Shown here: piece by piece, positions 1 to 64,000 of the stretch | Layout: each line of letters opens with the position of its first letter | How positions within the stretch are numbered: the stretch's first letter is position 1 | Assembly: GCA_938743325.2 (NCBI GenBank) | Contig: OW568877.1 | Span: 62,001-126,000, forward strand | Source of the DNA: Pycnococcus provasolii | Taxonomy: Eukaryota > Chlorophyta > Pseudoscourfieldiophyceae > Pseudoscourfieldiales > Pycnococcaceae | Reading direction: 5' to 3' | Length of the DNA stretch: 64,000 nucleotides | Position numbers and translations under genes: made by a program | The notes under the pieces: generated by a model | The model's database searches: none | The model's input: only the letters and a program-made list of their open reading frames with translations | What the model was told of the DNA's origin: nothing

Positions 1-3000
1 GCGCCCGATGTGCATCCGTCGCAGAGAAGCATATTCTCGGCATCACCGGCCGAGCCGCAAACTCGGCAGGCGACGTCGCCATCTTCATCTTCATCTTCAT
101 CTTCATCGTCATCTTCATCGTCATCGTCATCGTCGACAACGAAGTCCCGGAGGGAGCCTGGCGTCGTCGCTGTCGTCGTTCCAGCCGAGCTGCGACGCCC
201 GCCTCGCGCCTGATAAGGCGGGGTGTCCGGGAGCGCATCAGCGACTCCTGCACGACGCCTCATCATGCGGTCCAAGCCCTCATCACCTTGGCTTGGCATG
301 AGGGGGCGGTAAGGAGCAGAAGGAGGCTGCGACAATGAGTCGACGAAGAAACCGTCGTCGTTATCGTCCTCCTCGTCGTCGTTGTCATCGTCGTCATCAT
401 CGTCATCATCCTCGTTCTCTGCTTCGTCGTCAATGAACATGTGGCGACGATGGCGACGGGTACCCTTTGCTGCCCTTCCACCACCTCCTGCGGCCTTTCC
501 ACGACGCGCTGCCGTTGCTTGTTCACCACCGCCGGCGCCGGCACGTCTAAGACGCTTGAATGCACGAGCAGGTGGAGGCGACGGTGGCGGTGGCAAAGAT
601 GACTGGCGTGGCCGCGCTACGACAAGCGGCGATGAGTCGTCGTCAGCCGGCGTTGGCGGCGTGTCTGGCGCGGCTACATCCTCCTTCCCAATCCACGCAT
701 CAGCAGCTTTCGCCGCCGCGAGTGGATCCAAGTCTGCCCCTTTCGGCGACGGTACAGATTCGGCAGCCACCACCGGCAAGAGCCCCGCGTCAGCAGCTTT
801 CGCCGCCGCGAGTGGATCCAAGTCTGCCCCTTTCGGCGACGGTACAGATTCGGCAGCCACCACCGGCAAGAGCCCCGCATCAGCAGCTTTCGCCGCAAGT
901 GCATCCAAGTCTCTTCCTTCCGGTGGCGGTAAGATCGTCGCATGCCACGCGTCACCAGACTTTGTTAAGCTCACGAAGTCTGCGGATACAGCAGTTTGTG
1001 GCATGGGTGGCACCCACTCTGGCTCTTTTGCCTCCACAGCTGCAATCTCGCACGAAGGTGAGGCGGGGGGCGGAAGTGGCATGTCGTCGTCGTCGTCGTA
1101 GCCACCGCCACCGCCACCGCCGCCGCCACCGCCACGAGCATCCTCATCATCAGAAGAACTGGAAAGCTCTCGCATCACCCACTCAGCTGTCCGCCGAGTC
1201 CTATCCGCCGCCACCACTGGGCGATGAGGTGGTGGCGAGGGTGAGCAGAGATTCACCACTTTATCCGTCTGCTGTTGCTCCTTTTCGGGCGCCTTGCCCT
1301 TGTCAACACGTTTTGGAGCAGGCGCCTTGCCCTTCTTTGCTCTCGCGGCGCGACCACCAGCACCAGCACCAGCACCAGCACCAGTCGCACCGGACGACCT
1401 TCGCCGGATATCACCAAGAAAGTGCGTCCTCACAGATTCTTCAGCTTCCGGCGAATCCGTCCTACATAGCCTCGGTTTAATGTACGAGGGACCACCATTG
1501 GAGCTGGATACGCCGAGCATCGCCATCGTAGGGAATACGCTGGGTCCCTCTTCTCCTCTCTTAAGGCCAATCGACAGCGCAGCTGGACACCCGACATCGT
1601 CAGAAGCCGCTTTCAACAAGGCCTCAATCTGCGCCTGCTTTGCGACACCTGCGCGATAGTCCTCCACCTCCTTGCCACGCTCTAGCAGGTGCACCACCGC
1701 ACAGTTAGCCTTGTGTCGACCCGTTCGCCCGCTTCGCTGGATGCGCCTGCGTGGATCCGTGGTCACGTCGAGATGCACCACCACGTCAGCCGCAGGCAGA
1801 TCCAAGCCCTCCTCACCGATGCACGTGCACACGAGAACGTCGAGCTCGCTTTTCGCAAACTGCGCAATCACAGCCTTCTGCTGCTGGCGATTCTGTCCCT
1901 TTTGGCCAGCCGCCCCGCGCCCACCGCGAGGTACACGCCCGCCACGCCCACCGCCTCGACCTGCTCCCCCCGCGAGCGAGAAAGATGTGCCCTGGCCAAC
2001 AAATCGGCTGACACGCACGCCCGGCACCTGAGCGGTGAGCGTCATGACCGTTCGCTCGACCATCCCTCGAGAGTTGGCAAACACGAGGATTCCGCCCAAA
2101 TTGTCATCCTCCGCCTCGTCAGAATCTTCGTCATCGTCAGCGGCTGCAGCATCGCCACCACGTGCTAGCCGCCTAGCGCGCCTTTCAAGGTGTGCTCGAA
2201 CCATCTTGCAAAGTTCGAGCAATTTCGGTGTGGGCTTCGGTGCGCCATGCATCGAAGGTGCGCCTATTCCGGCGGCATTCGAAGGCCCTCCTTCATTCGC
2301 CCGTAGCCTCGCGTCGAGCGCATCTTCACTAGCCTTCGCAATCGCGGCGTCCGCGATGCACTGACGCCACGCACGTGCTGCGTTAAGAAAGTGGTTTCCC
2401 CAACGATTTGCTGAGAGCTGTGTCTTCCTAGTTGGAGTCATGTCGTTCAGTTTGCAAATCGCGGCAACCGCGCCCGCCCTCTTCACCGCCGCAATGCAGT
2501 CGCAGAGCGCGCCCGCGCAGGCGTACAGAGAGAGCACCTCCTGCTTGGCATTTTCGTTCCGCATCACACGCTCGTGGCAAGTCGTCATGCGTCCTGCAAG
2601 AAACTCGGTTCGCCAGCTTCCCACGACGAATTGCGTGATGCGATCTGCCTCAGTTGTCGAGCTGCATCCGTATGTCATAAGAGACGCTGCGATGACCGAC
2701 AGGCATTGTTTCAGGTGATGCAAGACCTGCGATTCGCCATCGAGATCGTCCATGTCGACATCTACGCCCTCACTTTCTCCTTCCTGTCCTCCTGCGCCTC
2801 CTGGGGGTGCGCCGCCAACGCCACCGCGCGGGTCGACGACGACGACGCGCTCATTTTTGTCGAAGACGTACGGCGCGACATCCTTGTCGGAGTAGCGCCT
2901 GCAGAATACCCGCCTAAGCGCGAGATTTTTGAGCACTTCGCGCACCTTCTCCGCCGTTGCTCCGGGAGTGGCGGACAGGCCCACAGTACGCATGGGATGC

Positions 3001-4302
3001 ACGAGTGTTCCGTCCGTTGTCTTTCCAGGCATAGGACGACCACGAACGAGAGCATCTCGCAGGTGCACGTACGCGTACTCGCCCGTCGCGCGGTGCGCTT
3101 CGTCAATCACAAAGAGGCAGACGCGTCGAGGTTCCAGCATTCCAGATCTGACGTCGTGCAGGAGACTCTGCGGCGTGCCGAACAGAGCTCGGCAACCGGA
3201 GCCTTCCTGGTAAGCTGCGCATCGATCCGCGATCCGCTCGTCGCCCGTCACGACGCGGCACGCAGACTTCTCCATACGAAGTGTCTTTCGCACAGCCTCG
3301 CACTGCTGTGTGACGAGCGGCTTGGTGGGAGCACAGAAGATGGCAATTCCGGTGGGAAACCACCGTTGGAAGTTGTACAGCAGGCTCGCGGCGATGAGCG
3401 TCTTGCCAAGCCCGGTGGGAAGCACGACGAGCGTGTTGTGCTCGACGCATGCTAAGCACGCTTTTGACTGGTACTGCCGGTACGCCTGCGTCTGTGTGAC
3501 GGGATGGTAGAAGAGGCGAACGTTGCGCGTGTCGAGCAAGGTGGCCCATGGCGAGTTGGGATTGATCATGGATGTGATGTTATCGTCGAGCGGTGTGCTG
3601 TTGTTGCTTATGGACGATGTGCCACGCTGTGGTGGTGATGGATTAGGGGAAGGTGGAGTTGGGTAGTATGATGGTGGTTGTGGTTGTGGTTGTTGTGGTA
3701 GTGATCTTGCGGCGGCAGCGTTGGTGACGGCGGTGGTGTGGACAGGGTGTGGTTGGAGTGGCTGCTGAGGACGTGGTGGATGAGGACGTGGTGGTTGTTC
3801 ATGCTGTCGCAGTGGCTGTGGTGGCTGTGGTGGTTGTGGTGGTGGTGCGTAATGTGATCGTTGAGGCGGCAGATGCGGTGTATATTGTGCTGGCTGTACA
3901 GGTCGTGGTGGTGGTTGCGGTGGTGGTATTCGCGCCGACGGTACTGCAGCCGACGACACCACTGGTTTTGGTGCTGTAGGCACGCGTGTCGGTTCAACGG
4001 ATGTCGCTCCCGTCCCAGACCACTTGGACGGCTGAACAAGTCGTAGCGGCGGTCGCGAAGCACGAGCTGCTGCAACGGGAGCATGCTGAGGCTGTTGCAT
4101 GGGCATTCGTGCTTGTTGCTGCATCATAGACGGAGCAGCATGTGGCGGGTGATATCCACCTCCCGAAGCTCCTACTGCTGGCGCCATCCCGTGGGCTGCT
4201 TGATGAGCGACGTGTGGCATGCTACGACCGCCTGCATCTGCTGCTGAAGCGTGGCTGGCGGCATGGTTCCACGGCTGCGGCGGCATCATCATCACCGCCG
4301 TG

Positions 4303-4341
<39 letters not shown>

Positions 4342-4748
4342 AAAGTGCTGTTGTGGTGCATCGTGTTCTGGTGGTAGTAGTTGTTGTGTGGAGGCACGAA
4401 GGTGTGCTGCTGCTGCTGCTGCTGGTGCGGCTGCTGCTGCTGCTGCTGCGCCACTGCGCCATGGGGAGGATTGCCCGCAGGATATGCGCCTGCGTAACTG
4501 CCAACGTGCTGCTGCTGCGCCCATCTCGCACCCGTATTTGCGTGCGCGTTCCAGTTTGCTGCAGGAACGTGCTGCTGCGCCGGCAAACTCGCGGCGGGTC
4601 CGATACGAGCAAAATCGGCAGGAGGAGGCAAGTGTGGAGGCTGCGTACCAACAGCATGATGATGAGCAGGAGCACCGCCATGCCTGCTGCTGTTGTTGGT
4701 GGTGGTGGCGTTGGCGGTGGTGGTGGTATTCTTCGCCCACGGCTCCAT
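1..4748 (-). CDS. FANCM: FANCM/Hef-type DNA helicase with PHD finger, C-terminus beyond window
   Basis: One open frame of at least 1,582 codons runs from the ATG at 4748 to the left edge with no stop. Residues 1-390 are disordered and rich in Gln, Pro and His, with several poly-Q runs. A superfamily 2 helicase follows: Walker A LPTGLGKT near residue 443, DEAH in VIDEAHRA near 547, GLSATPG near 590, a long insert, then the second lobe with CIGEEGLDLP near 977 and QRSGRTGR near 1003. Spacing and motif wording match FANCM/Mph1/Hef, which remodel stalled forks and D-loops in the nucleus. An acidic stretch with FIDDEAENED near 1437 resembles the region after the helicase in FANCM. Near position 70-17 (about residues 1560-1578) Asp/Glu repeats lead into CRVC and LLCDGC, the first half of a PHD finger, which is not part of known FANCM proteins. 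Whether the ERCC4-like nuclease region follows cannot be seen. The helicase assignment is firm; the start could lie at a later Met. Confidence 0.88.
700..960 (-). repeat. 90-bp in-frame tandem repeat in the FANCM gene
   Basis: Two almost identical 90-bp units begin at 700 and 790, and a diverged partial third follows from 880. On the coding strand each gives 30 residues containing PVVAAESVPSPKGADLDPLA. They lie in the linker between helicase and acidic/PHD region, so they are probably a length-variable disordered spacer. Confidence 0.85.
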
Positions 4749-4972
4749 CCCCAAGTTCCACAGCGACAGGTGGGTTGAACTGCGCGTGCTCGGCGCGAAG
4801 CAGGACCCGGACCGGGGGGGGCGTGCCACCGGAAATGGGGTTCCACGCTAGGAGGGATCCCCAAGCCTTTTTCCTGGGAGTGGTTTTGGGATTTTTGGCA
4901 ATGGGCGGAATGACCCGTGTGAATAATGGGACGACCGTTGGACAAAGTAGTGCTTAAATAAAGTACACCTCA

Positions 4973-5890
4973 TTACACAATAAGGTTTCTCGGTTCTTCG
5001 CGTGACAGCGTGACGTCCACGCCGCCGCCCTCCCGTGACGTCCGCGTTGCCACCAGTGTGCGTGCCACCTTGCAACGCTTCGGCGAGTAGTCATTGCCCA
5101 ACGCATCCAAACCAACCAAGTTTGCGCACGCTAAAATGCAACCCGTGCCGCAGAACGGGTCGACGATCGTGCGCGTCGTCGCACAGGGCGCCGCCTGCGC
5201 GGCGATATAGGCGCATATGTAGTAAGCCACCACGGGATCTGTACCTCGCTTCCACTCGCACGGGCCGCGCGTCAACACGTCTGGCATCTGGGCTGGGCCG
5301 CCGAGCCCGTTAGGCCTTTGGTGGAATGATGGCGCACCACGTGGACCAGAGCAGCATACGACGTGTGTGTACATGGGATTCATTCCCGTCGACGGCGTTC
5401 CCGGCGCAGACTTCAGCGCGATGCGGTGCCAGACGACCTTTCCGCCCGCTGCCCTTGCGCCGGCGATGACGTGGTAGGATTTGTCTACGTACGAGAAACT
5501 GTCGTCGTTGTAGACGACGCGCACGTCCGTCTGGTAGAATACCGCGACACCGTCTTCGGGCAAACGCGAAACCACGGTGGATGCCATGGATTCGAGCCAT
5601 TCGCCGTACGCTTCAGGCGACGGCGCTCGCCCGCCGTTCGATGCACTGAGCTCGGAGACGTCGGGTGCCGAGGTGACCACGCACGTGTGAGCAGGAAGTA
5701 CAGGTCTGTCGTCTTCGCTTGAGGCTGGTGCTGACGTGTGTGCGTTCATGAACGCAAGCCAGTCCTGTGTTTCTACGACCCGTCGCCCCGAAGAGTCCGT
5801 ACTGTTCTGGGGAGCGCCTTCCGCGTGCGCCATGGACACCCGAGTCCGAGTCCCTAGGGACCGAGTGACACCGAGCGATACCCGAGCCAT
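4973..5890 (-). CDS. Circularly permuted (beta-class-like) SAM-dependent methyltransferase
   Basis: A 305-residue product from the ATG at 5890; a later Met at 5833 is also possible, and the first 20 residues are Arg/Ser/Thr-rich like an organelle leader. The SAM-binding motif VDPFCGTG lies near residue 244, toward the C-terminus. A TSAPD motif lies near residue 71, where beta-class amino-methyltransferases carry the catalytic TSPPY. The order TSAPD, then YGEWLESM and a VVWHRI segment, then DPFCGTG, follows N4-cytosine/N6-adenine DNA methyltransferases. The loss of the PPY part of the catalytic motif suggests an altered substrate or no DNA amino-methylation. It ends 224 bp upstream of the FANCM start on the same strand. 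The fold assignment is good; the substrate is unknown. Confidence 0.7.
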   Translation of the reverse strand: MARVSLGVTRSLGTRTRVSMAHAEGAPQNSTDSSGRRVVETQDWLAFMNAHTSAPASSEDDRPVLPAHTCVVTSAPDVSELSASNGGRAPSPEAYGEWLESMASTVVSRLPEDGVAVFYQTDVRVVYNDDSFSYVDKSYHVIAGARAAGGKVVWHRIALKSAPGTPSTGMNPMYTHVVCCSGPRGAPSFHQRPNGLGGPAQMPDVLTRGPCEWKRGTDPVVAYYICAYIAAQAAPCATTRTIVDPFCGTGCILACANLVGLDALGNDYSPKRCKVARTLVATRTSREGGGVDVTLSREEPRNLIV

Positions 5891-6154
5891 GGGAGACACG
5901 ACGAGTATTACGAGTGTTTGCGATCGCCGGACGAACTTCGCCGGGACGGAAATCAACGGGACTGAATTTCACGAACCCCTAAACAAACAAAATTAAAAAA
6001 ACTACCTTAAAACTTCACATGAAAAATCAAAGTGGAAACCCCAACTGCCCCATGCAATCAAATATCTCTGACACGTGGCATTGCAGTTTCATTTTCCCAG
6101 TTTGTTTGTTTTGTTCTCGTGAATTCAGAAGCATCATTCTTGTTGTGTTTTCCC

Positions 6155-6589
6155 ATGGCTGCTGCCTTTCTCCTTGACAAAACGTTCCTGCAACTCAACA
6201 ACTATGCCGCCTCGAAACTTCACCAGTACTACAGCGAACACGAAGGCGGCGCCGACGAACATGCACGAGCGACGCGACGCAGACGTTCGAAGCCCATTAA
6301 ATTGCGCAGCAGGCGACGATGCCGCTCGCTCGAGACGCGCATTGTGAGCCGTGCCGAGCCGCTCATTGCACAGACGGGCAGCGGCGTCGAGTCGCTCGTC
6401 GAATTCTTCCCTTTTTTCGACGAAGACCAAAACGATGAGAATCTCGAAACGAATCATCCGACGACGAGGGCGCCCATGGTGCCCTCAGAGAGCCACTTGG
6501 ACGTCACGCTATTGGCAGATTCCAAGGACATCAAAGGCGAAGGCGAATTGAACGAGCAATGGGACGGAGACGTTGTCGCGTTAGCATGA
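6155..6589 (+). CDS. Small protein of unknown function, 144 residues
   Basis: An open frame from the ATG at 6155. The frame stays open upstream to 6032, but that part is AT-rich and reads like 5' leader. The product starts with a hydrophobic, aromatic stretch (MAAAFLLDKTFLQLNNYAAS), has a very basic segment of RRRRSK type near residue 40, and an acidic C-terminal half. No family was recognised. It is divergent from the methyltransferase gene, with 264 bp between starts. Codon use and GC content resemble the neighbouring genes, which is the main reason to accept it. Confidence 0.4.
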   Translation: MAAAFLLDKTFLQLNNYAASKLHQYYSEHEGGADEHARATRRRRSKPIKLRSRRRCRSLETRIVSRAEPLIAQTGSGVESLVEFFPFFDEDQNDENLETNHPTTRAPMVPSESHLDVTLLADSKDIKGEGELNEQWDGDVVALA

Positions 6590-7503
6590 GCCCTGAGGAG
6601 GCGCCGGCGACCGATGCAGTTGGCGCACGAGTTGACGCGGAGTTGTCACGGGGAAAAGTCCTGAGGAATGAGTGCACGTGGACGTGACATGGCTGGCTTT
6701 CTGATGAAGAAGTCGACATCTCTCTCAAATCACCAGCCATATAAGATGGAGCAACCAGATGTTTTTTTGTTTGTAATTTTTTGTTCAAAGACGAAGACGA
6801 ATACTTAAGGGTACAGTGTGTATGGCTGGGTATCCATGGCCATACAAACCTCCAGCAGGGGGTATGTGTATTCTTTCACACATACATTATTGGCCTCCAA
6901 GCAAGGGCAGTCATTCATGAACATTTATTTCAACCACAACAACCGTGGTACCACAACCCCACCTTGCAATGGAGGTTTGCAATGGGGAAGAACATCCAAA
7001 CCCCTACTCCAAACCCCTACTCCAAACCCCTTTTTTTTTTTTTTTTCCAGACTATAAGGTGGCCGGGGGCCTAGAGCTGAAACCCCCATTTTTTAGAGAC
7101 ATTCCCCCTCCTCGACTACACCACCCATCCCACCGAACTGCGAATCCACCCATGCCACCCACCCTTCCCCCACCGACCTGGAGCCCCGACCAACAAAGAT
7201 GTTGCCGGTCCCTCTCCGTCCGACTTGGAGACCCTCGCAACAAAGGCGCGATGAGCGGCAATGCCTCCCGACCTTGGCGCCGACCAACAAAATTTGCCCA
7301 CTTCCCTCCGACCTGGAGCCCCGATCAAAAAAAGGTTGCCGATGGAGAAAAAGGTTGCCCGACCTCTGGCCCCGAACAATCCCGCAATTTTTAAACTCCC
7401 CATGAAGCGCCCCCTCCACCGACCTGTAGCCACCGACCAAGGTGTCCCCATCCATCTGTCAATTGCCCAAGGGCGTTCAAAAAAAGGGGGGATGTTCCAT
7501 TCT

Positions 7504-7612
7504 TTCTTCGACCAAAATCTCCGTTATGAGGCGCCCCTCCTCCGACCAAAATCTCCGTTATGAGGCGCCTCGTCCTTCGACCAAAATCTCCGTTATGAGG
7601 CGCCCCTCCCCC
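7504..7612 (+). repeat. Short tandem repeat, about 36-bp units
   Basis: Three copies of CGACCAAAATCTCCGTTATG followed by AGGCGCC occur head to tail with small differences between copies. They lie at the end of a longer field of degenerate related repeats. Confidence 0.8.
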
Positions 7613-7646
7613 GACCTGTAGCTCCGACTTAGCAAATAATTAGGAG

Positions 7647-7901
7647 ATGCAAGAGCTTCCACCCCAAGGGGTTTCAGAATTGGGGTTACAAGAAGAAGTT
7701 CCTGTACCTAAACGAAGACAGAACAAGTTATTGAAGTATGTACACCATCAGACACATCCACCCTACATACAAAGAAAACTTAAAACATCTCAATTCAAGC
7801 CCATAAAAGTTCCCCTGCTAATTGAACAAGCCTCCCACATCCCTGATTTCCTAGGAGGAGCAGCCTGTGCTGGTAGGGGCGCGCATTGCTCGTGTTGGTG
7901 A
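7647..7901 (+). other. Unassigned open frame, 84 codons
   Basis: An AT-richer open frame with a Lys/Pro/Gln-rich product (for example PPYIQRKLKTSQFKPIKVPL). Its composition differs from host genes, so it may be a remnant of an inserted element or chance. No family was recognised. Confidence 0.15.
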
Positions 7902-8060
7902 TGCTGGATCCTGTCGGGCGGTGGGTATGATTTCTTGGCAGTGAGTATTGCTGCGCCTCCTACATTGTTGTCTATGGTGGGCGACGATTCAATGTGGTAT
8001 TTTCTGTGAATATGGGGAATGAAAAATTGTGCATTGGGTGTGTCATTGTTCTGGTGTGTG

Positions 8061-8513
8061 TCAGTGAGACATAGGACGGTGTGTGTGTGTTGTTGTTTGT
8101 GTGATTGCGTGTCGTCGTCGTCGCTGCGCTGCCGTTGTTGTCGGCGTGTGCGTTAGTGACGGCAGGAGTGGATCTGTGTGGGGGCAGATAGTTTGATCAC
8201 CTGGGTCAGCTTGAAAAAGTAAGCTAAAGTCTAACTGAACACCACGAAGAAGCTCTCTCTTCTTATCAAGATCTACACCGAACGTTGCCAACACGACTTC
8301 CCTCGCGTCCATGTACAGTTTTAGTGCAATCACCTGAACGATTCCTTCGGGAATCTTTGTGTATGCTCTTTTGCTTCCGTCGGAACTTTCGTACGTGCGA
8401 TTCGCGTTGTAACCTCTTCCACTCAGGCGAGCTCCGTTAAGACGAGGCCGGCCCCGGCCTACTCGGACGTGTCTGTGTTGACGCGTTTCAAGTTGAGGAG
8501 GGAAAGAGGTCAA
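8061..8513 (-). pseudogene. Possible coding remnant, no ATG at its start
   Basis: The open frame has a protein-like central part (IVQVIALKLYMDAREVVLAT followed by FGVDLDKKRELL) between low-complexity ends. It has no ATG near its upstream end, which abuts the GC-rich palindromic block, and its downstream end is a GT-rich simple sequence. It could be an exon of an unseen gene, a decayed gene or a transposon piece. No family was recognised. Confidence 0.2.
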
Positions 8514-8529
8514 CGCGAAAGGCGGCTAA

Positions 8530-8766
8530 CATGGGTCCCCATGGGCCCTCAAGGGGCCGCATGGGGCCTCGTGGGGCCGTAAACGGCCGCGTGAGGCCCC
8601 ACGAGGCCCCAAGAGGCCTCAGACCCCTCCAAGGGTCAGAGGGGATACCCGATGGAGAGGGACCCCTCAGACCCCTCTAGAGGCCTCACGCGGCCACAGA
8701 CCCCTCAAGAGGCCGCGTGAGGCCTCACGCGGCCTCTTGCGGCCTCACGCGGCCTCACGCGGCTTC
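8530..8766. repeat. GC-rich block of GAGGCC/GGCCTC palindromes
   Basis: About 240 bp built from short variants of CACGCGGCCTC and its complement, for example GGCCGCGTGAGGCC and CACGAGGCCCC. Many can pair with one another, so the block can fold into several hairpins. It begins with the perfect palindrome GGGTCCCCATGGGCCC-like start near 8532. Confidence 0.7.
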
Positions 8767-9087
8767 TGGAAGTACGCCGCGCCCGCGTGAGGCCGCTGTC
8801 GAAGAAGTAGACGTGCACTCTCGTCCTTGATCTGCTTCTGCATGATTTTGATGCGACAACGGTGACCGCCCTTACCTCAACGGATCCTTGACCGTACACA
8901 ATGACGTTTGCTGCGTTCTGTCTGCGTGCCTCCTGCTGCGTAACGCCGCCGCCACCATGACCCCCGTCATGGGATCGATCCTCCGAGGGAAGAAAGATAC
9001 TCCCAACCCCTACTCCCAACCCCTCTCCTCATTCTCGCATAGACTATTCTCGCGGGACCCTTTCTTTTTCCCAGGCGCATTAGCAAC

Positions 9088-10008
9088 ATGGCGCCTCCTC
9101 CGCAGCCGCAGCCGCCAGGTAACTCGCTACAGGCTTCTTTGCACCAATTCAAAACAAAACAGTCGCAAAATGCCACGCTCATGTCATCCATGTCCACGTC
9201 CACGCAGCAGCAGAATTCCGCCGCCGCACAAACGTCGCTTACAGCTGCGAAGCCGAAACCTATCAGGGCACGCGCGGCGGCGCTCGACGCACGCGCGAAA
9301 GAGGCGGAAGCGTCAAGAATAGCTGCCGTCAAAGTCGCACACAATGAAATACTTCAAGGCGACGCGTCGAAAGTTCCAATCAACATGAGACTCAAGCAAG
9401 TCACGGATGCCATCACAAAAGCGCCGAAAAGAACTCTAGACTACCAAAGCATACACGACGAAACCTCGCAGGACGTACGCAACGACGAAGAGCTGCGTGC
9501 GGCGATTAAAAGGGCGGGGTTCATCGTGCTTGACGACGCGAAGCAGACAGCTAGGTACGAGGATAAGTCTACCGCGAGATCCGCGCACGACGTGCTCCGC
9601 ATGACGAGAGAGAGGTTTCCAGCCGCACTGCCGCTCGACGAGGTGGCCAAGGCTTACGAGGGCGTGCTCGACGACGTCGAGTCGCTCGTCAGGGACGGGC
9701 ACATCTACCGCGTCGAAGGTAAGGCGTACGGCGACATGCTGCTATTCGCGACGGACGCGAACGCGAGAAAGGCGCTCGGCGACGAACTCCTGCCAGGAAC
9801 GCAGGCTATGCAGGAAGCCGTGGAGACGTGGCGGTCGATACAGGTTCCGTGGGAACCGCGGGCGTTAGCTACCGCGCTGCGCGCCAACGGACTCACGCCG
9901 CTCAGCGACCCCACGAAGCGCCAGCGCGCCTCGGATAGCGCGCCGCCGGACGTGCGCAAGGCGCGCAAGCGGGCGAAGAAGCAGAGCGCTCACAACATGC
10001 ACCTGTAA
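9088..10008 (+). CDS. GTF2E2: General transcription factor IIE subunit beta
   Basis: A 306-residue product with an ATG at 9088. TFIIE-beta partners TFIIE-alpha to recruit and regulate TFIIH at RNA polymerase II promoters in the nucleus. The N-terminal 90 residues are Gln/Ser/Ala-rich. The first winged helix covers about residues 100-160 (MRLKQVTDAITKAPKRTLDY is typical of the TFIIE-beta core). A second winged helix covers about residues 165-230 (FPAALPLDEV, then LVRDGHIYRVEG). The C-terminus is basic (RKARKRAKK), as in other TFIIE-beta proteins. Length is close to the usual 280-300. Its 3' end is 187 bp from the convergent dioxygenase gene. Confidence 0.85.
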   Translation: MAPPPQPQPPGNSLQASLHQFKTKQSQNATLMSSMSTSTQQQNSAAAQTSLTAAKPKPIRARAAALDARAKEAEASRIAAVKVAHNEILQGDASKVPINMRLKQVTDAITKAPKRTLDYQSIHDETSQDVRNDEELRAAIKRAGFIVLDDAKQTARYEDKSTARSAHDVLRMTRERFPAALPLDEVAKAYEGVLDDVESLVRDGHIYRVEGKAYGDMLLFATDANARKALGDELLPGTQAMQEAVETWRSIQVPWEPRALATALRANGLTPLSDPTKRQRASDSAPPDVRKARKRAKKQSAHNMHL

Positions 10009-10195
10009 AACAACGTGGTACCAAATTGCAATTTTACAATAGTCAACATGTGTTCGTTCAACGCGATAGCTGTAGGAGATGCTCGGCGGCGCTGTCAGAG
10101 TTGCCGTGGCACGCGGCAAGCACGTCCATCACGACTGCACGTTCGACATCGGGAAACATGGCGCTCAGGCTTTCGATGGCGTCACTTTCGTGATG

Positions 10196-12115
10196 CTAAG
10201 AGCCACCGTGCCGATCCGGGCACATTCGATTCAAGCCATCCCAGTGAATCCAAGGCGCAAGAATCGAGATATTCCCACCGTCATGCTGAGACGAGCTCAC
10301 GCGAAAGTAGACTGCGTACCGAATGTCCGGCGAGGCGTTCGGTGCGACGAAATGTGCAGTCATATAGTTCACAAGGAAGACGTCGCCCTGCTTGCCGAGG
10401 CAGTGTACTGCGCGACGCTTGAATAGCGCATCCGTCTCGGGGCCGCTGGGCAGTCCCTTGCCCTCCACGCGCAGGGTCTCAAGTACGTGCATGTTGTTCG
10501 AGAAATACTCCGTGTTGTAGGAGAGGGAGACCTTAAGTAGAAGAAAGTGCTTAAGGTAGTGTTTAGTTACTAGAATGAAAGTAAAAGGCAGAGGTAGGGA
10601 AGAGGAGAAGGCCTAGGAGGCCTCCAAGAAGACTAGGGAGCAAAGCATGAGGGTCCATGCTTTGCACCATGAGCCATTCAAAAGAGTGGAGTCCAAAGAG
10701 GAACGGAAAGAATGTCGACATGCATGTGCAATCCATGCTTTGCAACTTATAACCATAAAATATAACCACAAAGAAAATCACGTGACCTAAGAGACAATCG
10801 CGTGATATGCCATAACAAACTATAACGGGAAAATATAACCAAAGCAAAGAGAGATTCTCCAAGAACCTTATCAACAAAGATATCAATAAAGATCTTGTTC
10901 AACCATAAAACCAAAAGAAAAGCATGTTTAGTAAGTCCAGTCTCAAGACGGAAAGACATCATTCAAGAGAGGGTCCTGAAAATAACGAGAAAAGAAACCA
11001 AGAAAAAGAAAAGAAAAGAAAAGGTAGGGTTATCCACCATTAGGGTTGTGAATTTTGCCATAGCTCAAGCCATTGCTCTCTCCGGGAATACCGTCGATGT
11101 GCCAATATCTTCGCACGCCGTCGAAGTGAGAGGCGGAGATGCGCACGTCGTCGTCGTCGTCGTCGTAATTGGTTGCGTTGGGACAAGCATCGCCTGGAAA
11201 CCGAAGAGCGATTTGTCCACTTGTGATCTGAGACCGCCAATACTCGTCGTCACCGCCGAGCAGCTTACTGAGCGCCATCGGTACCGCCGATTCCTTCAAG
11301 AGAGCAGTGATCGAGCTGTTCGCCGTGAACGTCTTTGCGTTGAGATTCGCCGCGCCCGCTCCTAGTCGTCGATTGATTTCCCGTTTGGCTTGTCGAATAA
11401 GCCTGGTTGGCACGGCATTCTCCAGTGCCACGAAGCCGTCTCGTTTGAGCGTCTCGCAGAAGGTTCGTGTGATGACGGTTGAGCAAATTCTCTCCTTGAG
11501 TGCTGCGCATTCCGCGAGTCTTGCTCGCTTCGTCTCCTCAACGATTGCCATGTGTTGTTCGAGCACTGGGCCTCTGGCGAACACGAGCCTTCGTCGCATA
11601 TCAGTGCGCTTGACGAAAACCACCTTTGGGAGCGTGGCGTGTTCGTCCTCCTGCACTCCGAGGCAAACGCCGTGTGGGTTTTGAGCTGGCGCAATCGTCC
11701 CATTTTTTTCGAAGACGTACTTTTTCGCCCACTCGTGCTTCTCAGGCACACAGTCGACTCCCCAGAGGAGCACAGTCGTGTCCGGTTCCTTCCTGCCGTG
11801 GTCGCTTTCGAGCCACATGCGCGTATCGTCTTTGCATACGAGTGTTCCATCATCCACCACGAGAAATGCGCACGCGTCAAGTGCGCGTCCAATGCGCAGG
11901 GTGCGGTACACACCTCTCAAACCGTTGTCAAGCTCACCGTGCGTATGCGTAGGACCATCAGCAACGATGGCAAACCTCGAGTAATTCTGATCCGATTCCA
12001 AATCCAAATGCAAAGAAGGATCCCCCCCCATTAAGGATTGCAAAAAGAGAGGGTACGGCGGCACCAGCACCAAAGACAGCATCCTGTGGGCATTTGTGCA
12101 AATGCCTGACGACAT
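10196..12115 (-). CDS. Phytanoyl-CoA dioxygenase-type Fe(II)/2-oxoglutarate oxygenase, two exons
   Basis: Exon 1 is 12115-11038 and exon 2 is 10569-10196; the 468-bp intron runs GT at 11037 to AG at 10570 and joins in phase 1, giving 483 residues. The upstream frame opens at a TTG, so I used the first ATG (12115); Met at 12082 or 12031 are alternatives. Residues 1-200 form an extra domain of unknown fold. The PhyH fold starts at about residue 215 (RDGFVALENAVPTRLIRQAK). The first two iron ligands are H and D in YWHIDGI, just before the intron; the distal His and 2-oxoglutarate Arg are in AHFVAPNASPDIRYAVYF in exon 2. All catalytic residues are present, so it is probably an active hydroxylase; substrate unknown. 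Confidence 0.78.
10570..11037 (-). other. Intron of the PhyH-type gene
   Basis: 468 bp, much more AT-rich than the exons. Donor G|GTGGAT, acceptor TTTCATTCTAG preceded by a pyrimidine tract. It is the only position that keeps the PhyH fold in frame: the segment after the junction reads KHYLKHFLLLKVSLS, as expected after the first metal motif. Confidence 0.7.
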
Positions 12116-12651
12116 GACATTATTATTATTATGACGCAAACATCACCATTCACCACCGACTATCGTAGAACGTTACGATCAGTTACTTTACTTTACGATA
12201 GTTGGTAGAGGGGGAGCTCCAGAGGCCGAGAGAGAACTGAAAAAAGGCCTAACCCTAACCCTAACCCTAACCCTAACCCTAACCCTAACCCTCTAACCCT
12301 AACCCTCGAACCCTCGAACCCTATAAACCCTAACTCATTTCCCCTCCAAACCAAACCCGAATCACGGATGCCTTTCCTCCTCCAGGTGGAGGGACTCTGG
12401 TGGCCCTTCTCCTGGCAAGCCCTCTGGGAACGGGTGCGAGAGTGCGAGAGTGCGAGACCACAGGGTGCGCTTCTCGGCTCCGCCTGTTTTCTACGCAACG
12501 AATAAGCGGTCCCCTGACGCCTGAGGGTCTCCACCTCGAGGCCTAAGAGAATAAGCTTATTCTTAGTGCTTACCTCGCCTGTGGGACCCTCGTCGTACTG
12601 TACCTGTACCGTACAGAATTACAGTTAGGTAAGCTTGACGAACTCGTCGCC
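12116..12651. other. Divergent intergenic region
   Basis: It lies between the starts of the dioxygenase gene and the small spliced gene and contains the telomere-like array described separately. The rest shows short inverted copies of TTACGATAG near 12172-12200 and a run of GTGCGAGA repeats near 12431-12455. No gene seen. Confidence 0.5.
12248..12336 (+). repeat. Telomere-like CCCTAA array
   Basis: Nine or so perfect CCCTAA units followed by degenerate units (CCCTCGAAC, CCCTATAAAC). It begins about 133 bp upstream of the first ATG of the minus-strand dioxygenase gene. It is interstitial, with genes on both sides. Confidence 0.95.
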
Positions 12652-13265
12652 ATGATGGTGTCCCCGGTGCCTATGGCGGCGCCCATGGCGGTGGCCACGC
12701 CTGGTGTGATGATGGCCGGTGCGGCGCCGGGATACTACCGCACGGAGAATGTAGGTACCGTACATTACTGTTAAGAACTTTGGGACTTCGTTGGTAGTCA
12801 CCCCTTGCGGTCTTGCTGCCGTGTTGTTGCAGCAACGGACCGTGCGTGGCGTGTGTGCGCGCATGGAGGAAGGCGCGGCGTTCAGCGTTCTAACTAAACC
12901 TTTATCTCGTCATTCTAACTCCGCATCAACGTTCAACAACACACACACAACAACAGTATTGTGGCCCCATCACGATTCTCATCGGGATCTTTATATTTCC
13001 GTTCGTTTGTTGCTGCCCTTGCGACCAGCGCCAGGTGTGGACGCCTACGGCTGTGATGGCCGCCGTGCCTACGGTGGCCGCCGTGGCTCCTATGATGGCG
13101 GCTCCTATGATGGCGGCTCCTGTGATGGCGGCTCCTGTGATGGCGGCTCCTCCTGTGATGGCGGCTCCTCCTGTGATGTCGGCTCCTGTGGCGGCAGGTC
13201 CTATGGCGCCGGCGGCTCCCGTGGCCGTGGCGCAGCCGCATCCCGGCCCCATCGTCAAGAACTAA
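12652..13265 (+). CDS. Small Met/Ala/Pro/Val-rich protein, two exons, 109 residues
   Basis: Exon 1 is 12652-12750, exon 2 is 13035-13265, joined in phase 0 across a 284-bp intron (AAT|GTAGGT to CCAG|GTG). Exon 1 encodes MMVSPVPMAAPMAVATPG and ends GYYRTEN; exon 2 continues with VWTPTAVMAAVP and then repeats of APVMAAP. The same unusual composition on both sides of the junction is strong evidence for the splice. The product has no charge clusters, no clear signal peptide and ends QPHPGPIVKN. No family was recognised; it could be a structural or surface-coating polypeptide, but that is a guess. Confidence 0.6.
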
Positions 13266-13801
13266 ACTTCATGGAAGAAGTCAGTTCACACAACAACAAT
13301 GCACGCCTAACTCACTTTCATTCCTAATCAAGGCGAAACTTGTAAGTAGGCATGATGTCTTGATGTGCGCACGAGCCTCCCTAATAAAAAACTTCTGTGA
13401 ATGCAAGGTGAATGTTGAAAATACTCACCCCGTAAAGGTACTAGTGTTGTTATTGTTTTGTTCGTTGATGATGGTTCAAAAGTACACATTATGTTAAACG
13501 TTGTATAGTCTAAGAAGTTACCGTCTATGATAAATATCAAGCAAGAAAAGGTACTGTGCACACGAATACACGATCAATACAAGTTAGTTAGTTTATTATG
13601 CCTACTACGATAAGGTATCTTAGTCTAGGGTAGTACAGTAAGGCGGACATACATCCAACATAGCCCATCATCACTATTGCCCATAGATTCGAATAGCACG
13701 TTCCGTTCAGTACTACGATAGGATAAGGTTAGGATAGCAGACGGACATGACAACAACAAGTCACGCTAATAATAAGCGGGCTAATAAGGTTGAGCCAGCC
13801 G
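13266..13801. other. Intergenic region, nothing recognised
   Basis: AT-richer sequence downstream of the small spliced gene. Two related segments containing TACTACGATA plus a following AAGGT occur near 13606 and 13712. No coding potential was seen. Confidence 0.5.
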
Positions 13802-13932
13802 TAACCCTAACACCCTAACACCCTAACACCCTAACCCTACTCCAAACCCTAACACCCTAACCCTAACACCCTAACCCTAACTCCCTAACTCCCAAACCCC
13901 TAACTCCCAAACCCCTAACTCCCCAACCCCGT
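13802..13932 (+). repeat. Degenerate telomere-like array upstream of the SRA-SET gene
   Basis: A mixture of CCCTAA, CCCTAACA and CTAACTCCCAAACC units over 130 bp, ending 83 bp before the ATG at 14015. The units grade from CCCTAA to C-rich variants toward the gene. Confidence 0.9.
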
Positions 13933-14014
13933 CCCCTCCCCCCCGGCGCCCATTATTTTCATCTTCTCCTCGGAGAAACACATTTTCAGAAGAAGAAGAG
14001 CCGTTTCATCATTC

Positions 14015-16438
14015 ATGGCGCCTCCCTCCTCGTCCAAGGACGTTGACATGTCCATGAAACCACACGCTCACTCCGCCGGTGGTGGTGGTGCTTCTGCTGG
14101 TGGTGCTTCTGCTGGTGCTTCTGCTGATGGCGGTGTTTCTCCCCATCACATTCTCGCTGTACCTGGTGAAGCAGATGATGATGAACCTCCTCCTCCTCCG
14201 CGTCATAAGCGTCTTCGAACATCAATGTCGAAGTCATCGCCATCTGCTGCTGCAGGAGATCCTCCAGCACATTCATTCAGCTCGGGACTACGCACCTCGC
14301 CCCCACCACCCGAGGCAACCCCTCAAGCTCACTCCGACTTCATCGAGCAAGTGCGTCTGTACTTCAAGCGAAGATTTGACTTGGCGAAATCAAACGGAGG
14401 ACATAAGCCGGACATGACCGCGTGGGGGGACTGCAAAAAGGCATTCGACATTCCGCGAAGACACGGACATATACCCGGTGTCGACGTCGGCGACATATTC
14501 TCCGGAAGAGGAGAGGCGGCGGCGGTTGGCGTGCACAACATGATGATGCAGGGAATCGACTATATATCAAAAAGCGACGACGGAAGCCACAGTAAAGGCG
14601 CGTACGCCGTGTGCCTCGGCGGTGGGTACTGCGACGACGAAGATAACGGAGAAGTCGTCACGTACACAGGAATGGGAGGACAGTCAGGAAAACTACAGGT
14701 TCGCGACCAGGAAATGACCAAGGGGAACCTGGCGCTGCGCTGCAACTTTGAGACGGGAACGCCCGTCAGGCTGATTCGAGGAAAGAGAGACGGGTTCACG
14801 CACTTTGTCACGTACGTCTACGATGGCCTGTACAACGTCGTCGAATACACGTTCGAGCCGAGCGTAGCGACGACCAAAAAAGCGGACGCCGCCGACGACA
14901 CAACAAACACGGAGAACGGAGAGAACGGCAAGTACAAGGGACCGCCGCGCGTATACAAGTTCAAGCTTGTTCCGGTGAAGGGCGAATCGAATGTTTCCTT
15001 CCTCGCACCGTCGTTCAAGCGAATTGGACTGAGATACATGGAGAAGTTTGTCAACACCAGGATTGACAAAACGACAAACAGGCGCAAGGAGATTCCGGCA
15101 GCGGCGGAGGATCAGGGCATGGAAGGAGCAGCAGCAGGAGCAGCAGCACCTCATCCCGATTCGGCCAACGTACTGGTACACGACCTCAGCAAGGGCGCAG
15201 AACCATACCCCATACGCGTCGTCAACGACACTGGCGACGGCGATCTTGTGGGTTTCAAGCCTCTCAACGTTCCGTTCACGTACGTCGCAACGTCAGTTCA
15301 GGGCGTCGAAGCGGGACGTTCACCCGCGCCCATCTCGCGGCGCGCGCGAGAGGCGATTTCAGAGGTGGCGGCAGCAACAGCACAGATGGACGAAAAGCGC
15401 GAGGACAGCCATCGCCGGGCATTTGGGAAACAGTTCGTGAACGCCGTACCTTCGCGACGTGCATATAGCCTTGACGGTCTGCTCAAGCAGTCGAGTGAAG
15501 AAGGCCTGGTGGAGACGTGGGACGACGGCGATGCAAAGCATGCTCGCGCGGCAACTGGTGGCGACGCAGGAATGACCTTTCATGTGCACAACGAGTCGAC
15601 GTTCACAGCCAGGAGCATACATCCGGGTCTTGAGGTGTACAAGGTGAGCGAGGAGAAGGGCTGGGGCTTGCGATGCCGGCAGCGTATCCTAGCTGGGGCA
15701 TACGTCTGCGACTACGTCGGTGAGGTGTGCCGTGACTTAGAGCGTGGCGAAAACTCTCCCGAGCTTCTCTCTGACGAGTACATAATGTCACTCGACCACT
15801 ATATTGAGCATGGCACCCATGAAAATGCGAAGATGCTGCTTGCGACGGAGATGAAGTCGCCGCAGAAGCCGGGAAGTGCGGCGGTTGCGTGCAAAGATGA
15901 ACCTGAGCCTGCACCATTTCCATTACCTGCACCTGTACCTGCACCTGCGCCTGCACCATTGTCCTCACCATTGCCTGTGATTGTGGCTCGCAAGGGCAGC
16001 GGCACTGCCGCCACTACCGCCACTGTCATCACCTCCGACCACCCCTCCACTCCCACGAAGAAGACTCCGCTGGACGCACTCGAGGGCAGCGCCGCTGCCG
16101 CCAACGCCACAACCTCCGATCCGCCATCCACTCCGACGAAGAAGACCGTTCTGGACACACTCGAAGATTACTTGCTTTGCCTCGATGCGTACCAGTATGG
16201 CAACGTCGCTCGCTACATCAACACGAGCAAGGGACGAACAAACTTGATTCTGCAGCCCATCTTCACTCGCACAGATTCGAAGCAGGCGTCGAGTGCCCCC
16301 GACCCAAGTAGCATGCAATTTTACCGCATCGCTCTGTTCGCGACGCGCGACATCGAGCCGCTCGAGGAGCTGCTCTACGACTACGGCGATTTGTATTGGG
16401 CGAAGCTACGCAAGGGTGCTGATGGTCGGGAGGAGTAG
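14015..16438 (+). CDS. SRA(YDG)-SET protein, SUVH-like histone methyltransferase with atypical SET domain
   Basis: 807 residues. The N-terminal 110 are Gly/Ala/Ser/Pro-rich. An SRA domain covers about residues 155-325 (VDVGDIFSGRGE, then YVYDGLYNVVEYTFEP), which in plant SUVH proteins binds methylated DNA. A SET domain starts near 545 (GLEVYKVSEEKGWGLRCRQR) and ends near 800 (LEELLYDYGDLYW). In the family this pairs DNA-methylation reading with histone H3K9 methylation. Three departures: no cysteine-rich pre-SET zinc cluster; the usual NHSC motif reads INTSKGRTNL; and a Pro/Ala/Thr-rich insertion of about 105 residues (about 610-715), containing two copies of a STPTKKT..LD.LE unit, splits the SET domain. 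There is no post-SET CXC. Catalytic activity is uncertain. It converges with the kinase gene, 112 bp apart. Confidence 0.8.
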   Translation: MAPPSSSKDVDMSMKPHAHSAGGGGASAGGASAGASADGGVSPHHILAVPGEADDDEPPPPPRHKRLRTSMSKSSPSAAAGDPPAHSFSSGLRTSPPPPEATPQAHSDFIEQVRLYFKRRFDLAKSNGGHKPDMTAWGDCKKAFDIPRRHGHIPGVDVGDIFSGRGEAAAVGVHNMMMQGIDYISKSDDGSHSKGAYAVCLGGGYCDDEDNGEVVTYTGMGGQSGKLQVRDQEMTKGNLALRCNFETGTPVRLIRGKRDGFTHFVTYVYDGLYNVVEYTFEPSVATTKKADAADDTTNTENGENGKYKGPPRVYKFKLVPVKGESNVSFLAPSFKRIGLRYMEKFVNTRIDKTTNRRKEIPAAAEDQGMEGAAAGAAAPHPDSANVLVHDLSKGAEPYPIRVVNDTGDGDLVGFKPLNVPFTYVATSVQGVEAGRSPAPISRRAREAISEVAAATAQMDEKREDSHRRAFGKQFVNAVPSRRAYSLDGLLKQSSEEGLVETWDDGDAKHARAATGGDAGMTFHVHNESTFTARSIHPGLEVYKVSEEKGWGLRCRQRILAGAYVCDYVGEVCRDLERGENSPELLSDEYIMSLDHYIEHGTHENAKMLLATEMKSPQKPGSAAVACKDEPEPAPFPLPAPVPAPAPAPLSSPLPVIVARKGSGTAATTATVITSDHPSTPTKKTPLDALEGSAAAANATTSDPPSTPTKKTVLDTLEDYLLCLDAYQYGNVARYINTSKGRTNLILQPIFTRTDSKQASSAPDPSSMQFYRIALFATRDIEPLEELLYDYGDLYWAKLRKGADGREE

Positions 16439-16550
16439 GACGTAGATGCCCACCCCAGCCTGTAACTTCGATATATTTTCTTTCTTTCTTTTTCTTCTAT
16501 TTACAGAGCTTTTTTTTTTCCGAAAAAAAACGACAACAAGCACATTGTAA

Positions 16551-18467
16551 TCAGTCGATCAACGCAACCTCCGCCAGGAAGGAGTTGATCTCACCAGCTA
16601 GCCACTCCAACTCCACGGCGTCCAAACCTTCGCCAAGTGGCTGCTCGTCCACGCCGCACTTCAACCGGAGCGTGTACGTGGGAACGCCATTCACAACGAT
16701 TGACGTGTCCAGCCGTGCAGGTGACAGGTCAGCCGTAGGTCCGTCGAATGCCGTCAAGTCGCGGCCGGCAAGCGTGCGCGTGACGCTGAAGCGACTCGCA
16801 TCCACCTCCATCTCCGTCTTCATCGCAATGTCGCGAGCAGCCTTGCCACCCATCTGCGCGCCCGCAAGCCAGAACGGTAGGCTGAAAGCTGCGAAGATGA
16901 TCCCTCCGCCCGTAAATGCACCCACAGTCCAGAAGGCGATGAACGTATTCCAAGCCACGCTAAATGCCACCTCACCGCCATTCGCGGCGGATAAGCCGCC
17001 CGCGGGTATGCTCACGCGAAGCTGCGCATCCGAACGCTCGATCGTGCTTCTCGCGCCGCTCGGGCGCCGACGTCGGCGCGTCGGCGTCAACGCGGCTGTA
17101 TCAGTTTCAAATGGCATATTAGCCACCGTGGGCAGGTTCGGCGCTCCGACGACGTACGCGCCGGACGAAGCGGTGGAACGCGTGAACTGCCCGCTGACCG
17201 AGAACTGACCGAGGACGCCGGCGCGCTGCGCCGCTTCGTCTTCGCCGTCGTCGCCGTCGCCGTCGCCGTTGCGCGCGGATGTGCCATCGAGAAGCGCGAG
17301 CGCCTCGGCTGCGGAACGAACGCGGTCTTCGGGGAAGGGTTCAAGCAGAGCGGGTATGACGCGCGCGAGTGCCGGCCCCATGGCGACACCTTTGAGGTCG
17401 ATGCGCAGTCTCGTTTTCGTCCATTCGTCCGGACTTTTGCTCGTGAGCACGTACAGCAGCGTTGCGCCAACACCGTACAGGTCCGTTGATGTGCTCGCCC
17501 CTCCCTGAAACTGCTCTGGTGCCATGTACCCGAACGTGCCCACGACGGTTGATCCGAGTCCACCGGCGGTGCTTCCCGCCGTCGCGGACATTGCCGCGGC
17601 GGCGACGGCGCCAAAGTCCACCAAGGAGACCTTTTTGGTTTGGACGTCGTACAGCACGTTCCCCGGTTTGATGTCTCTGTGTATGCACGGCGGCCTTAGC
17701 GAGCTGAGGTACTCGCACACTTCGAGCAGCTGTTTTGCGATGTGCACGAGTTCTTCGTCGGTCGGTCTGTATCCTCTCGCGACGAGTTCTTGCAGTGTTT
17801 CTCCCGGTGCTCGTGACTGTACGATGTAGAATCCGCGGTCGTCGTCGACGTCCGTCTGGAAGAAGTCGACGTACCTGGGTATCGCTTCGTGGTTTAACGA
17901 CGCGAGTGTTTTCGCCTCCCTTTCGAAAAGTTCCACACTCTTCCACTGTGCGGATCGGCGCAGGCTGAGCGACTTGATGACGACGATTTCGTCATCCTCC
18001 GAAAAGGAGAGAGAAAGCTCGTCATCATCACCACCACTGGAGGGTGAGTCTTCATCCCGTAATCTCCTCGCCAAAAACGTGTCCGCGGATCCCCCCGAAC
18101 CAAGCTTCGAAAGCAGGAGGTACGACGCCGACGCCGACGCCGCCGAGGAGGATGAAGACGCAGGTTTCGTGATGACACCCAAACCCAACGGAGGAGTTGA
18201 CGCAGAATGATTGCCAGAACTACGATTCGAGCCTATGGAGCTCTTGAAGTTACGAGCTCTCATCAAGATGTCACGTCCACCATGTGAAAAATAAAACGAG
18301 TGACGCGAAAGTACACCACCACCACCACCATGATGATGATGATGACCAAGATGACGACCATGATGACGACGACGACACCAAGACGACGCGGATGCGGAGA
18401 ATACCACACTGCAAGACCCATGGACATTATTCACCCTGGAGGGCATCGAGCGCATCGAGCGCGCCAT
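16551..18467 (-). CDS. Cyanobacterial-type Ser/Thr protein kinase, probably plastid-located
   Basis: 638 residues from the ATG at 18467. The first 110 residues are Arg/Ser/His-rich and look like a transit region. The kinase domain covers about 114-390: glycine loop KLGSGGSADTF, Lys in VVIKSL, catalytic HRDIKPGNVL near 246, DFGAV near 270 and GTFGYMAPEQF near 297. The wording LVDFGAV and YMAPEQF is that of cyanobacterial kinases and their plastid relatives. A C-terminal domain (about 480-638) includes a hydrophobic pair of segments (NTFIAFWTVGAFTGGGIIF) and ends in a beta-rich part, also known from cyanobacterial kinases. All catalytic residues are present. The substrate is unknown. Confidence 0.8.
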   Translation of the reverse strand: MARSMRSMPSRVNNVHGSCSVVFSASASSWCRRRHHGRHLGHHHHHGGGGGVLSRHSFYFSHGGRDILMRARNFKSSIGSNRSSGNHSASTPPLGLGVITKPASSSSSAASASASYLLLSKLGSGGSADTFLARRLRDEDSPSSGGDDDELSLSFSEDDEIVVIKSLSLRRSAQWKSVELFEREAKTLASLNHEAIPRYVDFFQTDVDDDRGFYIVQSRAPGETLQELVARGYRPTDEELVHIAKQLLEVCEYLSSLRPPCIHRDIKPGNVLYDVQTKKVSLVDFGAVAAAAMSATAGSTAGGLGSTVVGTFGYMAPEQFQGGASTSTDLYGVGATLLYVLTSKSPDEWTKTRLRIDLKGVAMGPALARVIPALLEPFPEDRVRSAAEALALLDGTSARNGDGDGDDGEDEAAQRAGVLGQFSVSGQFTRSTASSGAYVVGAPNLPTVANMPFETDTAALTPTRRRRRPSGARSTIERSDAQLRVSIPAGGLSAANGGEVAFSVAWNTFIAFWTVGAFTGGGIIFAAFSLPFWLAGAQMGGKAARDIAMKTEMEVDASRFSVTRTLAGRDLTAFDGPTADLSPARLDTSIVVNGVPTYTLRLKCGVDEQPLGEGLDAVELEWLAGEINSFLAEVALID

Positions 18468-18866
18468 GGTTCGAGGTGTGGGAAGAATGAAGAGCGAAGA
18501 ATGAGCCTGGGGGCGAACTCACAGGACTCTCGGAACCCTAACCCTAACCCTAACCCTAATCAAGTCCCATCCCCGAAGAAGTTTCATCCCCGAATTAAAG
18601 GCCCAACCCCGAATTATTCTGGAATTATTCCCAACCCCCTCTCTCTTTTGTAGTTTTGTTCAGAACTTTTGTTCCCTTCCTTGTTCCTTCCTGGTTGCAA
18701 CTACCTTGCTTGCAAGTTTACCGCACCTGGTTAGGTTGGTATCGCCTCACCTCATGCATCATGATCCTTGCTGGCTAATGCAGAGAACTAACCTTAGAAA
18801 TAAAATATCAGCACGCCTATCCACCACCTAGGGTAGGGAACAAGATCAGATGCGCGCCCGATTGCC
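18468..18866. other. Upstream region of the kinase gene
   Basis: It contains a short telomere-like array at 18535-18560, then C-rich motifs of the CCAACCCCGAATTATT type near 18600-18640, then unremarkable sequence up to the Mutator-like element. No gene seen. Confidence 0.5.
18535..18560 (+). repeat. Short CCCTAA array
   Basis: Four perfect CCCTAA units, 68 bp upstream of the kinase start codon, with the G-rich strand in the sense of the gene. Confidence 0.95.
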
Positions 18867-18876
18867 GATTGCCGAG
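18867..18876 (+). repeat. Target-site duplication, left copy (GATTGCCGAG)
   Basis: The same 10 bases occur directly after the right inverted repeat at 20596-20605. A length of 8-11 bp is usual for Mutator-like elements. Confidence 0.9.
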
Positions 18877-18943
18877 GAGAAATGGCCAGATTATAGGCCA
18901 AAATCGCTGTTTTTGGCCAGATTATAGGTTTTTCCTAACCCTA
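18877..18943 (+). repeat. Left terminal inverted repeat of the Mutator-like element
   Basis: Starts GAGAAATGGCCAGATTATAG. It contains the 15-mer TGGCCAGATTATAGG twice (18883 and 18914, 31 bp apart) and ends in CCTAACCCTA. Confidence 0.95.
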
Positions 18944-19013
18944 GACCTAACCCTACACCCTAATCCCTAACCCTACACCCTAATCCCTAACCCTACACCC
19001 TAATCCCTAAAAC
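18934..19013 (+). repeat. Telomere-like minisatellite inside the transposon
   Basis: Units of CACCCTAATCCCTAACCCTA in tandem, about three copies, directly continuing from the telomere-like inner edge of the left inverted repeat. A closely similar array occurs at 44696-44772. Confidence 0.9.
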
Positions 19014-19170
19014 CTATAACTTCCGCCCTATCCCCGTTGTCAAGGGTTGTCCGCTGGGTTCGGATTTAGTCCGTTAACGCCAAAATCGCAATTTGTGTCA
19101 CCGATCTTGAATGCACATACACGTGGCATGAAAATGAGTCTTTTTTTTGCGTTGCTTGGTGTCTTTTAAG

Positions 19171-19330
19171 TCCTAGTAGTAGTGTAAGGTGTGTAAGGTG
19201 TCTGCGGAGGAGCACGGCACAAGGCGGGAACACCGGGGCGCGCGCCTTGCGCGCCCCGGTATGGAGCCTTAGGCCGCGCGCACGGAGCAGACACCTTACA
19301 CTACTTACACACCTTACACTACTTACACTC
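19171..19330. repeat. Foldback (stem-loop) structure nested in the transposon
   Basis: The left arm holds GTGTAAGGTGTCTGC (near 19191-19205) and its complement GCAGACACCTTACAC lies near 19288-19302; outer arms repeat the GTGTAAGGTG unit. The centre holds a perfect GC hairpin, CCGGGGCGCGC with GCGCGCCCCGG, near 19233-19259. It may be a small element inserted into the larger one. Confidence 0.75.
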
Positions 19331-19417
19331 TGACCAGTGGTTAAGTATGTGGAACTCTGTTACCCCCCTTTTTTTTTGTTACTTTGCCGTTATCATCCCA
19401 CCCACAATCCTATACTT

Positions 19418-20095
19418 CTACGCGTGTTGCTTCCCCTTGCCCTTCTTATCGTTCAGCTCCATCGCACCTTTCATGCGCTTGTGCTTCGAAGAAGGTCCCT
19501 TCTTCTTCTTCAAGTCGCGTCGCGGCGGCGGTGTGATCTTCCCGTCTGCTTCGTCCGGCTTCAAGCCAAGCACGTCGCCGTCAATCGACGGCGCGCATAC
19601 GATGCATGTTGACACGGCTGCAACCGCATTTATGCGCTGGTGGTATGCCTTCACATGCAGCGTAGCGAAATCAGCGTAGTCAAAGCCCTTCCCGCGATGC
19701 TTTGCTGCAGCAACTTGGTGCGGACACGGCACTCCGTACTGTGAGTAGATTCCGCACGCGCATTCGAGAGACGTCACGATGTCATCATCCACCGGCATCC
19801 GCACTGTCACGGTTTGGACGTCATCGACGACGAGGGCGGTCGTCGGAGAGGACCACGTGACCTTCAAATGCGCAGCATCTTGGAGGCTCTTCTCCAGCAA
19901 AGTCGTCGCACGGTCCAGCAAAATCGATGTCGTATCAGCGCTCACGCGCCTATGAAACTCAGCAAGCTGGTTGACGACACGGACGTGCGCCTCTTGAAAA
20001 AATCCAAGCGGCGGGAGGAAGCGTGCGCTCTTGCACGTCTTGCTCATGGCTGCGTTGATGCTCTCTGCGAACTGACTCGTCACCCTGCCGTGCAA
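19418..20095 (-). pseudogene. Mutator-like transposase, C-terminal fragment with SWIM zinc finger
   Basis: 225 codons open from a TTG at 20095. VTSQFAESINAAMSKTCKSA matches the segment following the catalytic core in MULE transposases, and CACGIYSQYGVPCPHQVAAA is a SWIM zinc finger (CxC..CxH). A basic Lys-rich tail follows. The N-terminal DDE part is missing; a reading frame with an acidic stretch (DDEIDDVDWSWSDDE) lies just upstream in another frame, so the gene is broken near 20095. Plain DNA transposon. Confidence 0.8.
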
Positions 20096-20528
20096 TGATC
20101 CTTCTCCTTCTCATCATCGGACCAAGACCAATCGACATCATCAATCTCGTCGTCAATATCCTCCCCCTCATCATCCTTCTCAGGCACATCAAGTAGGTGA
20201 GCTCTTACCTCGCCGAACGCTTCCCAAAACGTCGAAAAGGTTCGGAGCATGACGTGTGATGATGGTGGTACGTGTTCGTGAGAGAGTCTACTCGGATGAT
20301 GGGTATGATGCTCACTAACGCTCTTGAGAATGGTGCTGATGATGAACCTTAAGGGGGAAGCGTACAGTCCCAGAAGGAAGGGGGAAGGGCTGACTGCGTC
20401 TTACAAAGGAGGTGCAACGAAACTCTGCTCAGGAGGAGAAGCCGGAGGAGAAGCCGACCTGACGACAGGACCAGAGGCGAGGCAGGGATCCCTTCCTGGT
20501 CGAAACCGCTGGTCCTGTTATTTTATAT

Positions 20529-20595
20529 TAGGGTTAGGAAAAACCTATAATCTGGCCAAAAACAGCGATTTTGGCCTATAATCTGGCCATTTCTC
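20529..20595 (-). repeat. Right terminal inverted repeat of the Mutator-like element
   Basis: Perfect reverse complement of 18877-18943, followed at once by the second copy of GATTGCCGAG (20596-20605). Confidence 0.95.
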
Positions 20596-20605
20596 GATTG
20601 CCGAG

Positions 20606-21406
20606 TCCTGATCCCAGATGCCAGAGGAGGCGATGCGGACGGATTGCGTCGGATCCGATCCTCCTTGGCCCTTGCGTTGCTCCAGTCCTCCCTCCACAGC
20701 TCCCTCCACCGAGTGACCGAGAATAGCTCGTGGACGAGGTGAGGAGGATCAGCGCAGAGGCCGATCGAGTCTACGATAGCGAGGACGACGTGGCACTCAC
20801 ACCAAACCATCCTCGGCCTCGTGAGACAATTCATCCGTGATGAGGAACCAATTTGCAAATTATGTACCACAAGCAAGTCGAGGATACCACTCTTCGTTTC
20901 ATCTGCCAAGGCGTGTTCTTGCTTGGCAATCGTGGTAATTTTACAATTACGGGCACAGAACGGAGAATTGATTCACATGCAAGACGTGAGGAGTGAGCAC
21001 AGTAGCACGCGCGTCAAGTCGCGTATTGGCGTAGACGGTAGAAGTACAGTAGAAGTGAGCGCTGAGAATCAGTTCGAGTTGAGTTTGTTGAGTTTGCTGC
21101 GAGCGCCACGGCGGATCCTCTGGGAGCCCACGGGAGGAGGCGGACAGTACACGAGGACGACGAAGCAGACCACTGAAGCAGACCACTGAAGCAGGCGGCA
21201 GGCCAGCCGGTAAAATATATTTGGGCGCAGCTTGGCGCGCCGCTCCCCTCCGCCGACACACACACACACACTCTTTCTTTGCTGACACAGCTATCTTAAG
21301 GCTCAAGTGGTAGCTGTACCACTTAATAAGTGTATAGCTCTTGCTGCTTGTCTTTCCTTTCTTTGCTGTGTGTGCGTGTGCGTGTGTGTGCGTGCGTGTT
21401 AAGACC
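20606..21406. other. Upstream region of the NPC1/Patched-like gene
   Basis: No convincing gene on either strand. A (CA)n tract near 21257-21271 and a GT-rich TGTGTGCGTGTGCG tract at 21366-21400 lie just ahead of the ATG. The sequence contains one direct duplication of GAAGCAGACCACT near 21164-21186. Confidence 0.5.
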
Positions 21407-24400
21407 ATGCTGGCGGCGATCGAAGGTGCGCTCCAGAAGTCGTACGCAGGCTTCGGACGCGCGGTGCCTGGCCGATTCGCTATCGTCACGCTCGCGGTGG
21501 CCGCCGTCTTGCTCGCCGTCGCGGGCGTCGGGTACGTTGCCGTCGAGAAGGAGACGGACGTCTTCGAACTGTGGGTCGACGACACCAGCAGGCTCAAAAG
21601 CGAGCTCGACTTCTACGACGACAACTTCGGCGGCTCGAGAACGCAGAGCCTCATCGTCACGCCAAAGACGAAGGACGTCAACCTACTCACGCCCGAGGCG
21701 CTCGACGAAGTCAAGGAAATCACGAGGTGGTTCAGAGACCTGCAATACAAAGCTAACGTGAACGGCAAGGAGGAAACCATCACGCACGCGGACATATGCT
21801 CCAAGGCGGTGGAGACGACGAACGCAGACCCGTGCTTCGTCTTCTCGCCACTCGACTGCTTCATGGAGGGCCGCTACGCCGTCGTCGGCGAGGAGAACAA
21901 CCACGTGCCGTGGCAGGGATACGACGGGCGTGCTTCCGCGCAGTGCATCAACCACCCTAACCCTGCACTCAGGACGAACTTGACGTACGAGTACCTGCGC
22001 GACAGGTGCAGGTACTTCTTCAACATCAAGTACCCGTACCACATCGTGTTCGGAGGGCCGCGGTGGAAGGACCCCGCCACCACAGAGCTGAAGCACCCTT
22101 GGTTCCGCCCCGAGGCTGTAAGCGAGCACGGCAACCTGACGCTCGACTCGGTGAAGTCGTTCCGCCTCCTCTTTCCGACGCTCGACGAAAAGCTGCTGCA
22201 CGAGAAGGGCGTGCGCAAGGTGGACTTCAAACAGGCGCAAGAACGCGACGAGGACATACTCACGTGCCCGCGCGCGGCGTGCGAGAACGTCCCGCTCCAC
22301 GGAAATCGAACTTTGGGCTGCGATTGCACGACGTGCACAAGGGATGGGCCAGAAAATACTTGGTTTAACGCGCTAGTTGCTCTAAAGGCCAAGTGCCAGC
22401 CGATTCCAACGCTTGCTACACAACATCCCGAGTGCTGCGCGTGGATGAAGAGTGTGCGCGAGCACCCGTGCGTCGAGCACCTCTGGGCGTGGAACGCGCA
22501 GGCGGTGCAGACTGGCGCGTATGTTCTGCAGCAGTGCGGCCTTCCCCCCGTGCGACCGTTCATCGCCGTCGATCGATGCAAGGAGTCCAAACTTGCCCCG
22601 AACATCACCACGACGACGACGATGGTGACGACGACGACGACGACGACGCCACAAGCTGCTCCGGAATGCTGGCCATCCAATCCCACGGATATGTGCGGCG
22701 CAGAGGCGCTCACGCCCCCGCTCGCAGCCTGCATCGGCGGTGTGGCGAACGAGGCTTGCTGCGGCGCGCTGAAGGACAACATCGGCGCGGACTCGGACAA
22801 GTCATCGTCGCGATGCTTCTGCTACGACACTGTTGTGGAGGGCGCGAAGACGTCTCTTGCCGGATACAACCCCGCCGCGGATCTCGGTGCGATCATTGAC
22901 ACGTGCAATACGGACTTCGGCGCGAATGTACCGTACGCCAATGGCACGTCGTCGTCGAGTACCTGCGAGTGCGCAGCTCCTGCTCCGGAATGCTGGCCAT
23001 CCAATCCCACGGATATGTGCGGCGCAGAGGCGCTCACGCCCCCGCTCGCAGCCTGCATCGGCGGTGTGGCGAACGAGGCTTGCTGCGGCGCGCTGAAGGA
23101 CAACATCGGCGCGGACTCGGACAAGTCATCGTCGCGATGCTTCTGCTACGACACTGTTGTGGAGGGCGCGAAGACGTCTCTTGCCGGATACAACCCCGCC
23201 GCGGATCTCGGTGCGATCATTGACACGTGCAATACGGACTTCGGCGCGAATGTACCGTACGCCAATGGCACGTCGTCGTCGAGTACCTGCGAGTGCGCAG
23301 CTCCTGCTCCGGAATGCTGGCCATCCAATCCCACGGATATGTGCGGCGCAGAGGCGCTCACGCCCCCGCTCGCAGCCTGCATCGGCGGTGTGGCGAACGA
23401 GGCTTGCTGCGGCGCGCTGAAGGACAACATCGGCGCGGACTCGGACAAGTCATCGTCGCGATGCTTCTGCTACGACACTGTTGTGGAGGGCGCGAAGACG
23501 TCTCTTGCCGGATACAACCCCGCCGCGGATCTCGGTGCGATCATTGACACGTGCAATACGGACTTCGGCGCGAATGTACCGTACGCCAATGGCACGTCGT
23601 CGTCGAGTACCTGCGAGTGCGCAGCTCCTGCTCCGGAATGCTGGCCATCCAATCCCACGGATATGTGCGGCGCAGAGGCGCTCACGCCCCCGCTCGCAGC
23701 CTGCATCGGCGGTGTGGCGAACGAGGCTTGCTGCGGCGCGCTGAAGGACAACATCGGCGCGGACTCGGACAAGTCATCGTCGCGATGCTTCTGCTACGAC
23801 ACTGTTGTGGAGGGCGCGAAGACGTCTCTTGCCGGATACAACCCCGCCGCGGATCTCGGTGCGATCATTGACACGTGCAATACGGACTTCGGCGCGAATG
23901 TACCGTACGCCAATGGCACGTCGTCGTCGAGTACCTGCGAGTGCGCAGCTCCTGCTCCGGAATGCTGGCCATCCAATCCCACGGATATGTGCGGCGCAGA
24001 GGCGCTCACGCCCCCGCTCGCAGCCTGCATCGGCGGTGTGGCGAACGAGGCTTGCTGCGGCGCGCTGAAGGACAACATCGGCGCGGACTCGGACAAGTCA
24101 TCGTCGCGATGCTTCTGCTACGACACTGTTGTGGAGGGCGCGAAGACGTCTCTTGCCGGATACAACCCCGCCGCGGATCTCGGTGCGATCATTGACACGT
24201 GCAATACGGACTTCGGCGCGAATGTACCGTACGCCAATGGCACGTCGTCGTCGAGTACATGCTCGTGCGCAGCTCCTGCTCCGGAATGCTGGCCATCCAA
24301 TCCCACGGATATGTGCGGCGCAGAGGCGCTCACGCCCCCGCTCGCAGCCTGCATCGGCGGTGTGGCGAACGAGGCTTGCTGCGGCGCGCTGAAGGACAAC

Positions 24401-27001
24401 ATCGGCGCGGACTCGGACAAGTCATCGTCGCGATGCTTCTGCTACGACACTGTTGTGGAGGGCGCGAAGACGTCTCTTGCCGGATACAACCCCGCCGCGG
24501 ATCTCGGTGCGATCATTGACACGTGCAATACGGACTTCGGCGCGAATGTGCCGTACGCCAATGGCACGTCGTCGTCGAGTACATGCTCGTGCGCAGCTCC
24601 TGCTCCCACGACATCGACAACGACGATGACAACAACGAAGCCAGACTTCTGCTCTAGCCCAGCGTATCCTCTGGGGGGTAAGTCAGACACGGTGAGCACG
24701 ACACTCAAGGTGGCATCTGAGAAGGAAGCTTACGACATATTGTACGGTTGGGAGAATCTCTGGACAAAGTCCATTTCTGCGGAATTGGCCAATTTAACCA
24801 AGTACAAGCACATCAAGGTTTCTTACCTCTCCGGGAGCTCCGTCGAAGACACGATTAAAGATGCATCGAATAGCCAGATCCCGCTGCTCGTTCTTGGCTA
24901 CGGCCTTGTGATTGTGTACACCGTATGGCTGTTCCTTCCGTTTAACCCGCTCGCGCAGCGCCCAGATGTGGGAGTCGTTCCGCCTGGACCGCTTGCGGCG
25001 GTGGCTGTCGTTTGCTTCATCGCTCTTTCGACGTGGGGAGCACTTGGCATAGCCGGCGCGATCAGTACCGGCGACGTTAAGTTCAATGCGCTGACGCTGC
25101 AGGTGGTTCCATTCTTGGCGCTTGGCCTTGGCGTGAACGATTTCCTTGTTCTTGCGCAAAGCCTTAGCACTTGCTACGCGGAACGCCCGTTGGAAGCCGA
25201 TGCGACGTCGATTATCGCGGAGACAATGCGGCACGGTGGTGTGAGCGTGACGCTCTCATCGGTTACCAACACATTTGCGTTCCTGCTCGGCATGCTTTCC
25301 GGAATACCCGCCGTTCGTGCCTTTGCACTGCATATTGCTCTTGCTGAGCTCTTCAACTTTTTGCTTACACTGTTCGTCTTCCCCTCAATCCTGTTCCTCG
25401 AAACACGTCGTTTCCTGGCGATGAATAAGGAGCAGGGCAAGGCTGCACCAGCACCCGGTGCCGGTAAGGAGGTGACAGAGTCACGCGCCAAGAAAATCGT
25501 GGATTTCTTCAACACTCCGTTGGGTATGGCTGTGCGAGTATTCCTCGCTGTTCTCTCCGTCGCCCTTCTCATTTTCTGCGCATTTGGCATTCCTGATGTG
25601 AAGGTGGGTCTTCGCCTGACGGACGTTATCCCCAAGGGTAAACCGCTTCACAAGTATGCTGTTGATGTCGAAGATGTGTACTGCACGTCGCCAGTCTACC
25701 TGACGTACCGCGGCATGGACTTCGAAAAAATCGTGGAAGATTCTCTTAACCTGAATTATGAGTTCGTCAAAGACGGGCACAACATGGATTTCATCTACGA
25801 GGTGACCTCGCAGTACAACTATTACCTTGAATTTATCGAGGGACAGCTGCAGAGCGACGAGGTTTGCACGTGGGAGGTTACGTATGTGAAGGATCCCTGG
25901 CGCGAAACGATAAATACCTGCGAGGGGAAAACTTCAGCGGCATGCGAGGCAGACTGCAAGTCAAGAAATGCCGAAGGTGCACAGAAGGCTGCCCCTGCTG
26001 ACAAGAAGTGCAAGTACTCGAACGAAACCAACACCTGCTACTGTCCGTATCGCCCAATGCTCAAGCCTGAATACTTTTACAACATATCCACCGATGTCAA
26101 GCTTGATGAAGCAGACCACCGAGAGGAAACTGAAAGTGGCACCAACATTCGAATCCTCGACAAGTTCTTCGATGGGCCTGTGAACGGGCGTGTTTCCAAA
26201 TTTCTCACAGGCCAGGCGTACGATCGCATAAGTGCGGCCAACGACACCTACGGAAAGCTGACAGCTGCAAGAACTCTCACATTTGCAGAGAATATGTGCA
26301 GCTACGACGAGCGCATTAAGCACATTAAGCGCGGTCGCGAGATTGCGGATGCAAGCTCTCTGAACGCCAAAGGCATATCGCCTGGTGGCAAGATGAAGAA
26401 CGTCTTCCCCTTCGATTGGATCGTCTACGCGCTAACGGAGCAGTACTTGCATATCGAGCATCAGACGCTCATTGCGCTGGTCATTTGCTGCATAACGATA
26501 TTTGTGGTCATGATGCCGTTTGTCGTGCACCCCGCGACGAGCTTGCTTGTGACGAGCGTGATTGTGAAGATCCTTGCGGAGCTGTACGGGCTCATCTTCT
26601 GGACAGGCTTGAAGCTTAACGCCGTCACGATGATCAACCTGCTGATTTCTGTTGGCGTGGCAGTGGAGCTCACGGCTCACGTCGGTCGTGAGTTCATGGT
26701 GAGCCAGGGCACGCGTCTCGAGCGTGCCGTGAAGGCTGCAAGCGACATGGCCTGGCCGTTGACAAACGGCGCTTTGAGCACGTTCATTGGCATCATTGCC
26801 ATTGCCTTCTCTGACTACGAGTATTTCCGCAATTACTTCTTCATGCAGTACTTGCTCATCTTGGTCATCAGCCTTTGGAATGGGCTCGTGTTTTTGCCTA
26901 GCTTGCTGAGTGTGGTGGGCCCACCGGCATACAACGCGGGCGAGGGTGCTGGTTCTTCCGCAGGCAAGGATCCTGAGCAGGGGAAGTCCGACAAGGCATA
27001 G
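21407..27001 (+). CDS. NPC1/Patched-family (RND) sterol-sensing transporter with six cysteine-rich lipid-transfer-like modules
   Basis: 1,864 residues from the ATG at 21407; the frame is open further upstream but through a GT-repeat. TM1 is at about 25-47, followed directly by a luminal/extracellular domain, so the NPC1 N-terminal cholesterol domain is absent. Residues 419-1066 are six 108-residue modules, flanked by Thr-rich linkers on both sides. The sterol-sensing-type block begins near 1157 (LLVLGYGLVIVYTVWLFLPF) and includes LGLGVNDFLVLAQ, the counterpart of the acidic TM4 motif of Patched/RND pumps. TM7, a second Cys-containing luminal domain (about 1400-1660) and TM8-12 with LLISVGVAVELTAHVGREF follow, as in NPC1. 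Each module has Cys spacing C-x11-C-x8-CC-x17-CxC-x27-C-x19-C plus two extra Cys, like plant eight-cysteine lipid-transfer proteins. Role by family: membrane lipid/sterol movement. The modules are inferred to bind lipid. Confidence 0.8.
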   Translation: MLAAIEGALQKSYAGFGRAVPGRFAIVTLAVAAVLLAVAGVGYVAVEKETDVFELWVDDTSRLKSELDFYDDNFGGSRTQSLIVTPKTKDVNLLTPEALDEVKEITRWFRDLQYKANVNGKEETITHADICSKAVETTNADPCFVFSPLDCFMEGRYAVVGEENNHVPWQGYDGRASAQCINHPNPALRTNLTYEYLRDRCRYFFNIKYPYHIVFGGPRWKDPATTELKHPWFRPEAVSEHGNLTLDSVKSFRLLFPTLDEKLLHEKGVRKVDFKQAQERDEDILTCPRAACENVPLHGNRTLGCDCTTCTRDGPENTWFNALVALKAKCQPIPTLATQHPECCAWMKSVREHPCVEHLWAWNAQAVQTGAYVLQQCGLPPVRPFIAVDRCKESKLAPNITTTTTMVTTTTTTTPQAAPECWPSNPTDMCGAEALTPPLAACIGGVANEACCGALKDNIGADSDKSSSRCFCYDTVVEGAKTSLAGYNPAADLGAIIDTCNTDFGANVPYANGTSSSSTCECAAPAPECWPSNPTDMCGAEALTPPLAACIGGVANEACCGALKDNIGADSDKSSSRCFCYDTVVEGAKTSLAGYNPAADLGAIIDTCNTDFGANVPYANGTSSSSTCECAAPAPECWPSNPTDMCGAEALTPPLAACIGGVANEACCGALKDNIGADSDKSSSRCFCYDTVVEGAKTSLAGYNPAADLGAIIDTCNTDFGANVPYANGTSSSSTCECAAPAPECWPSNPTDMCGAEALTPPLAACIGGVANEACCGALKDNIGADSDKSSSRCFCYDTVVEGAKTSLAGYNPAADLGAIIDTCNTDFGANVPYANGTSSSSTCECAAPAPECWPSNPTDMCGAEALTPPLAACIGGVANEACCGALKDNIGADSDKSSSRCFCYDTVVEGAKTSLAGYNPAADLGAIIDTCNTDFGANVPYANGTSSSSTCSCAAPAPECWPSNPTDMCGAEALTPPLAACIGGVANEACCGALKDNIGADSDKSSSRCFCYDTVVEGAKTSLAGYNPAADLGAIIDTCNTDFGANVPYANGTSSSSTCSCAAPAPTTSTTTMTTTKPDFCSSPAYPLGGKSDTVSTTLKVASEKEAYDILYGWENLWTKSISAELANLTKYKHIKVSYLSGSSVEDTIKDASNSQIPLLVLGYGLVIVYTVWLFLPFNPLAQRPDVGVVPPGPLAAVAVVCFIALSTWGALGIAGAISTGDVKFNALTLQVVPFLALGLGVNDFLVLAQSLSTCYAERPLEADATSIIAETMRHGGVSVTLSSVTNTFAFLLGMLSGIPAVRAFALHIALAELFNFLLTLFVFPSILFLETRRFLAMNKEQGKAAPAPGAGKEVTESRAKKIVDFFNTPLGMAVRVFLAVLSVALLIFCAFGIPDVKVGLRLTDVIPKGKPLHKYAVDVEDVYCTSPVYLTYRGMDFEKIVEDSLNLNYEFVKDGHNMDFIYEVTSQYNYYLEFIEGQLQSDEVCTWEVTYVKDPWRETINTCEGKTSAACEADCKSRNAEGAQKAAPADKKCKYSNETNTCYCPYRPMLKPEYFYNISTDVKLDEADHREETESGTNIRILDKFFDGPVNGRVSKFLTGQAYDRISAANDTYGKLTAARTLTFAENMCSYDERIKHIKRGREIADASSLNAKGISPGGKMKNVFPFDWIVYALTEQYLHIEHQTLIALVICCITIFVVMMPFVVHPATSLLVTSVIVKILAELYGLIFWTGLKLNAVTMINLLISVGVAVELTAHVGREFMVSQGTRLERAVKAASDMAWPLTNGALSTFIGIIAIAFSDYEYFRNYFFMQYLLILVISLWNGLVFLPSLLSVVGPPAYNAGEGAGSSAGKDPEQGKSDKA
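22661..24604 (+). repeat. Six tandem 324-bp in-frame repeats
   Basis: Units start at 22661, 22985, 23309, 23633, 23957 and 24281 with no length change. They are identical apart from a few bases: copies 1-4 end in ACCTGCGAGTGC, copies 5-6 in ACATGCTCGTGC, and copy 6 has one further synonymous change (GTACCG to GTGCCG). Near-identity including third positions indicates very recent amplification or ongoing conversion. Confidence 0.97.
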
Positions 27002-28235
27002 TAAACTAGGGACTGGGAGGAAGTTGGTCATTTGGAAGAAACTGCGAAAACTGCGACGGAAGCACTCGTTGCTGTATGGTAAATACCCCCGAGGAGAAGA
27101 AACCACAAATAGATTTTAGAAAGAAAAAAAAGAATCGCAGTGTTACGGAAAATCCCGATGCGTATTTTTGTTTTTGATTTTTTCGTTTCAAATGTTTCAT
27201 CGACCGTTGTTAGAAGTGAGTTCGCGTGCGTCTCCGATATATATGGCTGGCTCAGGACTCATCACACAAGCGCGTGCGTCCTTTGCTTGGCACACCTCTA
27301 TTATATAGTCTAGGATCTAATGGGCAGCAGGTATGCTCCTTGCTTGTCCTTGTTCGACAGAGAGTCCGATAGAGACACCTGTGCATAGAGTGGACAGACA
27401 GACCAACTTACATGTGTGACATAGGAGGGAGAGCTTGGGGTTTTCTCCTTTATGTTTTTTCCCACTTGAATTAAAATAATAGGTCACTTGAATGGTTCCC
27501 TTTCCAAACCCTAGTCTATCGAGAGAGACTATCGTAGGACATAGACCTTGTCGACAGAAAAATAAGGTCGCGTTGGTTTCGGGTCTATTTTCCGGTTGCA
27601 TTCCCCACTCAAATTCCCGGTAAGTGAGGTAACCTAGACAGGTAGCCCTAACCCTAACAACACCCGAGCCCCCTGGTGGGGTCCCGAGTGGGTCCCGAGC
27701 CCCCAACCTCATCCACGGCGCTCTTCTCAGCCTCGAGCGACTTCAGGGCATCGCTCGTCTGTTTCAGCTCACCCTCGAGCTTAGAAGTTAGAGCAGGGGG
27801 CTTCCACGGCGCTCTTCTCACCCTCGAGCGACTTTAGATAGAGCCAGCGCTGCCTCCGCGAGCGCCGACGACGACTTACTCGTGCAGATCACCTTCAAAA
27901 ATCGAGAGTTTTGTCCTCGCTTCCTCCCAAGGCTTGCTCCCACCGGTCTCCAAGCTCAGCTGAGCCTTTGTGGATTGGATGTCAGCGCCTTCTCGAGACT
28001 CGAGGCTGAGCCTTATTTGCAGTAGTACTGTACGTCAATGAACGGAATGAACCCCAGCCAGAAGTCAGAACCCCTCGGGAACCAACTAAGGTTATATAGG
28101 TAGGTGAACCCCGAAAGGTGAACCCCGAACCGACTCCCTCTAACCCCTAACCCAACCCCCCCCCCTTGTCGCCGCGCCCTCGAAGACACCACCCCCCTTT
28201 TTTAACTTTCATTTCTGTCCCCCCCCTGGAGGAGG
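27002..28235. other. Intergenic region of 1.2 kb
   Basis: AT-rich first part with A-runs near 27120 and a TATATATGG near 27238. A short CCCTAACCCTAAC occurs at 27646-27658. A possible coiled-coil coding remnant lies at 27700-28010 on the minus strand. Near 28100-28165 are repeats of GGTGAACCCCGAA and C-rich CTAACCCCTAACCCAACCC, about 80 bp upstream of the apyrase start. Confidence 0.5.
27700..28010 (-). pseudogene. Possible coiled-coil coding remnant
   Basis: On the minus strand short pieces read as heptad-like protein, e.g. LEGELKQTSDALKSLEAEKS, and the DNA for KSLE.EKSAV occurs twice (27712 and 27804 regions). Pieces lie in different frames with stops between them. It resembles debris of a Lys/Glu-rich coiled-coil gene. 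Confidence 0.3.
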
Positions 28236-30416
28236 ATGCGCGCCCACCATGGCAGTGGCAGTGGCAGCTCCATGAGCCTCACCATGCTGGACCCGAACTG
28301 GAAGTTGAACATTGCCTCTGGAACGACACCTTTGTCAATGCGTCGTTCGGGGCGATCATCATCTTCATCGTCATCCTTGGTTTCCATGGTGATGAACTCC
28401 CTCGGGCGTTCGCGGGGAGTGATGTGCCTGGTGATTGTGGTTTTTATGGTGTTGTTTCGTTATTGGTTGTATGGGTCGTCTCACTCGTTTGGCGTCTCGG
28501 CGGCTCGGGGTGCTTTCGTCAATGAAAGGAAGTTTGTCGTGCTTGACGCAGGATCGTCAGGAACGCGCATACACGTTTTCACATTCAAAAAAGCAACATC
28601 GCAACCATCAGCAGCAGCTTTTCACCGCAAAAGTACACGCGGCGCGGGAAACGGACACACGGACGACGGCGCGGAGGCGCTCGTCGCTAACGTCGAACTG
28701 CAACTACCAGCACCGTCCAAAAAGCAAAAACCTGGACTCAGCAGCTTCGTCGGACGACCCGCGGACGCCGCCGCAACACTGCGACCTCTCCTCCAGTTTG
28801 CAGAGGTGCACGTCGCGCCAGCGGAACGCGCGACGACGCCTGTCGCGCTCTTCGCCACCGCGGGACTCAGAGCGGTGCAAAGCGACGAGGCGGAGAATAT
28901 CCTGCAGGCGTGCGCGGAGGTGCTCGGAAGGAGCGGGTTCGCCGTGCCTGCCACCGTCGGAACCTGGAGCACGTCGGGAGGCGCGTCGATCATACCCGGT
29001 GAGCTCGAGGGGAGGTGGAGCTGGCTCGCGGCGCGATACGCAGCCTCGCGAGCTGGGGCTCCCGCACCGACCAGCAAGGGCGTGGGAAGCCGCGCGCAGC
29101 TGGCGGCGACATCGGCGTCGCGCGTCACGGACGCGGGAGGCTTTCTGGGACTCGTGGAGATGGGTGGCGCATCCACGCAGGTGGTTTACCCGATCGCGGA
29201 CTCCGCCGCGGTCAAGGCGCCGCGCGTCGACCCGCTCGACAAAAGCCACGGCGCGTTCGTGAGAAGCTACCTAGGGTTAGGCTTGGAAATGGCACAGGCG
29301 GCGGCGGCAAAAGTGCAGGCAGCGGCGGCGGCGAAGCGTGACGCGTGTACGCCACCAGGATATAGCGGCGAGGACCGTCCGGCGCCGCTTGCCAGCCTCC
29401 CGGCTAGCGGCAACTTCACGCTCTGCGTCGCGCACGCGGCGCTCCCCGCATTGCGACTCGACGAAGGGTGCGGTGCAAGCGGCGTGAAAGGTCTGCGATG
29501 CGGTGTGCACGGAGATCCGACGCCCGACGTCTCGCGTGCACTGAATGGCAAGCGGCCTTGGGCTGTGCTGTTGACTGAGAATATGTACTACCTGGCGGAC
29601 TTCTTCGAGCTTCCCGCAGATGCCAGGTACGACTTTTTTTTCTCACTTCTTGTTTCTGTTTTGTTTTCCCGCCTTGAAACCGCCAAGTTTTTGGCCCGCC
29701 GTGGACTCGTCGCGGCTGGCCTTATGCGGTTGAAATGCAAAATGGCGGGTAAATCAAATCCAGCGCGCAGAACGGAGGCGGGCACCTTTTCTTTGGCGAT
29801 TGCCTCATCCTCCTTTGCAACGCGCTAACATGATGCACAATCCAAGAACGAGACAACAATGAAAATAAACTCGCAACGCTCACGCATCAACTTTTATCAC
29901 ACACGCACACACCACAGCATCAATGACGTTGCGAATGCGGGATCAAGGTACTGCAGCACGCCATGGTCCACGCTTCACGAACGGCACGTTGCTCCCCTCT
30001 CTGACCCTGGCGCGATAGCCTCGATGACGAAAGATCTGCTGAAGTACTGCTTCGAGTCTGCATATGTCGTGACTCTGCTTCGTGACGGCCTAGGTCTCGA
30101 TCCCACGGCACGAGGTTCTCTGGTGTGGAGCAACGACGTTGGTGTGTACGACATTGGTGGCAACTGGGCGCTTGGTGCTGCGATCGAGCTCGCTTCGTCG
30201 CCTTCCGGCTTGGGCAGCACGGTTCTTCCTACGCATGCATCTGAGACGGTGTTTGAGGGCGAGGATGTTCCGAAATCTCACGGCCACTCGTTCTGGCTTT
30301 ACGCGTTCGTTGCGTTAGGTTTGGCTGCGTGCATGCTTCACGCGCGTAAGAAAGCCGCGCAGACGGCGTTGAGAGGTCGCAGCGTTTTGCCGGTGCACCG
30401 CACGTGGGTGTTCTAA
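28236..30416 (+). CDS. Apyrase / nucleoside triphosphate diphosphohydrolase (GDA1-CD39 family), two exons
   Basis: Exon 1 is 28236-29626, exon 2 is 29948-30416, giving 619 residues. The junction is AG|GTACGA to CAAG|GTACTG, phase 2, and restores ..ADARYCSTPW, the expected family segment. The enzyme hydrolyses nucleoside tri- and diphosphates in the Golgi lumen or outside the cell. Apyrase conserved regions are visible: VLDAGSSGTRIHVF (about 102-115), FATAGLRAV, IIPGELEGRWSWLAARYA, and GFLGLVEMGGASTQVVY. A transmembrane anchor lies at 61-78 and a second near the C-terminus (WLYAFVALGLAACML), so topology is CD39-like with both ends cytosolic. Ala-rich insertions separate the conserved blocks. 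All nucleotide-binding motifs are intact. Confidence 0.88.
29627..29947 (+). other. Intron of the apyrase gene
   Basis: 321 bp, T-rich after the donor. AGGTAC occurs at both exon-intron boundaries. Confidence 0.8.
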
Positions 30417-30875
30417 CCCTAACGGTGCGCTGATCTAACCCTGAGCTGTGTACCATATTCTTACCTGTCATAATAATACAGTAGTCTAGGATATATGGTC
30501 GGAGTTCTTTTGTAACGTTTACCAAAACCAAAAAATTCAAGAATATCCTCGAGCCACGACAGCACATCGCCGAGAAGAGAAGTTCCACGTTCCCTTCCAC
30601 CACATTCCCATCTCGCCGAATGACAGTAACGGCGACCTTGGCGCTGCGAAGGAAAAGCAGGAGAATGCGATGCGACCGACGTCTGCTGAGCGTCGTGCTT
30701 GCACGTTACATGTGAGCTACTGGGCATCTACGGTATCTCCTGCAGCTAGCTGGGACTAGCTAGGGTTAGGTGGAAACCCTAAAGCACCCCCCGAGACGTC
30801 CCGGCAAAGTCCTGACCCGTCGGAAGGAAGAAGGTTCCCGAACGCATTCTTCATATTGGTTTGTGCAGCAGCATA
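30417..30875. other. Intergenic region
   Basis: CTAACCCTAAC overlaps the apyrase stop codon region (30413-30423). Otherwise no gene was recognised; a short minus-strand frame around 30540 is discussed under rejected items. Confidence 0.4.
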
Positions 30876-32960
30876 ATGTCCGCTGCCCAAACGTCTGCGT
30901 CTCGAGCTCAGGTGGTGTCTCCTTACGAGTTGTTGGGTGTGCGTCACGATGTGTGTCCTATAGAGCTCAGAAAGCGCTATTTACATCTGTGTCGCATCGT
31001 CCACCCAGATAAAAACAAGTCTTCGAAGTCCTCCTCGTCCTCCTCGGCTTCTCCTGATGAGCCTTCTCTTGAGAATGAGGCTTCTCTTGACTCATCGTCT
31101 TCTCTTGAGCCTCATGAAAGTCAAAGTCAAAGTCACAGGTCAGCTGATTCATCTGCTTCGTCGTCGTCGGCGTCATCATCAAGCATGGGATTCATTGCGC
31201 TCCAAGAGGCGTATGCAGCTATAAATAGAGATATTGATATGAGAAATAACACAGCAGCAGTCGTGAGAAATAAACAAGACATGCAGAGAAAGAAAGACGA
31301 TGATGATGGCAACGAGAGACACCTTCCGCCGTCCGCGCGAGACGCTGTCAACGCAAACGCAAACGCTCACCACGCGATGGCGAAGCCGGCAGCCATGGCG
31401 CAGGAACTCAAAGAACACGCCAACGCGCTGTTCGCAAAGGGCGACGCCGTAGGCGCCGTGCGTGTCTACGCCGACGCCATCGCGTGGGACCCGGGAGAAC
31501 CGACGCTGTTCGCGAACCGGTGCCTGGCGCTGCTGAAGCTCGGACAGTTTGAACTCGCCGTCGCTGACGCACGGCGCGCCGTCGCGCTGCGACCGCGATG
31601 GGCTAAGGCGCACCACAGGCTCGGGCAGGCGCTCGCGCACACGGGTGCGCTCACCGAGGCGGCGGGCGAACTGCGAACCGCGCTTTCGCTCGACCCGGAC
31701 TTCAAACCCGCCACCGTCGCACTGCAGGACGTCGAGCGCAGGAGGGGCGAAGCGGCGTGCCGCTGCACACTGCGAGGTCACGCCGACGCAGTGTACGAAG
31801 TCGCATACGAGCCGACGTCCACGCGCCGGCTCGCATCCGCGAGCCTGGACGGAACGGCGCGCGTCTGGGACACGGCGAGCGGAACGCCCGTCTGCGTGCT
31901 CGTCGGACACGAGGACAAAGTCACGGGCGTGGCGTGGAGGAGGGGAGGGGAGTGGCTTGCGACGGCGTCCGTCGATCGCACCGCACGCGTGTGGCACGTT
32001 CGCGCGCAGCTGCCTCTGGCGAGCGCAGCCACGCTGCGCGCGTCGGCGGTGCTCGAAGGTCACAAGGGGCGCGTGACACGTGCGCTGTGGACATCTGACG
32101 GCGAGCAAATCTGCACAAGCTCCACGGATAAGACGGCGCGCATCTGGCGCGTTGCCGTCGATGGCGAGGGTGGTGGCGCGAAAGTCACGCTACTTCATCG
32201 GCTTGAGGGGCACAAGGGCCTCATCCCATGCCTCTCGATCTCGCCGGACGACCGATTCGTCGCAACCGCGTCGGCGGACGGTAAGTGCCGAGTGTGGACG
32301 ATAAACGACGGGCAGATGGCGTTTGAGCTGAACGCCGTGCCCACGAATCCTGATCCGGAGAAGCAAAAGAGCGGCAACGGTGCGGCAGTGAACCTGTGCG
32401 CATTTCTTCCGCAAAAGAACCTGCTGGCAACGTGCCAAATTCACGCCGAGCAAGACTCCGCGACGGTGTTCGTCTGGGACGTCGATGGAAAGATTTGTCC
32501 CGGGAGGCATGTGGACGGCACGCTAAGTTCTTGGAGAACGCTCCCACTTCGTGCAGGTGGTCGCGTTCTTTCACTGGCATCGTCGCTTGATTCGGAGAAC
32601 GACGTCTTGCTCTCAGTCGGAGGTAGTGCGGGGGACATGACGACATTCGACCTGAGTACCGCCGCGGCTGCCTGGGCTTGCAAGGGAGCGCACGAGGTGC
32701 CGAGGGTGCCCGGACAGGCTGCGAACCACGCCGTGGCGGCGGTGGAAACGTTGGCGTACTCCAAGGGTGGCGAATTTCTGGCGAGCGGCGGCGTGGATGG
32801 CGCCGTGCGCGTCTGGGATGCCGAGGATGGGCGCGTCGTTTGCGCCTTTGGTGGTTGCGGTGACAAGAGTGGCGCTGTGAAGACGATAGCTTGGGATGGC
32901 GACACTTGCTTGGCAAGTGGAGGTGTTGACGGCGTCGTGCGCGTGTATTCGATCGTGTAA
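30876..32960 (+). CDS. J domain-TPR-WD40 repeat protein
   Basis: 694 residues from the ATG at 30876. A J domain at about 15-125 carries the HPD motif (IVHPDKNK near 48) and is split by a Ser/Glu-rich insert of some 50 residues before its last helix (GFIALQEAYAAINR). A block of about three TPRs covers about 170-285 (ELKEHANALFAKGDAVGAVR is a typical first helix pair). Seven to eight WD40 repeats fill 295-694, e.g. LRGHADAVYEVAYEP, ATASVDRTARVW and ASGGVDGAVRVWD. J domains stimulate Hsp70; TPR and WD40 units bind partners. The combination suggests an Hsp70 co-chaperone or assembly scaffold, but no named orthologue was recognised. No targeting signal is evident, so cytosol or nucleus is likely. 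Confidence 0.8.
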   Translation: MSAAQTSASRAQVVSPYELLGVRHDVCPIELRKRYLHLCRIVHPDKNKSSKSSSSSSASPDEPSLENEASLDSSSSLEPHESQSQSHRSADSSASSSSASSSSMGFIALQEAYAAINRDIDMRNNTAAVVRNKQDMQRKKDDDDGNERHLPPSARDAVNANANAHHAMAKPAAMAQELKEHANALFAKGDAVGAVRVYADAIAWDPGEPTLFANRCLALLKLGQFELAVADARRAVALRPRWAKAHHRLGQALAHTGALTEAAGELRTALSLDPDFKPATVALQDVERRRGEAACRCTLRGHADAVYEVAYEPTSTRRLASASLDGTARVWDTASGTPVCVLVGHEDKVTGVAWRRGGEWLATASVDRTARVWHVRAQLPLASAATLRASAVLEGHKGRVTRALWTSDGEQICTSSTDKTARIWRVAVDGEGGGAKVTLLHRLEGHKGLIPCLSISPDDRFVATASADGKCRVWTINDGQMAFELNAVPTNPDPEKQKSGNGAAVNLCAFLPQKNLLATCQIHAEQDSATVFVWDVDGKICPGRHVDGTLSSWRTLPLRAGGRVLSLASSLDSENDVLLSVGGSAGDMTTFDLSTAAAAWACKGAHEVPRVPGQAANHAVAAVETLAYSKGGEFLASGGVDGAVRVWDAEDGRVVCAFGGCGDKSGAVKTIAWDGDTCLASGGVDGVVRVYSIV

Positions 32961-33097
32961 GAACTATACTGTATGTATTGATTATGTTTGTACGGTGAAT
33001 GGACGACGATTTGGTTGGACAAAGACGACACACGTTCCATTACTGCATTTGAGCCATCTTAGCATCATTTCTCTTTTCTTAATTAAGAAAAGAACTT

Positions 33098-34018
33098 CTA
33101 TTTAAACCATGTGCAACCAACGAAGAGGCTTGCGAGCGCACTAATTGCCGAGAGCAGCGCGGGCGTCACTCCCTCCGGTAGAACTATGCTATCTGGCAGC
33201 ATCGCGGGCACCACGGTGCCGACAACAAACCCGAGCGCGAGGAAGACGACGCTCTGCACGATGCACCAAAGCAGCGGATCTTTCTTAGCGTTTTCGAGCT
33301 TCTTCTGGTTGAGGAAGTAGCAGCACGCTCCCGCGCCGATAGCCATCTGCACGGTGGGGTCCGCGACGCGCGCGATAGCTGCGCTCCAGACGGCGAGCAC
33401 GCCAAAGACGAGCGCGTTTCGCCTGATTGTCTGCGGCTTGACGTCACCCTTTCTCTCCATTCGGTTGAGGAGCGGCGTGAGCGCCGTCCTGTTTCCGCTG
33501 TCGTACACCTCAACGTTCTTCCCTCCCTTTCCCTTCACCTTGATTTTGCCCGACTTGGCCCGGCCCATCATGCGATCTTTGAGAATTTTGTCGTGTGCGA
33601 CGTCGATAGCCTCGCGGCTCGGCTCGTGCATGGCGTACTCCTCGGTAAGGTACACGAACGCGCCGTGAATTTCCTCGTAGTCTGCGTCCCTTGTGATTCC
33701 GAGCAGTCGGTACGGATCCCTTTCGTTCATGCGCTTGAAGACGCGCGGCGCGACGCCGTCGCTGTTCATGGCGGGTTGTTCCGTCGGCGGTTCCCCTCCT
33801 TCTTCGGAGGATCCTCCTCCTTCTGAGATGGGCGCGGCACCCGAGGCTGCGGACGACACCCACGACGCCGACGCCTCCTTGTGAAGTTGGTGTGGCGAGG
33901 AGTGGCGGTGATGACGACCCAGAGAGCGACTCAGACGACCCAGCGAGCAACTTCTGGAGCAACCAACGAGTGAGTGTGTGAATGACGATTTCAAAGAGTG
34001 CATTTTGAAAGAGTGCAT
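33098..34018 (-). CDS. CPP1: CPP1-like (chaperone-like protein of POR1) plastid membrane protein
   Basis: 306 residues from the ATG at 34018; the frame also opens at 34168, but that extra part is coded by a simple repeat of GAGCACCAC type. Residues 1-90 are Ser/His/Arg-rich like a transit peptide. A J-like domain without HPD follows (DPYRLLGITRDADYEEIHGA), then the family's basic linker (KIKVKGKGGKNVEVYD), then three to four membrane segments to the C-terminus. In plants CPP1 stabilises protochlorophyllide oxidoreductase in plastid membranes; cyanobacterial homologues share the layout. The domain order and length fit the family well. It is convergent with the J-TPR-WD40 gene, 137 bp apart. 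Confidence 0.78.
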   Translation of the reverse strand: MHSFKMHSLKSSFTHSLVGCSRSCSLGRLSRSLGRHHRHSSPHQLHKEASASWVSSAASGAAPISEGGGSSEEGGEPPTEQPAMNSDGVAPRVFKRMNERDPYRLLGITRDADYEEIHGAFVYLTEEYAMHEPSREAIDVAHDKILKDRMMGRAKSGKIKVKGKGGKNVEVYDSGNRTALTPLLNRMERKGDVKPQTIRRNALVFGVLAVWSAAIARVADPTVQMAIGAGACCYFLNQKKLENAKKDPLLWCIVQSVVFLALGFVVGTVVPAMLPDSIVLPEGVTPALLSAISALASLFVGCTWFK

Positions 34019-34399
34019 GGAAGGTGTGCGTATCCCAACCCAACCGAGGTGGATCCCATCAAGACGACGAGCACCACGAGAAGCACCACGAGCAGCACCA
34101 CGAGCATCACCACGAGCAGCACCACCACGAGCACCCCCCGGAAAAGACATCCGCAAAGATATCGGCATGGCCTATAGAGGAAAAAGCGAGAACGGCGAGA
34201 ACGAAAGAAATGCTAGCGCCGAAAGCAACAGGGTCCTTGGAGGGGATTAGAAGTGGATAAAACGGGGATACCGGTTGGGAATCCACGGGAAGGTAAGAGC
34301 TTTTTTCCTGAAATTTCCTAACCCCGAACGAACGAACGTGACTAACCCCGAACGAACGAACGGGTCCAACCTTAACCCCGAATAAGATCCTTCCCATTA

Positions 34400-34633
34400 G
34401 AAGGAGCTCCTGGGTATAAGAAATGACATTTCGTGGGTATAGCGATTCTGGACAAATTTGGTCGGGAGGGTTAGGTTAGGTTAGGGTTAGGGTTAGGGTT
34501 AGGGTTAGGTTTATAACAGTAAAATGGTCGAGGCCAAGTTAAACCCTAATCTGAAAGTTGTCTCGACCAAATGTCTCGACCAAAAGTTCGCTATACCCAC
34601 GAAATGTCATTTCTTATACCCAGGAGCTCCCTC
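34400..34633. mobile_element. Miniature inverted-repeat element with TA target site and internal telomere-like array
   Basis: 234 bp. The ends are inverted repeats of about 46 bp: GGAGCTCCTGGGTATAAGAA onward at 34403-34445 matches the complement of 34588-34630 exactly, with one mismatch in the outer three bases. A TA lies on each side (34398-34399 and 34634-34635). The interior holds a TTAGGG array at 34468-34510 and two TCTCGACCAAA copies. No coding sequence. Confidence 0.85.
34468..34510 (-). repeat. TTAGGG array inside the miniature element
   Basis: Two TTAGG units followed by five TTAGGG units, with CCCTAA on the minus strand, i.e. in the sense of the downstream CPP1-like gene. Confidence 0.95.
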
Positions 34634-34851
34634 TAGTATCCTTCCCCGGGTAACTTACTGTTGTAACTTACTGTACAGGTGGGTTCCAGAACTGGTCACG
34701 TTTCCAGTCACCTTTCCCAGTGTGACATGTACTTAAGGCTTAAGCGTCTACCATACGAGAGTCTAGTAATAGTTAGCCTTGACTGATGGAGTCACCTTTA
34801 GGCTCATGTTGATGTCAAGAGAGGCTCATAGACAGACAGACATGTATGTTG

Positions 34852-35835
34852 TCATGATGTCAACTGCAGGTACCTGCGCGCGTACCGGCCGACGGCGCCT
34901 ACCGCAGGCGCGCCCGCGGCGTACACCCAGCAGATCCAACTCGGCGTGCCGAACCAGTCCGCGGAAGTGTACGTGTACAAGTGAAGAGCATTAATCAACG
35001 CAACCTCAAGCAATGGGCCGCATACGGCGGTCAGTGCAGCCATAAACGCACCTCCAGCCGTGTTGTCGAACACGCGCCACGTTAGCAACGCAAGCACGGC
35101 GAGCGGAACGTCTACTGCAACGACGTGCTCGCTCCCAACGGCACGTTGCGCGAGTTCGCCAGAGAGCCAATAGTCGAACGAGAAAACAAGGACCGCGCTT
35201 GCAACGAACCATGCGCTCGGCCTTGTGACTCGTACTGGCAACGCCATCTCCTTCGCGTTCTTTGTGTCGTGGTAGTCGTCAAGCAAAGGGTGGCTCACTC
35301 CCAAAATAATACCCGCCAGACCAAACAGAAGCGGGACCCACCAGCAAGTCTCCAACTGATACACGTCGCCGAATCGCAAGATGGATGGGTTCGTGTAGTG
35401 AAGGACGTTATGGCTCGAGTGCGTTCCGTCGAGAACCGGTCCGAGCAACGCACCCGCCACGAACGACACGAACGCCAGCGGAACGACGTGTTTGATGGCA
35501 GAGTCCGTGGTCTCGTTTGCGTCGCGTGCGGAAGAGGCAGCGTACACGTCGTTTCTCTTGGAATGTGAATCTCCTCTCCACCTTCTCGCCCACGTTGGTG
35601 TCGACGTCCGAAAGTCAATCACGCGTGCTTGACAACGCCGAGCTGACTTCGAAGAAACCCGTCTGCGATGTCGCCCATCATCACCACCACCACCACCATC
35701 ACGGTATGATGACGACGAAGTTCGAGATGACTTCAAGAGAGAATGAGCACGAACACCACGAGGATATCTCACTGACGAACGAGAGCGGCACAACCCCAAA
35801 GGCAAAGGACAACAAAAGGTTTGCGACGTAAACAT
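34852..35835 (-). CDS. INSIG-like membrane protein, probably plastid-targeted
   Basis: 327 residues from Met at 35835; frames open from Met at 35871 and 35919 are alternatives. Residues 1-115 are Ser/Arg-rich with a Gly run, typical of a transit peptide. About six hydrophobic segments follow from residue 118. Conserved wording matches the INSIG family: CWWVPLLFGLAGIILGVSHPLLDD, a middle WRVFDN, then LYTYTSADWFGTPSW and GAVGRYARRYL at the end. In animals and fungi INSIG proteins bind sterol-sensing domains in the ER; algae and plants have distant relatives of unknown role. The family call is reasonable, the location is inferred from the leader only. It is divergent from the cytochrome b561 gene. 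Confidence 0.6.
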   Translation of the reverse strand: MFTSQTFCCPLPLGLCRSRSSVRYPRGVRAHSLLKSSRTSSSSYRDGGGGGDDGRHRRRVSSKSARRCQARVIDFRTSTPTWARRWRGDSHSKRNDVYAASSARDANETTDSAIKHVVPLAFVSFVAGALLGPVLDGTHSSHNVLHYTNPSILRFGDVYQLETCWWVPLLFGLAGIILGVSHPLLDDYHDTKNAKEMALPVRVTRPSAWFVASAVLVFSFDYWLSGELAQRAVGSEHVVAVDVPLAVLALLTWRVFDNTAGGAFMAALTAVCGPLLEVALINALHLYTYTSADWFGTPSWICWVYAAGAPAVGAVGRYARRYLQLTS

Positions 35836-36042
35836 GAACGAATGGCTCAACAAGCACGAACGATACGCCATGTGAGCTTTATAAAAAAATCCACAGAGCC
35901 AGGATATATATGGGCCCATGAGGTATTTCTTTTATACGATAGTGCCAGGTGGCACCATCTATCTGTAACCCTAACCCTAACCCTAACACACACACCCTGG
36001 GGCCCTACTGTTAAAATCCGCCGCAATTCTTCTCACAAGCCC
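35836..36042. promoter_or_regulatory. 207-bp shared upstream region with CCCTAA array
   Basis: It lies between the divergent starts of the INSIG-like and cytochrome b561 genes. It contains TATATATGGG at 35906-35915 and a perfect array of three to four CCCTAA units at 35966-35988, 55 bp from the right-hand ATG. A bidirectional promoter is an inference from the spacing. Confidence 0.5.
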
Positions 36043-37311
36043 ATGGCCATGGCCATGGCCATGGCGGCGTCCTTGCCTCCTCCAAGTCTCCTCCTTGTAG
36101 TTTTAACTGCATTTACTTTGGTTGGTGCGTCGTCGTCACCACCACCATATCCTGTGGTTGTCATACCTCTCTCTACAGACATCTTCTTGGCCGTCAAACC
36201 TCTTCCCTCGTCGTCGTCGTCGTCATCATCGTCGCCCCCATCAACCTACCTCCTGCAAGTCACGCACACATCAGTCTCGTCGTCTAATTCGTACCTCGCC
36301 ATCGGACACGGACCTCTGAAAGAATTGATGATTGGCGCGAATACAGCCGTCGCATTCACGACACAAAACGATAATCAAGCAAAGGCCGCGGCGTACTTCC
36401 TCGACAAAAGAAGTGCGCCGCAAGACAACTCGTGCCGCGGGTCCGACGACGACGACGGCGCTGCACCGATATGCCCGTTCCAAAACCTTCAAGCGACGAA
36501 AACGAAAAACAACCTCACAATCACAACGACGTGGCACCTGCCCAAATTTGTAACGAACGTGTCCGATGTCACGTTCATCTTCGCGCACGGAACAAGGTGG
36601 AAAAGCTTTCACGACTTCTACGGGCACGCGCGCGTCAACTTAAACACCGGAAGGGCGTCGACGGTCGTCGCGCAGTCACGACGAGATATCTACGCGCTGC
36701 ACGGTGCGCTCATGATTGCCGCGTGGCTAGGAGCCACGCCGCTCGCTAGCCTTGCCGCACGCGCGCTACGCTTCGGACTTCTTGCGGCACCTCGCTGGTT
36801 CTGGTTGCATGTTAGTTTGCAAGCGTGCTCAGCTCTGTGGTTCCTCTACGCAGTTGCGCTCGTGCTGACTGGCGACGACGATGGTAATGACGACGACGAC
36901 GACGACGACAGTGGTGCCGGCTTTGCCCACAAGGTCATTGGGCTTACCGTGCTTGCGCTGTGGTGCGTGCAGGTATTGCTCGGAGTACTGAGACCTGATG
37001 CGCATGGAAAGGTGCGACTCGGATGCATACAACCTCATTGGCGGCCTGCATTTTTGATGGTGCACCGCATCGTGGGTGCTGCACTGCTAGCTGGCGGCGC
37101 CACGAATTGCGTGCTTGGAGGCACAATCTTCTCCGAGGCTTTCGGCGGTGGCACGGGACTGCTTGTCGTCGCGTGTGTACTCCTATCCATCTTCGTGCTC
37201 GCATGGGTTGCGGCTGAACTTGCGGGCTTACCAGCAAGAGGACGCGATGCCACCGCCATGGACACGGGTCGAATTGAAATGCAAATGAACCCATTTGCAG
37301 AGTTAAAATAA
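36043..37311 (+). CDS. DOMON-cytochrome b561 membrane protein (CYBDOM type)
   Basis: 422 residues from the first ATG of an ATGGCC repeat. A signal peptide covers about 1-30 (LLLVVLTAFTLVGASSS). An extracellular DOMON-like beta domain covers about 45-205, with paired Cys at about 133 and 145. A cytochrome b561 core follows with five or so membrane helices; heme-ligand His are in DIYALHGALM, FWLHVSLQA, FAHKVIGLTVLALW and FLMVHRIVGA. In plants such proteins carry electrons across the plasma membrane, often using ascorbate. A D-rich loop (GDDDGNDDDD) separates two helices and may shift membrane charge. All four His are present. Confidence is high for b561, moderate for DOMON. Confidence 0.8.
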   Translation: MAMAMAMAASLPPPSLLLVVLTAFTLVGASSSPPPYPVVVIPLSTDIFLAVKPLPSSSSSSSSSPPSTYLLQVTHTSVSSSNSYLAIGHGPLKELMIGANTAVAFTTQNDNQAKAAAYFLDKRSAPQDNSCRGSDDDDGAAPICPFQNLQATKTKNNLTITTTWHLPKFVTNVSDVTFIFAHGTRWKSFHDFYGHARVNLNTGRASTVVAQSRRDIYALHGALMIAAWLGATPLASLAARALRFGLLAAPRWFWLHVSLQACSALWFLYAVALVLTGDDDGNDDDDDDDSGAGFAHKVIGLTVLALWCVQVLLGVLRPDAHGKVRLGCIQPHWRPAFLMVHRIVGAALLAGGATNCVLGGTIFSEAFGGGTGLLVVACVLLSIFVLAWVAAELAGLPARGRDATAMDTGRIEMQMNPFAELK

Positions 37312-37624
37312 TGGCGATGGATTACAAATGTATAATACAGTACTACAGCATAATGTTGTAACACATGCGCACAACCTTCGCATGATTAGTATGTTAAATA
37401 TTTTAATATTTAAAAAGCTACGGCTAGCACTCCAGGCTCAAGAATCTCCATCATTAACTTTGCTAACCCACTTAGAACCAGCACCTGACGACGACGACGA
37501 CGACGACGCCGGGACGGCAGCTTGGGCTGCGATTGGATTGTTCGACCAGCTCACCGAGCTCCCACCATTACTCACTCTATTTATAGTACTACTGGAGCTA
37601 TTCAATACAGTGCTCCTTCTTCTT
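37312..37624. other. 3' convergent intergenic region
   Basis: AT-rich, with the palindromic AAATATTTTAATATTTAAA near 37395 and a CGA repeat at 37487-37508. No gene seen. Confidence 0.5.
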
Positions 37625-38968
37625 TCAATGCCGCTTTTTCGCATCGCGAGATGCAGCCTTCCGCGGGCTCGCACGACGGAAGAAGCATCGCCTTACGAGC
37701 ACAGCAAGAAGGAGCAGGACAAGCACGCTCAGCGCGCCGAATGACGTGCCAACGACGAAGACAGAAAGAAGCTCGTCGTCCGCGCCGACACCAAGCACGG
37801 GAAGGCTCGCGGCGTATCGAGCGACGAGAGAGAGGTGTGCCGCATACGCGAGGCCGCCGTGACGGAAGACGCGGCGATCGTGCTGCGTCGTTGACGAAGG
37901 TTCGTCGTAGGCGGAACACGGCATGCCGACAACGCGAGCGGGAGGTAAGGGAGCATACGCCGATTTGTCCCAAATCTCGCGGAAGGCACGCCCGCGCATG
38001 TGAGAGGGCGCCGGCACGTCGAGCGCCGCCAAGATCGTCGGCGCGAGGTCGATGATCGACATCGGCGACGCGACTTTCGACGACGCACGTACACCACGCC
38101 CTGCGAAGACCCAACGCGTCTCAAGCTCGCTCTGCGTGAAGCCTCCGTGGTGGTAACCTTGTGCATCCCTGCCGTGGTCCGACATGACAATTACGAGTGT
38201 ATCGTTATGCGCCGACGGTCCGAGTGCGTCGAGCACCTGGCCAAGTAGACTGTCCGCGCGCTCGAGCGTTTCACGTTCCAGTCCATGCCTGTGCGCGCAC
38301 TCGTCCACCTCCTGAATGACAGCCCACACGAGCTTGTGTTTGTCCTCCTCGATGAGTTCAATGGCACGCCCAACGACCGCTGCGTCGCTCGCCCGTGCGT
38401 CCGAGCAACCTGCACGGTACGGTGCGACACACTCGGCATGCTCTTCACTCGGCAGCACTCTGTCGAGCGGACACCAGTTGTACACCACTTTCCCCAAAAG
38501 GTTCTTCTCGGCCAGCACTTCAAACAGGGTTGGCGAACGCGCACACCACGGCGTCGACGAGGCGTCGTCTTCGCCACTACTTCTATCGCAGTACACGTGG
38601 TTCGCAATCTGCCTTTTCACTGCGTTGGTATTTTTGTCAGCCGCATTCCAGTCGTTGGACTTGATTCCGTGAAACGTCGCAGGTACACCACTGAATGCTG
38701 ACGCCCAGTTCGCTAGGGAAAGCGTGGGCACTTCTGAGCGCACGGATGCCGATGTTCCTCTTGAGGAGTATAAGGATCGCAACACAGGCATACTTAAGTT
38801 CTCAAGCAAAGAAGAAAAGGAAGAAACCGAATTCGGAGAAAGGGAGGAACCAGGATCCGAGATTCCGACGTGAGCGTCCGAGGAGAGCGCATGGGACGTC
38901 ACAGACGCAGGCACGCCGTCGACGCCGAACACGACGACGCGCCGGAAAAAACTCCATGGGGGCGCCAT
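37625..38968 (-). CDS. Type I phosphodiesterase/nucleotide pyrophosphatase (alkaline phosphatase superfamily), membrane-anchored
   Basis: 447 residues from the ATG at 38968; the longer open frame runs into a GGTC microsatellite and is not credible. Metal-binding Asp17 is in VVVFGVDGVP, the nucleophile is Thr82 in VPTLSLANWASAFSG, and the other metal ligands are in IQEVDECAHRHG and VMSDHGR...HHGG. The spacing is that of NPP-type enzymes and the related GPI ethanolamine-phosphate transferases. A C-terminal helix (SVLVLLLLAVLVRRCFF) anchors it with a short basic tail. It has no clear cleavable signal but the hydrophobic start can act as one. It probably hydrolyses phosphodiester or pyrophosphate bonds outside the cell or in the secretory lumen; the substrate is unknown. 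Confidence 0.75.
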   Translation of the reverse strand: MAPPWSFFRRVVVFGVDGVPASVTSHALSSDAHVGISDPGSSLSPNSVSSFSSLLENLSMPVLRSLYSSRGTSASVRSEVPTLSLANWASAFSGVPATFHGIKSNDWNAADKNTNAVKRQIANHVYCDRSSGEDDASSTPWCARSPTLFEVLAEKNLLGKVVYNWCPLDRVLPSEEHAECVAPYRAGCSDARASDAAVVGRAIELIEEDKHKLVWAVIQEVDECAHRHGLERETLERADSLLGQVLDALGPSAHNDTLVIVMSDHGRDAQGYHHGGFTQSELETRWVFAGRGVRASSKVASPMSIIDLAPTILAALDVPAPSHMRGRAFREIWDKSAYAPLPPARVVGMPCSAYDEPSSTTQHDRRVFRHGGLAYAAHLSLVARYAASLPVLGVGADDELLSVFVVGTSFGALSVLVLLLLAVLVRRCFFRRASPRKAASRDAKKRH

Positions 38969-39665
38969 TGGAAAAAATGGCGAAGAGCGGAGAGAAACTG
39001 CCAAACCCCGAATAATAATCTCAACCTGTTGTTTAATTTTGTTTGCGGCTGAAAATCTCTCTGTGCAAATCTCTCTCTGGCAAATATCTCGGAAAAGCAA
39101 GGGAAAAGAAAAGGGAAAAATACGTCTGTCGGTCGGTCTGTGCGCACAAATCTGCCGGTCGGTCGGTCGGTCGGTCGGTCGGTCGGTCGGTCGGTCGGTC
39201 TGTGCGCACTTGTACAGTACGGTAACTTTCCAGTCGAGCGCACAGATACCCGTAGTTAGATGCACCTCACAGTCACAGATTACAATATTGCTGTATGTGG
39301 GCCATTGTGGGTGGGGGAGCCGCATTACTGCCTGTAGCGTCGTTCTGTCTGTTGTGGTGGTCAAGTAGTACTATGTAAGGGACGGACCCGCTGCCTTATG
39401 CTGTTGAGTGCAAGACAACAGTTCCGAGAGGTGTATTCGTCAAGAATAAGGACCGGCGGCCTTCCTCATCAGAAATCGGACTGGCACCACCTCCAAGCTC
39501 CCTCCTCACATCCATCCTTTACAGGAATCGGGTTCCTTCTTAACTTACGAAAGGCTTCTCAACTACAGTACATACAGCAGCATGTTACAGCCGTCTTACA
39601 CACATGTATCCTATATAATCCTTAACAGACGTAAACATACAACGCCATCATGACCTCGGATGTTG
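38969..39665. other. Intergenic region with microsatellite
   Basis: It holds repeated CTCTCTCTGGCAAAT near 39056-39080 and a perfect (GGTC)11 tract at 39156-39200. The remaining sequence to 39665 shows no gene. Confidence 0.55.
39156..39200 (+). repeat. (GGTC)n microsatellite
   Basis: Eleven perfect tandem tetramers, with an imperfect GGTCGGTC just upstream at 39131. Confidence 0.95.
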
Positions 39666-41462
39666 TTATGACGATGGTTTTTGGCGCTGGACACTCATGC
39701 CGATTAGCTTGAACTTCGTCTTCTCACCCACGGACTCCAGCTTGAGGTTGGCGACGCACGCAGTGCCTCGTGCGACGTGGTGGCCATGCGGTGAAATCGT
39801 TAGCGGAAATATTCTCGTGCGCGAAACAGCTTTCAATGGAGGGTCCACGCCGCCGTCTATCACGATCGTGTCGCACGTGCACACGCCCTCACAGCTGACG
39901 CGAGCCGCGCCGACGAAATCCTTCGCTGCGAGATATGAAAGAGAAACCTGAAATTTGCCCTCGAAGCCGCCAATCGCCTTGCCTCGGTGCTCGAGCAGGC
40001 GAGCAGGCAGCAATACAATGCCAACCGTCGCGTTAGGTGCAACAGCAACGAGGCCAGCCTTGACGCGCTTTTTCTGATCGTCCGTGCCGTCGAGAGGGTG
40101 CGAGGTGAAGAACCAGTGCGCAGCATGTTGACCGCGGTACTGCGGCGCCAACGCTTCAAGCGAGCCATCGTGTGTGTAAGCAATAGTTTCATTTTCCTTC
40201 AAATTCAGGCAATTGACTGAGTTGGACTCATCGGTGTGTGCAGCTGGCGGAGGCGGCGGCAACTCAGCCGGAATTGCGGTGGCATTCGCGCGCTCCATCG
40301 CCAACGTGACCCACGACATGAGCGATTCCTTGAACAGCGTGCACAACTTGCACTTTTGGTTTTTGAATGCCGGGTGCAAGCCGTCTTCCGTGAGTGAACT
40401 GGGCGGCCAGGCGCGTGTGTCGCGTTTCTCCATGAGAGGCATGAGCGCCTTCTTGACGCTGACGTGCCCAACCTCGCCCGCCAAGTCGCTCACAATCTTT
40501 TCGAGCGCGGGTGTGATTCGGCCAACGCTTCCCTGCTTCTGCAGTCGATCCAAGACGAGTTCGCCATCTTCGAGAACTTTTCGGCACTCAGCTGGCGACT
40601 TGTTCAGGCGCGCGAGCTGATCGTCGAGGCACCACTCGTGCAAGTCGAAGATGAGCACCGCTGGTCGGCTCGGCAGGCGCAGCATGAGGTCAACGAGAAA
40701 ACGCACGTGCCTGGTGTCGTTAGGGTTGTCGATGTTCACCGCATACTCGACGATGATAAGGTCCGCGTCAGGGTAAAGGTACTCTTCTGGGCACATCAGT
40801 GTAATCTGTGGGTTCGTCGCGCTTTGGCCTGCGTTAATGGCAGTGTGCGGCGAGCCGATGAGTGTCGTCGTCGTCGTCGTCGTCGAAGCATCAGTCGCCG
40901 CACGACGTGGCCACCATCCTGGTGCACTCCGGCGCGTCACTGCTGCCGGCGCTGTCGGCCGCGCAGACGGGCCGTTGCGTCGTCCTTGTGCGACGGAGAT
41001 CGCCTCAAGGAGTTGCGGCATCACGTATTCACTGTTTAGCGTTCGTGCGTTTTGACCACCTCGTGCTCTGAAGTCATCGATGCGGTTCTCCAGCCACGGT
41101 TCCAAGGAGCCGAAGGGTGGCGTATCCTGGAGTACAGTAAATGGTGGTCCTTCGTGGACGGAGCGTTCGCAGCCGTGGCCGGCACACCCGAAGAAGTTCT
41201 CCATGTTGGAACCTCCGACGCCGAGGATTCGGATCGTCTCGTTGCGCATGAGCTTGCGTGCGAATCTCAAGACAGTCTCCCCGCCGAGGTTAAGCACACC
41301 ACTTCTAAAAAAAGCAGAAACATCACCGGAGACGTCATCAGTCAAATCATCACCACCTCTCCGGTGATGATGATCATCCAAACTGCAAACTTTGCGCACC
41401 GAGGAGCACAAAAAAACCACCACCAAAAAGACCACGAGAAGAAGCTTAAGACATTTCATCAT
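39666..41462 (-). CDS. SGNH-hydrolase-like secreted or type II membrane protein
   Basis: 598 residues from the ATG at 41462 (the frame opens at a GTG). The N-terminus MMKCLKLLLVVFLVVVFLCS is a signal peptide or anchor. The SGNH-like fold is suggested by ILGVGGSNMENFF (block I, about residue 80), DADLIIVEYAVNIDNPN (about 235, the family's block III area with Asn) and LTEDGLHPAFKNQ (block V, Asp-x-x-His, near 345). Between blocks I and III is a Pro/Arg/Thr-rich insertion ending in a Thr run. A second, beta-rich domain of unknown type fills 420-598. Related proteins in algae are mostly unstudied; an esterase acting on glycans is the likely role. Confidence 0.55.
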   Translation of the reverse strand: MMKCLKLLLVVFLVVVFLCSSVRKVCSLDDHHHRRGGDDLTDDVSGDVSAFFRSGVLNLGGETVLRFARKLMRNETIRILGVGGSNMENFFGCAGHGCERSVHEGPPFTVLQDTPPFGSLEPWLENRIDDFRARGGQNARTLNSEYVMPQLLEAISVAQGRRNGPSARPTAPAAVTRRSAPGWWPRRAATDASTTTTTTTLIGSPHTAINAGQSATNPQITLMCPEEYLYPDADLIIVEYAVNIDNPNDTRHVRFLVDLMLRLPSRPAVLIFDLHEWCLDDQLARLNKSPAECRKVLEDGELVLDRLQKQGSVGRITPALEKIVSDLAGEVGHVSVKKALMPLMEKRDTRAWPPSSLTEDGLHPAFKNQKCKLCTLFKESLMSWVTLAMERANATAIPAELPPPPPAAHTDESNSVNCLNLKENETIAYTHDGSLEALAPQYRGQHAAHWFFTSHPLDGTDDQKKRVKAGLVAVAPNATVGIVLLPARLLEHRGKAIGGFEGKFQVSLSYLAAKDFVGAARVSCEGVCTCDTIVIDGGVDPPLKAVSRTRIFPLTISPHGHHVARGTACVANLKLESVGEKTKFKLIGMSVQRQKPSS

Positions 41463-41627
41463 CGGAGCCGGCCGGTGTGACACTTATTTTTTAAAAAAAT
41501 AATATCGCCGCCGTCATGGATGATGGGGAGGTTGATGATTTGGATGGGGAGCCCGGGAGGTTACCTCCTCCCCGCCCGCACTCACGTAAAGGCCCGGCCC
41601 AGACGGTGGCCTAACGTTACAAATTAG
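41463..41627. other. Short spacer between two minus-strand genes
   Basis: Contains an AT stretch (TTTTTTAAAAAAATAATA) and GC-rich GGTTACCTCCTCCCCGCCC. Probably promoter of the SGNH gene and 3' end of the UFD1-like gene. Confidence 0.4.
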
Positions 41628-42650
41628 TTACCTGCGCTTCTCTAGCGCCTCGAGCGCAGCGCGACGACGTTCCTCCGCGCTCGGCTGAGGAGCTTGTTGT
41701 TCGTCGCTCTCCGGAGTAGCAGCTTGCATCTTCGCAGGTGCGGGCTTCGAAGGAGGAGGAGGGTGCGCAGCCTCGAACGCGCGACGCGCCTCCTCCAACG
41801 CCGCCTCGCGACGGCGGGCCGCCTCCATCGCCGCCTCCGCCTCCTCGCTCGGCAAGACGATCGCCTCCAAGTCGACATCCACAACCTGCACCGCGCTCTC
41901 CGGCTCTGCACCCACGACGCGAACGGTCAGCGTCGTGCCTTCGGACGACGGCACGTGCAAGGTGTCCCCGGCGGTTAGCGTGCACCGCGTGAGAAGTTCC
42001 GTCTGAAGGGCAGCCTCGACATCGCCGCCGCTGACGCGCTCCTCGAACCCCGCTTGGACAGGCTGAAACTTCGCGGACTGTCCCTTGGGCAGTCTCACGT
42101 ATTGCACGTGCACCTGTACTCCTTGAATTTTTCCGACGTCTGCGTCGTCGATGTTCAGGTTTTCGAGGATGGAAGGTGGCAGTCCTATTTGCTGGTCTGG
42201 CGCCCCAAATCCGAGCAAGCCTGCGTGCGTGGTTTTTCCGTTGGCTGTTATGGCAAACGAAGGACTGCCTTTCACGAAACCAGGCTGATTTTCAAGTTCA
42301 GCTTTTGCAGACGACGGGAGTAAAATTTTGTCCGCTCGCCTTCGAATATTTTTAGACGCACCCGAGTCGTGTAAGGATGCACAAGCTAGTGCTGTGACTC
42401 TCAACTCCGACGAAAACAAAACACCGCCCCCTTTTTCACGAGTAAGGAACAACTGCTCCTCTTCATGAAGAAGACGTTCATGAGAAGCAGCACGTTGCGC
42501 GGAAGCAGCTTCTTTCTCACGAGCACGACGAGCACGAGCTTCTTCCAAAGCTTGGGAGCGGACCGACTGCTTATTCAGAGCACTATCGATCAGGCTAGAG
42601 TGCTCCGCCTGAAGACGACGCTTCGACGACGCCAGTGTAGACGAGAGCAT
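41628..42650 (-). CDS. UFD1-domain protein
   Basis: 340 residues from the first ATG (42650). The first 75 residues form an Ala/Glu/Arg-rich coiled coil. The UFD1 double-psi beta-barrel follows (about 115-260): IGLPPSILENLNI, VHVQYVRLPKGQSAKFQPVQ, and RCTLTAGDTLHV then VDVDLEAIVLPSEEA at the end of the domain, closely matching the family consensus. A Glu/Arg-rich helical C-terminus ends at 340. UFD1 works with NPL4 and the AAA ATPase CDC48 in extracting ubiquitinated proteins. The N-terminal coiled coil differs from canonical UFD1, so this may be the plant-type UFD1-like paralogue. Confidence 0.75.
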   Translation of the reverse strand: MLSSTLASSKRRLQAEHSSLIDSALNKQSVRSQALEEARARRAREKEAASAQRAASHERLLHEEEQLFLTREKGGGVLFSSELRVTALACASLHDSGASKNIRRRADKILLPSSAKAELENQPGFVKGSPSFAITANGKTTHAGLLGFGAPDQQIGLPPSILENLNIDDADVGKIQGVQVHVQYVRLPKGQSAKFQPVQAGFEERVSGGDVEAALQTELLTRCTLTAGDTLHVPSSEGTTLTVRVVGAEPESAVQVVDVDLEAIVLPSEEAEAAMEAARRREAALEEARRAFEAAHPPPPSKPAPAKMQAATPESDEQQAPQPSAEERRRAALEALEKRR

Positions 42651-43710
42651 ACTATAAATAAATGTACCAAAGGACACCTGTAAACGGACAACTATTTTAT
42701 TTTATGTGCAATTATTGTCGGAAGCGGAGCGGAATGAAAGTTCCCGGAGGTAGATTTGTGGGCCCAATTTCCCCCCTCTGGACACGCGGCCTTTACGCGG
42801 CGAAGACCCCATCCAAATTATTATGGATTTCGCAGCTTCGGTTTCGGGTCTCCAGAAGGGTACAGTAAGGACTACCTTAGATGATCGGGGATACTCCTCT
42901 GGTCTGGTCGCTGTGAAATCATATGTTGGGCAGGTGTTCATTCCGATTCCCTTTGTTTCCGGACCCCCCTCTTCTTCTGACCTCAAGACCTCAACTCGTC
43001 GCTCGAGGGACAACAAGTGTTCCCGCGTAAGTCAGAACACATAAACAAAAAGATTTATCAATAGAGCGCGTCCTGACAAACAAAGCACTCTTTCTTGTCC
43101 ATGCAATTCTACAACAACAGACAGTACATGAGGCAATGACGCGGGTACGGCGCAATACTGTAGCATCGCATGTTGCGTACGTGCAAACGATATCGAAGGT
43201 CGACGACACCTACTCGCAAACGCGGCCGTCGTAGACCCGCGCGCGCGTCGGTGGCCGCGCGCGGTCGTCGCGGTCGCCCTCGCGCTCGCGGCGAAAACAA
43301 ACCGGAGGAGAACGTACGAGGATATACTACGGCGGGTGTGAAATGAAGGAGTCCACTTCGCGAGCGTCTCGGCCGACTCGGCGTGCACCGAGCTCTTGTC
43401 GTTGAACACGGCGAATGCCGGCAGGTCACGGAAGAGACCGTCGGACCCGCCCAGCATCGATAGAGCGACGTCGCTCTTCGTGCTGACGCACTCCGCCGTA
43501 TCGACCCGACGCCCAGACGGCCCAGTTGAGTCGCGCTTGTTCGAGATTACTGTCTTGTCCGTCTACGTAAAAGTGACGCACCTGACGCGCTGGTCGATTT
43601 CCTCACCGAGGCACACGCAGCCAAGCACACCATGCCCGGGTGCGAAAAAACGCTTTGGGGGTCGATCAAGTCCTTGAAGCATATTATTACAACAAGCCAC
43701 AAGTATTGGC
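42651..43710. other. Intergenic region of 1.06 kb
   Basis: No confident gene. A minus-strand frame at 43032-43457 has a protein-like upstream part (MLGGSDGLFRDLPAFAVFND) that degenerates into Arg/Ala/Thr-rich translation; no family was recognised, and no usable intron connects it to the ATG at 43682. It may be a decayed gene. Confidence 0.35.
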
Positions 43711-44550
43711 TCACTCCACCACCTTGACAACCTTCTTGCTATAAACAGCGAACCGTTCCAAGTCGTTCTTCAAGATATTCTCCAGCACAGGCCCGAGCGC
43801 CATGCCCATGGGCTGAAGAGCCTCCGGCGCGGCGTAACTCACGCTGAGCGTGATGGCGCAACTCGTCGGACTCTCGTAGCGTATCACAACCTTGCCCTTG
43901 TTCGTCACGAGCGCCGCACGCGCGTTCGCGTCCGTTCCTGCCGCGACCGCCGCCGCTTCGTCCGCGACCCACGCGATGGTTCGGAAACCGTCGCCTTCGA
44001 CGGGTTCGCTATTCAAAGCGTACCAGCTGTACTCGAGCCTTTGTCCGAGCGGCCGATCCCACGGCTTGGGCAGCGTGTCCGTGCTCACCGTCCACTTCGA
44101 GAGTCTGTCGTCGTCGAACCCAGTCTGCACGCTCGTCACCCACGGCATCCACTTCGGTATGCGCCTTCTGTCCGACCAGAGTGCGAACGCCGCCTCGAGC
44201 GGGATGGGCGCGACACATGAGGCGGTGGACGTCAGGAATTGCGAGTCGCTTGCGCGTGTGCGTACCGCGTCCCTCGAGGATGTGCGTCTGTTCGTCGGGG
44301 TGCGCAGATTTCCCGTGCGAGGAGCTTGGGAAAGCTTGTTGTGTCGTCGGGCTGACTTGTCAGATCCATGCCACAAACCGCTAACACGCGTGTCATGTTT
44401 CCCTGCAGCCCGAGAAGGCGATGCGAGCGCGAGCCGAGAAGACGACACTCGGAACCGAGAAGGCTTGAAGGAACTGAGACCGAGTCCTGAGAAGGCGTGA
44501 GAGTGAGAGTGAGAGTGTGGCACGGATGACACACAACGAGAAGCAGACAT
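43711..44550 (-). CDS. SRPBCC/START-like (polyketide cyclase type) protein, probably plastid-targeted
   Basis: 279 residues from the ATG at 44550 (the upstream frame opens at a TTG). Residues 1-100 are Ser/Arg/His-rich with few acidic residues, typical of a transit peptide. The SRPBCC domain (about 105-275) begins TSTASCVAPIPLEAAFALWS, the usual first strand and helix, and continues RIPKWMPWVTSVQ, WDRPLGQRLEYSWYAL and FRTIAWV. It ends in the long C-terminal helix NILKNDLERFAVYSKKVV. Cyanobacterial and plastid homologues are of unknown function; this fold binds hydrophobic ligands. Full-length, no odd residues. Confidence 0.7.
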   Translation of the reverse strand: MSASRCVSSVPHSHSHSHAFSGLGLSSFKPSRFRVSSSRLALASPSRAAGKHDTRVSGLWHGSDKSARRHNKLSQAPRTGNLRTPTNRRTSSRDAVRTRASDSQFLTSTASCVAPIPLEAAFALWSDRRRIPKWMPWVTSVQTGFDDDRLSKWTVSTDTLPKPWDRPLGQRLEYSWYALNSEPVEGDGFRTIAWVADEAAAVAAGTDANARAALVTNKGKVVIRYESPTSCAITLSVSYAAPEALQPMGMALGPVLENILKNDLERFAVYSKKVVKVVE

Positions 44551-44644
44551 CTCAAGAAGAATGAACGAATGACAATCGGAGGAGGATGGGGAGATGCGAA
44601 AATGAAAAAAAACGCAAACACGGCAACAGAGAAACGGGAGGAGT

Positions 44645-44772
44645 TTTCGCCTGAAGTGGACCAAAAAAGCCGAATTTCGCCTGAAGTGGACCGTTAACTA
44701 ACCCTAGCCCTAACCCTAGACCTAACCCTAACCCTAATCCCTAACCCTACACCCTAATCCCTAACCCTACAG
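44645..44772 (+). repeat. Transposon-end-like module: duplicated 18-mer plus telomere-like array
   Basis: TTTCGCCTGAAGTGGACC occurs at 44645 and 44675 (30-bp period), followed at 44696-44772 by CCCTAGACCTAACCCTA and tandem CACCCTAATCCCTAACCCTA units. The layout and the array match the left end of the Mutator-like element at 18877. It starts 95 bp upstream of the SRPBCC gene's ATG. Confidence 0.85.
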
Positions 44773-44863
44773 CCGGACTATTTTTGCCGACTATTTGGGT
44801 GGTATTTTTTCCCCCCCCACTTTTTTTTTTGTTACTTCCCCGGTACCCGACCCTGCTACTCAC

Positions 44864-45301
44864 TTAGAGGCGGCGCAAGCCGCTGCGCGTTGAAAAAGGC
44901 GACACCATCAAGGCGCCGGCGCCGGCGCCGGCGCCCGCGCTCGAGGCGCCGGCGCTCGCGACGGCGTCATCGCGAGCGATGGTTGAGCGCGTGAACTCCC
45001 CCCTCGACTTGAATCGCTTCGTCTTCGGCTTCCCCATCTTCTTCTTGTCAGGCGGCGGCTTCACGACCGGGTCGTCTTCAGATGCGGCGATGTCTCCGAT
45101 GCCACGACCCTCAGGCATGTGCACCACCATGCTGTCAACGCCTTTCTTGAACGTGTCCGTAAGGTAGCACTCACCGCAGTACTTGCGGTAGAACTCCATC
45201 ATGTCGGCAATCACTCCACCACTCTTCTCCTTTGGCAAGTGATCCGTGGAAGGAGTACGAGAACTTCGAGTGTTACCCGAAGTTACTCGGTCCGCTCGCA
45301 C
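44864..45301 (-). pseudogene. Second Mutator-like transposase remnant (C-terminal tail)
   Basis: The product contains YCGECYLTDTFKKGVDSMVV and PPPDKKKMGKPKTKRFKSRG, the form of the tail after the SWIM finger in MULE transposases (a Pro-Pro, then Lys/Arg-rich G-R/K-P-K-x-K-R motif). An Ala/Gly repeat ends it. SWIM and DDE parts are not found upstream in frame. Only one terminal module (44645-44772) is visible, so the copy is truncated. Confidence 0.5.
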
Positions 45302-45640
45302 TTCCTTCAGTAGTCAGTACCTCTCGCAACGCCGAGACCGACGTGTCGTCCAGCTCGAAGTAGTTCAGCGGCCATCGCCTTGAGCTCATTCTTGATGTCC
45401 GACAAGTTCAGAGCGCCGCTTCTTGGTCTCTTTCTTCTTCTTCCGCTTTAGGCTCTTCAGACTTCAACCCGCTCATGAGCTGCTCAGCCGCGCCGGTGTT
45501 AGCCTGATCGCCGCCGCGGCTCTTTATACTTGTCCTTGTCCACGACGCGATACAGGAGAGCTGTCTTGATTGTCTCCAGATTTTCGAAGTAGTCCTTGAA
45601 AATGTCCTCGATTCGTCGGAACGTTGGGGTTGGATTGCTG
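45302..45640 (-). pseudogene. Degraded coding-like sequence
   Basis: Minus-strand pieces such as RRIEDIFKDYFENLETIKTA and a Lys/Glu-rich segment lie in different frames with stops. They may belong to the same transposon as 44864-45301 or to a decayed host gene. Confidence 0.3.
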
Positions 45641-46144
45641 TCTGTGTTTATTCACTTTGAGGTGCAGTAGTTCTCCAAGTGCTGCCATCGATGCGTCTGC
45701 TACAACAACATATTACATACCACCGTTTGGCGCCGCGGTGTCGTCTGCGTCGCTCCACCGTGATGCGGCTTAAGAACCGAGTGTCAACTCGTGCTCTACC
45801 AGAGGTATGCCGAAACTCGAGAAGCAGTCGTTTAACGACAGCCGCTCGGTCGTTGAAAGCAGCCCGTGGCGGCATATCTTTCCACCGTGGCAGATGTGGC
45901 TGCGCGTATCCGACCAACCTGTTCGTGGAGGAGGCGGGCCCCCCGTCATGGGGAAGGCACCAACGACGTGTCCCGGGGGGGCCCACCCACCCAGTGTGCG
46001 AGGGAGGGAGGGGGAGAACGCGGCCCGAACGCGGCCGCCCGAGAGAGAGAGAGAGAGAAGTTTGACTTTCCGCGTCATTCTTGTGCGGGCGTTCTTAGTT
46101 CGAAGTTCGAAGTTCGAACGAAGAGGAGCTTGCACGCAGTAAGT

Positions 46145-47639
46145 ATGGCGTCGTCGTCGTCGTCCTCAGGATTTTCGTGCTTGCCTTTCCTCGGAGGCCT
46201 CGGTGGCCGTCTCGGTCTCGGTGGTCTTTTGGGCTCATCTTCCTCCTCCAACCACTTAAGCTCCGCGGATAGGTTGAAGTTATCCATGGCCGCACGCGCT
46301 CGTTATCTCCGTCGTCGAAAAGCTTTGTTTCAATTTTTGAATAAAATTCTCATGACCATCCCGCTTGCTTCGACAATAGCTCGACTGTACCGCACGTACC
46401 CGAACTTTGTACCCGTCGTTGGACAACTCATGGGAATCATCACCGTCTTCGCTATCGTCGCCGTCATCTCCAGCATATCCAACTACGACGCGGGGGCCAT
46501 CTTCGTCGCGGGCATTCTCGCCTTGGTCATTGCTGTCACCTCGCTCGCTACGTCCGCGGGAGATAAGAACCTCAAACTGCTCTACTACATGGCCGTGGGA
46601 ATGGTTGTCGCACAACTGCCGTGCATGGTATTTGTCAGCAACGCAAAACAGCTACTCACACTGCAAGGGGCAGCCATACAAACGGCCGTGGAGCTCAAGC
46701 AACTCTACACACAGAACGAGGTTCGAAACGCAGACGTGTGGAACGAGGTCACCGGTGCCGTGCTCAAGCCGGATATTGGGGGAGAGGCTTGGGTCCAACT
46801 GCCACCACCCGAAAGCAGCGACGCGCGCGTATTCACCGAAACGGAAGACGGGTGGAAACGTATCGTGCCAAAGTTTGGACTCGAAAGGCAGGCTGGCGTC
46901 GACAAGCGAGGGACGTTCTGCGCACTGCCTATCGTGCCCAACACCATGCTGCCGCTGGACAGGCCGTGGGACATGCGCTATGACGCCGTGCACTCCGTCG
47001 TGTTGTGCCACAACGACTGGCAAGGCTTCGTCAGATGCTCGGACGCATTTCGAGGGAACTTCTCGTCGAGCGACTGGTGGGGGTACCAGTCGCTCAAAAA
47101 GTGCTACGACGACGCGGTAACGGCAACAAATAACAAAACCGCCGCAGGAGACGATAAAGCGAAGAAGCTTTACCTTACCAGGTACTCGTTCGCGTCGTTC
47201 GAAGACTCGTCGTACGAGGTGGGACGCGCGATGCAAAGCGTCACGCTGCAGAATCCGCTGCTCCTCTTCGACGAAAACGCCGTCGTGGTGGTGAGGCAGG
47301 AGGAGACTGCGTGCTGCGACGTGCAAGCGACAACCGCGGGACTTACGTCCGTCGTATGCATGCTTGCCACCTTCCTACCCCTGCTGTTCAACATCTGTTA
47401 CCGCTCGTACGCGGCATCCGCGAAGATGCGCGAGGAATACCGACGCAAGCGACAGGGCTTTGCAGGCTGGGTACGTTTTACCTCCAAAATCATCCGTGGA
47501 GTGGCGGAATGAACATGATTCAAATAGCACTAACCTAACACACCCCCGTAAATTAAAACAGGTACCAACGAAGTCGCGCCTGAAGAAGATGGCTGGCAAA
47601 CATCGAAGGGCGGAGGTGCGCATGGAAATGATTGGATAA
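46145..47639 (+). CDS. Unknown multi-pass membrane protein, probably two exons
   Basis: Unspliced, the frame ends at 47512 (455 residues). A 91-bp GT-AG intron at 47471-47561 (CTGG|GTACGT to AACAG|GTACCA, phase 0) would replace the last 13 residues by a basic tail (VPTKSRLKKMAGKHRRAEVR) ending at 47639 (467 residues). I prefer the spliced form, moderately. Residues 1-45 are Gly/Ser-rich. Membrane segments lie at about 88-112 (VVGQLMGIITVFAIVAVISS), 117-138 and 147-165, then a soluble domain of some 220 residues with six to eight Cys, and a last helix near 405-425 (TSVVCMLATFLPLLFNICYR). No family was recognised. The long Cys-containing loop between membrane segments is likely extracytoplasmic. 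Confidence 0.6.
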
Positions 47640-47765
47640 GAAGACGTGCGGCGACGATATTTATTTATGTATTTACCAACTATGTAAATTGAGAAAGATT
47701 AGAAAAATTTGAACAACAGTAAATATTACTTGTATTTTCTTTTGGGGTATGTAGTGCTGGCTGCG

Positions 47766-50700
47766 TTATGCGGTCTTCTCCGCCTCATCCGCAATGTCCA
47801 GCTCGCGCTGCAGAGCCTCAAGCTCCTCCATCTGCTTGCGAATTTCCTCCTCCATCCTCGCCTTTTCATCGAGGAATTGCATACGCTCCGCTTTCATTTG
47901 TTCCTCCATAGCCGCACGCTCGTCGTTCAACGCATCCGCCTCGGCGACAACCCCCGCGAGCTCGTGTACCAACTTCGAGTCCTCCTCCTTTTCCCCCGCC
48001 TTGGCACTCGTTTCTGCCGCTGCAAGCTCAGCCTGTTCTGCCTCCGCGACAAGCGTCGCCGCACGTGCCTTTGACAGTGCCGCGGTACGCGCGTGCTGTG
48101 CCGCCTCCTCCAATGCGACCGCACGCTCGCGTGCCAAACGTTCCGCCTCCTCCAAGGCTTTGATTCGTTCTTCCGCAAGTTGTGCGGCAGCGGCAGCTTC
48201 CTCTTTCGCCTCCTGCTCGAGCTTTAGGCGTTCTGGACTTGCTGGTGTGTCTGATAATGGAATTTGGTCCGAGCGAGCTGGCGCAGTCTGAGCGGGAATG
48301 AGCTGCGGCTGCGGCTGCAGCTCCGGCTCCGGCTCCGGCTCCGGCTTTTTCGGCTCCAGCTCCTGCTTTTCCGGCTCCGACTTTTCCGGCTCCGGTGGCT
48401 TTGTCTCCAGCTCTACATCCACAACCACTGCCGGAGCGGGTGCTTGCACAGGTTCCACCAAGAAGGATGGTCGATCTGGCGATCCAGTATCCGGTTTCCA
48501 GCTTAGGACCGTAGTCTCCAGTCCAGGCAACGCCGCGGTCGGGGTGGTGCTGCTGCTGCTTGCCGCCGGCGCTGCCGCCGGCGCCAACACTATCGATGTT
48601 TCCTTTTCCGACGTCTCCGGCGCCTTTCCCTTTGTATCCTCCAAAGCCAAAATCCCCCCCTCTGTTTCCTCCTTCTTCTCCGGCCTCTTTTCCATGGACA
48701 TCATTTTCTGGAATACCGCACCGCCACCTTTCTTGGCTGGAGGTGTTTCCTCCTTCTTCGAAGGCGACCTGCTCATGATACCAGTAGCACTTTTCTTTAG
48801 ATCGGAGACCTTGTCTGCCACACTTGCCCCCACGCGCTTGTGAAGCGCGGTTCGCTCTTTCCTCCTCTTTTCGAGCATCTCGACGAATTCCAAGAGCTCT
48901 TTATTGGAAGCAACATTCGAGTTAAGAGCAAGGCCTTCCATCAACGTTTCTCGTTCCTCTTTTTTGAAGTACTCGTGCAGCGGTGTCTTTGCCGTGGTTG
49001 CCAGCACACTAAGCTTGTTGCCACGCATATCGTCAAAGAATTTCTTCATCCCGGCGAAAATCTCCTTGATCTGTCGCATCTCCACTAGCTTCGCACGACT
49101 CAGGTAAATCACAACGTCTGCACCCATTCGCACTAGATACGATGCGATGTTATTACCAACGAGCAGCTTCTGTCCAAATCCGCGCACAAGATACTCGGTG
49201 TCAAACAGATTCGTGATCTTCATGCTCGCATCTCCCTTGGCAAGCTGACGGCGGCGACGGAATCGCGTCAACGTGCGTTCGAGCGCCTTTGCCGCCCCGC
49301 TAAAGACAACGACTGTAAGCGTGTAGATGAAGAACACGTAGCTCAAGCCGATCAAGATCAGATTTGCTAGCTCGAGCACATTTCGCACCGTTGACGGGGT
49401 GCGTGGGCTGAGGAAGGCTAGGCCGCAGAAGATGGTGAAGAAGTTGGTGTAAGATGCAACCGATTGCATGACGTCAAGTCGAACGTCATCGTAAGGGCGG
49501 GCGTAGTACTGTGCCCCGAGATTCATAGCCAGCACGCCCGTAGCGAGCAGCATTTCGTTCAAAGCTGAGGTGTCGGGGTCGTTGTCCTGAATTTGCCCGC
49601 CCTGGAACATCATGGCTGCCGCGGTAAGACCAAGGATGCGAAGGAAGCGCACTATCTCCCACCAGTAGTACTCTTTCTCATACGGCGTCCAGAGGAAGCC
49701 AGCGAGCTCCTTCGCTGCGTCCGCTTTGCGAACCTTCTCATCGCGGAAGTAGAAGAGAAGTCCCCCGAAGAGCATGGGAATACCAAACGGAAGGGCAATG
49801 ATCGTCAAGACCGCGAACGGGTACAGGCTCGCCCACGTGCCTGAGCTGCTATAGCACTTGATTCCCGGCTCGGAGAAGAGGTAAAAATCGCCCGAAACTT
49901 CATCACGCTGGCACTCCCACATCTCGAATGCGCCAATTGTCAAGTACACGTACTGCATGTGCATCAGCGTGAGGTGTCCCTTGAAGCCCGTGCGCAGGTC
50001 AGTCACAAACTCCTCGACAGATTTGCCTGCGAAGACGCCTGCTGTGCGGAACACACGGCCAATGAGGAATTTACCAATGGCATATCTCACTCTTGAGCCA
50101 AACCGCTTGAAAAGATTTGTCTCCGCCTCCGGTGGCTCGATGAGCCACGGATAAGCCGTGCGAATGCGAACGCCAATTGTACGCTGGAACACCTTGTGCA
50201 GGAAATTCAGAAGCTGAATAAAAAGCACCAGCCCTAGAATCACCCACGGCTGAATCATCGTGTAGCTCCACTTCTTACCAAATGTCCAGCTCGAATCGTT
50301 GCAGTCAATGTGCAGCAGCTCCCAATTCAAGTTGAATATGCTTGCTGCCTCGAAGAAGCGGCGCAGCGACTCTGGCCAATTGAGATTCATTTTCAGGTAA
50401 ATGGACGTCGTCTGCGTAAAACCGATGGCGATGTCCAGGGGGGCGTAGCCGGAATCAAAGTCCGCGAAGCGCAAGAGAAGCGGTAGCGCCATCACAGATA
50501 CCCATGCTATGACAATGCCAGCTTGCACGCCGCCTGCGGGGCACTCTTGACAGCGTCCTGAAAGACGGAAGAATCCATTCTTGCACTCGGCGCACGCCTT
50601 TCCTTCGTACCCCTTGGTGCACGTCATGCGACTCTCAATCAGCGCAATATCCGAGTACTTATCGAGGCCCTTACATGCGTCGGGTGGGAAGCACTCTCGT

Positions 50701-52877
50701 AGCTCGACTGGATCGTCGTTCACACGCGGGTTGACGTAGAATCCCCCGAACGGCAGAGGAAGGGTCTGGTTGTCGAAGATGCACTTCGTCCACAATTTTA
50801 TGTTGTCGCCATCGGTTCCACTAGAGATGACACCGTCGTCGTACTGTGCGAAGATGCTGATTGCCGCCGCCTCGGCAACCTTGTCGAGATCACCCTGAAC
50901 TTTTAAACCGTCAGCCTTAAGTCGCTCCATCGTTGTGTTGATAGTTGTCTTCAAGCCATCGAACATGGGCACGGAGGGATTCGGGCACGCCTCGCATGGC
51001 TTTCCAAGCCCACCGTAGTGGCCACGCAGACAGAAGCACTGCGTCTTGCTGTCGGATCCCGCGGGACTCGTCGCGCCGTATCCGCATGATATGCACTCCA
51101 GTGTGCCTGGCGCGGGTGCATACGTGCCCGGGGAGCAGATTTCACACTTCGTTGCGAACGCCTTGCTTGAGAATCCCGCTTGGCACAGCGAACACGCTCC
51201 CGCATCTTTCGGAATGCTGAAGGTTCCGGAAGCACACGGGGCGCACAGCGTAAGATCCTTCGAGTCGACGGAGAAGCCAGGTATGCATTGCGTGCTGACC
51301 GAAACGTCCGATCTATTCGAGACGAGGAAGCCATCACTCGCCTCAACAGCCAAGGTCGTCAGAGGATGCCCTCGCTTGAATGGCGGCGGCACGTGGTAGA
51401 TCATCACATTTGCCCCTCCCGGCGCATCCACACCGCTTACGTTCATCGTGATTCCCGCGCCGCGCAGGTTGAGCGGTGCGCCAACGGGTGCTCCCGTCTT
51501 GGGATCGACTGCTGAGTAGAACTTGCCCACGTCGGAATCCGCAACGCCGTACGACGCGTCCTCCGGCGCCTCGACGCCGTTGAACCATCCTTCGACCGGA
51601 ACGAGTCGGAGTTTCACGGTCGCTGTGCTATTGTCCACGTCGAACACACGAACGGGAACGAGACTAGCCGACGCATTGTACGGCAGGGCAGCCTGCGGGT
51701 TGTACATCGCGCTCTCGCCAAGCGCGGCGTATACGACAGGCGCATCATTCACCGGCGCGATCTCGATCGTCATCAGCGCGCGCTGGTCGGGAGTTGACGG
51801 GAATTCGTCCTCCTTGTCCGCGACATACAGCTCCACCTCGAACTCGTCCGTGCCGAACGCGTCCTTGTTCGGCGTGTACGAGAAGTACGCGCGCCCACTC
51901 ACGCGTCGCGCCGCGTCCTCCTCGCAAGTCGCGGGATCGTTCGTTTCCTTGCCATCGCACACGACGGTCGCGACGCCAAACTTCCCCTGTCGAGAAATGC
52001 GGTAGCGAAGGAGCGGCACGAGCCCGGCGTTCGACGTGGCACCTCTGGAGATGGGCTGCCGCAGTAGCGGCGTGTCCTCGAAGGTGGCGAACGCGTCGGG
52101 CAGCACGAGCGGCAGGCCGTCCTGCACGCCCGTCATAACAACCACGGTGGCGTTGGCCGTGAAAAATGGGTCGTTGCCGCCGTCAGGCTTGCCGTTGCCG
52201 AGTCGGTCGTCGACCGAGTACCCGAACCTGTCCTCGCCGGTGAAGCCTGGCAGCGGCACGTACTTGAAGTTGCCGTCGGCGTCCACCGTGACGTTTCCGT
52301 TCACGGGCTGCCTGGTAATTTCGTAGTGCAGGCGGTCTCCATCCGGGTCGGTAGCGACGAGCTGCCTTTCGAGCGCGTACGGGTACCTCAGTGCGAGTCT
52401 CTGCTGTTCGTCTTGAACGTTGTTGGGCACGACGCCGTCGCTGACGCCGTTGTAGACGACGTACTCTTCGCCGTTCGCGGCGATGGGTGGGTCGTTTACG
52501 GGAAATATGTACACGAATGCGACCCGCAGCTCGCTTTGAGTTCCGTCTTCGTACACACCGTAGTACGAAAACACGTCCTTGTCTCTAAAGTCCTTGGAGT
52601 ACTCGTTGGGCGCTGGCAGGTACTCGAACGCGCCCGGGTCCTCCGTTGCGTTGTTGAGGAAACGAAAGAGCGACGCCTTGGCTGGTTCGCAACCCACTTC
52701 GTACGTGACAGCTCCCGCAATCTCGGGCACGGCCTCCTTGAGCGGCTCCACGGAGTCTTCGTACGTGCGGAAGGTCAGCGTGCCTGACGAGGAGCTTGAG
52801 CTCTGCGCGAGGACGGATGTGGGTAGCGAGGCGAACGCCATCACGCCCATCACAAGGAGGCACGTGCTTGAGGCCAT
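47766..52877 (-). CDS. Giant receptor-like protein: cadherin-like repeats, GCC2/GCC3 Cys-rich region, multi-pass membrane domain, coiled-coil tail
   Basis: 1,703 residues from the ATG at 52877, chosen because it begins a clear signal peptide (MASSTCLLVMGVMAFASLPT); an in-frame ATG at 53036 is upstream. Residues 30-560 hold cadherin-like/Ig-like repeats, e.g. FPVNDPPIAANGEEYVVYNG, LVATDPDGDRLHYEI and APVNDAPVVYAA. A Cys-rich ephrin-receptor-like (GCC2/GCC3) block follows at about 570-700 (CAPCASGTFSIPKDAGACSL, CEICSPGTYAPAPGTLEC). Another Cys cluster precedes about nine or ten membrane segments (about 830-1335). The cytosolic tail has Pro/Glu repeats (PEPEKSEPEKQELEPKKPEP) and an Ala/Glu-rich coiled coil to the end. 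Such proteins occur in algae and other protists; the role is unknown, but ligand or mechanical sensing at the surface is plausible. Confidence 0.75.
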   Translation of the reverse strand: MASSTCLLVMGVMAFASLPTSVLAQSSSSSSGTLTFRTYEDSVEPLKEAVPEIAGAVTYEVGCEPAKASLFRFLNNATEDPGAFEYLPAPNEYSKDFRDKDVFSYYGVYEDGTQSELRVAFVYIFPVNDPPIAANGEEYVVYNGVSDGVVPNNVQDEQQRLALRYPYALERQLVATDPDGDRLHYEITRQPVNGNVTVDADGNFKYVPLPGFTGEDRFGYSVDDRLGNGKPDGGNDPFFTANATVVVMTGVQDGLPLVLPDAFATFEDTPLLRQPISRGATSNAGLVPLLRYRISRQGKFGVATVVCDGKETNDPATCEEDAARRVSGRAYFSYTPNKDAFGTDEFEVELYVADKEDEFPSTPDQRALMTIEIAPVNDAPVVYAALGESAMYNPQAALPYNASASLVPVRVFDVDNSTATVKLRLVPVEGWFNGVEAPEDASYGVADSDVGKFYSAVDPKTGAPVGAPLNLRGAGITMNVSGVDAPGGANVMIYHVPPPFKRGHPLTTLAVEASDGFLVSNRSDVSVSTQCIPGFSVDSKDLTLCAPCASGTFSIPKDAGACSLCQAGFSSKAFATKCEICSPGTYAPAPGTLECISCGYGATSPAGSDSKTQCFCLRGHYGGLGKPCEACPNPSVPMFDGLKTTINTTMERLKADGLKVQGDLDKVAEAAAISIFAQYDDGVISSGTDGDNIKLWTKCIFDNQTLPLPFGGFYVNPRVNDDPVELRECFPPDACKGLDKYSDIALIESRMTCTKGYEGKACAECKNGFFRLSGRCQECPAGGVQAGIVIAWVSVMALPLLLRFADFDSGYAPLDIAIGFTQTTSIYLKMNLNWPESLRRFFEAASIFNLNWELLHIDCNDSSWTFGKKWSYTMIQPWVILGLVLFIQLLNFLHKVFQRTIGVRIRTAYPWLIEPPEAETNLFKRFGSRVRYAIGKFLIGRVFRTAGVFAGKSVEEFVTDLRTGFKGHLTLMHMQYVYLTIGAFEMWECQRDEVSGDFYLFSEPGIKCYSSSGTWASLYPFAVLTIIALPFGIPMLFGGLLFYFRDEKVRKADAAKELAGFLWTPYEKEYYWWEIVRFLRILGLTAAAMMFQGGQIQDNDPDTSALNEMLLATGVLAMNLGAQYYARPYDDVRLDVMQSVASYTNFFTIFCGLAFLSPRTPSTVRNVLELANLILIGLSYVFFIYTLTVVVFSGAAKALERTLTRFRRRRQLAKGDASMKITNLFDTEYLVRGFGQKLLVGNNIASYLVRMGADVVIYLSRAKLVEMRQIKEIFAGMKKFFDDMRGNKLSVLATTAKTPLHEYFKKEERETLMEGLALNSNVASNKELLEFVEMLEKRRKERTALHKRVGASVADKVSDLKKSATGIMSRSPSKKEETPPAKKGGGAVFQKMMSMEKRPEKKEETEGGILALEDTKGKAPETSEKETSIVLAPAAAPAASSSSTTPTAALPGLETTVLSWKPDTGSPDRPSFLVEPVQAPAPAVVVDVELETKPPEPEKSEPEKQELEPKKPEPEPEPELQPQPQLIPAQTAPARSDQIPLSDTPASPERLKLEQEAKEEAAAAAQLAEERIKALEEAERLARERAVALEEAAQHARTAALSKARAATLVAEAEQAELAAAETSAKAGEKEEDSKLVHELAGVVAEADALNDERAAMEEQMKAERMQFLDEKARMEEEIRKQMEELEALQRELDIADEAEKTA

Positions 52878-53912
52878 CACGCCCCGCCCGAAGGCGAGCG
52901 ACGGCCGCCCGGGGGAAGGCTGTGCGTTGTGTGAGCTGGGAAGCTCACGCCGTCCCTCGCGGCCGGTGTGTGTCCCGTCGCGCTTGCTTCGTCTTAACGG
53001 CGCAGTGGCACGCGCGTCAGCGTCCGTCGTCGCCATGGCGGTGCTCGGCCGCAGTGCACGGCGTCGCACGCGAGGTGCGCCGGGAGGAGGCTGGGGCGCG
53101 AATTCTAGGGGTTTCCCGTTGTTTGCTGCGGATATTCCGGGGGAGGTTTTTTCGTCGCAGGTTATGAAGTGCCGTTGCAAACTCGGAGAAAAAAAGGCGC
53201 TGATCGATCGCCCCTCCCCTCCTGTGGGCCACTGGGCCGTGGACGCACCATGGGGTAGGAAGTAGGTCGTAGGACGAACACGCACTCACTCGCACCGCCT
53301 CATCAGCGCCGTTGTTCTCTTACCACCTCCTTCCTCCTTCCTGAGGTTATGTACCAAGGTGGCCCGCCCTCTGGGCAGCCCGGCCGGCCGGCGTGGGCCA
53401 TCATCACACGCCACACGCAACTCCCCCCCATGCTCGAATCGCCAAAGCAAAGCATGGTGGCTTCACCGTTGATAGTGCCGTGTACCGTAACTGACTTCCT
53501 AGCTTGCGATCGTCCTGCTCGAGGCTTCTTGGAGACAACCCAGCGTTATTATGTACCCCCTGTGGTAGCGAACCTTTCGGTGGGGGGCCCAGGCCGCCTG
53601 CAAGGGGGAAGTGCGGTCGGGACTGCAGTCTAAGGGTTGCACACAGGACTCCTGGTTTGGTTGGTTTGTCAAGAGACCCCCGCCCCACCACCAGCTAGCT
53701 AAGGTTAGGATCCAAGGAAGACAAGGCCGAGAAGACTGCTCGCGAAGACGACTCGGCGGAGACCGAAGAAGACTGCACATACATAGATCTCAAGACGAAG
53801 GCTTGCTACCTTACACAAGGAATAGGAATACGCCAAGGCGCCACAAGGCGAAGGCTGTGCTGTGCAATGATGGGAACTGGTGCGATGGTGTTCCCCATCA
53901 TGATGCAATGAT

Positions 53913-53935
53913 GGGGGGGGGGGGGGGGGGGGGGG
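53913..53935 (+). repeat. Homopolymer of 23 G
   Basis: Uninterrupted G run after two ATGATG-containing short direct repeats. Length in the assembly may be unreliable. Confidence 0.9.
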
Positions 53936-53968
53936 ACCACCCAGGACTCCTCGAGGCAACCTCCTCGT

Positions 53969-53992
53969 AACCCTAACCCGAAACCCTAACCT
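53969..53992 (+). repeat. Short imperfect CCCTAA array
   Basis: Two CCCTAAC units, an ACCCGAAA interruption and another CCCTAAC, about 280 bp upstream of the giant plus-strand gene. Confidence 0.8.
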
Positions 53993-54268
53993 GGTGCGAG
54001 GCAGAAGTGTGTGAGGTTGGGTCGGCGGTTCTGGTCGGCATTTGTTTTTCTCAAGTCCCCCCCGGCTATTCATTCTTGGCCATCACGCCCGTGGACGCTC
54101 TCCTGGGAGGCGTATGCTGCTATGCGCGATGCTGGTGACGTTGACGACCTCATAGGCTCATCCGTTGAAGTATCTTCATCCTGTGCACTCCACGCCACGT
54201 CCGATACACATTCACATTTAAGACACGTTTCTCGGCGACGACGTTGCGTTGCTCGGACGACCTCTTTG

Positions 54269-57200
54269 ATGATGACGGGCTCTTGTCATCGGGCTTGTCT
54301 CAGAGATGTGATGCTCCTCGTCGTGCTCTTCACGTGCTGGCTTGGACGACTCGCAACTTGCGCGGTTATTAAGGAAGACTGCCTGCTGCTCAACTACTAT
54401 CCGCCGACGAACAAGTTAGGCAAACTTGACATACCGGACGTGTCCAGCCAAGTCACAGGGGCGTTTACCGTCGAATTCTGGTACAACATGTACCAGACGC
54501 GTGCTTCCGTTACCACAGGAAACGAGTGGCCGGCGCTCGGAAGGCTGGCGCTGTTCTACTCGCGAGACGAGCACCTCGCCGACTCTGGGCGCGTCTTCGT
54601 CGACACGCACGCGACGGACGGAACGCTGAAGTTTGAGGTGCAAGGGTACCCGTCTGTGTCGAGCACGAGAAAGCTCGTGCCGAGGCAGTGGCACCACCTC
54701 GCTTTCGTGTACGATAATACGCCCAGCGCCGGCGGCCTGTCCCTCTACATAGACGGCGTTCTCGACGGCAGCAGCGACTTCACAGCGACCAACGCGGCGA
54801 ACCACGCCACCGCGGTGAAGTTTGACGGCTTCACGATGGGATATGATCGGCCAGGACTGACGGCGCTGTACAACCAGGCGTACTTGCGCGACGTCCGCAT
54901 ATGGAGTGTCGTGCGCACATCCACCGACATTCAGGGCACGATGCTCACAACCATCACCGCCCCAACTCCGAATCTCGCGCTGTCGCTGCCGTTGAGCAAG
55001 GCGTCGCTCTACCAGGACAAGAGCGGCAATGGCTTCGACGCGAGCGACCCGGGCAACCAGAACATGTTCGTTGGGAGCACGCCAGCTCTCACCGTGAACC
55101 CGGGAAACTTCATCACAAGCAAGAAAGGCGCGGGCTTCCAGATGAACGTGAACGGAGTTGCGGACACCGCACTGCGCGCATACTACGCCATCGTTCCGAC
55201 CGGCACGAGGCAGGCGGGCTGGGTTGCCGAGTTCTTCGCGCTCAGCGCCGATGCATTTGGCACCGAGAACGCCTACCACGTCGAAGTGAGCATGATGTCC
55301 ACGGCGACAAATTTGCGCGAGGTGGTGAGCGAAGTGAACTACGCCTCAGGAGCGGGCCATTTCACGACAACAGGCACGATACCAGCCGGATATGGAGTGG
55401 CAAGTCGGTTTTCCTGCCTGCTCAGCGTAACGTCAGGTGGCACGTACACGTTCTACGTCAACAGCCAGGACGGCGCGAGACTGTACATTGACACTGGAGC
55501 AGGGTCGACGTTCTTCCCGCTGAATCAGCACGCCTTCACTGCGTCAGACTACCTCGTCGTTGACAACTCCGGCGAGAAGACAGCGATGACTGAAAAGAGC
55601 GGCACGGTTACGCTGAGCGCCAACACGGAATACCGCGTATACGTCGTCCACGGATCACGCCCGAGTGCAAGTGCCCGTGGCCTGACGGTAAGCTGGTCTG
55701 GCCCAGACACAAGCGACGTGAAGCAGGTGATTCCTTCGGCGAAGACGATCGCAGGCCCGCTCGCCGTGCGATGGTCGCTGGAAGGTGGTGCTCTCGTCTC
55801 TGGCAACTTTGCGGTATCCGCGGGCGGTACGACAGCCACCCACATGGTCTCCGCGGCCGCGGGCCTATCCGAAGCAACAGCGTACGACATCTACATTGTC
55901 TCAGCCGTGGAGCGCTACGGTAGCTCTGACAACCCGTACGAGTACGAGCCTATACAGGGAAGTGTCACTCCGTCGCCGAAGCAGAGCGTCACAACGCTTG
56001 CCACGCCGTCAGCCACGACGAGCACTCTCACGGTTGCAGAGGGCGGCACGGAGACGTTAACGGCGACGCACCTCACGATCACCGATGCTGATAGCACTGA
56101 CAGCGAGCTTAAGGTGACGCTTGCAACGGCGCCAACACAGGGCACGCTCAAGCTCTCTGGTACAGCTCTCGCCGTGGGAGACGCTTTCAGCAAGGCGCAG
56201 CTTGTCGCTGGGGACGTAACGTACGTCCACGGCGGCTCGAATGCTAATAGCGACGGGATGCAGTTTTCGGTGACCGACGGCACGCACACGGTCTTCAACG
56301 TGAATTTCGTAATTAGCACTGATGCCGTCGACGACGCTCCAACCGTCGCCAACACGTCTCCCACGGCGGAAGTGTCATCTGGCAGCAAGGTCACTATCGG
56401 CACCAGCGTCATTGACATCACAGATGGCGACACTGCTGATGACTCGGTGACGGTGACGATCACATCGGCACCCGCCAGTGGCCGTGTCGAGCTGTCGTCT
56501 GCGCCGGGCAACGCAATCACAAGCTTCACAAAGGCTCAGATCGTGTCGGGAGTGGTGCAGTACGTTCATGATGGCACCGCTTCAACAACCGATAGTCTGC
56601 AGTTTACCGTGACTGATGGCACGACAACCACCTCGGCGTACACGCTTAGCATAACAGTGAATTCTGTCGATGCATTGCCACCAACCGTGACGGTTGGAAC
56701 ACTTTCGGTGGCCGAGGGAGGCACGCTGTCTATAACCCCGGCCATGCTGTCTGCGACAGACGCAGGTATCGACGATGCAACGATCGGGTTCACGGTCACC
56801 ACGCCGCCGTCGAGTGGACGCCTGCAGATTGTGGACAATCCGGGTATAACCATCTCATCTTGGACCATGGGGCAGATAAGTGATGCAAAGCTCGAGTACG
56901 TGCAAACGCAGGCGAACGTCAATAGCGACTCTTTCCAGGTTACGGCAACGGATGGCACAAACACGGGTTCTGCAACCACCGTAACCATCAACATTCAAGC
57001 CGTCGATAATGCAGCCACGACGGCACAGATTGGCTCCGCTTTTGCTGTCAATGAGGGAGAAACGAAATCCATTTTGGCGACCAACCTAGTCATTTCCGAT
57101 GCGGACACTTCGCCGAGCGCGGTGTATTGTAGTATTACTGATACACCAACCAAGGGGATTTTGCAGCTTTCAAGCGCACGCGGAACGCCGATCACCTCGT

Positions 57201-60200
57201 TCACCGCCGCGCAGATTAGCGCTGGAACTGTCGAATACGCGCACGATGATAGCGAATCGAACAGTGATGCATTCAGCTTCTCCTGCTCCGATGGCACTAA
57301 TACGCCCGCTGTCGGCGTATTCAGCATTACCGTTGTCCCTCAGAATGACAACACGCCAACGATTCAAACGAGTTCCGTTTCGGTGGATGAAGGGTCATCT
57401 GTACAGATCGGAGTCGCAAGTTTACTCGCCACAGATGGTGATGTCCAAACGGAAGCTAAAGATCTCACTTTCACGGTAGCCGCTGGTTCTCCGGCAAAGG
57501 GAGTCTTGCAGATTAGTGGCGCGGATGTGACATCGTTCACACAGGAAGACATAAATAATCTGCGCGTGTCGTACAAGTCAACGGCGATGGATGGAACCAC
57601 CGACGATACCATCAAGGTGACAGTCTCAGACGGTTCTCGAACATCTACCGAAGCATCTATTTCGGTGAGCATCTCGCCGCAGGGTGGCAACGCGCCCACG
57701 GTGACGTTTGGCTCAGATCCACTCCGTATCGAGGAGGGCGGCGCAACGTACCTCTTAAAAGATAAGCTCACGGCAGAGGCGAGTACGGGTAGCGTGCCGA
57801 AATCACAGATAACATTCACAGTGACCGAGCTCGACCGGCTAAACATCTGGAAGGATGCGTCACAAAATCAAATGAGCTTTACACAGGCTGACATCGATTC
57901 GCTGAAAATTCGTCTCGTCCACGATGACTCGGAGTCCTCGTCCGCAAGCTTCGTTTTCACGGTGGACGACGGAAATGGCAACGTGAGCCCTGCTCAGCGC
58001 CTGAATGTTCTCGTAGACCCGTACAATGATAACATTCCCGTTATTTCGAAGAAAACTTTCAGCTGTACCGAGGGAGCGACGTGCACCATTACAACGGCGT
58101 TCCTGAGCGCATCAGATGAGGATCTTCCAAGGGAAAATCTTGTGTTCACGCGAAGCGGATCAGGGCCAATCTTCGGTTACCTGCAGTTAGCAAACAATCC
58201 GGGCATCCCCATCAGGACATGGAGTCAGCAGAATATCATCGACGGTCTGTTTCAGTATTACAACGATGGAAGTGAGGCGGCGTTTGATAGCTTCAACGTG
58301 CGCGTATCAGACGGCATGAATCAAGCGCAGGCGCCGTTTTCAATCACGATTATCCCCGTCAATGATGCTCCAGTCATCGAAAATAACGTCGGGCTTAATG
58401 TCGACGAGGGCGGCACACGCTCGTTCTCACAGCTTGTTCTCAAAGTTCGCGATGACGACACGCCGGAGGCGGATATAAAGTTTACGCTTACATCCGGGCC
58501 AGCTTACGGGTCTATCCTCCTGAACAACAACCCAACGCAGACCTTTACGCAGGCGGACATCAATTCTAATCCTGCCACTTTGCGTTACCTTCAAGATGGA
58601 ACGGATACGCTCACCGATAGCTTCTCTTTCACGGCAACAGACGGAAACACCGTGCTAACGGGAACATTTAGCATCACTGTGAATCCGATTGATGACAACG
58701 CCCCAGCCTCCGTCAAGTCTGGTCCTGCGACCGTGACAGAGGGCGAACGAGTCACTCTTACAGACGGCGATCTGGAAGCGAAAGATAGTGACACAGCAGA
58801 TGTCTCGAAGATCATTTTCAATCTCGTCAGCACGCCGGGCTCTGGATATCTTCAACTTTCCGGGACACCTGGGCAGGCATCAACGTTCACCCAGGCAGAT
58901 ATCAACTTGAACAAGTTGTCGTACCAGCACGACGGAAGCAATACGGCTGTTGACACGTTCACGTACAGTCTGGCGGATGCTGCTGGAAACACGATGACAG
59001 GTGCACCACTCAGCTTCACGGTGAATATTATACCGGTAGATGATTCGGCGCCCACGAGAGCAAAGAATACCGGCCTTGCTCTGCAGGAAGGTGAGCTGAA
59101 GACAATTTCTAAGTTGGAACTCGCCTACACCGATGCGGACACCGACGACAAGACGCTGGTCTACACAATCACGAGCATTCCGATGTTTGGCATGGTCGTG
59201 AAATCCAGCGCACCGACGACACCGCTGACAACGTTTACGCAAGGCGACATTGACAACGGCATTATTCAGTATCAGCATGACGATTCTGAGACGGGCAGTG
59301 ATAGGTTCAGTTTCAAGGTTTGCGATGGCGCTAGCAACTGCATCCAGTCTCAGAGGTTCACGCTGACGATCGTTCTTGTGGACGATCAGCCACCCACGGA
59401 GGTGGTGAATACGGGCATCCAGTTAGATGAGGGGACAGGAATGCAGGTTGGCAAGTCTCAGCTTAAGTACACCGACCTTGACTCAGACGATGAGCAGCTG
59501 AAATTCACCGTGACGACGGCCCCGACAAATGCCATCATTTCCGTCGTCGAGCCACCGCCGCCACCCACGTACTCGCCGCCGCCACCGCCACCACAGGTAC
59601 TCGATAACTCGACTGATTCGACGGGGCGCCGTCAACTGTTCGCATACTGGTACCTTGCCGATGGTCACTCGCCTTACGACCTGATTGGGCGCCGTCATCT
59701 TTTGAACACGAATCCCACCTTCACGCAACGTGACTTAGACATAGATGCCGTCCGTATCGTGCATGATTCGTCAGAAACGACCGACGCGTCGTTCGCCTTC
59801 ACAGTAACTGATCCGGCGAATAATGTCGCCAACGGCAACTTTGCGGTTACAGTACAACTTGTCGACGATGAGCCGCCTGTGATTGACGTCAATCAGCCTT
59901 TAACTGTGCAAGAACGCGGTACACAGTCGCTGACAAACTTGATTCTTGCCGCAAGCGACCCGGACACTGACAAGTCCAAGTTGGCCTTTCTCATTCAGCC
60001 GGGTTTTCCGACTGGTGGATGCTTCAAGATTGCCACTAAGTGCACGTCAACGTTTACACAGAAACAGATCGACGACGGCGCAGTCACATTCGAAAACGAT
60101 GGATCGGGTACAGCGGGTGCGGAATTTACCGTTACCGACGGTGCCGGGCATGAGACGAGTCCGGCTGCCGTGTTCGTCATTAATGTTGTGCAGATTGACG

Positions 60201-63200
60201 ATGCGCCAATTGTGACACTTGGCTCGAATCCCCTCACCGTGAAAGAGGGCAAGCGCGAAACTCTAACGAATGCATACATCACGATATCCGACAGCGATAC
60301 GGATGCTGCTGACGTGGCGCTCAACATTGAATCTGGACCCGGGCACGGAATCATGCAGCTGTCGGACAATCGTGGTACAGCGATCACTTCTTTCACGCTT
60401 GCTGACCTGCTCGCGTCGAAGGTTGAATATCAGCACGACGGCTCAAATACGGTGACGGATGCATTCCACTTCACGGTGAAGGATGCGCTCACCACGCTCC
60501 CGAAAACGCAGTTTCCAATAACGATCATTCCAGTGAACGACGATCCTCCGATTGTGGATGTGAATCGCGTTCTCTCGGCACGTGAGGGTGAGTCAACCAC
60601 TATCGACACTTCGTCTCTATCCGCATCGGATGCCGATTCGCCCGTCTCGGACATTAAATTCGTTATCACCTCCAACCCGACGTACGGTGTTGTGGAGTTG
60701 AACGGAGCGACGGTGACTAGCTTCGGGCAGCAGGATCTTCTCGATGGCACGCTGAAGTACAAGCACACAGCTGCAGATGGTGCATCTGAAGCTGACTCCT
60801 TTGCGTTCACGGTGACGGACGGAACTAATTCTGCACCGCTCGCTACATTCACCATAACACTCGTGGATGTTGATGATATGCCCCCACAGGTTGACGTGAA
60901 CGAGGGCATTACGTGCCCCGAGGGAGGAAGCCGTGTCATCACGTCAGATCGCCTTTCGCTCAAGGACCCAGACACCGCTGACCCTGCCAACTGGCGTGCA
61001 CAGGTAACAGTGCCAGCAGCCGTGGGGTACTTGCAGTTGGTGAGCAATCCTGGAATTCCCATCACAGAGTTCTCGCAGGCGGATATTCTTGCGGGGCAAC
61101 TTCAGTACGTCCATGACGGCAGTGAGACCGTTTCTGACACCTTTTCGTTCGTCACGAAGGACGGTACGAACACGCTAGCCAACGCGGTCGTGGTTCAGGT
61201 CACGATTACGCCCGTTGACGACACGGCGCCCACAAACTCAGCCGCGGATGGCAGCGAAATCGTCGTTCCTAGAGGTCAGAAGCGTGTCATTGACACGACG
61301 ACATGGAACTACATCGACCCGGAGAAGGAAAATTCGCTTCTGGAGTTCGAAATCATCGGGCCACCAAGCGCGGGCACACTTCTTATCGACGGAAAGGTTT
61401 CGACCTCATTCCTTCAGCGTGATGTCAATGAAGGGAAGGTGGAATACCAGCATGATGGCGGTGATGTGTTCACGGACAAGATCATGTTCACCGTGTTCGA
61501 CGGTACCGTGAAAACTCAGACGCAGACGTTGAATGTGAAAATTACCGACAGCGCAAAGCCTTTCGTGAAAAGTTTCCGAGTCGAAAATGAGGCTGCAACC
61601 TCGTTTGATGGCCTACTGACGATGTCGGAGATATCGACCGTTTACTACGGCATCATGAAATGTGAGCATATTATACCATGCACTCCAAAATGCCCGAAGG
61701 CGGCTAATGTCGTTGCCGGGCAGTACGGCGGTGTGGAAATCATGAAATCTTCGCTTTCTTACAAAACGTCGGGATCCGAGGTGACAATTGCTTTCGCGAA
61801 CCTGGAGCCAGCGACACGATATCATGTGTGCATTGTGGGCGTTGACACTGCAGGCAACATGCAAGAGCAAACGTTTGGTGGGATTGGGAACACGCTGGGC
61901 TTGATCGCGGCACCAGACTTCATTCGCCTTGCAGAGGCTGGTGGCGAGACCCCGTTCCGAGTTGCTCTCGGCGTGAAGTCGACAGCTGACCTTGAAGTTA
62001 CCGTCAGTGTGCCCGCGGCGGCGCAGGCCAATCAAGTACAGTTTATGCTTTCGCACAGCAAGTGCGAATTCATCCCGAAATTTTGCCAAGAGTACAGTTC
62101 CACGGTCTCGTTCACGCTGCCCGCGGCAGAACCCGACTTCTTCGTTTCGGTCGTGACGAAGGCTGTTGACGACCAACTCGCTGAGGGTGACCATAACATC
62201 GGTATTTCGGTGTCGTACACGACAACGGATCCCACCTACGCGGGCTATGGCAAACCTTCTGACGTGACGGCTCAAATCGCGGACAACGACGAGGCGCGTG
62301 TACTCCTCACACCTCAAGAGCAGATTGTGAACGAGGGTGAAAGGGGCAAGCTTGTCGTCTCGCTGTTTGCTGGACCGCCACCGGGAGAAACTGTCACGGT
62401 GAAACTTACCTCGGGCGAACCGAATCGGATGTATCTAGGCACTTCGGCTGACGATGAGGGGAAGTCGTCGCAGACGGTCGTGCTGGACAACAGCAACTGG
62501 AGCACGGGCGTGCCATTAGACGCCATTGCTCGCAGGACGCCTGGCGCAAATGAAGACACGGACATTCCTGTCGTTGCTGCGGTGCAGAGCACGGTTACGG
62601 CATACAACGGTCTCCCCGTGGATAATGCCATCATCACGATCAAAGACTTAACGCCGCCAGGTATCGTGCTTGATCGACCGCGCATCGCGCTGAACTTTGA
62701 CACTCCGCGCCAGGAACTTCGCGTGACGCTGTCGACGCAGCCTACGGCACTTGTGGATGTGCGCACGGGTGAAATTGCCGGCCCGGCATTTAACATTTCA
62801 TCGCCTGATGCCGGCGATGCTATCTGTCCCAGCTGCTCGACGCGACAGCTTATGTACACACCATCGCGGCTCCAATTTGCGCCGGACACCTGGGATGTGC
62901 CCCAGCTGGTTATTGTCGAGAGGATCTCCGACGCTGTGGCATGTGGCACGTGGTGCACCGTGGACTGTTGCCTTGAAGCCGTGTCTTTTGAAGTTACGAC
63001 CGCATTTAAGGGAGCCTCTCAGGGTGATACGGACTACAACGGCACAACTACAAACCTCATCTCCGATGTCATGGACATGGACAGGCCAGGCATTCGCACT
63101 AGCGCAGCACTCAGCCGACGCTCGAAATCGTTTGGTACATCGGGAGATTTCGAAACGCTCATCTCAAGGGCGTACGGCAAGGTTCTGCCAATCAGCAGTG

Positions 63201-64000
63201 TGGTGAACGCGCAGGGTGTCCTGTCGGTGAGCTCCATGCTTTCGATTTTTGAGGGACAGGCTGATTCGTATACAGCCGTGCTCCTCACACGCCCGAGCAG
63301 CTACGTCAACGTTACGATGACTGTCGAGGAGGTGACGCCATTTTTGGGTTGGGATGCGGACAAGCCTACGGCTGGATCTGCGAGCCGCCGCCGATTACAA
63401 GGCGAGTGGCTGACGGATGACCTTGCCATGAATCCAGGTCGTCTCCGCGATTCCTTCCGATCGAACGCCGGTGGACTCCGCCACCTGCTCCAAGACGCGA
63501 GATTTGGGGAGAACAACGTGCGTACCAATCGCATCACCGTGGGTCCGGTGAAGTTCACAGTCCAACCTGACGAGTGGAGAGATGGGGTTCGGTACATCAT
63601 CGATACAATCAACGATCAAACGCTATCAGGCGATGGACTCTACAGCATTCAGGCAAGAACGGAGTCGTACGACGAGAACTACAACAATCTGCAGATCCCA
63701 CTTGTGCTGTTCGCTTTGATTGAGAATGATGCCGCGCACATCATCGTCGCGCCTCAGTACATCGAACTCGCGGGGGGGAGCACGGGTTATGTGCAAGTAT
63801 CGCTGCAGTCGCAGCCTCTGCAACCCGTGACGGTTGACGTCGTTCTGCCCAACTATCTTCAGGGATGGTCGACAGTCAGCTTCGACTCGACGAACTGGGG
63901 TCAACCGCAATTCGTACCAATTCGACAGAATATGGCAGTTGCCGCCCCGGCAGATGGCCGAGGCGAAGCGTGCTTCAGAGTCAACAAGCAGCTCACCGAT
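54269..64000 (+). CDS. Giant extracellular protein: LamG-like, PA14, 16 CSPG (FRAS1/NG2-type) repeats, FN3 and Calx-beta; C-terminus beyond window
   Basis: At least 3,244 residues in one open frame, starting at the ATG at 54269 or 54272, with a signal peptide (VMLLVVLFTCWLGRLATCAV). A LamG/concanavalin-like domain covers about 60-235 (FTVEFWYNMYQ, WHHLAFVYDN, LSLYIDGVLDG). A PA14-like domain lies at about 305-470 (GTYTFYVNSQDGARLYID), then an FN3-like unit. Sixteen CSPG/cadherin-3 repeats cover about 575-2425, each built on FTQ.DI..G...Y.HDGS...DSF.F.V.DG. An FN3 unit (about 2445-2540) and Calx-beta-like domains follow (about 2550-2690, and near 3100-3240). A Pro-rich insertion (PPPPPTYSPPPPPP) sits in repeat 11. 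In animals such repeats occur in FRAS1/FREM and CSPG4, matrix and adhesion proteins. No intron in 9.7 kb. No membrane anchor is seen yet. Confidence 0.82.
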   Translation, partial: MMTGSCHRACLRDVMLLVVLFTCWLGRLATCAVIKEDCLLLNYYPPTNKLGKLDIPDVSSQVTGAFTVEFWYNMYQTRASVTTGNEWPALGRLALFYSRDEHLADSGRVFVDTHATDGTLKFEVQGYPSVSSTRKLVPRQWHHLAFVYDNTPSAGGLSLYIDGVLDGSSDFTATNAANHATAVKFDGFTMGYDRPGLTALYNQAYLRDVRIWSVVRTSTDIQGTMLTTITAPTPNLALSLPLSKASLYQDKSGNGFDASDPGNQNMFVGSTPALTVNPGNFITSKKGAGFQMNVNGVADTALRAYYAIVPTGTRQAGWVAEFFALSADAFGTENAYHVEVSMMSTATNLREVVSEVNYASGAGHFTTTGTIPAGYGVASRFSCLLSVTSGGTYTFYVNSQDGARLYIDTGAGSTFFPLNQHAFTASDYLVVDNSGEKTAMTEKSGTVTLSANTEYRVYVVHGSRPSASARGLTVSWSGPDTSDVKQVIPSAKTIAGPLAVRWSLEGGALVSGNFAVSAGGTTATHMVSAAAGLSEATAYDIYIVSAVERYGSSDNPYEYEPIQGSVTPSPKQSVTTLATPSATTSTLTVAEGGTETLTATHLTITDADSTDSELKVTLATAPTQGTLKLSGTALAVGDAFSKAQLVAGDVTYVHGGSNANSDGMQFSVTDGTHTVFNVNFVISTDAVDDAPTVANTSPTAEVSSGSKVTIGTSVIDITDGDTADDSVTVTITSAPASGRVELSSAPGNAITSFTKAQIVSGVVQYVHDGTASTTDSLQFTVTDGTTTTSAYTLSITVNSVDALPPTVTVGTLSVAEGGTLSITPAMLSATDAGIDDATIGFTVTTPPSSGRLQIVDNPGITISSWTMGQISDAKLEYVQTQANVNSDSFQVTATDGTNTGSATTVTINIQAVDNAATTAQIGSAFAVNEGETKSILATNLVISDADTSPSAVYCSITDTPTKGILQLSSARGTPITSFTAAQISAGTVEYAHDDSESNSDAFSFSCSDGTNTPAVGVFSITVVPQNDNTPTIQTSSVSVDEGSSVQIGVASLLATDGDVQTEAKDLTFTVAAGSPAKGVLQISGADVTSFTQEDINNLRVSYKSTAMDGTTDDTIKVTVSDGSRTSTEASISVSISPQGGNAPTVTFGSDPLRIEEGGATYLLKDKLTAEASTGSVPKSQITFTVTELDRLNIWKDASQNQMSFTQADIDSLKIRLVHDDSESSSASFVFTVDDGNGNVSPAQRLNVLVDPYNDNIPVISKKTFSCTEGATCTITTAFLSASDEDLPRENLVFTRSGSGPIFGYLQLANNPGIPIRTWSQQNIIDGLFQYYNDGSEAAFDSFNVRVSDGMNQAQAPFSITIIPVNDAPVIENNVGLNVDEGGTRSFSQLVLKVRDDDTPEADIKFTLTSGPAYGSILLNNNPTQTFTQADINSNPATLRYLQDGTDTLTDSFSFTATDGNTVLTGTFSITVNPIDDNAPASVKSGPATVTEGERVTLTDGDLEAKDSDTADVSKIIFNLVSTPGSGYLQLSGTPGQASTFTQADINLNKLSYQHDGSNTAVDTFTYSLADAAGNTMTGAPLSFTVNIIPVDDSAPTRAKNTGLALQEGELKTISKLELAYTDADTDDKTLVYTITSIPMFGMVVKSSAPTTPLTTFTQGDIDNGIIQYQHDDSETGSDRFSFKVCDGASNCIQSQRFTLTIVLVDDQPPTEVVNTGIQLDEGTGMQVGKSQLKYTDLDSDDEQLKFTVTTAPTNAIISVVEPPPPPTYSPPPPPPQVLDNSTDSTGRRQLFAYWYLADGHSPYDLIGRRHLLNTNPTFTQRDLDIDAVRIVHDSSETTDASFAFTVTDPANNVANGNFAVTVQLVDDEPPVIDVNQPLTVQERGTQSLTNLILAASDPDTDKSKLAFLIQPGFPTGGCFKIATKCTSTFTQKQIDDGAVTFENDGSGTAGAEFTVTDGAGHETSPAAVFVINVVQIDDAPIVTLGSNPLTVKEGKRETLTNAYITISDSDTDAADVALNIESGPGHGIMQLSDNRGTAITSFTLADLLASKVEYQHDGSNTVTDAFHFTVKDALTTLPKTQFPITIIPVNDDPPIVDVNRVLSAREGESTTIDTSSLSASDADSPVSDIKFVITSNPTYGVVELNGATVTSFGQQDLLDGTLKYKHTAADGASEADSFAFTVTDGTNSAPLATFTITLVDVDDMPPQVDVNEGITCPEGGSRVITSDRLSLKDPDTADPANWRAQVTVPAAVGYLQLVSNPGIPITEFSQADILAGQLQYVHDGSETVSDTFSFVTKDGTNTLANAVVVQVTITPVDDTAPTNSAADGSEIVVPRGQKRVIDTTTWNYIDPEKENSLLEFEIIGPPSAGTLLIDGKVSTSFLQRDVNEGKVEYQHDGGDVFTDKIMFTVFDGTVKTQTQTLNVKITDSAKPFVKSFRVENEAATSFDGLLTMSEISTVYYGIMKCEHIIPCTPKCPKAANVVAGQYGGVEIMKSSLSYKTSGSEVTIAFANLEPATRYHVCIVGVDTAGNMQEQTFGGIGNTLGLIAAPDFIRLAEAGGETPFRVALGVKSTADLEVTVSVPAAAQANQVQFMLSHSKCEFIPKFCQEYSSTVSFTLPAAEPDFFVSVVTKAVDDQLAEGDHNIGISVSYTTTDPTYAGYGKPSDVTAQIADNDEARVLLTPQEQIVNEGERGKLVVSLFAGPPPGETVTVKLTSGEPNRMYLGTSADDEGKSSQTVVLDNSNWSTGVPLDAIARRTPGANEDTDIPVVAAVQSTVTAYNGLPVDNAIITIKDLTPPGIVLDRPRIALNFDTPRQELRVTLSTQPTALVDVRTGEIAGPAFNISSPDAGDAICPSCSTRQLMYTPSRLQFAPDTWDVPQLVIVERISDAVACGTWCTVDCCLEAVSFEVTTAFKGASQGDTDYNGTTTNLISDVMDMDRPGIRTSAALSRRSKSFGTSGDFETLISRAYGKVLPISSVVNAQGVLSVSSMLSIFEGQADSYTAVLLTRPSSYVNVTMTVEEVTPFLGWDADKPTAGSASRRRLQGEWLTDDLAMNPGRLRDSFRSNAGGLRHLLQDARFGENNVRTNRITVGPVKFTVQPDEWRDGVRYIIDTINDQTLSGDGLYSIQARTESYDENYNNLQIPLVLFALIENDAAHIIVAPQYIELAGGSTGYVQVSLQSQPLQPVTVDVVLPNYLQGWSTVSFDSTNWGQPQFVPIRQNMAVAAPADGRGEACFRVNKQLTD
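55990..61540 (+). repeat. Sixteen diverged CSPG-type protein repeats
   Basis: Recognisable by YVHDGTASTTDSLQFTVTDG-like ends recurring every 330-380 bp. Copies are well diverged in DNA and protein, unlike the 324-bp repeats of the transporter gene, so this is an old array under selection. Confidence 0.85.

Follow-up and report, generated by a model that had tools for sequence, protein, structure and literature searches.

The window analysed here is a 64,000-nucleotide stretch of the Pycnococcus provasolii genome (G000:C17:62001-126000), and one of its genes encodes a transporter with a long Cys-rich array in its first extracellular domain. The way in which lipids reach Patched, NPC1, and other SSD-RND transporters and are passed on by them is still debated, and the locus raises the question of what such an array does in a protein of this family.

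The window gene encodes a Patched/NPC1-type transporter

An uninterrupted open frame extends over positions 21341-27001 of the forward strand (+), on which all features of this gene lie, and its first ATG at 21407 gives an 1864-residue protein. The open frame, the Pfam matches, the similarity to PTCH1 and NPC1, and the P. provasolii protein P0002 define 21407..27001 as a complete gene. P0002, annotated as 'Niemann-Pick C1 protein', was the top match of the window protein in a search of 5.8 billion proteins, and the two share the start Met. TM1 (residues 24-42; 21476..21532) was located by a Kyte-Doolittle peak of 2.58. The Patched-like part of the first extracellular domain follows at 21533..22264 and was recognized by the alignment of residues 29-157 with positions 90-228 of the PTCH1 chain (E = 7.9e-8); the remainder of this part had no PDB match of its own. 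The sterol-sensing/Patched SSD block (24998..25417) exceeded the curated Pfam cut-offs for both PF12349 (E = 1.3e-23; 84 bits vs. 22.3) and PF02460 (E = 1.7e-16; 60.8 bits vs. 23). The C-terminal RND membrane half (26447..26899) was identified by hydrophobic peaks and by the homology of residues 1674-1839 to PTCH1 chain positions 913-1078, and both RND halves are present. We counted 13 hydropathy peaks, several of them overlapping, for a family expected to have 12-13 TM helices. The window gene is a member of the Patched/NPC1 SSD-RND family. The initial annotation had also reported that the NPC1 N-terminal domain is missing, and PF16414 was indeed absent among the Pfam matches of the window protein.

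Six tandem modules carry the 8CM cysteine order

The array consists of six tandem 324-bp units at 22661-24604 (22656-24606 with 99% matches in TRF) and contributes 648 residues between TM1 and the SSD. Units 1-4 are identical in DNA, and units 5 and 6 differ from unit 1 at 3 and 4 nt, respectively. By unit comparison, the modules were delimited at 22664..22987 (module 1, residues 420-527), 22988..23311 (module 2), 23312..23635 (module 3), 23636..23959 (module 4), 23960..24283 (module 5), and 24284..24607 (module 6). Modules 5 and 6 end in CSC, which in module 5 stands in place of CEC. Thr-rich linkers, seen in the sequence, precede (22598..22663) and follow (24608..24646) the array. Upstream of the first linker is a further Cys-rich stretch, 'module 0' (22265..22579), whose Cys residues are conserved in the relatives P0003, P0009, and P0010 (alignment A3); read by eye, it is perhaps a degenerate 8CM.

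Each 108-residue module is acidic (pI 4.05) and has ten Cys, spaced 8, 11, 8, 0, 17, 1, 27, 19, and 1 in unit 1. Their order is that of the 8CM, C-C-CC-CxC-C-C, with one extra Cys before and one after, and an NVPYAN segment is found in the modules. Thus, the six modules between TM1 and the SSD-type block that had been described at the outset were borne out by TRF, unit comparison, and Pfam, and the plant lipid-transfer order with two additional Cys and NVPYAN was recovered in the module sequence. The pattern C-Xn-C-Xn-CC-Xn-CXC-Xn-C-Xn-C occurred in all six window units and in all five units of P0002. When a single module was shuffled at constant composition, the Cys pattern arose in 25 of 200,000 sequences if no other Cys was allowed between and in 221 of 200,000 under the loose form. 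The 64-kb window has 559 stop-to-stop frames that reach 60 aa or more, and a single one of them, the array frame, shows the loose pattern.

The modules resemble plant lipid-transfer proteins beyond their cysteines

We compared the window module with nsLTP1 while keeping the Cys fixed, and the real score was reached by 0 of 1000 and 1 of 2000 shuffles. The proposed resemblance to lipid-transfer proteins therefore goes beyond the Cys in the shuffle tests, and it also appeared in a mixed profile search with the modules, which matched DIR1 and Ara h 2 (E 0.12-9). Nine of ten other modules gave no notable score, so the similarity is limited to the window type. Further similarity searches with the modules found no prolamin protein. 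The profile search that had been suggested as a check was only partly successful: the mixed profile returned DIR1 and Ara h 2, but the window module alone gave no Pfam match, including PF00234 and PF14368 at the curated cut-off. A related module elsewhere in the genome (L007) scored 17.6 bits against PF00234, under the cut-off of 21.7. Structure-level comparisons of the module with the four-helix 8CM fold were weak or negative. Taken at the level of sequence, a relationship of the window modules to plant nsLTP/8CM proteins is supported by statistics, with no clear structural match.

The window module and the plant nsLTP/8CM proteins of the prolamin superfamily (DIR1, nsLTP1, 2S albumin) have eight Cys in identical order. 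Ahead of its last Cys, the window module has a segment similar to VPY, where nsLTP1 chains have IPY or VPY; a four-helix fold of the module would be hypothetical. Unlike the plant proteins, the window modules are acidic, are arranged in tandem, carry two extra Cys, have no Pfam match, and are embedded in an 1864-aa membrane protein instead of being small secreted proteins with a signal peptide. The window spacings of 11, 8, 17, 27, and 19 fall inside the land-plant nsLTP range of 8-30 given in a survey of algal nsLTPs (PMC9832785). The same survey describes green-algal nsLTPs as 8CM proteins whose spacing is unusual and whose pI is lower, and reports that Chlamydomonas nsLTPs bind fatty acids (PMC9832785). 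These algal proteins are secreted, whereas the window modules lie within a transporter. The screen removed candidates above 60 kDa and Pycnococcus is absent from its table (PMC9832785); an array such as that of the window would therefore have escaped it.

The array varies in copy number and is homogenised

The window protein has six modules and P0002 has five. Their flanks on the two sides of the array agree at 418 of 419 and 792 of 797 aligned positions (99.8% and 99.4% identity), whereas the P0002 modules match the window module at 92-97 of 108 positions (85-90%). Given near-identical flanks, modules of only 85-90% identity, and five vs. six units, the simplest reading of the sequences is that the array varies in number and has recently been homogenised.

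The near-identity of the units could also point to false repeat copies made in assembly. This is highly improbable, because the matching published assembly of P. provasolii CCAP190/2 is of high quality, reported as 444x HiFi with QV 58.2 (PMC11130579), and the separate record P0002 independently has five units.

Another P. provasolii record, P0004, contains one window-type module, in which 100 of 106 positions agree with the module of the window. P0004 is a beta-helix/TSP1/SAM protein without a transporter part, and its N-terminal part belongs to a dispersed family with at least 41 matches in the window's genome. Our module search of that genome found only the six array units and the one related module of L007 (29% identity; G000:C9:481112-481393), which sits in a 662-aa Pro/Gln-rich frame. 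An FN2-like stretch was noticed by eye ahead of the L007 module. Sequence has possibly been exchanged between genes with the array module.

The variation in number raises an alternative, in which tandem duplication and gene conversion multiplied a tolerated domain and the copy number has no function. The DNA identity of units 1-4, the five vs. six units of the two P. provasolii proteins, and modules 10-15% different between near-identical flanks would fit such near-neutral expansion. However, the frame is intact, no Cys is missing from the six window units or the five of P0002, and distant relatives also have modules; we consider this explanation unlikely.

Relatives carry divergent arrays at the same site

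The initial annotation knew of no described protein with this arrangement and called for a search for other NPC1-like proteins with inserted Cys-rich repeats. That search found three, P0003, P0009, and P0010, with divergent arrays. The claim of novelty stands insofar as no description of the array-transporter arrangement appeared among the papers listed in searches of an open-access library, but the window protein is not alone. P0003 is 36% identical to the window protein across 40% of its length, and P0009 and P0010 are 52% and 45% identical to P0003. At the same site, all three have 'module 0' and several divergent eight-Cys modules of ~75-85 residues, and the 8CM pattern occurs in three places in each. 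Some modules of the relatives lack certain Cys when read by eye. A pattern scan of P0005-P0008 found no 8CM pattern. The three sequences are incomplete, the first two being without TM1 and P0010 stopping before TM2. In P0009, the PTCH1 match resumes at residue 504 (PTCH1 chain 383), ~25 residues past the last module. The search that gave P0009 and P0010 scored the 7999 candidates with the most shared words, and further relatives may exist. Since the relatives carry modules at this site and the PTCH1 match resumes after them, sequence comparison indicates that the insertion site is fixed, that the architecture predates P. provasolii, and that the window array, with its near-identical units, has re-expanded recently.

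The transporter falls outside NPC1 and tentatively groups with Patched

Among the best 60 of 89 matches, the closest solved relatives of the window protein were PTCH1 (E = 8e-62) and NPC1 (1.3e-49), followed by NPC1L1 (9.7e-42) and a yeast-type NPC1-related protein (6.1e-30). Residues 1-399 alone gave 7.9e-8 for PTCH1 and 0.0014 for NPC1. Our tree has 11 rows, four of them array proteins that include a membrane core: those of the window, P0002, P0003, and P0009. These four formed a group with 100/100 support that joined PTCH1 at 92/90. Fish NPC1L1, Limtongia, Acorus, and Myrmecia, all with the NPC1 N-terminal domain, formed a separate group (100/99), and in this tree the array proteins are not inside the NPC1 group. 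The placement with Patched is a lead only, because the tree has a single Patched row and two paralogs from the window's genome on long branches.

PTCH1 is not known to carry the NPC1 N-terminal domain. With the array proteins outside NPC1 in the tree, the absence of this domain is expected and does not indicate a loss. The window protein shares with PTCH1 the SSD, the C-terminal RND half, and the start of extracellular domain 1, as well as the missing N-terminal domain; it differs in being green-algal and in its 648-residue Cys-rich array in extracellular domain 1. With NPC1, NPC1L1, and NCR1 it has a homologous SSD and C-terminal half. Unlike these proteins, it has no N-terminal sterol-binding domain, falls outside NPC1 in the tree, and bears its array between TM1 and TM2 of a Patched layout.

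The initial annotation had suggested that the array could stand in for the N-terminal domain of NPC1 as a built-in, multi-site substitute. As a history, this would mean an NPC1 that lost the domain and gained the array in its place. In the genome (32,333,900 bp; 46 contigs, i.e., 44 chromosomes and two organelles; six-frame searches), the window gene was the best match to P0007, an algal NPC1 with the N-terminal domain. P0007 had 11 genome matches, none within its first 391 residues. One ML/NPC2-like match and 11 SSD matches, the window gene included, were present, and there was no match to NPC1_N (PF16414) in a family search that had no working control; introns could conceal an exon from all of these searches. 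The lack of an NPC1_N match, the ML/NPC2-like match, and the P0007 result would suit an NPC1 that lost its domain. Nevertheless, the array proteins joined PTCH1 (92/90) outside the 100/99 group of domain-bearing NPC1s, which includes the green alga Myrmecia, and PTCH1 outscored NPC1 in the similarity searches. Replacement is thus unsupported as history, and we regard an NPC1 origin as quite improbable.

A possible lipid-capturing array on a Patched-like transporter

In animals, lipid is supplied to the transporter jointly by NPC2 and the N-terminal domain of NPC1. The base protein belongs to the SSD-RND family as a sterol/lipid transporter of Patched-like type, and the tandem 8CM array lengthens its extracellular domain 1 at a fixed site, ahead of the stretch that leads to TM2. 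Each module could form a helical pocket, locked by disulphides, for the uptake of lipid outside the cell or in a lumen, and the array would raise the local lipid supply at the extracellular entry of the transporter. Our preferred reading, to which we give slightly less than an even chance from the sequences, is a lipid transporter of Patched-like type into which an 8CM array is built for putative lipid capture. More tentatively, the tethered and strain-variable modules might collect sterols or further lipids and hand them to the pump, as a counterpart of the NPC2-to-NPC1 relay on the Patched side in green algae.

Alternatively, the array may be a stalk or an adhesive or cell-surface spacer that lifts, shields, or anchors the domain without binding lipid. 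This main alternative, possible though somewhat doubtful, is a close competitor, since P0004, a protein without a transporter part, contains the same module, and it gains from the related module in the Pro/Gln-rich frame of L007. The Thr-rich linkers on both sides, the copy number of five or six, the acidity of the modules, and the Cys lost from some modules of relatives are also consistent with a spacer. Against it, the modules keep to one site in four SSD-core transporters (the window protein, P0002, P0003, and P0009) and in the fragment P0010, and the window module scores higher against nsLTP1 than shuffles do. If, as in the lipid-capture reading, the modules bind lipid, the pump would carry its own lipid-catching array. 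LTP-like modules at a fixed site and in variable number on a transporter would offer a test of direct hand-over, and plant-type 8CM domains would stand in an unexpected setting, a green alga.

Other features of the window

In animals, INSIG partners with sterol-sensing domains, and an INSIG-like ORF lies at 34855-35919 (-) (PF07281, E = 2.8e-10), ~8 kb from the SSD gene. A protein with SRA and SET domains is encoded at 14015-16435 (+). Internal telomere-like CCCTAA/AGGGTT arrays were present at 12248-12334, 13802-13930, 18934-19010, 34467-34513, and 44698-44769. Finally, a giant open frame (54122-64000, +) that extends past the window contains 17 cadherin-like (PF16184) stretches together with PA14 and LamG-like domains.
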